Made by a program: the position numbers and the translations under genes. Positions 1 through 64,000 of a stretch of 64,000 nt of DNA are shown in pieces (the stretch's first letter is position 1; each line of letters begins with the position of its first letter). The notes beneath the pieces are model-generated. The model saw only the letters and a list, made by a program, of their open reading frames with translations. It had not been told where the DNA came from and did no database searches. The stretch is from Alphaproteobacteria bacterium (GTDB lineage: Bacteria; Pseudomonadota; Alphaproteobacteria; JAVJVX01): assembly GCA_040220875.1 (NCBI GenBank), contig JAVJVX010000005.1, positions 186,001 to 250,000 on the forward strand, read 5' to 3'.

Positions 1-559
1 GTTCGGCATTCATCCGCGCGTAAATGGCCTGGCTGTTTTGTGGCGGCAGGTCGGCCCGCTTGATGCGGAAGTCGACCACCCGGATACCGAACCGCTCACC
101 TTCACTCCGTAGCTGGTCGCGGATCGTCTCGATGATCTGTTCACGTTCGGCCGACAGCATGTCGGACAGGGTAAATCCGCCCAGCACCCGGCGCAGCGCG
201 CCGGTGAGGAGCGAGTTGAGCCGGGCGCGAATGCCCGCTTCCGTGGCCACCGTCTGGAAGAAGCGCAGCGGATCGACAATCTGGTAAATGAGGAAACTGT
301 CGATGACGAGACGCTTCTGGTCGAGCGCGATGATCTCTTCGGAGGCGGCGTCAAAGGTCAGCAGCCGGCTATCAAAGTACCGGACGTCCTGGATGAAGGG
401 CATCTTCATCTTCAGTCCCGGCTCCTGGATGACGCGCCGGGGCTCGCCAAGCTGGGTCACGATCGCCTGTTCGGTCTGGCGCACGGTGAAGAGTGTGCTG
501 GTTGCCACGATCACCAGCACCAGAACCGTCACGGCGATCAAAATCAGTCGACGGCTCAT
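1..559 (-). CDS. hflC: HflC, membrane protease modulator (partial, 3' end outside window)
   Basis: SPFH/prohibitin-family membrane protein that with HflK forms the HflKC complex around FtsH and modulates its proteolysis at the inner membrane. The first 186 residues are visible. They show an N-terminal membrane segment (about residues 4-24, many V, L, I), then the SPFH start with TVRQTEQAIVTQLGEP and a later region RVVDFRIKRADLPPQ that is typical of HflC. The ATG overlaps the hflK stop (ATGA), and AAGGAG lies about 8 bases upstream, so translation is probably coupled. The gene runs off the left edge, so its C-terminal third is missing only because of the window. Confidence 0.95.
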   Translation of the reverse strand, partial: MSRRLILIAVTVLVLVIVATSTLFTVRQTEQAIVTQLGEPRRVIQEPGLKMKMPFIQDVRYFDSRLLTFDAASEEIIALDQKRLVIDSFLIYQIVDPLRFFQTVATEAGIRARLNSLLTGALRRVLGGFTLSDMLSAEREQIIETIRDQLRSEGERFGIRVVDFRIKRADLPPQNSQAIYARMNAE

Positions 560-1734
560 TGCGTGTCTCCTTCACTCGCCGGCCTCGTCCGCGCCTTGTC
601 GATTTCCGGCAGCGGCAGATACGGCACCACGCCCTGCGCGCCCGCCCCTTCGGAATCTATCAGGATCTTCTTTGCCTTGCTCAGGACATCCTCGAGTGTC
701 TCGATATAGATCCGCTCCACCGTGACATCCTTGTCGGCCTGATAGGCCTTGTAGACCGACAGGAAGCGGCCGGCATCACCCTCGGCCCGGGCGACGACCT
801 CCTGCTTGTAGGCCTCGGCCTCCTGGGTCAATTGCTCGGCCTGGCCGCGCGCCTGGGGAATGATTTCGTTCCGGTAGGCTTCTGCCTCGTTGCGCATTCT
901 TTCCTGATCGGCTTTCGCGCGCTGCACGTCGCGGAAGGCATCGATGACGGGCGCCGGCGGATCCACCCGCTCGAGCTGCAGACCGGTGACCTCGATGCCC
1001 GCCTCGTAAAAATCAAGAACGTTTTGCAGGTAGGTGCGCGTGTCGAGTTCGATCTGGGCACGGTTCTCGGACGTGACCGACTGGCTCGGCGACTGGCCGA
1101 CAACGAACCGCATGGCGCTTTCCGAGACGTTCCTGACCGCTTCTTCGGGGCTGCGAACGTTGAAAAGGAAGGCGCCGGCGTCGCGGATAACCCAGAAGAC
1201 GGTGAAATTCATATCGACGATATTCTCGTCGCCTGTCAGCATCAGCGCCTCTTCCGGCACCTGCCGGCCGGCGCTGGTGCCGCGTCCCTCCGTCGCCTTC
1301 CTGAAACCGATGGCGACCTGGTTTTCCTGCGTCACCTTGGGTGTCAGCGCGCGCTCGATCGGCATGGGAATATGGTAATTCAGGCCCGGCTGCGTCGTGC
1401 GAGTCCATTCGCCGAAGCGCAGCACGACGCCCTGCTCGTCCGGCTCGACGCGGTAGAATCCGCTAGCCAGCCATAACGCCACTGCCGCGATGAGAATAAT
1501 CCAGATGCCGCGCGAACTGCCGCCGGGAAACACTCTCCTGAGCCAGTCCTGGCCCTTGCGGAAGACCTCGTCCAGATCAGGGGGCTGCGGGCCGCCACCG
1601 CCGGGACCCCGGCCGCCGCCCGATCCCCAGGGGCTGTTGCCCCGGCCGCCGCCCGATCCTCCGCCAGAGCCCCCGCCAGAGCTCCCGCCTGACCCCCATG
1701 GGCCGCCCTTTCCCGTCTGATCGTTCCACGGCAT
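556..1734 (-). CDS. hflK: HflK, membrane protease modulator
   Basis: Partner of HflC in the FtsH-regulating HflKC complex of the inner membrane. The protein has 392 residues. Residues 10-50 are an extreme Gly/Ser-rich cytoplasmic tail, PDLDEVFRKGQDWLRRVFPG follows, one transmembrane helix lies at about 77-92, and the SPFH domain begins at YRVEPDEQGVVLRFGEW. A helical Glu/Arg/Ala-rich stretch follows at about 270-330. The length is normal for the family. It is first in a two-gene operon with hflC (4-base overlap) and divergent from apbC. The ATG at 1734 has AAGGA about 10 bases upstream. Confidence 0.96.
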   Translation of the reverse strand: MPWNDQTGKGGPWGSGGSSGGGSGGGSGGGRGNSPWGSGGGRGPGGGGPQPPDLDEVFRKGQDWLRRVFPGGSSRGIWIILIAAVALWLASGFYRVEPDEQGVVLRFGEWTRTTQPGLNYHIPMPIERALTPKVTQENQVAIGFRKATEGRGTSAGRQVPEEALMLTGDENIVDMNFTVFWVIRDAGAFLFNVRSPEEAVRNVSESAMRFVVGQSPSQSVTSENRAQIELDTRTYLQNVLDFYEAGIEVTGLQLERVDPPAPVIDAFRDVQRAKADQERMRNEAEAYRNEIIPQARGQAEQLTQEAEAYKQEVVARAEGDAGRFLSVYKAYQADKDVTVERIYIETLEDVLSKAKKILIDSEGAGAQGVVPYLPLPEIDKARTRPASEGDTQ

Positions 1735-1995
1735 GCATCACGTCCTTTTGCAGCGGCAGGTGGTAAAAATTCGCGCCACCACCTTATATCTTTTCGTTCC
1801 CCCGTATATAGAGGTGACGATCGGCCGGTTCAATCGCCGGGGCAGGAAAACCGTCATTTTTTATGGGGTTTTGCCCTGCCCGCGGGACGGGCCTGTCCGC
1901 CACCGACGGGCCGGAACATCCTCTGCCTCCCGCCCCGCGTCAGGGCGAGGCGAGATCGAGCACCAGGAAAGAATGACCCGAGGGAAGTACCAGCC
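1735..1995. promoter_or_regulatory. divergent intergenic region between hflK and apbC
   Basis: This 261-base gap separates two divergent genes and must hold both promoters. An AT-rich core at about 1785-1812 contains TTATAT and GTATATA, plausible -10 material in either direction, but I see no convincing -35 partner. The rest (about 1830-1990) is GC-rich with no ORF I would accept. A GAGGGAAG-like ribosome-binding site lies about 8 bases before the apbC ATG. Confidence 0.35.
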
Positions 1996-3147
1996 ATGGC
2001 AGCGCCGACAGAAGATCTCGTCCGGGAAGAATTGAAACGTGTGCCGCTCCCCGATGGCGGCGATGTTTTCACGGCCGGGCTGGCGAACGCCATCATCGTC
2101 AAGGACGGCAATGTCCACATCATGCTTGAGATCGACCCCGCCCAGGCGGAACGCATGGAGCCGGTCCGTAAAATGGTCGAGGAGACGGTCGGCCGGCTGA
2201 CGGGCGTCCTGTCCGTCACCGCCGTGCTGACTGCTCACGCGAAAGCCGGCCACGCGAATGCGGGCCAGGCGAAAGCGGGCCAGGACGCTACCGGCGGGCG
2301 GGCATCCGCGCCGGGACCGCGGGGCGGCAAGCCCCAAAGGCCCGATATCCCGGGTGTCCGGACCATCGTCGCCGTGGCCTCCGGCAAGGGCGGGGTCGGC
2401 AAATCCACCACCGCCGCCAACCTTGCCATGGGTCTCAAGAACAAGGGGCTCAGCGTGGGCATTCTGGACGCCGATATTTACGGCCCCTCCATGCCCCGGC
2501 TTCTCGGGATCAAGGGCACGCCCGAGAGCGACGGCAAGACAATCCAGCCGATGGAAAATTACGGCGTCAAGTGCATGTCGATCGGGTTTCTGGTCGATGA
2601 GGAGACGCCCATGATCTGGCGCGGCCCCATGGTCCAGTCGGCGATCGAACAGATGCTGCACGATGTCAACTGGGGCGAGTTGGATGTGCTGGTGGTGGAC
2701 CTGCCGCCCGGTACCGGGGACGCCCAACTGACCATGGCCCAGCGTGTGCCGCTGACGGGCGCGGTCATTGTCTCGACGCCGCAGGATCTCGCCTTACTGG
2801 ATGCACGCAAGGGACTCAACATGTTCCGCAAGGTCGAGGTTCCCGTTCTGGGAATCATCGAGAACATGAGCTATTTTCTGTGCCCGCATTGCGGCGAACG
2901 CAGCGACATTTTCGGCACTGGCGGCGTACGGGCGGAGGCGCTGCGCCTGGGCACGGATTTCCTCGGTGAAGTGCCATTGCACATTGAAATCCGCGAGACG
3001 TCGGACGAGGGCCGTCCGGTTGTCGCCACGGCGCCCGACAGCCCGCAGGCCAGACCCTATCTGGATCTGGCCGACACCGTCTGGGAGAAGCTCCAGGCAC
3101 AGGCTGCCGCGCCAGGCCGCCAGGCGCCCAGGATCGTGGTCGAATGA
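1996..3147 (+). CDS. apbC: ApbC/Mrp family iron-sulfur cluster carrier ATPase
   Basis: P-loop ATPase of the Mrp/NBP35 family, thought to carry Fe-S clusters to apo-proteins in the cytoplasm. Residues 1-80 form a MIP18/DUF59-like domain. A low-complexity Ala/Gly/Lys/His linker (about 80-118) follows. The ATPase domain starts with the deviant Walker A VASGKGGVGKST at about 127-138, then DADIYGPSMP and DLPPGTGD. A CPHC motif at about 295-298 matches the conserved cluster-binding CxxC. The 383-residue length is usual. It is divergent from hflK and converges with the SRPBCC gene 7 bases downstream. Confidence 0.95.
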   Translation: MAAPTEDLVREELKRVPLPDGGDVFTAGLANAIIVKDGNVHIMLEIDPAQAERMEPVRKMVEETVGRLTGVLSVTAVLTAHAKAGHANAGQAKAGQDATGGRASAPGPRGGKPQRPDIPGVRTIVAVASGKGGVGKSTTAANLAMGLKNKGLSVGILDADIYGPSMPRLLGIKGTPESDGKTIQPMENYGVKCMSIGFLVDEETPMIWRGPMVQSAIEQMLHDVNWGELDVLVVDLPPGTGDAQLTMAQRVPLTGAVIVSTPQDLALLDARKGLNMFRKVEVPVLGIIENMSYFLCPHCGERSDIFGTGGVRAEALRLGTDFLGEVPLHIEIRETSDEGRPVVATAPDSPQARPYLDLADTVWEKLQAQAAAPGRQAPRIVVE

Positions 3148-3154
3148 ACCCCGC

Positions 3155-3571
3155 CTAGCCCAGCTTGAAGTGCTTGCGAATGCCTTCCGCACCGGTCTCG
3201 TAGACCATGGCGATGATCTTGGCGCATTCCTCTTTCGGCGCTTTTTCGGGCGTGTAATTTCCGACCCAGGTCAGCGTCGATTTTCGCGGACCCTTGCGCG
3301 CCACAGACAAGGATGACGAGTAGCCAGAAAATGGCATGTCGCCCTCGGTGATGACATAGGTCATCGAACGACCCTTTTCATCGAGCCTGGTCAGAAGCTC
3401 CTTGACCGCGCCGCCGCCCTTGAGTGCCATGTGGCGGATACGCCCGCCATCCTCGACCTTGTTCTTTAGGATCAACGGGTGCCATTTCGGCATGCCGTGG
3501 AAGCCGCTGACCAACTCCCACAATTCCTTGGCCGGCACTTCGAACTCGAAACTGCGTGTCACCTTTGGCAT
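3155..3571 (-). CDS. SRPBCC family protein (polyketide cyclase/START-like fold)
   Basis: A small soluble protein of 138 residues. It starts with MPKVTRSFEFEVPAKELWEL, the typical opening of SRPBCC/polyketide cyclase-like proteins (strand, then a helix with LWxLVxxF). GMPKWHPLI follows, and a long C-terminal helix (ECAKIIAMVYETGAEGIRKH) closes the hydrophobic pocket. The ligand and function cannot be told from sequence. It lies 27 bases after thyX on the same strand, so the two may be cotranscribed. It converges tightly on apbC. Confidence 0.8.
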   Translation of the reverse strand: MPKVTRSFEFEVPAKELWELVSGFHGMPKWHPLILKNKVEDGGRIRHMALKGGGAVKELLTRLDEKGRSMTYVITEGDMPFSGYSSSLSVARKGPRKSTLTWVGNYTPEKAPKEECAKIIAMVYETGAEGIRKHFKLG

Positions 3572-3598
3572 ATCATCCTCCCTCTCGGCTGGCCGGGT

Positions 3599-4537
3599 CT
3601 AGGGCGCCCGGCCCAGAAGTTCCATCAACTCCGTCCATTCACGCCGGCTCAACCCGCTCGCCTCGCGCGAAACGTTTTTGCCGTCGATCATCTGCCGCAC
3701 GACCTCGAGGGCACGAGCCGACAGGCGCGCGCCGCCCAGGCCGTATTCGACAAACGCCTCGTAAGCAGCCGGACACCATCGGCGAACAGTCTCCAGCAGG
3801 GCGTCCGCATAGACGCGGATTTCATACTGTGCGTGCCGGTCCGCCCGAAGTGCACAGAAATGCAGCAGGTTGTGGAGGTCGATTTTCCAATACCACTGCG
3901 TATAGTAATTGAGCGTGAGGTTCATGCGCGCCAGTTCGCGGGCCAGACCGGATTTGTCCGGGTCCACCGGATTGCCCGCCTCGTCCTCGTTCAGCATCTC
4001 GCTGTAACTGCGATAGGCCTGCTCGCTGTCCTCTTTCAGGATTTGCAGCACCCGATCGGCCTCTGCGCCCTCAAGCACATCACCCCGTCCCTGCCGGTTC
4101 GACGCTGACTGTGCCCCAAGCTGCTCGCGCGCGGGAATGTAGAATTCCTTGTCCAGGATGGAGTAGCGGGCCGAATATTCGTTGACGTTGGCGGTCCGGT
4201 GGCGAATCCATTGCCGCGCCACGAAGATCGGCAGCTTGATGTGGTATTTGATCTCGCACATCTCGAACGGCGTCGTGTGCCGGTGGCGCATCAGGTAGTT
4301 GATGAGGGCCTTGTCCTCGCTCACCTTGCGCGTGCCCTTGCCGTAGGAAACCCGGGCCGCCTGGACGATGGCCCCATCGTCGCCCATATAGTCGATCACC
4401 CGGACAAAGCCGTGATCCAGGATCGGCACCGCCTGGTAGAGCGTTTCCTCCAGCGCCGGGGCAACGGCGCGCCGGGTCGGCGCCGTCTGCGCGCGCTGGG
4501 TTTCGATATCGGCAAGCTGTTCGGGGGTCAGGGACAT
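3599..4537 (-). CDS. thyX: FAD-dependent thymidylate synthase ThyX
   Basis: Flavin-dependent synthase that makes dTMP from dUMP with methylene-tetrahydrofolate and NADPH, independently of ThyA. The 312-residue protein carries the ThyX signature [13 protein letters not shown] at about 112-124, plus the upstream RHRHTTPFE (84-92), both of which help bind FAD and dUMP. The C-terminal half has [18 protein letters not shown], also typical. Length agrees with alphaproteobacterial ThyX. The start sits in front of a long intergenic stretch shared with the divergent tmRNA gene. Confidence 0.97.
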
Positions 4538-4824
4538 GTTGTGAGACGTATCTGGGTATGACGGATCGGGATCGTTGGCTCGGGACCGGTTGCGCGTCCT
4601 CGGGCGAGCCGGGAAACGTTCGACGGGCCGGGCACTCTAGCGGCTTGCTCGGGGCGAGGCCAGAAGTTGCTCGGCCCGATCGCGATGCGTGCCGGAGCTC
4701 CCCGGTTCGCCACTGGCGGGCGGCCGGTTGAGCCGGCGCCGCCCGGAAACCGGCCCGGAGTGCGGCTTTGCCGGCCGCTACCGCCGGCCTTTTAATTGCC
4801 GGGGCAGTTTCCTATATTTTATGT
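4538..4824. other. intergenic region between thyX and the tmRNA gene
   Basis: 287 bases between the divergent thyX and ssrA genes. The part next to thyX (about 4540-4780) is GC-rich and shows no gene I can support. Near 4813-4818 lies TATATT, a good -10 candidate for the tmRNA, about 7 bases before the expected RNA start. The -35 region 17 bases upstream (about 4789-4795, CTTTTAA) is weak. Confidence 0.4.
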
Positions 4825-5125
4825 GTCGGGCAACCGACTATGGCGATAAACGCCATGACCACTACCCGTATCGGACCCGGGGGCAGTACCCGGCGCCTCC
4901 ACCATTCCGGCCACTTCTTCCGGACACCCGGCTCACCGGCCAGCTATGGGGGCGAACCAGGATCGACGTGCGAGGGAAAGTCATGGTTTTTGCCCGGCAT
5001 GGTACCGCCGTTATCGGGCCTTTTACAGCTGCCAACGATAATGAGGTAGCACTCGCTGCTTAGTCTCTAAGTAAGCGCGGTCCGGAGGGCACCGGGCAAC
5101 AGAAGCCCTCCACTCTTGGCTGTCG
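4825..5125 (+). ncRNA. ssrA: tmRNA, circularly permuted two-piece form (ends approximate)
   Basis: Transfer-messenger RNA that rescues stalled ribosomes and tags the nascent protein. The gene is permuted: the acceptor piece comes first (about 4825-4904), then an excised spacer, then the coding piece from 4948. The acceptor 3' end has a T-arm-like hairpin (CCGGG, loop GGCAGTA, CCCGG) and CGCCTCC followed by an encoded CCA ending at 4904. CGCCTCC (4894-4900) pairs with GGGGGCG (4948-4954), giving the G3-U70 wobble that marks alanine acceptance. GTCATGG (4980-4986) can pair with CCATGAC (4853-4859), joining the two pieces. The tag frame at 5028-5063 reads AANDNEVALAA then stop. A hairpin GGAGGGC/GCCCTCC (5084-5111) follows. 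The outer ends, especially the 3' end of the coding piece, are estimates. Confidence 0.93.
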
Positions 5126-5126
5126 T

Positions 5127-5154
5127 CTTTCCCGGATTGGGGACATCGGGAAAG
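5127..5154 (+). terminator. hairpin after the tmRNA coding piece (terminator or processing signal)
   Basis: Perfect 8-bp stem CTTTCCCG (5127-5134) and CGGGAAAG (5147-5154) with a 12-base loop, just after the likely end of the tmRNA coding piece and 41 bases before sspB. There is no T-run, so intrinsic termination would be weak. It may equally be part of the precursor or partial read-through control into sspB. Confidence 0.35.
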
Positions 5155-5195
5155 GCGGGATCTCCTCCCGTCCCGCGGTATCTATCAGACCCGCC

Positions 5196-5720
5196 ATGGC
5201 CTTGGATCACGACCAGTACGAGACCCTTGTCGAGGATGCGCTTCGCAGCGTGGTGAAGACCGCGCTGGAGGCCACCGCGGAAGAGGGCCTGCCGGCCGGC
5301 CGCTCTCTCTACGTGACCTTCCGGACCATGGCCGACGGGGTCGAGCTGCCGGATTACCTGATCGCCAAATATCCCGAGGAAATCACCGTCGTCCTGGAAC
5401 ACCAGTTCTGGGACCTGCAGGTGGAGCCTGACGGCTTCGCCGTCACCCTCGCTTTCAACAAGAAACCCGAGCGCCTCGTCGTCCCCTTTTCGGCCCTCCT
5501 GCGCTTCGCTGATCCGGCCGTGCGGTTCGGCGTCCAGTTCGAGGGCCGGCGGCACGGGGCAACCGCGCCGGGCAGCGGGCAGGAAGGCGATGTCGCCACC
5601 TTCGAAACCTCGTCCGCCCGATCGGGGCATAGCGGGGCTACGGATGAGCCGCCGGTCGATGGCGATGCGGCGGACGACGACGCCAAGGTCGTGGCGATCG
5701 ATGCCTTCCGGAAGAAATAA
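5196..5720 (+). CDS. sspB: SspB, ClpXP adaptor for ssrA-tagged proteins (alpha type)
   Basis: Adaptor that binds the tmRNA-encoded tag and hands tagged proteins to the ClpXP protease. The 174-residue protein has the alpha-SspB core at about residues 8-115: a first helix (VEDALRSVVKTALE), LYVTFRT, then LPDYLIAKYPEEITVVLEHQFWDLQV, which forms the tag-binding face, and PFSALLRFADPAVRFGVQFE. A flexible acidic/Gly tail (about 120-168) ends in DAKVVAIDAFRKK, probably the ClpX-tethering peptide. It lies just downstream of the tmRNA gene that makes its substrate tag. The promoter is not obvious and it may be read from ssrA. Confidence 0.93.
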   Translation: MALDHDQYETLVEDALRSVVKTALEATAEEGLPAGRSLYVTFRTMADGVELPDYLIAKYPEEITVVLEHQFWDLQVEPDGFAVTLAFNKKPERLVVPFSALLRFADPAVRFGVQFEGRRHGATAPGSGQEGDVATFETSSARSGHSGATDEPPVDGDAADDDAKVVAIDAFRKK

Positions 5721-5775
5721 ACCCGCACGCCCCTGCCGCCTTGTCGGCTCTGCCCGGCGGGACTCCCGCTAGCCC

Positions 5776-6159
5776 GTGGCCATCAGCCCCGAATTTATCG
5801 AATTCGTCCTGGACCAGCTCCGGGGGCTCGGTCCCGTCACGGTCAAATCCATGTTTGGCAGCAGAGGCCTCTATTTTGAGGGCCGGATTTTTGCGCTCAT
5901 GGCAAGCGACAAGCTTTATTTCAAAGTGGACGACGCCAATCGCGCCGATTATGAGAGGGCGAGCTCGGAGCAATTCATCCCGAGCCTCCGCGGCAAGCCG
6001 TTTCCCATGCCATATTGGGAAGTGCCGCTGGAGGTGATGGAGGATAGCGAGGAGTTTTGCGAATGGGCGCGAAGGGCCTATGAAGCGGGATCGCGCGCCG
6101 CGGCCCCGGGCGCTGGCCGCCGGAGACCGCGGATAACCACCAGAAGGAAAACATCATGA
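5776..6159 (+). CDS. TfoX/Sxy N-terminal domain protein
   Basis: A 127-residue protein with a TfoX N-terminal-like domain over about residues 1-100. It shows [41 protein letters not shown], and a later [14 protein letters not shown]. In gammaproteobacteria this domain is linked to competence regulation; single-domain alphaproteobacterial copies have no assigned role that I know. The C-terminus is Arg-rich and basic. The start is GTG at 5776. Its stop overlaps the fumC ATG by 4 bases (ATGA), so the two genes are probably coupled in translation. Confidence 0.85.
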
Positions 6160-7559
6160 GCACCAGTCAGGGCGTCCGGATCGAGTCCGATTCCATGGGG
6201 GAAATCGAAGTCCCCGCAGACTGCTACTGGGGCGCCCAGACCCAGCGCAGCCTGCAGAATTTCCGGATCGGCGGCGAACGAATGCCGGCGCCCGTGGTGC
6301 GCGCGCTCGGAATTCAAAAGAAGGCGGCAGCGCTGACAAACATGGCACTGGGCGACCTCGACGCGGCCTTGGGCAAGGCCATGGTTCAGGCGGCCGACGA
6401 GGTGATCGACGGGACGCTGGCGGACCATTTTCCGCTCGTTGTCTGGCAGACCGGCTCCGGCACACAATCCAATATGAATGCGAACGAGGTGATCGCCAAC
6501 CGCGCGGCTGAAATTCTCGGCCAGCCCAAGGGCAAAAAGACGCCCGTGCACCCCAACGACCACTGCAATCTGGGGCAATCTTCGAACGACACGTTTCCGA
6601 CCGTGATGCATATCGCGGCCGCTGGCGAGATCCACGGCGCCCTTCTGCCCGCGCTGACCAAGCTCCGAGACGCGCTCGACCGGAAAGTCTCGGAATTCGA
6701 CGGAATCATCAAGATCGGCCGCACCCATCTGCAGGACGCCACGCCTTTGACTCTGGCGCAGGAATTTTCCGGCTACGTCCAGCAGATCAACAACGGCATC
6801 GACCGCATCGGCGCGACGCTTCCCCGGTTGATGCAACTCGCCCAGGGCGGTACGGCCGTCGGTACGGGACTGAACAGCCGCAAGGGATTCGACACCGCTT
6901 TCGCCGAACAGGTTGCCGACATCACGGATCTGCCTTTCGTCACGGCGGAAAACAAGTTCGAGGCGCTGGCCGCGCATGATTCCATGGTCGAGCTCTCGGG
7001 CGCCCTTAACGTGCTGGCAGTATCCCTCAACAAGATCGCCAACGATATCCGGCTCCTGGGCTCGGGGCCGCGCTGCGGTCTCGGCGAATTGGCCCTGCCG
7101 GAAAACGAGCCGGGCTCCAGCATCATGCCGGGCAAGGTCAACCCCACCCAGGCCGAGGCGATGACCATGGTCTGCGCCCAGGTCATGGGCAACCATACCG
7201 CCGTCACGGTCGCCGGCGCCCAGGGCCATTTCGAGCTGAACGTCTTCAAGCCGGTAATGATCTACAACGTGCTGCAATCCATCCGCCTGATCGCGGACGC
7301 CTCGGACAGCTTTACCGATAATTGCGTGACCGGCATCCGTGCCAACCGCGAACGGATCGAGCGGCTGCTGCATGAGTCACTGATGCTGGTTACGGCGCTG
7401 AATCCGCATATCGGTTACGACAATGCAGCAAAGGTTGCCAAGAAAGCGCATCAGGAGGGAACGACGCTCAAGGAGGCGGCCATCGCCCTCGATCTGCTGA
7501 CGGCCGAAGAGTTCGACAGATATGTCGTCCCGGAAAACATGACCGGCCCCCGGAGCTGA
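6156..7559 (+). CDS. fumC: class II fumarate hydratase
   Basis: Oxygen-stable, iron-free fumarase of the TCA cycle (fumarate plus water to L-malate), a soluble homotetramer. The 467-residue length is standard. Signatures in order are [14 protein letters not shown] (about 100-113), [14 protein letters not shown] (about 139-152), [13 protein letters not shown] (about 189-201), and the family signature [13 protein letters not shown] near residue 320, whose loop carries the catalytic serine. Translation overlaps the TfoX-like gene by 4 bases, and the RHH gene follows after 11 bases, so these three appear to form one operon. Confidence 0.98.
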
Positions 7560-7570
7560 CGGAGGATCCG

Positions 7571-7855
7571 GTGGCCGATACCGAAACCGGGCCGGATACC
7601 AGCGCGCCCGAGACCGCGCCGAAGAAACGATCCGTTCTTGTCTCGGGTCACCCGACGAGCATTTCCCTCGAACCCGACTTCTGGCGCGTGCTGGCGCGGC
7701 TCGCGCGCGAGCGCGGCCAGTCGTTGAACGCTTTCGTGACGGAGATCGACCGGACGCGTCGGGGCAATCTGTCGAGCGCGATCCGGCTTTTCGTCCTGAA
7801 AAGTCTGGAGGACGCCCTCGCCCGGACGGAACAGGGCGAACCGTCGGAAAAATAG
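7571..7855 (+). CDS. ribbon-helix-helix domain protein (RHH_4-like)
   Basis: Small 94-residue protein. After a disordered start (to about residue 18) comes KRSVLVSGHPTSISLEPDFW, then ARERGQSLNAFVTEIDR and GNLSSAIRLFVLKSLED. This matches the RHH_4-type ribbon-helix-helix proteins common in alphaproteobacteria: one strand that would touch DNA, then two helices. The start is GTG at 7571 with GGAGGAT about 6 bases upstream. It follows fumC closely, suggesting cotranscription, and converges on the AsmA gene. A DNA-binding or toxin-antitoxin-like role is possible, but no partner toxin is visible. Confidence 0.8.
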   Translation: MADTETGPDTSAPETAPKKRSVLVSGHPTSISLEPDFWRVLARLARERGQSLNAFVTEIDRTRRGNLSSAIRLFVLKSLEDALARTEQGEPSEK

Positions 7856-7875
7856 ACCCGGCGCCTATCGGCCGC

Positions 7876-11343
<3,468 letters not shown>

Positions 11344-11453
11344 GGGATCCTTTCGCCGTCTCGAATGGTTGCCTGGGAAAGCCCGGCCTGCCGGTCAGCG
11401 CCGGCGGTCTCGATGCTGCGTCGTCCTGGCTGACGAGCCTATCATAGATTGAA

Positions 11454-15170
<3,717 letters not shown>

Positions 15171-15237
15171 GCCGCGCCCGCTTTCTCGCGCCGGGCGGAC
15201 GCGGGCGGAGACCGCAAAGCAAGGACCGGGCGTCCCA

Positions 15238-15684
15238 TCAGGCCACGAGGCAGCGCGCGATGTTCGCGAAGCTGCGCCGGAAGACATCGGCCAGGAATGC
15301 GGCCCCATCCGGCTCGAATCCGGCCGGCGCATCTTCCGCCGCGCCAAAGCGGCAGGACCATTCGATCAGCGTGGTATCATCGGCCGTGACCGGGCGCAGT
15401 TCGAGCCAGCCGACATAGTCGCGAAGCGGAACGGGCGAGCGGATGATGGCGTAGGTATATCGGTGCTCCTCCTCGGAGCGATCGACCTGAATGCCGAGAA
15501 TCTGCGAGCCATCCTTCTGGGTCGTCAGGCGCACGCAACCCACGGCCGTGCCGGGCAATCCGTTTTGAAGCTCGCTCGCCACAATGTCCGGCTGCCAATC
15601 CGGCATCGAATTGAAGTCCCCCACCAGCGCCCAGACCCGTGACACCGGATGAGGAATGACCGCACTTTCGTGAACACGGATCAT
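15238..15684 (-). CDS. SRPBCC family protein
   Basis: A 148-residue START-like protein. It opens with an alternating strand (RVHESAVIPHPVSRVWALVGDF), then MPDWQPDIVASEL, TTQKDGSQILGIQVD and a C-terminal helix FLADVFRRSFANIARCLVA, the standard helix-grip layout with a lipid or small-molecule pocket. It is unrelated in detail to the other SRPBCC gene at 3155-3571. It lies about 70 bases upstream of the 5-oxoprolinase on the same strand, so they may share a transcript. Ligand unknown. Confidence 0.8.
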   Translation of the reverse strand: MIRVHESAVIPHPVSRVWALVGDFNSMPDWQPDIVASELQNGLPGTAVGCVRLTTQKDGSQILGIQVDRSEEEHRYTYAIIRSPVPLRDYVGWLELRPVTADDTTLIEWSCRFGAAEDAPAGFEPDGAAFLADVFRRSFANIARCLVA

Positions 15685-15841
15685 CTGTCCCCACTCTCGT
15701 CTCGTTTCGTGCGCCCGGATTGTACGGAGTCAGGCCCGATCTCGAAAAGCGCTTCTTCGGGACCCGGCCCGGGCCTGGTGGACGCCGGCGGGCGCCTCAC
15801 TTATAGAAGGAGCCTGATTTCCGGCACGGAACGGGTTCCGA

Positions 15842-16567
15842 ATGAGCATCTGGGGCAAAATTATCGGCGGCGCGGCGGGCTTCGCCCTGGGCGGCCCGCT
15901 GGGCGCCATCCTGGGGGTCGCAGCCGGCCACGCAATCGACCGCAACCTGCCCGGCAAGGGCGCGGCCGGGGCCGATACGGCGCAGGCGGCCTTTACCGTG
16001 GCGCTCATCGTGCTGGCCGCCAAACTGGCCAAGGCCGATGGGCACGTCACCCGTGACGAGGTGGACGCCTTCAAGCGCCTCTTTCATATTCCGCCTGAGG
16101 AAAGCCGGAATGTCGCCCGCATTTTCGACGCGGCCAAGAAGGATGCGACCGGATTCGAGCCCTATGCGGCGCAGGTCGCGGGATTTTTCCGCCGCTCGCC
16201 CGCCGTCCTCGAGGAACTGCTTGACGCCCTGTTCCACATCGCGCGCGCCGACGGGGATGTCAGTCCGAGCGAAATCGCCTATCTGCGCGAGGTGGCCCGC
16301 ATCTTCGGACTTGGGGAGCGGGAGTTCGAGCGCGTCAGCGCGGCCAGCGACGCGGCGCAAAAAAGCGACCCTTATGGTGTGCTGGGGCTTGACCGTTCGG
16401 CCAGCGATGATGACATCAAGAAGACCTATCGTCGGCTCATTCGCGAGAACCATCCCGACAAGCTGATCGCCGAGGGCATGCCCGATGACTTCATCGAGCT
16501 GGCAAACGAGCGGATGGCCACGATCAATGCCGCGTATGACCAGATCGAAAAAGAACGCCGCCTTTAA
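15842..16567 (+). CDS. TerB/DjlA-like co-chaperone with C-terminal J domain
   Basis: A 241-residue protein. Residues 1-35 are a Gly/Ala-rich hydrophobic stretch (GKIIGGAAGFALGGPLGAIL) that may insert in the membrane. Residues about 48-165 form a TerB-like helical domain (AKLAKADGHVTRDEVDAFKR, FHIARADGDVSPSEIAYL). The last 65 residues are a J domain (DPYGVLGLDRSASDDDIKKT…) with the HPD motif near residue 204, so it should stimulate DnaK ATPase. This is the DjlA arrangement. It precedes uup by 47 bases on the same strand. Confidence 0.9.
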   Translation: MSIWGKIIGGAAGFALGGPLGAILGVAAGHAIDRNLPGKGAAGADTAQAAFTVALIVLAAKLAKADGHVTRDEVDAFKRLFHIPPEESRNVARIFDAAKKDATGFEPYAAQVAGFFRRSPAVLEELLDALFHIARADGDVSPSEIAYLREVARIFGLGEREFERVSAASDAAQKSDPYGVLGLDRSASDDDIKKTYRRLIRENHPDKLIAEGMPDDFIELANERMATINAAYDQIEKERRL

Positions 16568-16614
16568 GGCACGATCCCCGCACACCATCCTCGCATAGGC
16601 ACGATCCTCACAAA

Positions 16615-18468
16615 ATGGCTGATCCTCCCATCCTGGCGTTACGCGACGGCACGGTTTCCTTCGGACAGAAGCCGGTTTTCAGGGACGTCTCCATTTTCCT
16701 CAATCGCGGAGACAGGGCCTGCCTGATCGGGCGCAATGGCTCCGGCAAGTCCACCTTGATGAAAACACTGATCGGCGAAATCGAGCTCGACGCCGGGGAA
16801 CGCTATGTCGAGCCAGGGGCGCGTATCGTCTACCTGCGCCAGGAGCCGCAATTCGATCCCGACACCGCCTGCCGCGATATCGTCCTCTCGGGCCTGCCGC
16901 CACGACTGCCGACCGAAAACGAGTCGGACCGTACACACATGGCCGAGGCCGCGCTGGACGAGATCGAGCTGGCGCCGGCGCTGAAGGCGGGTGAGTTGTC
17001 GGGCGGGCAGGCGCGCCGTCTGGCCCTTGCCCGGGCGTTCGCCGGCGAGCCCGATGTGCTGCTCCTCGACGAGCCGACCAATCATCTTGATTTGCGGATG
17101 ATCCGATGGCTTGAGGACAGGCTCAAACGTTTTCGGGGCGCACTTTTGATGGTCAGTCACGATCGCGCCTTCCTCCGCGCGCTCGGCACCAGCATCCTCT
17201 GGCTCGAACGCGGCAAGCTGCGCCAGACGGCCCGCAATTTTTCGGCATTCGATGAATGGTCCGAAGAAGTGCTCGAAGCGGAAGAAAAAGAACTCGCACG
17301 GCTCGACACCAGGATCGCGCAGGAAATTCATTGGCTGCATCGGGGCGTGACAGCGCGCCGCCGGCGGAATATGGGGCGGCTGGCACGGCTGGCGGAAATG
17401 CGCGACAGGCGGGCCGCCCGGACCGATCCGGCGCGCCGCGCCAAGCTTCAGATTACCGCCGACGACGACCCGAGCAAGCTGGTGCTGGAGGCGCATCGGG
17501 CATCGTTCACTTATCCGGATCAGGACCGGCCGACCATCCGGCCCTTCTCGACCCGCATCCTCAAGGGCGACCGTGTCGGTCTGGTCGGACCCAACGGGGC
17601 CGGCAAGACAACGCTCTTGCGTATGCTGATCGGCGAACTGCCGCCGACCGGGGGGAAAATCCGCTTCGGCGCGGCCCTCAAGACCGCTTATTTCGATCAG
17701 AACCGCGCGCAACTCGATCCGGCCGCGACCCTTTGGACCACATTATGCGAAGACGGCGGAGACACGGTTTTCGTCAATGGCCGGGTGCGCCACGTCGTCG
17801 CCTACCTCAAGGATTTCCTGTTCTCACCCGATCAGGCGCGCCAGCCCGTGGGCAGTCTTTCGGGCGGCGAGCGCAATCGCCTGATGCTGGCGCGGATCCT
17901 GACCAAGCCGAGCAACCTTCTCGTGCTCGACGAGCCGACCAACGATCTCGACATGGATACGCTCGACCTGCTGCAGGAAACGCTTGACGACTACGATGGC
18001 ACGCTGCTCATCGTCAGCCATGACCGGGACTTCCTGGACCGGCTGGTCACCAGCGTCATCGTCCTCGACGGATCCGGCCAGGCCGATGAGTTCGTCGGCG
18101 GCTACAGCGAATACGCCCGGCGGATCGGCGACGTTTTCGGGTCGGGAGGCGGTCGGGCCAACAAGTCCGCCCGAGAGGGCCGAACGAATGAGGCCGGCAA
18201 GACGAAGTCGGCGCGGCCCACACGTCTCAGCTACAAGGACCAGCGCGATCTGGATCTTCTGCCCGACCGGATCGCGCAGCTCGAAGCGCAAAAGGCCGGG
18301 CTGGAAAAGAAACTTGCCGATCCCGCGCTTTATCAGAATGATCCGCATGATTTTGAACGCCTGGCGGCCGAACTGGAAGCCCGTCAGGCGGAGCTGGCGG
18401 CAGCGGAACAGCGTTGGCTCGATCTTGAAACCTTGCGCGAGACGATCGAGGCGGGAAAGCCGGGCTAG
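16615..18468 (+). CDS. uup: ABC-F ATPase, Uup type
   Basis: Soluble ABC-F protein with two nucleotide-binding domains in 617 residues; family members act on the ribosome. The first domain has Walker A GRNGSGKST, signature LSGGQARRLALAR and [12 protein letters not shown]. The inter-domain arm contains IHWLHRGVTARRRRNMGRLA, a Uup hallmark. The second domain has [22 protein letters not shown] and [12 protein letters not shown]. The tail after about residue 510 is a basic linker followed by a coiled coil (about 555-612), also characteristic of Uup. It ends 2 bases before ampD. Confidence 0.93.
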   Translation: MADPPILALRDGTVSFGQKPVFRDVSIFLNRGDRACLIGRNGSGKSTLMKTLIGEIELDAGERYVEPGARIVYLRQEPQFDPDTACRDIVLSGLPPRLPTENESDRTHMAEAALDEIELAPALKAGELSGGQARRLALARAFAGEPDVLLLDEPTNHLDLRMIRWLEDRLKRFRGALLMVSHDRAFLRALGTSILWLERGKLRQTARNFSAFDEWSEEVLEAEEKELARLDTRIAQEIHWLHRGVTARRRRNMGRLARLAEMRDRRAARTDPARRAKLQITADDDPSKLVLEAHRASFTYPDQDRPTIRPFSTRILKGDRVGLVGPNGAGKTTLLRMLIGELPPTGGKIRFGAALKTAYFDQNRAQLDPAATLWTTLCEDGGDTVFVNGRVRHVVAYLKDFLFSPDQARQPVGSLSGGERNRLMLARILTKPSNLLVLDEPTNDLDMDTLDLLQETLDDYDGTLLIVSHDRDFLDRLVTSVIVLDGSGQADEFVGGYSEYARRIGDVFGSGGGRANKSAREGRTNEAGKTKSARPTRLSYKDQRDLDLLPDRIAQLEAQKAGLEKKLADPALYQNDPHDFERLAAELEARQAELAAAEQRWLDLETLRETIEAGKPG

Positions 18469-18470
18469 CC

Positions 18471-19196
18471 ATGCGGACCGAGATCATCAGTCACCCGTCG
18501 CCCAATTGCGAGGACCGTCCGTCCGGGCAGACGGTCGATACGCTGATCATTCATTACACCGGCATGCAGAGCTACCAGGCGGCACTCCGCAACATGTGCG
18601 ACCCCGCGGCCAAAGTCAGCGCCCATTACATGGTCGGACGCAACGGGCTGCGCTATCGGCTGGTGGATGAGGAACGCCGCGCCTGGCATGCCGGGATGGC
18701 GTCCTGGCAGGGGGCGGCCGATATCAACGACCGATCGATCGGGATCGAACTGGTCAATCCCGGCCACGAATGGGGCTACATCCCGTTTCCGGCGGCCCAG
18801 ATGGCAAGCCTCGAAGCGCTCATATTCGATATTCTGGAACGTCACCCGATCCCGGCCGAGCGTATTCTGGGTCACAGCGACGTGGCACCGCTGCGCAAAC
18901 AGGACCCGGGCGAATTATTCGACTGGCAGGGGCTCTCGGAAATCGGCCTTGGTGTCTGGCCGGGCGCCGACACGCCCGCCGACACGGTACCGGCACCCGA
19001 CGATGTCGGCGCAATTCAGACTCTGCTGCGCCGCTTTGGCTATGCCTGCCCCGATACCGGCCGACTTGATGACGAAACGCGGGCCGTGATCCTCGCCTTT
19101 CAGCGGCATTTTCAGCCAGAAGCGACCGGCCTGCCGCCCGATCCCGAGATGTGTCGCCGGCTGGCCGATCTGGCACAGCGCTTTGGCGCGCCCTAG
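18471..19196 (+). CDS. ampD: N-acetylmuramoyl-L-alanine amidase, AmpD type
   Basis: Zinc amidase of the Amidase_2 family that cleaves the lactyl-amide bond of anhydro-muropeptides during peptidoglycan recycling. The 241-residue protein lacks an export signal, fitting the cytoplasmic AmpD group. Probable zinc ligands are H28 in LIIHYTGM, and the His and Asp in HSDVAPLRKQDPGELFDW near 134 and 144. ISAHYMVGRNG-like and IGIELVNPGHEWGY segments are typical. Residues about 175-235 form a peptidoglycan-binding domain (IQTLLRRFGYACPDTG…LAFQRHFQP). It is 2 bases from uup and directly upstream of rnpB. Confidence 0.93.
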   Translation: MRTEIISHPSPNCEDRPSGQTVDTLIIHYTGMQSYQAALRNMCDPAAKVSAHYMVGRNGLRYRLVDEERRAWHAGMASWQGAADINDRSIGIELVNPGHEWGYIPFPAAQMASLEALIFDILERHPIPAERILGHSDVAPLRKQDPGELFDWQGLSEIGLGVWPGADTPADTVPAPDDVGAIQTLLRRFGYACPDTGRLDDETRAVILAFQRHFQPEATGLPPDPEMCRRLADLAQRFGAP

Positions 19197-19202
19197 CCGT
19201 CC

Positions 19203-19231
19203 TTGACGGGCCGTCACGGCCACCCTACCTA
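19203..19231 (+). promoter_or_regulatory. candidate promoter of rnpB
   Basis: TTGACG (19203-19208) and TACCTA (19226-19231) are separated by 17 bases. The predicted start 7 bases downstream coincides with the first base of the RNase P RNA P1 stem at 19238. The -10 box lies inside a perfect 12-bp palindrome, CTACCTAGGTAG (19225-19236). The -10 box is a modest match to the consensus. Confidence 0.55.
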
Positions 19232-19237
19232 GGTAGT

Positions 19238-19621
19238 GCCAGATGGCCGGATGGCCGCTCCCGCGACGCTTTTGCCCGCGGGGGAGGAAAGTCCGGGCTC
19301 CACGGAAACACGGTGCCGGGTAATGCCCGGCGGGGGCGACCCCAGGGAAAGTGCCACAGAGACCATACCGCCCGGCCCTCGAGCCGGGTAAGGGTGAAAA
19401 GGTGCGGTAAGAGCGCACCGCGCGGCCGGTAACGGCGGCGGCAGGGTAAACCCCACCGGGAGCAAGACCAAATAGGGGCGGCAGGCCTGGTTCTGCCAGG
19501 CAAGCGGGTTTCCGCGCCGTCGCCCGGGTCGGTCGCGCGAGGCGCCCGGTGACGGGCGTCCCAGATGAATGGCCATCCCCCGCCTCGGCGGGGACAGAAC
19601 CCGGCTTACAGGCCATCTGGC
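19238..19621 (+). ncRNA. rnpB: RNase P RNA (type A)
   Basis: Catalytic RNA of RNase P, which removes the 5' leaders of tRNA precursors. The ends close perfectly into helix P1: GCCAGATGGCC at 19238-19248 pairs with GGCCATCTGGC at 19611-19621. The conserved 5' core GAGGAAAGTCCGGGCTCC appears at about 19284-19301, and AGGGAAAGTGCCACAGA follows. The 3' core ACAGAACCCGGCTTACA lies just before the P1 3' strand. Length is about 384 bases, normal for type A. A run of T (19622-19627) follows the last P1 base. It sits between ampD and the mraZ regulatory region. Confidence 0.97.
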
Positions 19622-19993
19622 TTTTTTCTTTCATAACAGGGTCTTGTAAAAATCTGGCCGGGCGCCCGGCCGGTCCGGCCCCAAATAGAACATAAGTAGA
19701 ACAAAATATTGGTGACCGCAATATTTGGGGGTCCAAATCAAGCCTCCCCCTTTCATTTGGGGGTTGTGCCCCTTCGCGCCGAACCCGACCGGAAAATGGC
19801 TGAAAACCCAAGCGGTTACGGTCTATTTCCATTGACGCCCAAAATTACCCATGATATCCCATAACGTCCCAATCCCGGCAAGGATGGGGACGCGCCAGGA
19901 GGGGATGCCCGGGCCGATCCCGCCATCCGCATAACGGCGCACTGGGTATCGGCCGAGAGGGGGCCAAGGGCGATGACGCCCGTGGGGACGAAC
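19622..19993. promoter_or_regulatory. long leader region before the dcw cluster
   Basis: About 370 bases between rnpB and mraZ with no supported gene. It holds an AT-rich stretch (19640-19740) with the inverted repeat ATTTGG-GGGT-CCAAAT (19723-19738), a C5/G5 hairpin with an 8-base loop at 19746-19763, and four phased TGGGN repeats (19837-19871). This is the natural place for the main promoter of the mraZ-ftsZ cluster, but I cannot fix its -35 and -10 boxes with confidence. Confidence 0.5.
19837..19871 (-). promoter_or_regulatory. candidate MraZ-binding box: four TGGGN repeats at 10-bp period
   Basis: Read on the minus strand, this stretch gives TGGGA, TGGGA, TGGGT and TGGGC, each separated by exactly 5 bases. 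On the plus strand the units are at 19837-19841, 19847-19851, 19857-19861 and 19867-19871. MraZ is known from E. coli to bind TGGGN direct repeats with 5-bp spacers before its own gene. Position (about 120 bases before mraZ), unit and spacing all fit autoregulation. Confidence 0.8.
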
Positions 19994-20470
19994 GTGGCGC
20001 TGTTTCTTTCCACCTTCGTAAACAAGATCGACCGCAAGGGCCGGGTTTCGGTCCCTGCCCCCTTTCGTGCTGCCCTGGCCGGGCAGAGCTTTCACGGCCT
20101 GGTCGCGTTTCGGTCCTACAAGCTGCCCGCCGTGGAGGCCTTCGGTTTCGACCGCATGGAACAGATCTCGCGGAGCGTCGACGGTCTCGACCTGTTTTCC
20201 GACCGCCAGGACGATTTGACGGCGACGATTTTCGCCGATGCCCGCCAACTTGCTTTCGATGGCGAGGGGCGGATCATGCTGCCCGAAGATCTGCTGGCCC
20301 ATGCCGGCATCGCGGAACGCGCCGCCTTTGTCGGCCGTGGCCCCACTTTTCAGATTTGGGAACCCGAAGCCTTTGCCGCGCATCAGGAAACGGCGCGCGC
20401 CCGGGTCATCGCCGACGGCGCGACGCTCCACCTCAGTCCGCCGGCCGGGGGCGGAGGCAGCGCGCCATGA
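19994..20470 (+). CDS. mraZ: MraZ, transcriptional regulator of the dcw cluster
   Basis: DNA-binding protein with two SpoVT/AbrB-like repeats that forms rings and represses the division/cell wall cluster. I prefer the GTG at 19994: it gives the family's usual opening (MALFLSTFVNKIDRKGRVSV) and has GGGGA about 5 bases upstream. An in-frame ATG at 19973 would add 7 residues but has poor spacing to its ribosome-binding site. The first repeat has DRKGRVSVPAPFRAAL and the second has FDGEGRIMLPEDLLAHAGI. The protein is 158 residues, normal. Its stop overlaps the rsmH ATG. Confidence 0.95.
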   Translation: MALFLSTFVNKIDRKGRVSVPAPFRAALAGQSFHGLVAFRSYKLPAVEAFGFDRMEQISRSVDGLDLFSDRQDDLTATIFADARQLAFDGEGRIMLPEDLLAHAGIAERAAFVGRGPTFQIWEPEAFAAHQETARARVIADGATLHLSPPAGGGGSAP

Positions 20471-21495
20471 TGGCGGACGACACCCCTTTCGCCACCAGCC
20501 ACGCCGCGACAAACAGCGGCCATCTCCCCGTTATGATCGCCGAAGTGCTTGCCTTCCTCGCGCCACATGAGCGGGGAATCTATGTCGATGGCACGTTCGG
20601 CGGCGGCGGCTACAGCCGCGCGCTTCTGGCGGGCGGGGCCGGCAAGGTATTCGGCATCGACCGCGACCCGGAAGCTGTGGCGCGCGGGCAGGCGCTGGCC
20701 GACGAGCAGCCGGGACGTTTCGTGATGCTGAAGGGAACGTTCGGGCGGATGGACTCGCTCGTACGCGCCAATGGCACCGATTTCGTCGACGGGATCGCCC
20801 TCGATCTGGGCGTGTCCTCTTTCCAGCTGGACGACCCGGCGCGCGGCTTTTCTTTCGCCAAGGACGGGCCGCTCGACATGCGTATGAGCCAGGGAGACGG
20901 CGGAGACGCGAGTGCGGCCGATCTCGTCAACCAGGCGGAAGAAAAGGAATTGGCCCGGATTTTTCGCGAGTACGGAGAGGAGCGCTTCGCGCGGCGCATC
21001 GCCCGCGCGATCATCGAGCGCCGGATGCAGGGCCCCATCACCCGCACGGGCGAACTCGCGGAGATCATTCGGGACGCTGTCCCGGGCGGACGCAGGCAGA
21101 AATCGTCCAAGGCCAGCAAGATCGATCCCGCGACTCGCAGTTTTCAGGCGCTCAGGATCGCCGTGAACCACGAAATGGAGGAATTGGACCAGGGGCTGGC
21201 GGCGGCAGAGGAACTCCTCCGGCCGGGGGGCCGGTTGGCGGCCGTCTCCTTTCACTCGCTCGAGGACCGCCGGGTCAAATCCTTTCTCCGCCGTCGCAGC
21301 GGCGATCGGCCCAGCCCGTCGCGCCATCTGCCGCCGGTCCCCGAGACGCTGGCCGAGCGCCCTGGATTTCGCCAGTTGACCCGCCGGGCGGTGAAACCCG
21401 GCGCAGCCGAGATCGCCCGCAATCCCCGCGCCCGCTCGGCCCGGCTGCGGGCGGCCGAACGACTGGCCGCGGCCAGCCCGGGCGGAGGCGCGTGA
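20467..21495 (+). CDS. rsmH: 16S rRNA (cytosine(1402)-N(4))-methyltransferase RsmH
   Basis: SAM-dependent enzyme that N4-methylates C1402 in the ribosomal P site. The 342-residue protein has HLPVMIAEVLAFL near the start, the SAM motif YVDGTFGGGGYSRALL, and LDLGVSSFQLDDPARGFSF and FHSLEDRRVKSF, all RsmH hallmarks. The ATG at 20467 overlaps the mraZ stop (ATGA), so a longer upstream reading is not needed. The end overlaps the ftsL start region. Confidence 0.97.
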   Translation: MMADDTPFATSHAATNSGHLPVMIAEVLAFLAPHERGIYVDGTFGGGGYSRALLAGGAGKVFGIDRDPEAVARGQALADEQPGRFVMLKGTFGRMDSLVRANGTDFVDGIALDLGVSSFQLDDPARGFSFAKDGPLDMRMSQGDGGDASAADLVNQAEEKELARIFREYGEERFARRIARAIIERRMQGPITRTGELAEIIRDAVPGGRRQKSSKASKIDPATRSFQALRIAVNHEMEELDQGLAAAEELLRPGGRLAAVSFHSLEDRRVKSFLRRRSGDRPSPSRHLPPVPETLAERPGFRQLTRRAVKPGAAEIARNPRARSARLRAAERLAAASPGGGA

Positions 21496-21908
21496 TGCGC
21501 CGGTCCACCCTGTTCTCCCTCGCTTTCGCCCTGCTTCTCGGGATCTTCGTCTTCGCCGTGAAGTACCAGGTAATGGATCTTGAACGCGAAGTGACACAAC
21601 TCAACCGCGACATCCTTTCCAGCGAGGAAGCTATCCACGTGCTCGAGGCCGAATGGAGCTTCCTCAATCAGCCGGACCGGTTGCGCAAACTTTCGGGCAA
21701 ATATCTCGACCTCGCCCCCGCGCGATCCGATCAGTTCATCACCCTCGACGCATTTCGCCAGCGCTACCCGGATTTACCCGCGACGCCCCGGGCGCCGGCC
21801 CGGCCCGAAGCCACGAGCCGGCCCGGCCCCGTCGCTTCGCACGACCGCGGCACCTCGCAGAGCTCCGTCGTCGTCGAACCAGCCGCCCTCACGGGAGGCC
21901 ATCCATGA
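21495..21908 (+). CDS. ftsL: FtsL, cell division protein
   Basis: Small bitopic divisome protein that pairs with FtsB and helps activate FtsW-FtsI. The 137 residues comprise a short cytoplasmic start, a membrane helix at about 5-22 (LFSLAFALLLGIFVFAV), then a leucine-zipper-like coiled coil (MDLEREVTQLNRDI…IHVLEAEWSFLNQPDRL), as expected. The tail after about 90 is Pro/Ala-rich. GGAGG at 21484-21488 is 6 bases before this ATG; a GTG at 21492 is possible but too close. Assigned from structure and the fixed rsmH-ftsL-ftsI order, since FtsL sequence is poorly conserved. Confidence 0.9.
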   Translation: MRRSTLFSLAFALLLGIFVFAVKYQVMDLEREVTQLNRDILSSEEAIHVLEAEWSFLNQPDRLRKLSGKYLDLAPARSDQFITLDAFRQRYPDLPATPRAPARPEATSRPGPVASHDRGTSQSSVVVEPAALTGGHP

Positions 21909-23629
21909 CCAGAGCCAGACGCAGCGCCTCAGGCCAGGCCGGCACCACGCCCGGAAAACACGGCCGGGTCCAAATGGACGGGCACGTCAAGCAGGCGCTT
22001 GAAACCGGGCGCACGCGCATCGTCATCATGAGCGCGCTGTTCGTGCTGGCGTTTTTCGTGGTCGGCCTGCGCCTCTTCGAGGTCATGGCGCTCAACCGCG
22101 CGGCCGAGCCGCGACTTGCCAAAATGCCCGAGACAGCGAGCCTGCACATGGCGCGCGCCGATATCGTCGACCGCAACGGCGTGCTGCTCGCGACCAATCT
22201 TGCGACCGCCTCACTCTACGCTGAACCGCGTCGCGTGCTGGATCCCGCGGACGCCGCGCGCCGGCTGGTGCGGGTCCTTCCCGGCCTTTCCGAGCCGGAG
22301 CTCCGCGCCAAGCTGTCCGGTGGGCGAAGCTTCGTCTGGCTTCAGCGCAACCTGACACCGGGCCAGCAATACGAGGTGAACCGTCTCGGTCTGCCGGGCC
22401 TGCAGTTCCTGCGCGAGGAGCGTCGTGTCTATCCGCATGGCCCCGCGGCCGCGCACGTGCTGGGCATGACAAACGTGGACAACGAGGGTCTCTCGGGCGT
22501 GGAAAAAGGCCTGGATGATCTTCTGCGCACCAGCCAGTCGCCGGTACGGCTGTCCGTGGATATCCGGGTGCAGAGCATTCTGCGCGATGAGCTTTCGAAG
22601 AAGGCCGAAGAATTCAGCGCGAGCGGCGCCGCCGGCATCATGATGGACGTGACCAGCGGCGAAATCATCGCCCTCGTCTCGCTGCCGGACTTCGATCCGA
22701 ACCAGCCAGGTACGGTGAACGCGGCCACGACGTTCAACCGCATCACGCTCGGCGTCTACGAGATGGGGTCCACCTTCAAAACGTTTTCCACGGCGCTAGC
22801 GCTGGAAAAGGGAACGGTCACCCTTTCGGACCAATACGAAACGTCCGACCCGATCCGTATCGCCCGGTTCACCATCCGCGATTTCAAGCCGAAGAAGGGG
22901 CCGCTCAGCGTGCCCGAAATCTTCATGTACTCATCCAATATCGGCACCGCCAAGATGGCCATGGATGTCGGCACCCAGGCCCAGCGCGACTTTCTCGACC
23001 GGATCGGCCTTCTTTCGACGCCGCACCTCGAACTGCCCGAGATCGGCTCGCCCCTCGTGCCGGCGCGCTGGCGCGACATCAACACCATGACGATTTCCTT
23101 CGGCCACGGCCTTGCCGTGACGCCGCTCCAGATGGCGACGGCCACCTCGGCGATCGTCAACGGCGGCACTCTGCCCCGCGCAACGCTGCTTGCCCATGAC
23201 ACGGATGACCGGGTCGAGACCGGCCCGCGTATCATCTCCCCGCGCACGTCCGAAAAAATGCGCCACCTCCTGCGCCTCGCCGTCGAGCACGGCACCGGCA
23301 GCCATGCCGTGGCGCCAGGCTACCTTGTGGGCGGCAAGACGGGCACGGCGGAAAAGACGTCGGACGGGCGGTACGGTGAGGGGTTGCTGTCCTCGTTCTC
23401 GGCAGCCTTTCCAATCAATGACCCGCGCTACGTGCTGGTCGTTCTGATCGACGACCCGAAAGGTACAAAGGAATCTTTCGGCTACGCGACCGGCGGCTGG
23501 ACCGCAGCGCCGGTGGTCGGCAGCGTCGTCGAAAAGGCGGCACCCCTGCTTGGCGTGCGCCCGACGCTGCGTTTTCAAGATCCCAAATTCGAAGAACTCC
23601 TTACCCATGTGGGAACACGGGGACACTGA
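21905..23629 (+). CDS. ftsI: FtsI (PBP3), septal peptidoglycan transpeptidase
   Basis: Class B penicillin-binding protein that cross-links septal peptidoglycan in complex with FtsW. The 574-residue protein has one membrane helix at about 38-58. The PBP dimerisation domain begins at RADIVDRNGVLLATNL. The transpeptidase domain carries the three active-site motifs STFK (289-292, catalytic Ser289), SSN (343-345) and KTG (478-480). The ATG at 21905 overlaps the ftsL stop (ATGA). Length is typical. Confidence 0.97.
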   Translation: MTRARRSASGQAGTTPGKHGRVQMDGHVKQALETGRTRIVIMSALFVLAFFVVGLRLFEVMALNRAAEPRLAKMPETASLHMARADIVDRNGVLLATNLATASLYAEPRRVLDPADAARRLVRVLPGLSEPELRAKLSGGRSFVWLQRNLTPGQQYEVNRLGLPGLQFLREERRVYPHGPAAAHVLGMTNVDNEGLSGVEKGLDDLLRTSQSPVRLSVDIRVQSILRDELSKKAEEFSASGAAGIMMDVTSGEIIALVSLPDFDPNQPGTVNAATTFNRITLGVYEMGSTFKTFSTALALEKGTVTLSDQYETSDPIRIARFTIRDFKPKKGPLSVPEIFMYSSNIGTAKMAMDVGTQAQRDFLDRIGLLSTPHLELPEIGSPLVPARWRDINTMTISFGHGLAVTPLQMATATSAIVNGGTLPRATLLAHDTDDRVETGPRIISPRTSEKMRHLLRLAVEHGTGSHAVAPGYLVGGKTGTAEKTSDGRYGEGLLSSFSAAFPINDPRYVLVVLIDDPKGTKESFGYATGGWTAAPVVGSVVEKAAPLLGVRPTLRFQDPKFEELLTHVGTRGH

Positions 23630-23630
23630 G

Positions 23631-25127
23631 GTGCGGTTGGACGAGGTGCTGGCTTTCCAAGACATACAGGAGTCCGCTGATGCCGCTCGCGCGATCCAGA
23701 TCGCGGGGCTGACGGCGGATTCCCGCGACGTCCTGCCGGGATTTCTCTTTGCCGCCCTGCCAGGGGCGAAGGCCGACGGCGCGCGTTTCGTGCCCGATGC
23801 CATCCGCAACGGAGCGGCGGCAATTCTGGCCGGAACGCAGAGCGATATCACCAATTCGCCGGTGCCCGTAATTCGCACGAGCCGGCCCCGGCGGTCATTC
23901 GCCCTGGCCGCCGCCGCCTTCTACAAGGAGCAACCCCATACCATCGCCGCCGTTACCGGAACCAACGGCAAATCATCCGTCGCCTTTTTTGTTGCCCAGC
24001 TCTGGCATCGCCTGGGCCTGCCCGCGGCCAGCCTCGGCACGCTCGGACTTTCCGTTCCGGGCCGGCCGGCCGCCGTTCAGGCCGCGGGCGGGCTGACGAG
24101 TCCCGATCCGGTCCTGTTGCATCGCCTGCTCGCCCGGCTCGCCAGCGAAGGCATCGACTACCTCGCGCTCGAAGCATCCAGCCACGGACTCGACCAGGCC
24201 CGGCTCGACGGCGTGAAAATCGCCGCCGCCGCCTTCACCAACCTGTCGCGCGACCATCTCGATTATCACCCCGACATGGCCGCCTATTTCGCCGCCAAGG
24301 CCCGGCTTTTCGACGAGGTCATGGCGCCGGGTGGCGTCGCCGTGCTCAACGCCGACAGCCCCTGTTACGCGCCACTGTGCGAAATTGCCGCCGCCCGCCG
24401 CCACCGGGTCGTGAGCTACGGCCGGGCCGGGCGGGATTTGATGCTGCGCGGGGTAACGGCGGACGCGGACGGGCTGTCGTTGACGGTTGCCCATGAGGGA
24501 ACCGATTTCGAGATGCGGCTTTCCCTTCTGGGCGTGTTCCAGGCCGAGAATGTGCTGGCCGCGGCGGGACTCGTCATGGGGCTCGGCCGACCGTTCCGGG
24601 AGATCGTCGCGGAGGCCCCCGCGCTGGTCACCGCGCCGGGCCGGATGGAACGCGTGGCACGCCACCGGGGTGCCGACATTCTGGTTGATTACGCGCACAC
24701 ACCCGATGCGCTCCGCAATGTGCTCGAAGCCGCGAGAGCACATTGCGGAAACCGCCTCGTCGTCGTTTTCGGCGCCGGCGGTGACCGTGACCCTGGCAAG
24801 CGTCCCCTCATGGGCGAGGCAGCCGCGCGCGCGGCCGACCGGGTTTTCGTCACCGATGACAATCCGCGGAGCGAAGATCCGGCCGCCATCCGACAGGCGA
24901 TCCTCCAGGCCTGCCCCGGCGCGCGGGAAATCGCCGGCCGGCGCGAGGCCATCGCAACCGCCATGGAGTCTCTCGCGCCGGATGACCTTCTGATTGTCGC
25001 CGGCAAGGGGCACGAGCAGGGCCAGATAATCGGCCAGGCCATCCATCCATTCGACGACCGCGAGATCGTCCGCGAGATCGCGCGGGCCGCCAGGGTCGAC
25101 GACCGCGAGGGGGAGGCGCGCCCATGA
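23631..25127 (+). CDS. murE: MurE, UDP-MurNAc-tripeptide synthetase (meso-diaminopimelate-adding)
   Basis: Mur ligase adding the third residue to UDP-MurNAc-L-Ala-D-Glu. The ATP loop TGTNGKSS is at about 109-116. YHPDMAAYFAAKARLF carries the region of the carbamylated lysine. The DNPR motif near 410 predicts meso-diaminopimelate as substrate, as expected for a Gram-negative. I use the GTG at 23631, one base after the ftsI stop, with GGGGA at 7 bases; an in-frame ATG at 23607 would overlap ftsI. 498 residues, normal length. Confidence 0.96.
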   Translation: MRLDEVLAFQDIQESADAARAIQIAGLTADSRDVLPGFLFAALPGAKADGARFVPDAIRNGAAAILAGTQSDITNSPVPVIRTSRPRRSFALAAAAFYKEQPHTIAAVTGTNGKSSVAFFVAQLWHRLGLPAASLGTLGLSVPGRPAAVQAAGGLTSPDPVLLHRLLARLASEGIDYLALEASSHGLDQARLDGVKIAAAAFTNLSRDHLDYHPDMAAYFAAKARLFDEVMAPGGVAVLNADSPCYAPLCEIAAARRHRVVSYGRAGRDLMLRGVTADADGLSLTVAHEGTDFEMRLSLLGVFQAENVLAAAGLVMGLGRPFREIVAEAPALVTAPGRMERVARHRGADILVDYAHTPDALRNVLEAARAHCGNRLVVVFGAGGDRDPGKRPLMGEAAARAADRVFVTDDNPRSEDPAAIRQAILQACPGAREIAGRREAIATAMESLAPDDLLIVAGKGHEQGQIIGQAIHPFDDREIVREIARAARVDDREGEARP

Positions 25128-26602
25128 CCGCGGCCATGACCGCACTCTGGACATCGGAAGAGGCTGCCCGGGCCACGGGTGGCGCAACCGATCGGCCGTG
25201 GCGCGCGAGCGGCGTCTCCATTGACACACGTCGCCTTGAGGCGGGCGATCTGTTCGTGGCGCTGAAGGGCCCCAATTTCGACGGCCATGACTTTGTCGCA
25301 GCCGCGTCCGGAAACGGCGCCGCGGCCGCGGTCGTGAGCCGGGACTTCGAGGCCGGACGGGGGACCACACCCTTGCTGCGGGTCGATGATACCACACGAG
25401 CACTCCGCGATCTCGGCAAGGCGGCCCGCGCCCGCTGCCCGGCAAAACGCATCGCGATCACCGGCAGTGTCGGCAAGACCGGTACCAAGGAAGCCGTCCG
25501 CTGCGGGCTCGCGCCCCAGGGGCGCACCTACGCGAGCGCCGGCAATCTCAATAATGCCTATGGCGTGCCGCTCAGCCTGTCGCGGCTGCCTAGGGATTCC
25601 GAATATGCGGTGTTTGAACTGGGCATGAACCACGGGGGCGAGATCAGCGAGCTGACCCGAATGGTGGCACCAAACATCGCCGTCATCACCACGATCGAGC
25701 CCGTGCACCTCGAATTCTTCCAGTCCATCGCCGGCGTCGCCGATGCCAAGGCGGAAATCTTCGAAGGCATGACGGGTGGCACGGCGGTCCTCAACCGGGA
25801 GAACCCGTTTTTTCACTATCTTTCGGAAAAGGCCGATCGTGCCGGCATTGCCCGCATTCTCTCTTTCGGGGCGCATCCCGACGCGGATGCACGCCTGCAC
25901 GCCTATCGCTCACAAGAGTTCGCCGGCGAGGCGGGCGCCAATATCGGGAGCGAGATCGGGAGCGAGGTGGAGGCCGTGGTCATGGGCAGCCCGCTTCGCT
26001 ATGCGATAGGCCTGCCGGGCCGCCATTCGGCGCTGAACAGCCTGGCTGCGCTGGCCGCCATTCATGCCGCGGGGGGCGATATCGAGACGGCGGCCGCACA
26101 TTTCGCCACGCTCTCGCCGCTGCAGGGAAGGGGTGCGCGCCAGCGTCTTCGTCTCGATTGCGGACCCGTGACCCTGATCGACGAGACCTACAATGCCAGC
26201 CCGGCGGCGACACGCGCCGCGCTCCAGGTTTTCGGTGACCTCGCGCCCGAAGGCAACGGGCGGCGGATTTTCGTCCTCGGCGACATGCTCGAACTGGGGC
26301 CCGAGGCCGAACGCCTGCACCGGGCGCTGGCCCGGGACATCTCGGCCGCTCAGGTGGCGCGCGTGTTCACCGTCGGCCCGCTCGCCGCTTCCCTGATGGC
26401 GGATCTGCCGGCCGACAAGAGAGCCCGGGCCGTGGAACAGGCGGCCGATTTGGCGGAACCGCTTCTCGCCGAGCTTCAGGCCGGCGACATCGTTCTCATC
26501 AAGGGGTCTGCCGGGGTGGCGCTACACCGGCTGCGCGACGCCCTGCTCTCCGCCAGCCGTGTTGACCGGCCCGTCCGCGACAGGCCGGCAAAGGAGGCCT
26601 GA
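25124..26602 (+). CDS. murF: MurF, UDP-MurNAc-pentapeptide synthetase
   Basis: Adds D-Ala-D-Ala to UDP-MurNAc-tripeptide in an ATP-dependent step. The 492-residue protein has the N-terminal SIDTRRLEAGDLFVAL fold shared with MurE, the ATP loop ITGSVGKTGTKE at about 111-122, NLNNAYGVPLSL and FELGMNHGGEI (MurF-specific). The C-terminal domain includes DETYNASPAATRAAL and LGDMLELG. The ATG overlaps the murE stop by 4 bases; mraY follows after 3 bases. Confidence 0.97.
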   Translation: MTAAMTALWTSEEAARATGGATDRPWRASGVSIDTRRLEAGDLFVALKGPNFDGHDFVAAASGNGAAAAVVSRDFEAGRGTTPLLRVDDTTRALRDLGKAARARCPAKRIAITGSVGKTGTKEAVRCGLAPQGRTYASAGNLNNAYGVPLSLSRLPRDSEYAVFELGMNHGGEISELTRMVAPNIAVITTIEPVHLEFFQSIAGVADAKAEIFEGMTGGTAVLNRENPFFHYLSEKADRAGIARILSFGAHPDADARLHAYRSQEFAGEAGANIGSEIGSEVEAVVMGSPLRYAIGLPGRHSALNSLAALAAIHAAGGDIETAAAHFATLSPLQGRGARQRLRLDCGPVTLIDETYNASPAATRAALQVFGDLAPEGNGRRIFVLGDMLELGPEAERLHRALARDISAAQVARVFTVGPLAASLMADLPADKRARAVEQAADLAEPLLAELQAGDIVLIKGSAGVALHRLRDALLSASRVDRPVRDRPAKEA

Positions 26603-26605
26603 AGC

Positions 26606-27694
26606 ATGCTCTACAACCTTCTCGTCCCCCTGGCCGACGAGCACGCCATTTTTAATCTTTTTCGTTATCTCACCTTTCGCACCGGCGGCGGTGTCCTGAC
26701 CGCCCTTTTTATCTGCTTCCTGTTCGGCCGACCGCTCATCGACTGGTTGCGCCGTCAGCAGAAATACGGCCAGCCCATCCGTGACGACGGACCGGAGACG
26801 CATATCGTTTCCAAGGCCGGAACACCCACCATGGGCGGGTTTCTCATCCTGATCGCACTCTCGATCAGCACGCTGCTCTGGGCCGACCTCAGCAACGGCT
26901 TCGTCTGGATCGTGCTCTTTGTCGCCGTCGGCTTCGGCGCTGTCGGTTTCGCCGACGATTTTCTCAAGATCCGCCGGCGCAGCCATCATGGCGTGCCCGG
27001 CAAGCTGCGCATGGCCCTGGAAATCGCCATCGCCCTGGTCGCGGCCTACCTGATCGCCGTCAGCCTGCCCGAAGGCACGGGCACCAGCCTGTCAATTCCG
27101 TTTCTCAAGCAGGTGCTGGTGGAATTCGGCTGGCTCTATCTTGCGTTCTCGGTCTTCGTGATCGTGGGTGCTTCCAATGCGGTCAACCTGACGGACGGGC
27201 TCGACGGCCTGGCCATCGGACCGGTGATGATCGTGGCCGGCTGCTTTGCCCTGATCGCCTATCTTGTCGGGAACGCGGTCTTCGCCAATTACCTGCAGAT
27301 CAACTACGTGCCCGGCACGGGCGAGTTGGCCGTTCTCTGCGGCGCGCTGGTCGGCGCGAGCCTCGGTTTCCTCTGGTTCAACGCGCCACCCGCCATGGTC
27401 TTTATGGGGGATACGGGTTCGTTGTCCGTCGGCGGCGCCCTGGGCGCGATCAGCGTCGTGACCAAGCACGAACTCGTGCTTGCCATCATCGGCGGGCTGT
27501 TCGTCCTGGAAACCGTATCGGTGATCGTTCAGGTCGCCTCCTACAAGCTGACCGGACGGCGCGTGTTCCGCATGGCGCCGTTGCACCACCATTTTGAGAA
27601 AAAAGGCTGGGCCGAACCCACGGTGGTGATCCGCTTCTGGATCATCGCCCTGGTGCTTGCCCTGATCGGCCTGTCCACGTTGAAGCTGCGATAG
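26606..27694 (+). CDS. mraY: MraY, phospho-MurNAc-pentapeptide translocase
   Basis: Integral membrane enzyme that transfers phospho-MurNAc-pentapeptide to undecaprenyl phosphate, giving lipid I. The 362-residue protein is made of about ten membrane helices. Catalytic features are [11 protein letters not shown] near 115 (Asp-Asp), [10 protein letters not shown] near 194 and [12 protein letters not shown], plus [12 protein letters not shown] in the final loop. The early PTMGGFLIL segment is also diagnostic. Confidence 0.97.
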
Positions 27695-27710
27695 AGGTCC
27701 TCGGCACGCC

Positions 27711-29096
27711 GTGATTACGCTCGATGCATACAAGGAAAAGACGGTTGCCGTGATGGGTCTCGGCGCCTCGGGCCTCGCGACGTTGAAAGCACTTCGCGCC
27801 GGCGGCGCGACGGTCCTGGCCTGGGACGACGCACCCGAACGGCGCGCCACCGCGGCAGGTCTGGGGGCAAGCGTGCAGGATCTCGCCGCGGCCGGGTTCG
27901 GCGACGCAATCTTGCTGGTGCTGAGCCCGGGAATCCCGCTGAACCACCCCGCGCCCCATCCGGCCGTCGCCCGCGCACGGCGGGACGGCGTGCCGATCAC
28001 CGGCGACGTCGCGCTTTTGCGCGCAGCCCAGGGCGATGCGTTTTTCATCGCCATTACCGGCACGAACGGCAAATCGACCACCACCGCGCTTGCGGGCCAT
28101 CTGCTGCGGCAGGCAGGCCGACCCGTCCAGGTGGGCGGAAATCTCGGCCGGCCGGCGCTCGATCTCGACCCTCTCGGTGCCGGTGGAATCTACGTACTGG
28201 AGCTGTCCTCCTACCAGCTCGACCTTCTCGACGACCCGGGCTTTGACGTCGCGGTGCTGCTCAATATCTCGCCCGATCATCTTGACCGCCATGGCGGGCT
28301 CGCGGGCTATATCGCAGCCAAGCGGCGGATCTTTGAGGGCCGCAAGTTCGGTGATGTCGCCATCGTTGGGGCCGATGACGCGCATTGCCGCGCGATACTC
28401 GATACGCTGCGCGAAGACCACGAGCGCACCGTCATCGCCGTTTCCGGATGCGATGCCGGGCCCCGCCGCATTTTTGCCGATGCGAGCGGACGACTGATCG
28501 AGACCACGCAGGGCCGCGAGCGGGCGATCGCCGACCTTTCCGCCAGCCTGACCCTGCGCGGCACGCATAACCGGCAGAACGCCGCTGCCGCCGCGGCCGT
28601 GGCCAGAACCGTCGGCATTTCCGTGAAGGAAGTGGCTGCCGGGCTGGAAAGCTTTCCCGGGCTTGCCCATCGTCAGGAACTCGTCGCCCGCAAGGGGGAT
28701 CTGCTGTTCGTGAATGACAGCAAGGCCACGAACGGCGCGGCCGCCGCCCGGGCACTTCAGTCCTACGACAGCGTTTTCTGGATTCTGGGCGGGCGCGCCA
28801 AGGCAGACGGGCTGGGCGAGGCGATCGACCATCTCGCGGCCGTCCGCCACGCCTACGCCATCGGCGAAGCGGGCCCGGATTTCGCCGGCCGGCTGAAGGG
28901 CCGGGTTCCCGTCACCCTCTCCCGCGATCTGGCCACCGCCCTGGGAGACGCTGAAAGGGACGCAAGCGGAGACCCGCAGGCGGGCGAGAAGGTAATCCTC
29001 CTGTCGCCGGCCGCCGCCTCCTTCGACCAGTTCCGGAATTTCGAGGAAAGGGGTGATTGTTTTCGCGCCCTCGTCCTCGGGGAGGCGGCCGCGTGA
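27711..29096 (+). CDS. murD: MurD, UDP-MurNAc-L-alanine:D-glutamate ligase
   Basis: Adds D-glutamate to UDP-MurNAc-L-Ala. The 461-residue protein opens with a UDP-binding Rossmann-like region (VAVMGLGASGLATLKAL). The ATP loop TGTNGKSTTT is near 116. VLELSSYQLD and NISPDHLDRHGGLAGY (lysine/histidine region) and FVNDSKATNGAAAARAL follow. The start is GTG at 27711, 16 bases after mraY. Its stop overlaps the ftsW GTG. Confidence 0.96.
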   Translation: MITLDAYKEKTVAVMGLGASGLATLKALRAGGATVLAWDDAPERRATAAGLGASVQDLAAAGFGDAILLVLSPGIPLNHPAPHPAVARARRDGVPITGDVALLRAAQGDAFFIAITGTNGKSTTTALAGHLLRQAGRPVQVGGNLGRPALDLDPLGAGGIYVLELSSYQLDLLDDPGFDVAVLLNISPDHLDRHGGLAGYIAAKRRIFEGRKFGDVAIVGADDAHCRAILDTLREDHERTVIAVSGCDAGPRRIFADASGRLIETTQGRERAIADLSASLTLRGTHNRQNAAAAAAVARTVGISVKEVAAGLESFPGLAHRQELVARKGDLLFVNDSKATNGAAAARALQSYDSVFWILGGRAKADGLGEAIDHLAAVRHAYAIGEAGPDFAGRLKGRVPVTLSRDLATALGDAERDASGDPQAGEKVILLSPAAASFDQFRNFEERGDCFRALVLGEAAA

Positions 29097-30217
29097 ACAG
29101 TTTTGCCCGCACCGATACGAGCACGCTGGGCCGCTGGTGGTGGACGGTGGACCACTGGCTGCTGGGGGCCCTGGCAGCACTGATTTTCGTCGGCGCGCTG
29201 CTGACCCTGGCCGCGAGCCCCCCCGTGGCGGAGCGGGTCGGCCTCGATTCCTTCCACTTCGTCAAGCGCCAGTGGATGATCCTGCCTGTCGCCGTCATGA
29301 TCATGGTCGGCGTGTCCCTGCTCAGCCCGCAGAACATCCGGCGGACCGCTGTCGTGGTGTTCGTCGCCTCGGTCGGCCTTCTCGTCCTCACGCTGCTGGT
29401 CGGCCCCGAGATCAAGGGCGCGCGACGCTGGCTGCCGGTGATGAGCTTTTCGCTGCAGCCCTCGGAGATCGCCAAGCCCGCCTTTGCCGTCGTCACCGCC
29501 TGGATGTTCGCGGAGCACCGTTTGCGGCCCGAATTCCCGGGCTACCGCATCGGCGCGGCTCTTCTCATGCTGATGATCGGCCTGCTTGTCCTGCAGCCGG
29601 ATCTCGGCATGACGGTGGTGGTGAGTACCGTCTGGTTCACCCAGTTGTTTGCCGCCGGCCTCCCGATGATCTTCGTCATCCTGCTGGGCATCCTCGGGAT
29701 CGGCGGACTGGTCGGTGCCTATTTCCTGCTGCCCCACGTCGCCAGCCGGATTGACCGCTTTCTCGATCCCGCCGCCGGCGACAGCTACCAGATCAACCGA
29801 TCCCTCGAAGCGTTCGCCAATGGCGGCATCTTCGGCCGTGGCCCGGGCGAAGGGGTGATAAAGACCATGCTGCCCGACGCCCATGCCGATTTCATTTTTT
29901 CGGTCGCGGGAGAGGAGTTCGGGCTGATCGCCTGCCTCCTGCTGGTGGCGCTGTTCGCCTTTGTCGTAATCCGCGGTCTCGGGCGGCTGCTGCAGGACCA
30001 AAATTTCTTCGTCATGCTGGCCGGCACGGGACTTGTCGTCATGTTCGGCGTGCAGGCGCTGGTGAACATGGGCTCGTCCCTGCATCTCCTGCCGACGAAG
30101 GGCATGACGCTGCCCTTTATCAGCTACGGCGGCTCATCGCTGATCGGGCTGGCCTTCGCCATGGGCATGGTGCTGGGGCTTACCCGACGCCGCCCCCATC
30201 AGGGAGGCAGCGCATGA
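29093..30217 (+). CDS. ftsW: FtsW, septal peptidoglycan glycosyltransferase
   Basis: SEDS-family membrane protein that polymerises lipid II into glycan strands at the septum together with FtsI. The 374 residues form about ten membrane helices. SEDS markers are GARRWLPVMSFSLQPSEIAK, YQINRSLEAFANGGIFGRGPGEG, LPDAHADFIFSVAGEEFG and LPFISYGGSSLIG. I choose the GTG at 29093, which overlaps the murD stop (GTGA); a start further upstream would lie inside murD. Confidence 0.97.
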   Translation: MNSFARTDTSTLGRWWWTVDHWLLGALAALIFVGALLTLAASPPVAERVGLDSFHFVKRQWMILPVAVMIMVGVSLLSPQNIRRTAVVVFVASVGLLVLTLLVGPEIKGARRWLPVMSFSLQPSEIAKPAFAVVTAWMFAEHRLRPEFPGYRIGAALLMLMIGLLVLQPDLGMTVVVSTVWFTQLFAAGLPMIFVILLGILGIGGLVGAYFLLPHVASRIDRFLDPAAGDSYQINRSLEAFANGGIFGRGPGEGVIKTMLPDAHADFIFSVAGEEFGLIACLLLVALFAFVVIRGLGRLLQDQNFFVMLAGTGLVVMFGVQALVNMGSSLHLLPTKGMTLPFISYGGSSLIGLAFAMGMVLGLTRRRPHQGGSA

Positions 30218-31404
30218 AGGCCGATACGCCGCGCCATCCCGCGATCGTGCTTGCCTCCGGCGGCACTGGCGGCCATGTCTTCCCGGCCGACGCGCTGGCA
30301 CGAGAACTCGTCCGTCGCGGCATATCCGTCTATCTGTTCACCGACAAGCGGGGCGCGGCCTTTGGTGCCGCACCCGGGGCCGAGACAGGCGAGATCGGCG
30401 TACGCACTGTCCCGGCCGCCCGCTTGGCGCGAAATCCGCTCCGCCTGGGCCACACCCTGGTCCAGCTCGGCAGGGGCGTCTGCCTCGCGCGTCGGGCCCT
30501 CAAGGCAGTCGACGCGGCGGCGGTGGTCGGTTTCGGCGGGTATCCGTCCCTGCCGACGCTGATGGCCGCCCGACTCTTGCGTCTTCCGATCATCCTGCAC
30601 GAACAGAACGCCGTGCTCGGCCGCGCCAACCGCCTCATGGCCCCGGCGGCCCGGATCATCGCCACCAGCTTCGCCGCGGTGAAATTTCTCAAGCCCCGCG
30701 CGGATCAGAAAGTGGTGCTGACCGGTAATCCGGTCCGGGCCGAGATCGCTGATATCGGCGCCCGGACATTTCATCATCCGGCGCCAAGCGGTCCGGTCGG
30801 TCTGCTGGTCTTTGGCGGCAGTCAGGGTGCTGCCATCTTTTCCCGCGTGGTGCCCGAAGCGCTTGCGCGCCTCGACTCCTCGCTCCGGACCCGAATCAAG
30901 GTGGTCCAGCAATGCCGCGAGGAGGACCTTGAGCGCGTGCGCACGATCTATGCCGCCGCCGGGATCGAGGCCGAGACCCGGACTTTCTTCGACGACATGC
31001 CCGCTCGGCTGGTCGCCGCCCATCTGGTGATCGCGCGTGCTGGCGCTTCCACCGTCGCCGAACTGGCGGCCGCCCACCGGCCCGCCGTTCTTGTCCCCTA
31101 CCCCCATGCGGCCGACAACCACCAGCGTGCCAATGCCGAAGCCATGGCCGCCGCCGGCGCGGCGGTGGTGATCCCCGAAGACGCGTTCGATGCGGAACGT
31201 CTGGCCGACCACCTCGCCGATCTGTTGCGGGGTGGCGCGACCGGGCTGCGCAAGACGGCGAGCGCCGCAGGACGAATCGCCAGGCCCGCCGCCGCCCGAC
31301 ATCTCGCCGATCTTGTCCTTGCCGTCACACCGTCCCTCGATGCCGGCGAAGACAGCGAAGGAACCACCCGCAGCACCTACATCCGCCAGGAGGCCATCCG
31401 ATGA
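30214..31404 (+). CDS. murG: MurG, lipid II-forming N-acetylglucosaminyltransferase
   Basis: GT28-family enzyme that adds GlcNAc to lipid I at the inner face of the inner membrane. The 396-residue protein has the donor loop [14 protein letters not shown] (about 14-27), [30 protein letters not shown] and [10 protein letters not shown] in the second domain, then [13 protein letters not shown] for UDP-GlcNAc binding. It is slightly longer than usual because of a 30-residue C-terminal tail. The ATG overlaps the ftsW stop. Confidence 0.97.
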
Positions 31405-32867
31405 CCACGCACCGCATGCTGCCCTTGCCATTGGGCACGCTTCACTTCATCGGCATCGGCGGAATCGGCATGAGCGGTATCGCCGAGATCCTGGTGAATC
31501 TGGGTTACAAGGTTCAGGGCAGCGACATGACGGAGAACGCCAATGTCCGTCGCCTGCGCGACCTCGGCGTGCACGTCTCCATCGGCCACAAGGCCGAAAA
31601 TCTGGATGGTGCCTCGGTCGTCGTCACCTCGAGCGCCGTCAAACCCGGCAACGTCGAGCTTGAAACGGCGCGGGCCCGGCTTCTGCCCGTGGTCCGCCGG
31701 GCGGAGATGCTGGCCGAATTGATGCGTCTGAAATGGTCCATCGCGGTGGGCGGGACTCATGGCAAGACCACCACGACGTCCCTGATCGCGGCGCTGCTTG
31801 ATGCCGCCGGGCTGGATCCCACGGTAATCAACGGCGGAATAATCAACGCCTATGGCACCAACGCGCGCCTGGGCGAAGGCGACTGGATGGTCGTGGAGGC
31901 CGACGAGTCCGACGGCACCTTCACCAAGCTGCCGGCGACCGTTGCCGCCGTCACCAATATCGACCCCGAGCATCTCGATTTTTACGGCTCCTTCGACAAG
32001 GTCCGCGAAGCCTTTACGGATTTCGTCGAGAACATCCCGTTTTATGGTTTCGCCGTTCTGTGCGTCGATCACCCGGAGGTGCAATCCCTGATCGCGCGGG
32101 TCCAGGACCGGCGCATCATCACCTACGGGCTGGGGCCGCAGGCCGACATCCGGGCCGTAAACATGGCCTCTTCGGTCGAGGGCGTGCGCTTCGATATCGC
32201 GTTCGCCAACCGCCAGAAGGGAACCGAACATCTCATCACCGGAATCACCCTGCCGATGCTGGGCCGGCACAACGTGCAGAACGCGCTCGCGGCGGCGGCG
32301 ATCATCCTCACGATGGGGCTCGACGAGCGGATCATCCGCAAGGGCTTTCGCACCTTCGGCGGCGTGAAGCGCCGCTTCACCATCACAGGTACCGCCGGGG
32401 GCATTACCGTGATCGATGATTACGGTCATCATCCGGTCGAGATCGCGGCCGTTGTCGGCGCCGCGCAGGCGGCGACCGAGGGTCGCGTCATTGCCGTCAT
32501 CCAGCCCCATCGGTATTCGCGCCTCCAGGCGCTTTTCGAGGATTTTTGCGCCTGCCTGAATGACGCGGACGTGGTGATCGTGGCCGATGTGTACGCCGCC
32601 GGCGAGGCACCGATCGAGGGAATCGACCGCGACGCACTGGTCCGCGGACTGACCGCGCACGGGCACCGCCAGGCCATCGCGCTTGAAACCCCGTCCGACC
32701 TCGCCCGCATGATCGCCGATATGGCGGAACCGGGTGATCTCGTCGTCTGTCTCGGCGCGGGCTCGATCACCAACTGGGCGCAGTCGCTGCCCGGCGAACT
32801 GGAGGCGCAACTGCCCACGCCCTCGCACGCAGCGACGGCTAATGGCGAAGGCGGAGCCCGGGCATGA
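31401..32867 (+). CDS. murC: MurC, UDP-MurNAc:L-alanine ligase
   Basis: First Mur ligase, adding L-Ala to UDP-MurNAc. The 488-residue protein has the UDP-binding loop [15 protein letters not shown] (about 17-31), ATP loop [13 protein letters not shown] (about 115-127), [22 protein letters not shown] and [14 protein letters not shown] (MurC-specific His-His). The ATG overlaps the murG stop; the stop overlaps the murB ATG. Confidence 0.97.
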
Positions 32868-33832
32868 TGGTCGGCGTACGCAAGATCACCGACCGCCTGA
32901 TCGACCGGCTGCCGCCGGTGCGGGGCACCTATATCGAGGACGCCCCGCTGGGAGGCATGACCTGGTTTCGGGTTGGCGGCGCGGCCGAAACCCTGTTCCA
33001 GCCGGCCGACGCGGATGATCTGGCGGCTTTCCTCGCCGCCCGTCCCAAGGACATTCCCGTCACCATGCTCGGGCTGGGATCGAATCTCCTTGTCCGCGAT
33101 GGCGGCGTGCCCGGGGTGGTGATCCATATGGGCAAGCCCTTCGCCGAGATCACGGTCGAGGACGGCACGATCCATGCGGGCGCCGGCGCGGCCGGACTCA
33201 AGGTCGCCAATGCGGCCGCGGCGGGCGGTCTCGCGGGTCTTGAGTTCCTGGCCGGGATTCCGGGGACGGTCGGCGGCGCCATCCGCATGAATGCGGGCGC
33301 CTACGGGCACGAGGTCAGCGAGGTGCTGATCGATGCCGACACGATTTCGGGCATGGGGCGGCGCGAGCGGATTCCCGCCCGCGCCCTCGATTTCGGCTAC
33401 CGCCACAGCGCGCTTCCGCCGGATTCGGTCGTGATCGGCGGCACGTTCCATGCCCGTCGCGGCGATCCCGCGAAGATTCGTGCCCGGATCGCGGAAATTC
33501 GCGCCGCTCGCGAGGCAAGCCAGCCGCTGCGGACACGCACCGGCGGCAGCACGTTCAAGAACCCGCCGGGCGCAAACGCGCCCAAGGCGTGGGAACTCAT
33601 CGATGCGGCCGGCTGCCGCGGACTGTCACGCGGCGGCGCCATGGTTTCGGATCTGCACTGCAATTTCCTGATCAATACGGGCACCGCGACCGCAGCCGAT
33701 CTTGAAGAACTGGGTGAAGAAGTACGCCGGCGCGTGCGCGAGACGAGCGGGATCGAACTGGATTGGGAAATCCGCCGGGTCGGTCTGCCGGGGCCGAGTG
33801 GCCAACGTGGCCTGAAAGGCGGCCTGACATGA
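32864..33832 (+). CDS. murB: MurB, UDP-N-acetylenolpyruvoylglucosamine reductase
   Basis: FAD enzyme reducing enolpyruvyl-UDP-GlcNAc to UDP-MurNAc with NADPH. The 322-residue protein shows [31 protein letters not shown], then [20 protein letters not shown] and a C-terminal [11 protein letters not shown] with the catalytic Ser, all characteristic of the shorter type II MurB. ATGA junctions link it to murC and ddl. Confidence 0.97.
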
Positions 33833-34749
33833 GCCGGCGCGTTCTCGTCCTCAAAGGCGGCTGGTCGGCCGAGCGAGAGGTCTCTCTCGCGACCGGCGCC
33901 AACGTGACCCGGGCGCTCACGGAACTCGGCCACGACGTGATCGAAATCGATGCCGGGCATGACCTTCCGGCACGGATCACGGCGGTCTCGCCCGCGCCCG
34001 AGGTGGTGTTCAACGCGCTGCACGGCACCGGCGGCGAGGACGGGACCGTGCAAGGACTGCTCGAGGTGCTGGGCCTGCCCTACACCCATTCCCGCGTTCT
34101 GGCGTCCGCGCTCGCCATGCACAAGCCCACTGCAAAAAAACTGTTCGCTCAGGCTGGGCTTGCCTGTCCGCGCGGCCGGGTCATGACGAAACGCGAGCTT
34201 CTGGCGGGCGAGCCGATGGCCCGGCCCTTCGTGATCAAGCCCGTCGGGGAAGGGTCAAGCGTCGGGGTCCGCATCGTGGACGAAAATGATCCGGCCCTCG
34301 GAGATACCGGATTTGACTGGCCCTGGGCCGACCGGGTGCTTGTCGAGGAATTTATCCCGGGGCGCGAGATCACAGTTGCGGTCAAGGGCGGCGAGGCTCT
34401 GGGCGTGCTGGAAATCCGGGCAGCGACAAGCTTTTACGATTACGAGGCGAAATATACGCCCGGACGGTCCGACCACATTTTGCCCGCCGAGTTGCCGGCC
34501 GACATCTATGCCGCCGCCATGGCCATCGCCCGCGACGCCCATGCCTGTCTTGGCTGCCGCGGCGTCACGCGCGCCGATCTGCGCTTCGACGACATGTCCT
34601 CGCTGGCGCCGCGCCTCGCCCTTCTCGAAGTCAACACCCAGCCCGGCCTGACCCCGACCTCGCTGGTCCCCGAAATCGCGGCCCATGCCGGGATCGCTTT
34701 CCCCGATCTGGTGAACTGGATGGTGGAGGACGCCCTATGCCGCGGCTGA
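33829..34749 (+). CDS. ddl: D-alanine:D-alanine ligase
   Basis: ATP-grasp enzyme that joins two D-Ala for MurF. The 306-residue protein has VLKGGWSAEREVSLATG at the N-terminus (the HGGxSxEREVS-like loop with Gly-Trp in place of the usual variants), FNALHGTGGEDGTVQGLLE, PTAKKLFAQAGL, FVIKPVGEGSSVGV, VEEFIPGREITV and LLEVNTQPGLTP (metal-binding Glu and Asn). The ATG at 33829 overlaps the murB stop. Its last 13 bases overlap the ftsQ start. Confidence 0.96.
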   Translation: MSRRVLVLKGGWSAEREVSLATGANVTRALTELGHDVIEIDAGHDLPARITAVSPAPEVVFNALHGTGGEDGTVQGLLEVLGLPYTHSRVLASALAMHKPTAKKLFAQAGLACPRGRVMTKRELLAGEPMARPFVIKPVGEGSSVGVRIVDENDPALGDTGFDWPWADRVLVEEFIPGREITVAVKGGEALGVLEIRAATSFYDYEAKYTPGRSDHILPAELPADIYAAAMAIARDAHACLGCRGVTRADLRFDDMSSLAPRLALLEVNTQPGLTPTSLVPEIAAHAGIAFPDLVNWMVEDALCRG

Positions 34750-35621
34750 ATCCGTTCCCACGCCCGAAGACGAAGCGCATGCCCCGCCGCCGGTCGGCCA
34801 GCAGCCGCAGATCCGGCTGGCCCAGGCTCATCGCCTGGGGCAGCGGCGGCGCGGCGGCGGCCGCTCTGCTGGTGGGCGGCCCCTGGTATCTCTGGTCATC
34901 AGGCTGGATCGGGCATGCGGCGGAACGCGTGGAAACGGCTTTTTTCGAGCAAACCGTGGCCCATGGCTTGTTTGTCCGCGAGGCCCTGGTGCGCGGGCGC
35001 GTCGAGACCGACCCGGGCGAGTTGCGCGCCGCGCTCGGTGTCGCCTGGGGCGATCCCATCCTCGCCACCGATCTGGCGGCCGCCAAGGCCCGGCTCGAGG
35101 CGCTCGCCTGGGTCGAACGCGCCGCCGTCTCCCGCCGCCTGCCGGGCACGCTGGCCATTCATCTCTTCGAACGCCGGCCCGCCGCCCGCTGGCAGTCAGA
35201 CGCCCGACTGCACCTGATCGACCGTACCGGCGCCATTCTGGAGCGCGACATAGCGGCCCGGCATGCCGATCTGCCGGTGATCGCGGGCGACGGTGCGCTC
35301 GATCTGACCGAGACGCTGCTCCAGGCCATCTGGCGCCACCCCACCCTGGCCCGGCGACTGACCGCGGCCGTACGGATCGCCGGCCGGCGATGGAACCTGC
35401 GTTTCGATGACGCGGTGGAAGTCCGCCTGCCGGCGGAGAGTTTTGATGCGGCGCTGACGCGCCTCGCCGAGCTGGAATCGCGCGAAAAAATACTTTCACG
35501 CGACATGGCGGCGATCGATCTGCGCTTGCCTGACCGCATCACGGTCAAACCCCGCAACCTGCGTCCGTCCGGCACGCCAGGACCCGACACCCGGCGTGGG
35601 GCGTCGGGCCAGGACACGTGA
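34737..35621 (+). CDS. ftsQ: FtsQ, cell division protein
   Basis: Bitopic divisome protein that recruits FtsB/FtsL. The 294 residues begin with a basic cytoplasmic tail (many Arg/Lys to about residue 32), a membrane helix at about 37-57, a POTRA domain (VREALVRGRVETDPGELRAALGV…LEALAWVERAAVSRRLPGTLAIHLFERRP), then the FtsQ domain ending in DLRLPDRITVKP. The start overlaps the end of ddl by 13 bases, longer than the other junctions in the cluster. Confidence 0.93.
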   Translation: MPRLNPFPRPKTKRMPRRRSASSRRSGWPRLIAWGSGGAAAAALLVGGPWYLWSSGWIGHAAERVETAFFEQTVAHGLFVREALVRGRVETDPGELRAALGVAWGDPILATDLAAAKARLEALAWVERAAVSRRLPGTLAIHLFERRPAARWQSDARLHLIDRTGAILERDIAARHADLPVIAGDGALDLTETLLQAIWRHPTLARRLTAAVRIAGRRWNLRFDDAVEVRLPAESFDAALTRLAELESREKILSRDMAAIDLRLPDRITVKPRNLRPSGTPGPDTRRGASGQDT

Positions 35622-35628
35622 GCGAGAA

Positions 35629-36870
35629 ATGAAACTGCGTAACGATACCATCGCCGCCCTCGACATCGGCACCACCAAGACCTGCTGCCTGGTCGCCCGG
35701 ACCGGGCCCGACGGCATGCCCCGCGTCCGCGGCATCGGGCACCAGATGTCCAGGGGCCTCAAGGCGGGAGCGATCATCGATATGGACGCGGTGGAGGCCT
35801 CCATCCTCCAGGCGGTACACGCGGCCGAACAGATGGCGGGCGAGACGGTCCACTCGGTGCTCGTCAACCTGTCCTGCGGCCGCCCCGGCTCGCGCCGCCT
35901 GGATGTCGAAGTCGCACTCAATGGCCACGAGATCGGTGACGCGGATCTTCGCCGCGTATTCGAAGAGGGCCAGATCCATGTGGATCTTGAGGAACGCGAG
36001 GTCATCCATTCGATACCGGTTGGGTTCCGCGTCGACGATGCCTCCGGCATTCGCGACCCACGCGGGATGTTTGGTGACAATCTGGGCGTGGAAATGCACG
36101 TCATCACGGCCACGAGCGGCCCCGTCCGCAATCTCGTGACCTGTGTCGAGCGCAGCCATCTCGACATCGAGCGTGTCGTGCTCTCGGCCTACGCCTCGGG
36201 CCTGGCCTGCCTGGTCGAGGACGAGATGGATCTTGGCGCCACTGTGATCGACATGGGTGGCGGCACCACAAGCCTTGGCGTCTTCGTCAACGGCAAGGTC
36301 GTCTATACCGACGTGGTCCCGGTCGGCGGCCACCACGTAACCAGCGATATCGCGCGCGGGCTTTGCACCTCGGTGGCGGATGCGGAGCGCATCAAGACAC
36401 TCTATGGCAGCACTTCCACCTTGCCTGGCGATGACAAGGCCCGGATCGACGTGCCGCCCGTCGGCGAACCGCAGACGGGTGAGCCGAACTACGTCTCCAA
36501 ATCTCTGCTGCACCGGATCATCCGACCACGGATCGAGGAAACATTCGAAATGGTGCGCGCCGCGCTCGAAGCGAGCGGCCTCGATCGGCTGGCGGGGCGG
36601 CGGGTGATCCTGACCGGTGGCGCCTGCCAGCTACAGGGCGTGCGGGAACTGGCCGCCCTCATTCTCGACAAGCAGGTCCGCATCGGGCGGCCGGCCCGCA
36701 TTGCCGGGCTCGCTGAATCCATGAGCGGACCCGCCTTTTCAACGGCGGCCGGTCTGCTGCTCTACGCCAACGCGGCGGAAAACGAAGGATTTGGAATGGA
36801 ACAAGAGAGATCAGGCGACCCCGAGGGGTTTTTGCGCCGCCTGAGTCTCTGGCTGAAGGAGAACTTTTGA
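35629..36870 (+). CDS. ftsA: FtsA, actin-like membrane tether of FtsZ
   Basis: Actin-fold ATPase that anchors FtsZ to the inner membrane. The 413-residue protein opens with [17 protein letters not shown] (phosphate-binding loop 1). [22 protein letters not shown] is the second phosphate loop and [12 protein letters not shown] the adenosine motif. The C-terminal [13 protein letters not shown] is the amphipathic membrane-targeting helix. I choose the ATG at 35629, 7 bases after ftsQ. Confidence 0.97.
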
Positions 36871-36946
36871 GGCGCAAGGGAGCCCGGCGATGGCCATCCG
36901 GTCAGCACCGGAACAATCGAACCACTATGGGGAATGGAGATTTGAA

Positions 36947-38761
36947 ATGACCATCAACCTCAGCGTTCCGCAAACCGAAACGGAACTGAAACCTCGTATC
37001 ACCGTGGTAGGAGTCGGCGGCGCCGGCTGCAACGCGGTCAACAATATGATCAATCTCAACCTGGGGGGGGTCGAGTTCACAGCCATGAACACCGACGCCC
37101 AGTCCCTTGCCCAGTCGGGCGCGCCACGCACGTTACAGCTTGGCACGACGATCACCCAGGGCCTCGGCGCCGGCTCGCGCCCCGAAGTCGGCCGAGCTTC
37201 CGCCGAAGAAGCGATCGAGGAAATCATGGAGCAGCTGGGCGGAAGCCACATGCTCTTCATCACGGCCGGCATGGGCGGTGGCACCGGCACGGGCGCGGCC
37301 CCTGTTATCGCGCGGGCCGCGCGCGACCACGGCCTCCTGACGGTGGGCGTCGTGACCAAGCCGTTCCACTTTGAAGGAACCAACCGGATGCGGCTCGCGG
37401 AGGCGGGGATTGAGGAGCTTCAGCAGTTTGTCGATACGCTGATCGTCATTCCCAACCAGAACCTGTTCCGGGTGGCGAACGAGAAGACAACCTTCGCCGA
37501 TGCGTTCGCGATGGCCGACAACGTCCTTTATTCGGGCGTGCGGGGCATTACCGACCTCATGGTGATGCCCGGCCTGATCAATCTCGACTTCGCGGATATC
37601 CGGGCCGTCATGTCCGAAATGGGCAAGGCCATGATGGGCACCGGCGAAGGCGATGGCGATAAACGGGCCACCGATGCGGCCGAAGCGGCCATCTCCAACC
37701 CGTTGCTGGACGACGTCTCGATGAAGGGTGCCCGCGGGGTTCTCATCAATATCACCGGCGGCATGGACATGACGCTGTATGAGGTCGATGAAGCCGCCAA
37801 TCGCATTCGCGAAGAAGTCGATCCGGAAGCAAATATCATCTTCGGCTCCACCTTCGACGAGGCGATGGAAGGCCAGCTTCGGGTTTCGGTCGTCGCGACC
37901 GGGATCGACGCCGAGGCGATCGGCGCCCGGCATCCCGAAATCCGGGAGCGGACCGAAGCCCGCGCGCGCCTGGCCCAACCCACGACGAACCACGCGGGCC
38001 CGGTCCGGCCGGCGGTGGTTGCCACGACCGCCAGTCCGGCCTTCCGGCCGTCCCCGGTGAGCCCTATGCCAGGCCAGCCCCAGCCCGTGGCCACGGGTGG
38101 CGCGGCGACAGCAGTGGCGATGGCCGAGCCCGCGGGCGAAGCCATCCCCGAGCCGGATCCCGAGACGAAGCTCGAGACGAAGCTCGAGACAAGCGCCGAA
38201 ACCGCCGGCGATACCGTGCCCGAGGCAGCAAGCCTGGCGGACCCCGAGACGCCCGGGGCGATTGCTTCCGACCCGGCCGCCGGCTCACCCGCCGCGACCG
38301 TGACGGCCCCTGGCACCCGGGCGGCGGACCAGCCGTTCATCCCGCCCCGCCCGGTCCAGCCCGCCGCATCGCCGGAACAGGCCACGCGGGCGACCGCGGC
38401 CCGGCCAGACCCCTTTGCCGAGGCGGCCATGGCCAATGGCGGCCGGCAGCCGGACCGCCCCAGAAGCAACCGGCCGGGACTGTTCGGCTTCATGGGCAGC
38501 CGACAGAAGGAGGCCGCCCGCGACGAGGCGCCGGAATCGGCAGAAACTCCGACCGAACAGGCGTCGGCACCGGCGCCCTCCCTGCCGAAGGCGGCGCCGG
38601 GCCGCGAGACCCCGGCCCGGTCTGAGGAGGCCTCGGCGCCGGCAAGGCCGCGCGAGGTTCCGCAATCGCGGATGCCGGTCGAGCGGGCGGCCACGGGCGG
38701 GGCGGAGTCCGAGGACGACCTCCTCGATATTCCGGCCTTCCTGCGCCGGCAAGCCAATTGA
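36947..38761 (+). CDS. ftsZ: FtsZ, tubulin-like division GTPase with long C-terminal linker
   Basis: Forms the Z ring. With the ATG at 36947 (GGAG 7 bases upstream) the protein has 604 residues. The core is [32 protein letters not shown] near 106-122 (tubulin signature), [12 protein letters not shown] and the T7 loop [15 protein letters not shown]. The core ends near residue 320, followed by a Pro/Ala/Glu-rich linker of about 265 residues. The conserved tail [13 protein letters not shown] at the end binds FtsA and other partners. Such long linkers are usual in alphaproteobacteria but this is at the long end. A spurious upstream start at 36890 is less likely. Confidence 0.97.
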
Positions 38762-38858
38762 GCGAGGCCTCACGGCGCAGGGCCGGAAGGTGGAATGAAC
38801 CGGCTGAACCTCCGCGGTTCTGGCGTAACATTCTGTAACAAAAGGTGATTTGAGACAG

Positions 38859-38892
38859 CAGGGGGAGTTTGGTTAACTCCCCCTGCCCTTTT
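38859..38892 (+). terminator. intrinsic terminator after ftsZ
   Basis: Perfect 11-bp stem CAGGGGGAGTT (38859-38869) and AACTCCCCCTG (38875-38885) with a 5-base loop, followed by CCCTTTT. It lies 98 bases after the ftsZ stop and marks the end of the dcw transcript, or attenuates read-through into lpxC. Confidence 0.85.
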
Positions 38893-38952
38893 CGGGACAA
38901 AGGGACGGGACGCGCCCAAGGACAGCGCCCCCAGGGGGACCAACCAGAGACC

Positions 38953-39960
38953 ATGCCAAGAGACGGATTTCCTTTCAGCCTGACCGGGGCGGGCAAAGAG
39001 CCCGTTCGCCAGCGCACGCTCAAGAACCCGATCAACTGCTCGGGCACGGCGCTGCATGCGGGCACGCATGTCGCGATGACCCTGCATCCGGCGCCGGCAG
39101 ACACAGGCATCGTGTTTCGCCGGACGGGCCCGGGGGTTGGGCCCGCGGGTGCGGGCGATATTCCCGCACGCTACGATCATGTGGTGGATACGCGGCTGTG
39201 CACGGTGATCGGCAACGGACAGGGCGCGAACGTGGCCACGATAGAGCATCTGATGGCGGCGCTGGCAGGCGCGGGCATCGACAATGCGCTGATCGAGATC
39301 AATGGCGCCGAGGTTCCGGCCATGGACGGCAGCGCCGCGCCGTTCCTTTTCCTGATCGAATGCGCGGGCGTGGTCGAACAGGAAGCACCACGCCGGGTCC
39401 TGCGCGTGCTGAAGCCCGTTTCGGTGAGCGACGGGACCGCAAAGGCCAGCCTGACTCCGGCCGAGCAACCCTCCCTCTCTTTCGAGATCGAGTACGACAA
39501 TCGCGTGATTGCCCGCCAATCACACACACTGGATTTTTCCGAACCCACCTTCCGCGCGGAGGTCAGCCGTGCACGCACTTACGGCTTCCTCGAGGATGTG
39601 ACCGCGCTTCAGTCCCAGGGGTTGGCCTTGGGCGGATCCCTGGACAACGCGGTCGTCGTCTCGGGCGAGCGAATCCTCAACGAGAACGGTCTGCGCTACG
39701 AAAACGAATTCGTGCGCCACAAGCTGCTGGATGCGATCGGCGACCTCTATCTTGCGGGCGGCCTCGTGCTTGGCCGCTTCGAAGGCTCGTGCGCCGGCCA
39801 TCGCATCAACAACAAGCTGCTTCGTGCGCTTTTTGCTGACGATGCCGCCTGGGAATGGGCGGACGCGCCCGTCGCACCGATGAGCGGTCCGGTCGGCGAA
39901 ACAACGACACCCGACGGCCGCCTGCGAGGCACGGAAGAACTCAAACTCGCCGCCGGCTAG
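38953..39960 (+). CDS. lpxC: LpxC, UDP-3-O-acyl-GlcNAc deacetylase
   Basis: Zinc deacetylase performing the committed step of lipid A synthesis. The 335-residue protein has [16 protein letters not shown] at the start, [18 protein letters not shown] with the first zinc His near 99, [20 protein letters not shown] with the catalytic/zinc HKxxDxxGD near 256, and a His in [11 protein letters not shown]. It carries about 30 extra C-terminal residues compared with E. coli LpxC. The ATG at 38953 follows the ftsZ terminator; an upstream in-frame ATG at 38869 lies in the terminator and is rejected. Confidence 0.96.
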
Positions 39961-40089
39961 GGTCTGCCGCCATAGGGCCGGACACCAGGCGGGCGTCCGC
40001 TCTCCTCCATGGCACGGCCGGCAGATCTCCGCCCCGAAAATACCCCCCAGGCGATCGCCGTCGGCACCCTGCCCGCGAAGCCCCCCTGC

Positions 40090-40117
40090 TTGCGTCTGCG
40101 CCGGCCTGCGTTATAAG
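40090..40117 (+). promoter_or_regulatory. candidate promoter of bamD
   Basis: TTGCGT (40090-40095) and TATAAG (40112-40117) with a 16-base spacer, about 75 bases before the bamD start, in the 231-base gap after lpxC. Both boxes are close to the sigma-70 consensus for a GC-rich genome. Confidence 0.5.
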
Positions 40118-40191
40118 TGCCTGTCCCCCACCCGGCCGAGCCGTGATAAGATGTCGGCCGACAAACCGGAAAAAAACGCCCGCACCGTCCC

Positions 40192-41064
40192 ATGATGCCA
40201 GCTTCGCCTGACCGCCCCGCCGCCAGCCGCCGCCCCCGCCGGGGCCGGCTCGCCCCTGCCGTCCTCGCCCTGGTCCTCGTGCTGGGCGGCTGCGCGAGCG
40301 ACGGCGGCGAGCCTGAATTCGTCGATCGCGACCCCGGGGCCATCTACAATACCGCCCTCGACGAGTTTTCGGTCGGTAACTACAACCAGGCCGTGGTCGA
40401 GTTCAACGAGGTCGAGCGCCAGCATCCCTATTCGCAATGGGCCACGAAATCGAAGCTGATGGCGGCCTACACGCTCTACCTTGAGAACAAGTACCAGTTG
40501 GCCATCGACCAACTCGAAGCCTTCATCCAGTTGCATCCGGGCAACGAGGACATTGCCTACGCCTATTACCTGCGCGCGCTCAGTTATTACGAGCAGATCA
40601 GTGACGTCGAGCGCGACCAGGGCATGACACAACGCGCGTTCGAGGCGCTCAACGAGGTTGTCCGCCGGTTCCCGGATACCAAATACGGCAAGGACGCCAA
40701 GGGAAAGGCTGTCCTGGCGCGCGACCATCTGGCCGGCAAGGAAATCGAGATCGGCCGGTACTACCAGCGCAAGACCGATTACCTCGCGGCCATTAACCGG
40801 TTCAAGACCGTGCTGGCCGATTACGACGGGACCTCGCACGTGCCCGAAGCGCTGCACCGGCTGACAGAATGCTACCTCTCCCTCGGCCTGCTTGAGGAGG
40901 CCCGGCGCAGTGCCGCCGTCCTCGGCTACAATTTTCCCGACAGCGAGTGGTATCGCGACAGCTACGCGCTCCTGAACGAGGACTATCAGCGCCCACCCAC
41001 ACCGGAAGACCTCGAGCGGCAGAACCAGGACTTTTTCGACCAGACCTGGCAATCGCTGTTTTAG
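40192..41064 (+). CDS. bamD: BamD, outer membrane assembly lipoprotein
   Basis: Lipoprotein of the BAM complex that inserts beta-barrel proteins into the outer membrane. The 290-residue protein has a signal peptide with lipobox LGGC (Cys34), then five TPR-like repeats (YNTALDEFSVGNYNQAVVEFNEV, YTLYLENKYQLAIDQLEAFIQLHPG, TQRAFEALNEVVRRFPDTKY, AINRFKTVLADY). The YLRALSYYEQI segment is typical. It is followed 6 bases later by recN, the usual alphaproteobacterial order lpxC-bamD-recN-ligA. Confidence 0.96.
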   Translation: MMPASPDRPAASRRPRRGRLAPAVLALVLVLGGCASDGGEPEFVDRDPGAIYNTALDEFSVGNYNQAVVEFNEVERQHPYSQWATKSKLMAAYTLYLENKYQLAIDQLEAFIQLHPGNEDIAYAYYLRALSYYEQISDVERDQGMTQRAFEALNEVVRRFPDTKYGKDAKGKAVLARDHLAGKEIEIGRYYQRKTDYLAAINRFKTVLADYDGTSHVPEALHRLTECYLSLGLLEEARRSAAVLGYNFPDSEWYRDSYALLNEDYQRPPTPEDLERQNQDFFDQTWQSLF

Positions 41065-41070
41065 CCGGCC

Positions 41071-46881
<5,811 letters not shown>

Positions 46882-47000
46882 GCGACCAATCCCTGTTCCG
46901 ACGAAAGCCCGGGCGTGCCCGAGCCCGATCAAGCTAAGGAGAGCCGGATGAGGTTACAAGGCCCGCCATGATCCTTTGGCCCCGCCCCCCGAAAGCGGGA

Positions 47001-47921
47001 TCAGCGGCCGGGCCTTTCCAGGCGGAGGGCGCTCCAGCCGTCACGCCGGATGCGGGCGCTTTCGTCCAGCCCGGCCTGGCGATAGGCGGCCGCCACGTCG
47101 TCGGCCTGCGGGTTGAGAATGCCCGACAGCACGATGCGCCCGCCGGGCGAGAGAGCGGCCGCGGCCGGACCGGACAGGCGTTTCAGCGGGGTGGCGAGAA
47201 TGTTGGCGAGGATCAGATCGAACGGCCCTGCCTGGGCGATCCCGTCGAACCCGTCCGCCACGAGAACCTCGATTTGCGCGCCAACCCCGTTTTGCCGGGC
47301 GTTTTCCATGGTCACCCGTACCGCCTCGGGATCGATATCGATGGCCAGCACCCGCGCCGCCGGCCAGAGCCGGGCAGCGGCGATGGCGAGAATACCGGAA
47401 CCGCAGCCGAGATCCAGAATCCGTGGCGCTGCCGGCAGCGCCGCCGCCAGGTCGTCGAGGGCGAGAAGACAGGAGCGGGTCGTGGGGTGCTCGCCGGAGC
47501 CGAAGGCCGTCGCCGCGTCGAGACAAAGGCCGATCCGACCCGCCGGGACGGGGGTCTCGTCGAATGAGGCACGAATGAAGAACTGCCCGACGGGCTGCGC
47601 CGGAAACGCGCGGCGCGTCACCGCGAGCCAGTCCTCGGGCTCGACGATTGTGACTTCCGCCGGCGCCAGGGCGACATCCAGGGCGAGGGTGAGTGCTGAA
47701 AGATCGGCCACGAGACGTGCCCGATCCGGGGGGCTTGCGAAATACCCCTCGATGCGCCACGCCCCATCGGCGCCGGTTTCGAAGGCCGAGATGGCCGCGC
47801 CGCCATCCCCATCGAGCCTCTCCAGGATCTCGGTGACGCCGACCGCCGCCACCTCGGGGCAGGTCACGCCCACCCGCCAGGTCCGGTGCGCCGCCGTCCC
47901 CGCTTCAGGCGGGTTCCACAA
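47001..47921 (-). CDS. prmA: PrmA, ribosomal protein L11 methyltransferase
   Basis: SAM-dependent enzyme that methylates ribosomal protein L11. The 306-residue protein has an L11-binding N-domain (to about 115), then GLCLDAATAFGSGEHPTTR, SAM loop RILDLGCGSGILAIAAA and FDLILANILATPL, all PrmA signatures. The 5' end overlaps the end of uvrD by 17 bases. The start shown is TTG with no good ribosome-binding site; an internal GTG about 16 codons on is a fair alternative. Confidence 0.94.
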   Translation of the reverse strand: MWNPPEAGTAAHRTWRVGVTCPEVAAVGVTEILERLDGDGGAAISAFETGADGAWRIEGYFASPPDRARLVADLSALTLALDVALAPAEVTIVEPEDWLAVTRRAFPAQPVGQFFIRASFDETPVPAGRIGLCLDAATAFGSGEHPTTRSCLLALDDLAAALPAAPRILDLGCGSGILAIAAARLWPAARVLAIDIDPEAVRVTMENARQNGVGAQIEVLVADGFDGIAQAGPFDLILANILATPLKRLSGPAAAALSPGGRIVLSGILNPQADDVAAAYRQAGLDESARIRRDGWSALRLERPGR

Positions 47922-50235
47922 AGCTGCCCATCACTTTCTTGATGCCCGCTTTCTCGAAATCGATTTCGAGCTTGTCGCCATCGGCCGAACGCACCCGGCC
48001 ATAGCCGAATTTCTGGTGAAATACTGTCTGGCCGACACCGATGCCGCGTTCGTCGCCCACGAACGCTTTCTGCCGGGCGTCGTCCCGCGCGGCCCGGCGT
48101 GCGCGGGCAAGCTGGCCGGGCGACTGGCTTGCGCCGAGATGGGCATGATAACGTCCCGGCCCCGACGCGGGCGCATAATCGAAGCCGTCCGTATCCTCCG
48201 CCAGCGCGCCAACGGGTGATGCCGGCCCACCGTAGAGGCCCTGATCGCTCAGGAAGCGGACATGCTCGCCCGGCAGCTCGTCGATGAAGCGCGACGGCAG
48301 GCTTGATTGCCACTGGTCATAGATCCGGCGATTCGCGGCGAAGGAAATCGCTGCCTGTTTGCGCGCGCGGGTGAGGCCGACATAAGCAAGCCGGCGCTCT
48401 TCCTCCAGCGCCGCCACGCCGCCCTCGTCCAGCGCGCGCTGATGAGGGAAAAGTCCCTCCTCCCAGCCGGGCAGAAAGACAGTATCGAACTCGAGCCCCT
48501 TGGCGGCGTGCAGCGTCATCACATTGACCATGTCGCCGGCCTGGTTCTCGCTGTTCTCCATCACGAGGCTGACATGCTCCAGGAAGGCCGGCAGCGTCTC
48601 GAATTCCTCGAGCGCATGGATGAGTTCCTTGAGGTTTTCCAGTCGGCCCGGCGCCTGGGGCGATTTGTCCCGAGCCCACATATCGGTATAGCCCGATTCA
48701 TCGAGAATGATCTCCGCCAGTTCGGCATGGAGCAAACTGGGCAACTGGGCCCGCCAGCGCGAGAGGGAGTCAAGGAAGCGGGCGACCGCGGTCCGCGATC
48801 TGGGCTTCAACTCGTCGGTTTCCAGAAGCCGGCCGGCCGCCATGGAAAACGAGATGTTCTCCGCCCGCGCCAGGCGGTGGACCGTCTGCACAGTCGCATC
48901 CCCGATCCCGCGCTTGGGCAGGTTGATGATCCTCTCATAGGCGAGATCGTCGTCCGGGCTTATGACCGCGCGGAAATAGGCGATGGCATCACGGATTTCC
49001 TGGCGCTCGTAAAAGCGCAGACCGCCAACCACCCGGTAGGGCAGGCCGATGGTGATGAACCTTTCCTCGAACTCGCGGGTCTGGAACCCGGCGCGCACCA
49101 GGATCGCCATATCGTTGAGCGCATGCCCCGCCGTCCGGAGACTCTCGATCTCATCCGAGATGACGCGCGCCTCCTCCTCGCCATCCCAGACACCCTTGAC
49201 GACGACAGGGTCGCCCTCCTTGCGTTCGGTCCAGAGAGTTTTGCCGAGCCGGCCGTCATTTTGCGCGATGAGACCCGAGGCGGCGCCCAGAATATGGGGG
49301 GTGGAGCGGTAATTCTGTTCGAGCCGCACGACGCGCGCGCCGGGAAAATCGTCCTCGAAGCGAAGGATGTTGCCGACTTCGGCGCCACGCCACCGGTAGA
49401 TGGACTGGTCGTCATCCCCCACGCAGCAGATGTTCTGATGGGATCTGGCCAGAAGCCGAAGCCAGAGGTACTGGGCCACGTTGGTGTCCTGGTATTCGTC
49501 CACGAGAATGTAGCGGAACAGCTTCTGGTAGCGCTCCAGAATGTCACCGTGTTCGGTGAAAAGGGTGAGACAGTGCAACAGCAGATCGCCGAAATCGACG
49601 GCATTGAGCGTTTTCAGGCGGTCCTGGTACTGGCGGTACAGCTCGAGGGAGCGGCCCATCGCGAAATCGCCCAGATCGGCCGGCGACACCCGGTCTGGCG
49701 TGAGGCCCTTGTCCTTCCAGCGCTCGATGATGGCGCGGAGCCCCCGGGCCGGCCAGCGCTTCTCGTCAATATCGGCCGCCTGAATCAGTTGTTTCAGAAG
49801 ACGCGTCTGATCGTCCGGATCAAGAATCGTGAAGTTGGATTTGAGTCCCACCGCCTCGGCATGGCGTCGCAGAATCCGGACGCACAGGGCGTGGAAGGTG
49901 CCAAGCCACAGATTGTCCGCCGGACATCCGATCAGCTTCTCGACCCGCGCCTTCATCTCGCGCGCCGCCTTGTTGGTGAAGGTCACGGCCAGCACCTGAT
50001 GGGGCGCGGCGCGCCCGCTGCGGAGAATGTGGGCGAGTCGGGTCGTGAGGACGCGGGTCTTGCCGGTCCCGGCCCCGGCCAGGACCAGAACGGGACCATC
50101 CATCGCCGAAACCGCCTCGCGCTGGGGCCGGTTGAGGTCGGCCAGATACGAGGCTTCGGACCCTTCTTGCGCGGGCGCGCCGGCGGCCCCCGTCCCGAAG
50201 AGGGAGGGCGGGTTGGATGAAGAGGAGTTGGACAT
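47905..50235 (-). CDS. uvrD: UvrD/PcrA-type DNA helicase
   Basis: Superfamily 1A 3'-to-5' helicase for nucleotide excision and mismatch repair. With the ATG at 50235 it has 776 residues. Motifs in order are LNRPQREAV (Q), AGAGTGKTRVL (Walker A), VTFTNKAAREMK, VDEYQDTN (Walker B), VGDDDQSIYRWRGA, LEQNYRSTPHI, MTLHAAKGLEFDTVF and YVGLTRARK. The C-terminus has a Tudor-like tail (VGQTVFHQKFGYGRVRSADGDKLEIDFEKAGIKKV) as in PcrA/UvrD. An upstream in-frame start (50328) is less convincing. Confidence 0.96.
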   Translation of the reverse strand: MSNSSSSNPPSLFGTGAAGAPAQEGSEASYLADLNRPQREAVSAMDGPVLVLAGAGTGKTRVLTTRLAHILRSGRAAPHQVLAVTFTNKAAREMKARVEKLIGCPADNLWLGTFHALCVRILRRHAEAVGLKSNFTILDPDDQTRLLKQLIQAADIDEKRWPARGLRAIIERWKDKGLTPDRVSPADLGDFAMGRSLELYRQYQDRLKTLNAVDFGDLLLHCLTLFTEHGDILERYQKLFRYILVDEYQDTNVAQYLWLRLLARSHQNICCVGDDDQSIYRWRGAEVGNILRFEDDFPGARVVRLEQNYRSTPHILGAASGLIAQNDGRLGKTLWTERKEGDPVVVKGVWDGEEEARVISDEIESLRTAGHALNDMAILVRAGFQTREFEERFITIGLPYRVVGGLRFYERQEIRDAIAYFRAVISPDDDLAYERIINLPKRGIGDATVQTVHRLARAENISFSMAAGRLLETDELKPRSRTAVARFLDSLSRWRAQLPSLLHAELAEIILDESGYTDMWARDKSPQAPGRLENLKELIHALEEFETLPAFLEHVSLVMENSENQAGDMVNVMTLHAAKGLEFDTVFLPGWEEGLFPHQRALDEGGVAALEEERRLAYVGLTRARKQAAISFAANRRIYDQWQSSLPSRFIDELPGEHVRFLSDQGLYGGPASPVGALAEDTDGFDYAPASGPGRYHAHLGASQSPGQLARARRAARDDARQKAFVGDERGIGVGQTVFHQKFGYGRVRSADGDKLEIDFEKAGIKKVMGSFVEPA

Positions 50236-50346
50236 GAGCCCACAGTATATCGATGGCCGGACGAATGGGAGCCCCCATATGCGGTGGCGCTCGCTGGCCC
50301 GGATCGGCCGCCACGGGGCCAAAAGCAACAGCGGACTGCCGCGCCC

Positions 50347-52137
50347 TCAGGCTTCGCCCCGCTCCTCCGCCCGGACCTCGAGCAGGGCCCGGTTATGGCG
50401 CCGGACGACGTCGAGCTCGCGGATGATCCCGAGGAAGCGCATGTTTTCACGGCTCTCCACGACCGGAACGAGGCCCTCCTCGCCCGATTGAAATAGCTCC
50501 ATCGCATCCTTGAGCGTCTCGCCGGGCACCAGCACAGTCGGGTGCCGGCGGGCGATATCCCTGGCCTTGCCGCCATCTTCGGACGATTCGCCCGCCACAT
50601 CTTCTTCAAGGTCGTGGATCTGTTCGCGCCCTATCGTTCCGGTGAGGAGGCCATCGCGATCGACGACGAGCAACTGTCCGTAGCGACTGGCCTTGAGCGC
50701 CGTCTCCATCTCCTTCAGGCCGGCTTCCGACCCCACCCGATCGGCCACGGTCACAATCAGATCGGCCACTTTCACGCCGCGAAGCTTCTCGCTTTCCCGC
50801 CCGTCGCGGGGATCGATGCCGCGTTCTTTCATCTGGCAGAAGAAGAACGACCCCCCCAGCAACCGGTCATTCACGAACACGCTCACCACGACCGCCACCA
50901 TGACGGCGAGCGTGAGCGAGTAATCGCCCGTCAGTTCGAACATGATGAGAATGGTTGAAATCGGCGCTCCCATCACGGCGGCGGCAACCGCGCCCATGCC
51001 GACGAGAGCGTAGAGCCCGTGGGTTGTCCCCAGGCCGGGCAGGACCGCCTGACTCACCAGCCCGAAGGCACCGCCCAGCATCGCGCCCAGGAAAAGCGAG
51101 GGACTGAAAACCCCGCCGGCAAAGCCGAAACCGAGTGTCAGGCCGGTTGCGACAATCTTGGCAACAAGCAGGGCCAGCAGCAGGCCGAGTGTGAAGGATT
51201 CCTGCAGGGCGAGGTCCGTCGCCTCGTACCCGACGCCCATGATCTGGGGCAACCAGATGGCGATCAGCCCGACGCCAAGTCCGCCCAGCGCCGGGCGCGC
51301 CCAGACCGGCAGCGGCGTCTTCTCGGACAGGTCGCGGGCGAAAAAGATCGCGCGTGCGAGCGCGACTGAAACCAGGCCGGCCGCCAGGCCGAGCCCCATG
51401 AACAGGGCGAAATTCCAGAGCGAGCCGATCGCATAGCTCGGAATAACGAAGGCGGGAAAATCCCCATATTGCAGGCGGGCCACGATCGTGGCGCTGACGG
51501 CCGCAAGCACGACGGGGCCGAAGGCGCTCATGGCGTAACGGCCGACCACGACTTCCAGCGCGAACAGAATGCCGGCGATCGGGGCGTTGAAGGAGGCTGC
51601 GACGGCAGCCGCGACGCCGCTGGCCAGGAGTGTCAGGGTCATCCGCCGATTGAGGCCAAGCCGCGCGCCGAGCCAGCCGCCGAGATGAGCGCCGAGATGA
51701 ATGGCCGGCCCTTCCCGCCCGGCCGAGGCGCCGGCCCCCAGCGTCACGGCGCTGGTCAGCGCGCCCGCGAGCCCGGTGCGCAGCGAACCCTTGGCGCCCT
51801 GGACGGCCGCCAGTTCGATCACATCGGCAATGCCCTGCGGGCGGCCATCGGGCAGAAGCCAGCGGATCAGAAGCCCGACGACGAGACCGCCCAGCACAGG
51901 CGCCAGGGCGAGGTGCCACCAGGCGAGCGAGGCTGCCGCCGAATGGAAGCGCTCGCTGGATATGCCGAAAAACCCTGTCTGTACCAGGAGGATCGTCTCG
52001 CGAAAGCCGATGACCACCAGGGTCACCAGCACGCCGGCCGCCACGGCGAGAAGCCAGAAAACGACCTGGTTCTGCCTGAGGCCGAGAGCCAGTTGGCGGG
52101 CGAAACGCTCGAGAGGGGGCGTGGAAGGCTTGGCCAT
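50347..52137 (-). CDS. ClC family anion channel/transporter with CBS domains
   Basis: Inner membrane ClC protein. With the ATG at 52137 it has 596 residues: a ClC core of about 430 residues with many membrane helices, then two CBS domains (about 455-585). GREGPAIHLGAHLG carries the gating Glu and FNAPIAGILFALEVVVG the second conserved Glu; GGVFSPSLFLGAMLGG is the third ion motif. The usual GSGIP motif that supplies the central chloride-coordinating Ser is replaced by a sequence around RPQGIADVIEL, so ion preference is uncertain. CBS domains suggest nucleotide control. Confidence 0.92.
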   Translation of the reverse strand: MAKPSTPPLERFARQLALGLRQNQVVFWLLAVAAGVLVTLVVIGFRETILLVQTGFFGISSERFHSAAASLAWWHLALAPVLGGLVVGLLIRWLLPDGRPQGIADVIELAAVQGAKGSLRTGLAGALTSAVTLGAGASAGREGPAIHLGAHLGGWLGARLGLNRRMTLTLLASGVAAAVAASFNAPIAGILFALEVVVGRYAMSAFGPVVLAAVSATIVARLQYGDFPAFVIPSYAIGSLWNFALFMGLGLAAGLVSVALARAIFFARDLSEKTPLPVWARPALGGLGVGLIAIWLPQIMGVGYEATDLALQESFTLGLLLALLVAKIVATGLTLGFGFAGGVFSPSLFLGAMLGGAFGLVSQAVLPGLGTTHGLYALVGMGAVAAAVMGAPISTILIMFELTGDYSLTLAVMVAVVVSVFVNDRLLGGSFFFCQMKERGIDPRDGRESEKLRGVKVADLIVTVADRVGSEAGLKEMETALKASRYGQLLVVDRDGLLTGTIGREQIHDLEEDVAGESSEDGGKARDIARRHPTVLVPGETLKDAMELFQSGEEGLVPVVESRENMRFLGIIRELDVVRRHNRALLEVRAEERGEA

Positions 52138-52239
52138 CGGTTCGGGCCCCGGCAGCGGGAAGGACAGGAAGCTCCCTGTTACCGAACCCCACTTGGGACG
52201 AAAGAACAAGCCCCGGTTGGGGCACCGGCCGGGTTCTCG

Positions 52240-53316
52240 CTAACTCGCGATGCGATGATCGGCGTCCGTGGCCTCGACCGAGGATTCCTTGACGACCTTG
52301 TTGCGCCCCGAATTCTTGGCCTGGTAAAGCGCCCGATCGGCCCGTCCGAGGAACCCCTCGATGGTGTCCTTGAGCCGATACTGGGCGACACCGACGGACA
52401 TGGTGATCCGGGCCAGTTCCTCGCCCGTGCTTTTGCGCATGATTTTTTTGGAACACAGCGTCTTGCGCAGCGATTCGGCGACACGTGCCGCGTCACCGAG
52501 CCGCGTGCGAGGCAGGATGACAGCGAATTCTTCACCGCCGTAACGCGCCGCCTTGTCCTGGCCCTTGAGGGATTGGTGCAGAATGTGACCGACCAGCTTG
52601 AGAACCTGGTCACCCATCGCATGACCGAAGGTGTCGTTGAACCGTTTGAAGTGATCGATGTCGACCATAAGCAGGCTGAGCGGCGCACCCTCTTCTTCGG
52701 CCGCGCGCGTCGCCTGACGCAGATTGGCGTCAAACGCCTTGCGATTGGCGACGCCGGTCAGCCCGTCCAGCAGGGCTTCCTCGCGTGCCTCCTCCAGATT
52801 TTCCTTGAGATGCAGGACCTCCGTGGAAGCATTCTGCAGCTTGCCCGAAAGCTCTTCGTTACGCTCGCGCAGCGTTGCAGTCTCGCGCGACAGGTTCTCC
52901 ACCACGTTTCTGACCGCCTCGAGGGTGAGATCACCGGCAAGGGATTCCTCGGATGATTTCAGCGTCTGGCTGAAGGATCGCGCGTCGCCGGCAGCACTGC
53001 GCAAAAGCTCCATGACGTGAGCAATCGAATCGTCCACCCTATCGGCCGCATCGACGACGGAGTCGCTGAGCGGCTCGCTATCGAGATGACGCTCATACAG
53101 GGCCAGGTGGTCTTCCGCCGAGATCGGGCGCTTGCTGTTGACCAGGGCAATCATATCCTGGACCAGCGCCGCCGGCTCGCCGAGCTTGTACTGAAACCAG
53201 ACAGCATAGTTTACCGGCGTCGGCGCAATCGACAGCGCTTCCATCTCGCTGAGGGCCGCACCGGCGGCCTTCGCGGCCTCGCCAGGTTGTATGTTGTTCG
53301 AAATCGCGATGCGCAT
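52240..53316 (-). CDS. diguanylate cyclase (GGDEF domain)
   Basis: Makes cyclic di-GMP. The 358-residue soluble protein has an N-terminal helical region of unknown type (1-140), a coiled coil (about 140-182), and a full GGDEF domain (about 183-350). DGLTGVANRKAFD, MVDIDHFKRFNDTFGH (metal and guanine contacts) and RYGGEEFAVILPR (active-site GGEEF at 260-264) are intact, so it should be active. The product-inhibition I-site RxxD is altered to KGQD (251-254). No membrane segment is visible. A CtrA-like site lies about 85 bases upstream. Confidence 0.95.
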   Translation of the reverse strand: MRIAISNNIQPGEAAKAAGAALSEMEALSIAPTPVNYAVWFQYKLGEPAALVQDMIALVNSKRPISAEDHLALYERHLDSEPLSDSVVDAADRVDDSIAHVMELLRSAAGDARSFSQTLKSSEESLAGDLTLEAVRNVVENLSRETATLRERNEELSGKLQNASTEVLHLKENLEEAREEALLDGLTGVANRKAFDANLRQATRAAEEEGAPLSLLMVDIDHFKRFNDTFGHAMGDQVLKLVGHILHQSLKGQDKAARYGGEEFAVILPRTRLGDAARVAESLRKTLCSKKIMRKSTGEELARITMSVGVAQYRLKDTIEGFLGRADRALYQAKNSGRNKVVKESSVEATDADHRIAS

Positions 53317-53400
53317 GACTGCGTCTGCCCGTTCTACCCGCCATCAGCTCCTTATCGGCCAGATAGCCTCCCACCGCCGGTCAGCTTGGGCCCGAACCCG

Positions 53401-53415
53401 TTAACAATCCGCTAA
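53401..53415 (-). promoter_or_regulatory. possible CtrA-binding site upstream of the diguanylate cyclase
   Basis: TTAA-CAATCCG-CTAA: two half-sites with the 7-base spacing of the alphaproteobacterial CtrA motif TTAA-N7-TTAA, with one mismatch. It lies 85 bases before the diguanylate cyclase start. Single matches of this length occur by chance, so this is tentative. Confidence 0.4.
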
Positions 53416-53484
53416 CCAACGGATTCGCCTAATTTTTTAGGAGATTGCGCCGGACCGGGCGCCGGCGGGACCGGGGCAGGCCGG

Positions 53485-53994
53485 TCAGCCGCACTGGCCG
53501 CGAGAGCCCTCGGCGCAGATCCGCTGGCCGTCGATCCATGTCGCCCCGGCCAGGTAAGCGCCCAGCAGATCGGCGTTGCGGATGTTGGCGCCGGTCAGGT
53601 CGGCTCCGCGCAGATCGGCATCGAACAGCCGTGCGCGCCGAAGCCGCGCGCCGCGAAAGGAGGCCCCCCTGAGATCAGCCTTGGTGAAATCGGCCTCGTC
53701 CAGCCGGGCGCCGTCGAAAACGGCGTTTTCGAGTTTCGCAGATATGAATTTGACCCGGAAGGCGTTCGCGCCCGAGAAATCGGCCTCCGACAAATCGGCG
53801 CGCGAGAAGGTCGCATCACGCAGATTGGCGTTGCTGAGTGTCGCGCCGCGGAGATCATTGCCATCGAAATAGCAGCGTTCCCAATCGACGCCCGCGGCGG
53901 GCGCGTCGAGACATTCGGCATGGGCGGTGATTGCGGGAAGGGTCATCACCAGGGCCAGCAGGAGGGCCCAGTATCTCGTGCCAGAGGCTTTCAT
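53485..53994 (-). CDS. exported pentapeptide-repeat protein
   Basis: With the ATG at 53994 the protein has 169 residues. Residues 1-26 form a signal peptide (WALLLALVMTLPAITAHA with an A-H-A cleavage site). The rest is a pentapeptide repeat run of A(N/D)LxX type from about 42 to 150 (LRGATLSNANLRDATFSRADLSEADF and similar), which folds as a right-handed four-sided helix. Two Cys pairs flank the repeats (Cys27/Cys40 at the start, two near the C-terminus). Probably periplasmic; the function is unknown. Confidence 0.88.
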   Translation of the reverse strand: MKASGTRYWALLLALVMTLPAITAHAECLDAPAAGVDWERCYFDGNDLRGATLSNANLRDATFSRADLSEADFSGANAFRVKFISAKLENAVFDGARLDEADFTKADLRGASFRGARLRRARLFDADLRGADLTGANIRNADLLGAYLAGATWIDGQRICAEGSRGQCG

Positions 53995-54033
53995 GCGTCC
54001 CAAGATAGGCTGAGCCGGGCGGCAAAACAATGG

Positions 54034-54070
54034 CACCGCTCAGGGGCACCGCTCAGGGGCACCGCTCAGG
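54034..54070. repeat. 13-bp tandem repeat, 2.8 copies
   Basis: CACCGCTCAGGGG occurs at 54034-54046 and 54047-54059, with a third partial copy from 54060. The last copy contains the stop codon of the C-terminal metH gene (TCA on this strand at 54066-54068). The unit is not a multiple of three, and the first two copies lie outside the coding sequence. Confidence 0.9.
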
Positions 54071-56746
54071 CGGCGTCCTGGCGGTCCGGGTCGTAGCCCA
54101 GGACCGGACCCAGCCAGCGCTCCACCGTCTTGATGTCCATGCCCTTGCGCCGGGCGTAATCGGCAACCTGGTCGCGCTCGACCCGACCGACGCCGAAATA
54201 CCGCGCCTCAGGATGGGCGAAATAAAGGCCGCTCACGGCTGCCGTCGGCAGCATGGCGTAGCTTTCCGTCAACCGAATGCCGGTGCGTTCCGTCGCCTCG
54301 AGGAGGCGGAACAGGGTGTCCTTTTCCGTATGGTCGGGACAGGCCGGGTAGCCGGGAGCCGGGCGGATACCGCGATACGCCTCGCGAATGAGCGCCGCGT
54401 TATCCAAATCCTCGTCCGGCGCGTAGCCCCAGAATTCCTTGCGCACACGCTCATGCAGCCGTTCGGCAAAGGCCTCCGCCAGCCGATCGGCCAGGGCCTT
54501 GGCCAGGATCGCGTTATAATCGTCCTGCGATTTCTCGTACCCGGCCACCACCTCATCGAGGCCAAGTCCCGTCGTCACCGCGAACCCGCCGATATAGTCG
54601 GCCAGCCGCGTCTCGACGGGCGCGATGTAGTCGGCCAGGCACGGGTTGCTGCGACCGTCCTCCTTCGCGATCTGCTGGCGCAGGCAGTGAAGGGTGGCAA
54701 GCACGGTCTCCCGCGTCTCATCACTATAGAGCGCGATATCGTCACCCACCCCGTTCGCTGGCCAGAAGCCGATGACGCCGCTGGCGCGAAGCCATTTCTC
54801 GTCGACGATCCGGTGCAGCATCTTTTCCGCATCGTTGAAAAGGCCGCGCGCCACTTCACCGACCACCGGGTCATCGAGAATCTTGGGGTAGGCGCCCGCC
54901 AGTTCCCAGGTCCGGAAAAACGGCGTCCAGTCGATACGCTCGACAAGCTCGCCGAGCGGATAATCGGCGAAATCGGTGAGGCCCGAGACGTTCGGTTTCG
55001 GCGGGGCGTAATCTGACCAATCGATCGCGACCCTGGCCCGGCGCGCCTCCTCGAGCGGGAGCGTCCGCGCTGTCTTCGACTTTTCTCGTTCGGTGCGCAC
55101 TGCGGCGTACTCGGCCCCGATCTTTCGGGCAAAGGCGTCGGCGCCATCGCCCTCCTTGCTGAGCAGACTGGCGCAGACACCGACCGCGCGAGACGCATCC
55201 AGCACGTGGACGACGGGCCGGTCGTATTTAAGATCGATCTTCACCGCCGTATGCACGCGCGACGTGGTGGCCCCGCCGATCAGGAGCGGCTGGTCGAATC
55301 CCTCACGCTGCAATTCGGCCGCCACGTGCACCATCTCATCCAGCGACGGCGTTATGAGGCCCGAAAGCCCGATCAGATCGACCTTTTCCTTCCGGGCTGC
55401 CTCGAGAATTTTCTCGGCCGGCACCATGACGCCCAGATCGATCACCTCATAGCTGTTGCACTGGAGGACCACGCCCACGATGTTCTTCCCGATGTCGTGC
55501 ACGTCGCCCTTGACCGTGGCCAGCAATATCCGGCCGTTCGTGCTGGTATCGCCACTGGCCGCCTTCTCGGCTTCGAGATAGGGGATGAGGTGGCCGACGG
55601 CCTGCTTCATCACCCGGGCGGATTTCACCACCTGGGGCAGGAACATCTTGCCGGCGCCGAACAGGTCGCCCACGACATTCATCCCGTCCATGAGGGGGCC
55701 CTCGATCACCTCGATAGGCCGGCCGTATTTCTGCCGCGCCTCCTCTGTGTCCTCGATAATGAAATCGGTGATGCCCTTGACCAACGCGTGACGGAGCCGC
55801 TCGGTGACATCCGATTGGCGCCACGAAAGATCGGCGGCGGATCTCTCCGACCCCTTACCGCGGAAACTCTCGGCCGTCTCCAGTAACCGCTCGGTCGCAT
55901 CCTCACGCCGGTTGAGCAGCACATCCTCGACCCGCTCCAGAAGGTCTTCTGGAATGTCCTCATAGACCGCGAGCTGGCCGGCATTGACGATCCCCATATC
56001 CATGCCGCTCCGGATGGCATGGTAGAGGAAGGCCGAATGCATGGCCTCGCGCACCCGGTCATTGCCCCGGAACGAAAAGGAGATGTTGGACACGCCGCCA
56101 GATACGTGAGCGTGCGGCAGTTCGGCCCGGATGCGTCGGCACGCCTCGATGAATTCGACGGCATAGTTGTTGTGGGCCTCGATACCGGTTGCGACCGCGA
56201 AAATATTGGGGTCGAAGATGATGTCCTCGGGCGGGAAACCGACCTTTTCCGTCAGCAGTCGGTAGGCGCGGGCGCAGATCTCGAACTTCCGGTCTGCGGT
56301 GTCTGCCTGTCCCTTCTCGTCGAAGGCCATGACCACCGCCGCCGCACCGTAGCGCCGGACCAGCCTCGCCTGGTCGACGAAGCTTTCCTCGCCCTCCTTG
56401 AGGCTGATCGAATTGACGATGCCCTTGCCCTGGACGCATTTCAGCCCCGCCTCGATGACCGACCATTTGGAGGAATCGATCATGATGGGAATGCGGCTGA
56501 TTTCAGGCTCACCCGCGATCAGGTTGAGAAATTTCGTCATCGCCGCCTCGGAATCGAGAAGGCCTTCATCCATGTTGACGTCCAGAATCTGGGCGCCGTT
56601 CTCTACCTGGCTCTTGGCGACGGAAAGGGCCGAATCGTAATCGTCCTCCTGGATCAGCTTGCGAAAGCGCGCCGATCCCGTAACGTTTGTGCGCTCGCCT
56701 ATGGTGACGAAACGCGCTTGCGCGGATGCCTGGTTCATCGCCTCGC

Positions 56747-56750
<4 letters not shown>
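54066..56750 (-). CDS. metH: methionine synthase, C-terminal part (folate, cobalamin and activation domains)
   Basis: Second half of a split cobalamin-dependent methionine synthase. With the ATG at 56750 it has 894 residues. The first about 270 form the pterin-binding domain ([36 protein letters not shown]). Next comes the Cap and B12-binding region with [17 protein letters not shown] near 416-432, whose His ligates cobalt. The C-terminal about 320 residues are the SAM-dependent reactivation domain ([52 protein letters not shown]-like). The homocysteine-binding domain is on the upstream gene, with a 4-base ATGA overlap, so the two must work together. Confidence 0.96.
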
Positions 56751-59744
<2,994 letters not shown>

Positions 59745-59785
59745 GGGCCCTTGATCCCCTGATTCGATCACCGCGCCCTCTACGC

Positions 59786-59815
59786 GATTTAAGGAGATAA
59801 ACATATCCTTATATC
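59786..59815. promoter_or_regulatory. inverted repeat, candidate operator of the ArsR-methyltransferase/met operon
   Basis: GATTTAAGGA (59786-59795), 10-base spacer, TCCTTATATC (59806-59815): arms are complementary at 9 of 10 positions. It lies 42 bases upstream of the preferred ATG at 59744, in the only AT-rich patch of the region. Centre-to-centre spacing suits a dimeric winged-helix regulator, most simply the product of the adjacent gene. Confidence 0.7.
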
Positions 59816-60214
59816 GTTAACAAACACTTTTTGAGGCGATTATCCCCTCCGGATGATTATCCCCTTCGGGTGCGAGGGGGCATGTTGCCGGGGCCTGACG
59901 GCCCTCGCCGGACGAATGGCGCCGCCGGGATCGGACGTCCATATCGGGCCAAGCCACAGGCGCCGGAAGCGCGCCGGGCGGGGCGGGACTTGCCGCGGCC
60001 CCCCGATTTTCGTCCTGAATGTGGATCAAATTCCTTGGCTGTTTCGTTTTTGCCACGCCCGGAAAAATCTGTCAGTCAAACCGGCCGGTTAAGTGCAAGC
60101 CGTTGTGACTGGTGTTTTTTTTGGCCCTATGATACGGAGATTGCGCGCCGCATGGGGAGCGGTGAAATTACCCCGACAAGCAGGCCGGCGCGCGTATTGG
60201 GAGACCCGTCGTTC
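59816..60214. promoter_or_regulatory. divergent control region between the met operon and mlaA
   Basis: About 400 bases between the regulator side and mlaA with no supported gene. It contains two direct copies of GATTATCCCCT (59838-59848 and 59855-59865, period 17), GC-rich sequence to about 60000, an AT-rich stretch at about 60010-60130, and the probable mlaA promoter at 60103-60133. Confidence 0.5.
60103..60133 (+). promoter_or_regulatory. candidate promoter of mlaA-mlaC
   Basis: TTGTGA (60103-60108) and TATGAT (60128-60133) with a 19-base spacer that includes a run of eight T. The -10 box is a strong match; the spacer is slightly long. It would give a leader of about 75 bases before mlaA. 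Confidence 0.5.
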
Positions 60215-61192
60215 ATGCGTATTCTGACCTCTCGCCAAGTTTTCGAGACCACCGCCACGCCGTCGCACCGGCGCGCCGGCCATCGAGCCGCCATTGTGCC
60301 GCTGCTCGCCCTGGTGCTGAGCGCTTGCGCCTCGACTCCCGAAGCGGAAATCGCGGACGTCAACGGCGCGCATGACCCATACGAAGGCTTCAACCGCTCG
60401 ATGCACACCTTCAACATGAAGGCCGATGAATACGTGCTCAAGCCGGCGGCCACCGCCTACCGTGACAATGTCCCCGAACTGGCGCGCAAATCGGTCTCCA
60501 ACATGCTGAACAACGCCGGCTCGGTCGTGGTCCTCGTCAATGACGTGCTGCAATGGAACTGGGGCCGGGCCGGAGTCACGGCACAGCGCCTCGTGACCAA
60601 CACGATCGAAGGCGTCGGCGGCATGGTCGACGTGGCGGCGACCCGCGGTATCCACCGCCATGACGAGGATTTCGGCCAGACTCTGGCGGTCTGGGGGGTC
60701 GACGAGGGACCCTATCTGGTTCTGCCCCTTCTTGGTCCGTCCAATCCGCGCGATGCCGTCGGCCGGATCGTGGACGGGTTCTCGGACCCCATGGCCTATA
60801 CCGGGGCGACAGCCGTGAGCCCGTCGATCTTTGTGGCCAATGCGGTCGATTCGCGCTCGGAGACTCTGGGCATCCTCGAGGATATCGAGCGCTCCTCCCT
60901 TGATTATTACGCGACACTGCGCTCGCTCTACCGCCAGTCGCGGCGCAACGAAATTCTGAACGGCGCCGAGCCCGAAGAACCCGCGGCCGTTTTCTCCCCG
61001 GGCGGGCGACCCAGCTATGATCCCTCGGTTTTCGAAGAATTCGACGAGATCGACGAACCGGCGGTTGACGCGCCGGGCGGCGCGACAGACGATGACAAGG
61101 GGAAAGAGACGCCTTCCTCTTCGACCGGCACGCCCGAACGGTCGCAGACATCGGAAGCGACCTCGCAGACCCTATCCCTGCTGGCGGAGTAG
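60215..61192 (+). CDS. mlaA: MlaA (VacJ), outer membrane lipid-asymmetry lipoprotein
   Basis: Outer membrane lipoprotein that removes misplaced phospholipids from the outer leaflet and passes them to MlaC. With the ATG at 60215 it has 325 residues. A signal peptide ends in lipobox LSAC (Cys38). The MlaA domain contains DPYEGFNRSMHTFNMKADEYVLKP, FGQTLAVWGVDEGPYLVLPLLGPSNPRDAVG and LDYYATLRSLYRQSR. A Pro/Glu/Asp/Ser-rich tail after about 255 is extra relative to E. coli and probably disordered. mlaC follows after 7 bases. Confidence 0.95.
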   Translation: MRILTSRQVFETTATPSHRRAGHRAAIVPLLALVLSACASTPEAEIADVNGAHDPYEGFNRSMHTFNMKADEYVLKPAATAYRDNVPELARKSVSNMLNNAGSVVVLVNDVLQWNWGRAGVTAQRLVTNTIEGVGGMVDVAATRGIHRHDEDFGQTLAVWGVDEGPYLVLPLLGPSNPRDAVGRIVDGFSDPMAYTGATAVSPSIFVANAVDSRSETLGILEDIERSSLDYYATLRSLYRQSRRNEILNGAEPEEPAAVFSPGGRPSYDPSVFEEFDEIDEPAVDAPGGATDDDKGKETPSSSTGTPERSQTSEATSQTLSLLAE

Positions 61193-61199
61193 CCCACCC

Positions 61200-61826
61200 A
61201 TGACGACATTCATGCGCTCCCTGAAGCGCGCATTCCTGCTTATCATCATCGCAGCCCCGCTGGCCGCGCCCGCATCCGCCGCCTTCCCGGAAGGCGCGGA
61301 CACGTTCGTCCGCGGGATCGGCGATCAGGCCGTCGAGACGCTCAAGGACGAGACCCTGTCACGCGACCAGATCGAGGAGCGCTTTCGCAAGATCTTCCGC
61401 GAGACCTTTTACGTTCCGGCCATCGGCCGTTTCGTGCTCGGCAAATACTGGCGGCAGGCGTCAGAACAGCAGCGTCGGGAATTCCTCGACCTGTTCGAGG
61501 AATTCATCGTTCGCACCTATGCCAAGCGCTTCAAGGACTATACGGGCGAGACCCTGCAGGTCCGGGAGGCACGCCAGGCAAGCGACACGCAGGCTATTGT
61601 GATCTCCGAAATCGTCCGCCCCGAGGCCCCGCCCATCAAGGTGGACTGGCGGGTCGGCATTCCCAAGGACAGCCAGGATTACCGCGTCTATGACGTAACG
61701 ATCGAGGGCATCAGCATGGCCGTCACCCAGAGATCGGAGTTCGCGACCGTTATCCAGCGGCGCGGCAAGGGCGTGGACGGGCTGCTGGAGGCGCTGCGCG
61801 AGAAGATCGCCGAGCTGAATACCTGA
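61200..61826 (+). CDS. mlaC: MlaC, periplasmic phospholipid carrier
   Basis: Periplasmic shuttle of the Mla pathway (Tol_Tol_Ttg2 family). The 208-residue protein has a signal peptide (FLLIIIAAPLAAPASA, cleavage about residue 27), then FRKIFRETFYVPAIGRFVLGKYW, FLDLFEEFIVRTYAKRFKDYTGETLQV and a final VYDVTIEGISMAVTQRSEFATVIQRRG that lines the lipid pocket. It forms an operon with mlaA. The inner membrane MlaFEDB transporter is not in the window. Confidence 0.94.
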   Translation: MTTFMRSLKRAFLLIIIAAPLAAPASAAFPEGADTFVRGIGDQAVETLKDETLSRDQIEERFRKIFRETFYVPAIGRFVLGKYWRQASEQQRREFLDLFEEFIVRTYAKRFKDYTGETLQVREARQASDTQAIVISEIVRPEAPPIKVDWRVGIPKDSQDYRVYDVTIEGISMAVTQRSEFATVIQRRGKGVDGLLEALREKIAELNT

Positions 61827-61860
61827 CCGGCGCCTCCCCGCGGGGGAAACGGCACCATCG

Positions 61861-61889
61861 AAAAACCCGGCTCGTGGCCGGGTTTTTTT
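61861..61889. terminator. intrinsic terminator, usable in both directions
   Basis: AAAAACCCGGC, 5-base loop TCGTG, GCCGGGTTTTTTT: a strong GC stem flanked by A-run and T-run. It ends mlaA-mlaC on the plus strand and, by symmetry, ettA on the minus strand. Confidence 0.92.
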
Positions 61890-61914
61890 GAGCCTGAAAT
61901 CCCGGCGGGACGGG

Positions 61915-63597
61915 TCAGTTTCGCGCCAGCGGCCGGTACTTGATGCGGTGCGGCTGGTCCGCTTCCGCCCCCAGTCTCCGGCGGCGATCGGCCTCGTAAT
62001 CCTCGTAATTCCCCTCGAACCATTCGACCAGGCTGTCGCCCTCGAAAGCGAGGATATGGGTGGCGATCCGGTCGAGAAACCAGCGGTCATGGCTGATGAT
62101 GACGGCGCAGCCCGGGAAATCACCGAGCGCCAGCTCCAGCGCTCTCAGCGTGTCCACATCGAGATCGTTGGTGGGCTCGTCCAGGAGCAGGACATTCGCC
62201 CCTTCTTTCAGCATTTTGGCGAGATGCACCCGGTTGCGCTCCCCGCCCGAAAGCTGGCCCACCTTCTTTTGCTGATCAGCGCCACGGAAGTTGAAGGCAC
62301 CGCAATAGGCGCGGCTTTGCACCGTGCGATCACCGAGTTCAATTTCGTCGTCACCGCCAGAGATTTCCTCCCACACCGTGGCAGAATCCTTGAGCGTATC
62401 GCGGCTCTGATCGACATAGCCCAGTCGGACCGTCTCGCCGATCCTGAGGGTACCGGAATCCGGCTTCTCCTGGCCCACGATCATCCGGAACAGCGTCGTC
62501 TTGCCGGCACCGTTGGGCCCGATCACGCCGACGATGCCGCCGGGCGGCAGGCGGAAGCTCAGGTCGTCGATCAGAAGCTGGTTCCCGAAGCCCTTGCGCA
62601 GATGCTCGGCCTCGATCACCTTGTCACCCAGACGCGGCCCCGGCGGAATGCGGATCTGCGCCGGCCCACCGCTCTTTTCCTTGCTTTTCGCGACCAACTC
62701 CTCATAGGCGTTGATGCGCGCCTTGCTCTTGGCGCGCCGGGCCTGCGGTGTCTGGCGAATCCATTCCAGCTCCCGCGCGAGGGTGCGTTGCCGGGCGCTT
62801 TCCTCCTTCTCTTCCTGTGCCAGACGTTTCTGCTTCTGCTCCACCCAGGCCGAGTAATTGCCTTCGAACGGGATCCCCTCGCCCCGATCCAGCTCCAGAA
62901 TCCAGCCCGCCACGTTATCCAGAAAATAGCGGTCATGGGTGACGGCCACGACCGTCCCCTCATATTCGTCGAGAAAACGCTCCAGCCAAGCCACTGATTC
63001 CGCGTCCAGATGGTTGGTCGGCTCGTCCAGCAACAGCATATCCGGCTTTTGCAGCAGAAGGCGGCAGAGTGCGACCCGGCGGCGTTCGCCGCCCGAAAGC
63101 TTCGTCACGTCCGCATCCGGCGGCGGGCAGCGAAGCGCATCCATTGCAATATCGACCTGGCGCTGAAGATCCCACACGTTCGCCGCCTCGATCTTCTCCT
63201 GAATCTCGGCCTGTTCCTCGATCAGCGCCTGCATCTCGTCGTCGCTCATTTCCTCCGCGAAACGCGCGCTCACCGCCTCGAACCTGTCGAGGAGCGCCTT
63301 GGCCTCGGCAACACCCTCGAGGACATTCTCTTCCACCGTCTTTTCGGGATCGAGATCGGGCTCCTGCGACAGATAGCCCACCCGCACGCCATCGGCCGCC
63401 CAGGCCTCGCCCGAGAACTCGGTCTCGATGCCGGCCATGATCTTCAACAGTGTGGATTTCCCCGCGCCGTTCAGGCCCAGCACGCCGATCTTGGCCCCCG
63501 GCAGGAAAGAGAGCCAGATGTCCTTGAGAACCTGCCGACCCCCCGGATAGGTCTTCGACAGGCCCTTCATCACGTAAATATACTGGTGGGACGCCAC
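61915..63597 (-). CDS. ettA: EttA, ABC-F energy-dependent translational throttle
   Basis: ABC-F ATPase that binds the ribosomal E site and links translation initiation to the ATP/ADP ratio. With the GTG at 63597 it has 560 residues, close to E. coli Ett[21 protein letters not shown] opens the protein. Domain 1 has [39 protein letters not shown]; the arm carries [15 protein letters not shown]. Domain 2 has GPNGAGKTT and [15 protein letters not shown], and the C-terminus has [21 protein letters not shown] start further upstream would have no family support. Confidence 0.96.
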
Positions 63598-63779
63598 GTA
63601 AATACTCCGATTGGGTTGTGCGGTCTTTTGGCCCCGCGTTCTAACCCATCGGCTGCCCCGCTGGCGAGGGCTTATCTCGGAAGCGCGGCCCGGAGGACGG
63701 CCTCGGGACCGAGCGCCGGGCGCGTGGCCTTGCGCGGCGACTGACGCCGGCCGGATTTGGAGAGAAACCCTCGGAACCG

Positions 63780-63795
63780 CCAGGGCGCGCCCTGG
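63780..63795. repeat. 16-bp perfect palindrome
   Basis: CCAGGGCGCGCCCTGG between ettA and the partial regulator gene. On the minus strand it lies 42 bases after the regulator stop and could form a GC hairpin, but no T-run follows, so a terminator role is weak. Confidence 0.4.
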
Positions 63796-63837
63796 CACGG
63801 ATAAGACCGTTTCAATCCGCCCGTCCGCGCGCGGAGC

Positions 63838-64000
63838 TCAGGGAAGTTCGGGCGCCTCCGCCAGGTCCAGCCTGACCCCGCTGAGTGCCATGAGACGGTC
63901 GAGGTCGTGAATCCGAACCCGGCGGGCCGTGTAATCGAGACACCCCTCGTCCCGGAGGGCCTTCAGCGTCCGGCTGACATGGACCTTGGTCAGGCCGAGA
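63838..64000 (-). CDS. Crp/Fnr family transcriptional regulator (partial, C-terminal end only)
   Basis: The last 54 codons of a gene that enters from the right edge, ending at TGA (63838-63840). The visible part reads LGLTKVHVSRTLKALRDEG, the DNA-recognition helix-turn-helix of Crp/Fnr proteins (VHVSRTLKxL), then YTARRVRIHDLDRLMAL. The N-terminal cyclic nucleotide-binding-like domain is outside the window, so the effector cannot be judged. Confidence 0.85.
   Translation of the reverse strand, partial: LGLTKVHVSRTLKALRDEGCLDYTARRVRIHDLDRLMALSGVRLDLAEAPELP

Follow-up and report, generated by a model that had tools for sequence, protein, structure and literature searches.

The window, a 64,000-nucleotide stretch of alphaproteobacterial DNA, contains just upstream of mraZ an array of four TGGG boxes that we read as the operator through which MraZ controls the dcw cluster; it is embedded in the housekeeping promoter from which mraZ and the downstream genes would be transcribed, so that bound MraZ would occlude the polymerase. 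We put this reading at a probability of about 0.87; MraZ as the ligand, repression as the outcome and a reach as far as ftsZ are the steps that we infer. The putative MraZ boxes lie on the minus strand at 19838-19841, 19848-19851, 19858-19861 and 19868-19871, with a start-to-start spacing of exactly 10 bp. The minus strand over 19838-19871 reads TGGGACGTTATGGGATATCATGGGTAATTTTGGG, and the plus strand around 19826-19876 reads TTTCCATTGACGCCCAAAATTACCCATGATATCCCATAACGTCCCAATCCC, in which CCCA begins at 19838, 19848, 19858 and 19868. A degenerate fifth box on the same strand (TCCA on the plus strand, one mismatch) occurs in phase at the upstream end at 19828-19831, a position where many relatives have an intact CCCA and read CCCATTGACG. 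The three-box pattern matches twice in the window, compared with 0.04 matches expected from dinucleotide shuffles, and both matches are overlapping triples of the same four-box array. Across the 2.54 Mb of its own genome, the four-box pattern occurs once and the three-box pattern is confined to the array upstream of mraZ.

The sequence-only reading had already described four phased, exactly spaced TGGG copies on the strand opposite to mraZ, and the array at 19838-19871 bears this out. The box unit that it proposed, TGGGN, needs correction, as the N is not conserved and the letters conserved across the class are (A)TGGG. Nor are four copies unusual, as it had supposed; alphaproteobacteria often have four or five, and Burkholderia cenocepacia has four (PMC7761207).

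The gene that follows, mraZ (19973-20470, plus strand), is intact, and its product is related to solved MraZ structures. It passes the curated cut-offs for the family (Pfam PF02381, 62.7 bits against 23; NCBIfam NF001477, 169.7 against 162), and both D-x-x-x-R motifs are intact, the protein retaining the invariant D20-K22-G23-R24 and D96-G99-R100. A complete mraZ-to-ftsZ/lpxC cluster lies downstream, with all genes on the plus strand and overlapping or separated by short gaps, in the order rsmH, ftsI, murE, murF, mraY, murD, ftsW, murG, murC, murB, ddl, ftsQ, ftsA, ftsZ and lpxC. The part from rsmH to ftsZ (20470-38761), identified by Pfam matches in this order, is presumed to be transcribed from the mraZ promoter; ftsL (21492-21908, plus strand) was assigned by position only, and lpxC (38869-39960, plus strand) comes after ftsZ. 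On the upstream side, an N-acetylmuramoyl-L-alanine amidase gene (18471-19196, plus strand) precedes the RNase P RNA gene rnpB (19239-19624, plus strand), which lies directly before the mraZ promoter and ends with a terminator-like hairpin and a T run at 19610-19630. The rnpB-then-mraZ order was also seen in one other locus (L103), and in Pelagibacter rnpB adjoins mraZ (PMC2704228). A scan of viral contigs for MraZ found no relative, and several records filed as plasmids (for example CP090106.1 and NZ_OL790696.1) that carry mraZ have chromosome-like sizes and are probably mislabelled chromosomes or chromosome pieces.

The promoter in which the boxes are embedded was revealed by comparative alignment. 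A generic sigma-70 scan found no promoter at the locus because the −10 element, TATCCC, lacks the final T and matches the standard consensus poorly. When 48 families were aligned on their −35 elements, the block TTGAC-n-CCCAT-n5-CCCATGnTATCCCAT proved nearly invariant. Here the −35 element, TTGACG, occupies 19832-19837 on the plus strand, where TTGAC is conserved in the aligned families, and the putative extended −10 element, TGaTATCCC, occupies 19852-19860 at 17 bp from TTGACG, its final letters forming box 3. The TG and TAT letters are 92-98% conserved in the 48 aligned families and are confined to one particular gap between boxes, 17-18 bp from TTGAC, which points to an extended −10 element rather than a part of the repeat unit; this assignment is drawn from conservation and spacing. 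The promoter so placed predicts a start site at about 19866 and a mraZ leader of ~107 nt (19866-19972, plus strand). An 11-nt inverted repeat (CGTCCCAATCC / GGATGGGGACG, 6-nt loop) at 19865-19892 begins close to where transcription is predicted to start, and the transcript may thus carry a hairpin at its 5' end. For Sinorhizobium meliloti the same promoter model predicts a leader of 171-172 nt, and the published mraZ leader is 170 nt (PMC5089854); the locus analysed was from strain Ak57, so this is a match between strains of one species and not proof.

Conservation of the array was assessed at the mraZ loci of a single representative genome for each alphaproteobacterial family, with the mraZ start placed by profile, which gave 108 usable families. 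An array was counted when four CCCA boxes spaced at period 10, with 14 or more of their 16 letters matching, lay no more than 350 bp upstream of mraZ. By this definition 80 of the 108 families keep the array, while control periods from 6 to 14 other than 10 gave an array in 0-2 families and dinucleotide shuffles of the 108 families gave none with four boxes. A TGGG array on the mraZ strand was found in 0 of the 108. Roughly one family in four has fewer or weaker boxes, and in a few no box is recognisable. With an array profile trained without this window, 42 of the 61 held-out families scored above the limit set by 99.9% of shuffles, a conservative figure because the held-out set, apart from this window, comprised families in which either the four-box threshold or the strict anchoring on −35 had failed; the same profile recovered 0 of 31 gamma- and betaproteobacterial loci. 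The array also follows its presumed regulator. Among 29 genomes with mraZ, CCCATGnTATCCCA is found in 23 (25 sites), and all sites but one lie just upstream of mraZ, compared with a single occurrence (in G019) among 27 genomes without detected mraZ, where no mraZ frame follows the motif. The three-box pattern shows the same link to mraZ once chance and low-complexity matches are removed. Because the mraZ-negative set includes incomplete drafts, absence counts for less there. The check proposed at the outset, that the repeats be kept in relatives, thus has a clear answer, as they recur across the class at exactly period 10 and are missing where mraZ is missing. The accompanying proposal of a MraZ site controlling the dcw cluster in this lineage is supported as regards a probable operator, by the intact mraZ and the class-wide array, but not as regards the restriction to a lineage, the feature being class-wide.

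The array thereby shows the marks of a MraZ operator: it lies upstream of mraZ at the head of the dcw cluster, it has at least three direct repeats with a TGG/GTG core at a 10-bp period (here four TGGG), and it is kept in relatives with mraZ and lost where mraZ is lost. It departs from the E. coli form, in which G precedes TGG and the boxes follow the −10 element on the strand of mraZ; here they are antisense, read (A)TGGG and sit on the core promoter. We treat this mismatch as a variant because the criteria concerned describe the E. coli form and not MraZ binding as such.

Placement relative to the promoter separates Alphaproteobacteria from the other bacteria compared. In Gamma- and Betaproteobacteria, Bacillota, Actinomycetota and Bacteroidota the boxes are GTGG on the mraZ strand and, where the promoter is readable, come after the −10 element, whereas in Alphaproteobacteria they are (A)TGGG on the opposite strand, tile the core promoter and sit farther upstream than elsewhere in the comparison. 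In the rest of the phylum, 23 of 30 families have a GTGG array at period 10 on the mraZ strand; E. coli and other Gammaproteobacteria have the promoter TTGACA...TAAACT followed by GTGGG boxes on that strand. Sense orientation was also seen in loci of Burkholderia, Bacillus, Paenibacillus, Subdoligranulum, Nonomuraea, Tsukamurella, Microbacterium, Phocaeicola and Bacteroides, and more weakly in Legionella and Monoglobus, and the opposite orientation on the core promoter in Sinorhizobium, Rhizobium and Shinella. One alphaproteobacterial locus (L276, family f23) breaks this rule: its GTGG array (AGTGGGCCAAAGTGGCCTAAAGTGGC), about 300 nt upstream of mraZ, is on the sense strand. What is new in this analysis is the inversion of the boxes and their embedding in the promoter, which hold class-wide with few exceptions; the orientation, singled out early as worth a look, is the real peculiarity. 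The sense form being common to four phyla, it is the inverted one that is probably derived. Our literature search, which covered the two founding MraZ-site papers (Eraso 2014, Fisunov 2016) through citations in other work, found no mention of the inversion.

Characterised systems resemble the array in part and differ from it in layout. The E. coli Pmra/mraZ1p operator (Eraso et al. 2014, as reported through PMC7761207 and PMC8475190) likewise has phased TGG boxes at a 10-bp period before mraZ for a regulator of the same family, but with GTGGG on the mraZ strand in three good copies after the −10 element, as opposed to (A)TGGG on the other strand from the −35 element to the start site. B. cenocepacia PmraBc, where gel shifts show MraZ bound to four repeats at a 10-bp period (PMC7761207), matches the present array in number and period but has GTG motifs downstream of the −10 element and over the start site (PMC7761207); in a B. 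stagnalis locus the mraZ strand reads GTGGG..GTGTG. The Mollicute site, (AAAGTGK N3)x3, bound by a MraZ octamer (Fisunov et al. 2016, as cited in PMC5282649), also consists of direct repeats of period 10 in a dcw promoter, although its unit is AAAGTGK instead of (A)TGGG and its protein is only distantly similar. The UpsM/mraZ promoter of Rhodobacter sphaeroides is likewise an alphaproteobacterial dcw promoter, whose transcripts start at −268 and whose leader holds an sRNA and a terminator (PMC5089854), unlike the leader of ~107 nt predicted here; the passages of that account on leader and start mention no MraZ boxes. In family f23 (loci L275-L303, including genome G022), which is probably Rhodobacteraceae, antisense arrays lie about 290-320 nt before mraZ, near the published UpsM start, and UpsM may therefore be controlled by MraZ. 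An Rfam search of the probable Rhodobacteraceae leaders for UpsM gave no match.

The letters of the boxes differ along the same taxonomic line. In box orientation, alphaproteobacterial arrays have A before TGG in 76% and G after it in 88%, compared with G before TGG in 84% of Gamma/Betaproteobacteria and 83% of other phyla, where G after TGG is little constrained (51% and 44%, respectively). Beside the DNA-binding loop, alphaproteobacterial MraZ has N at position 17 (84%) and K/R at position 18 (94%); elsewhere in the phylum, position 18 is N/S/T (91%) and position 17 mostly L/I/V. Residues 17, 18 and 98 (window 20021-20026 and 20264-20266), next to both D-x-x-x-R loops, are N, K/R and E/D in Alphaproteobacteria and different in other bacteria. 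The joint change suggests that the box shift from GTGG to ATGGG and the MraZ loop residues co-evolved, a correlation that shared ancestry alone could also produce.

In the proposed mechanism, the boxes, spaced by about one helical turn (10 bp), would all face the same side of the DNA and be bound there by a MraZ ring that covers the −35 element, spacer, −10 element and start site, so that RNA polymerase could not load. The consequence would be autorepression of mraZ and the genes sharing its promoter. An effect extending to ftsZ is suggested by gene order alone, and dcw clusters of other bacteria are known to contain internal promoters. We favour this explanation because the array is retained in most families and in no shuffle, TTGAC and TGnTAT are conserved at fixed places between boxes, most held-out families but no gamma- or betaproteobacterial loci are recovered, the motif tracks mraZ, the predicted S. 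meliloti start falls within 2 nt of the published leader length, the invariant residues of MraZ are kept, and in E. coli, B. cenocepacia and Mollicutes MraZ is known to bind phased repeats upstream of its own gene. Against it count the quarter of families with fewer or weaker boxes, the poor −10 element and a literature search that found no binding data for any alphaproteobacterial MraZ.

A further point against it is that the regulatory sign of MraZ is not fixed, since MraZ supports dcw expression in Neisseria elongata, where dcw transcripts fall when mraZ is lost and rise when it is in excess (PMC9395523). MraZ might thus bind these boxes and activate, for example by helping polymerase at the weak −10 element. 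We consider activation improbable, as a ring bound over −35, spacer, −10 and start site should exclude polymerase, and MraZ is a repressor in E. coli and Mycoplasma genitalium. Less probable still is that another regulator binds the phased boxes. CtrA and NtrX have been placed upstream of mraZ in alphaproteobacteria, but their published motifs (TTAA-type and GCAn9TGC) are unlike the boxes, the array follows the presence of mraZ, and the TGG core and 10-bp period match known MraZ sites. That promoter letters and chance together account for the repeats, without any operator, can be practically dismissed, for although part of the conservation is the promoter itself, boxes outside the hexamers, upstream of −35 and downstream of the start site, retain both phase and sequence, and shuffles and other periods yield almost no arrays.

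With MraZ-mediated occlusion as the preferred reading, a broader scenario, to which we give even odds, is that early Alphaproteobacteria inverted the operator, moved it from after the −10 element onto the core promoter and changed the box from GTGG to ATGGG together with the recognition loop (N17-K/R18), arriving at direct promoter occlusion, with UpsM in Rhodobacteraceae also under MraZ. Few bacterial regulators are as widespread as MraZ, and published accounts disagree on its sign, repression or activation; a class with boxes on the −35 and −10 elements, where geometry predicts repression by occlusion, offers a natural contrast. UpsM, the abundant R. sphaeroides sRNA made from the mraZ promoter (PMC5089854), may be a MraZ target. 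The analysis also yields a dcw promoter model that can be used across the class to which Caulobacter, Sinorhizobium and Rhodobacter belong.
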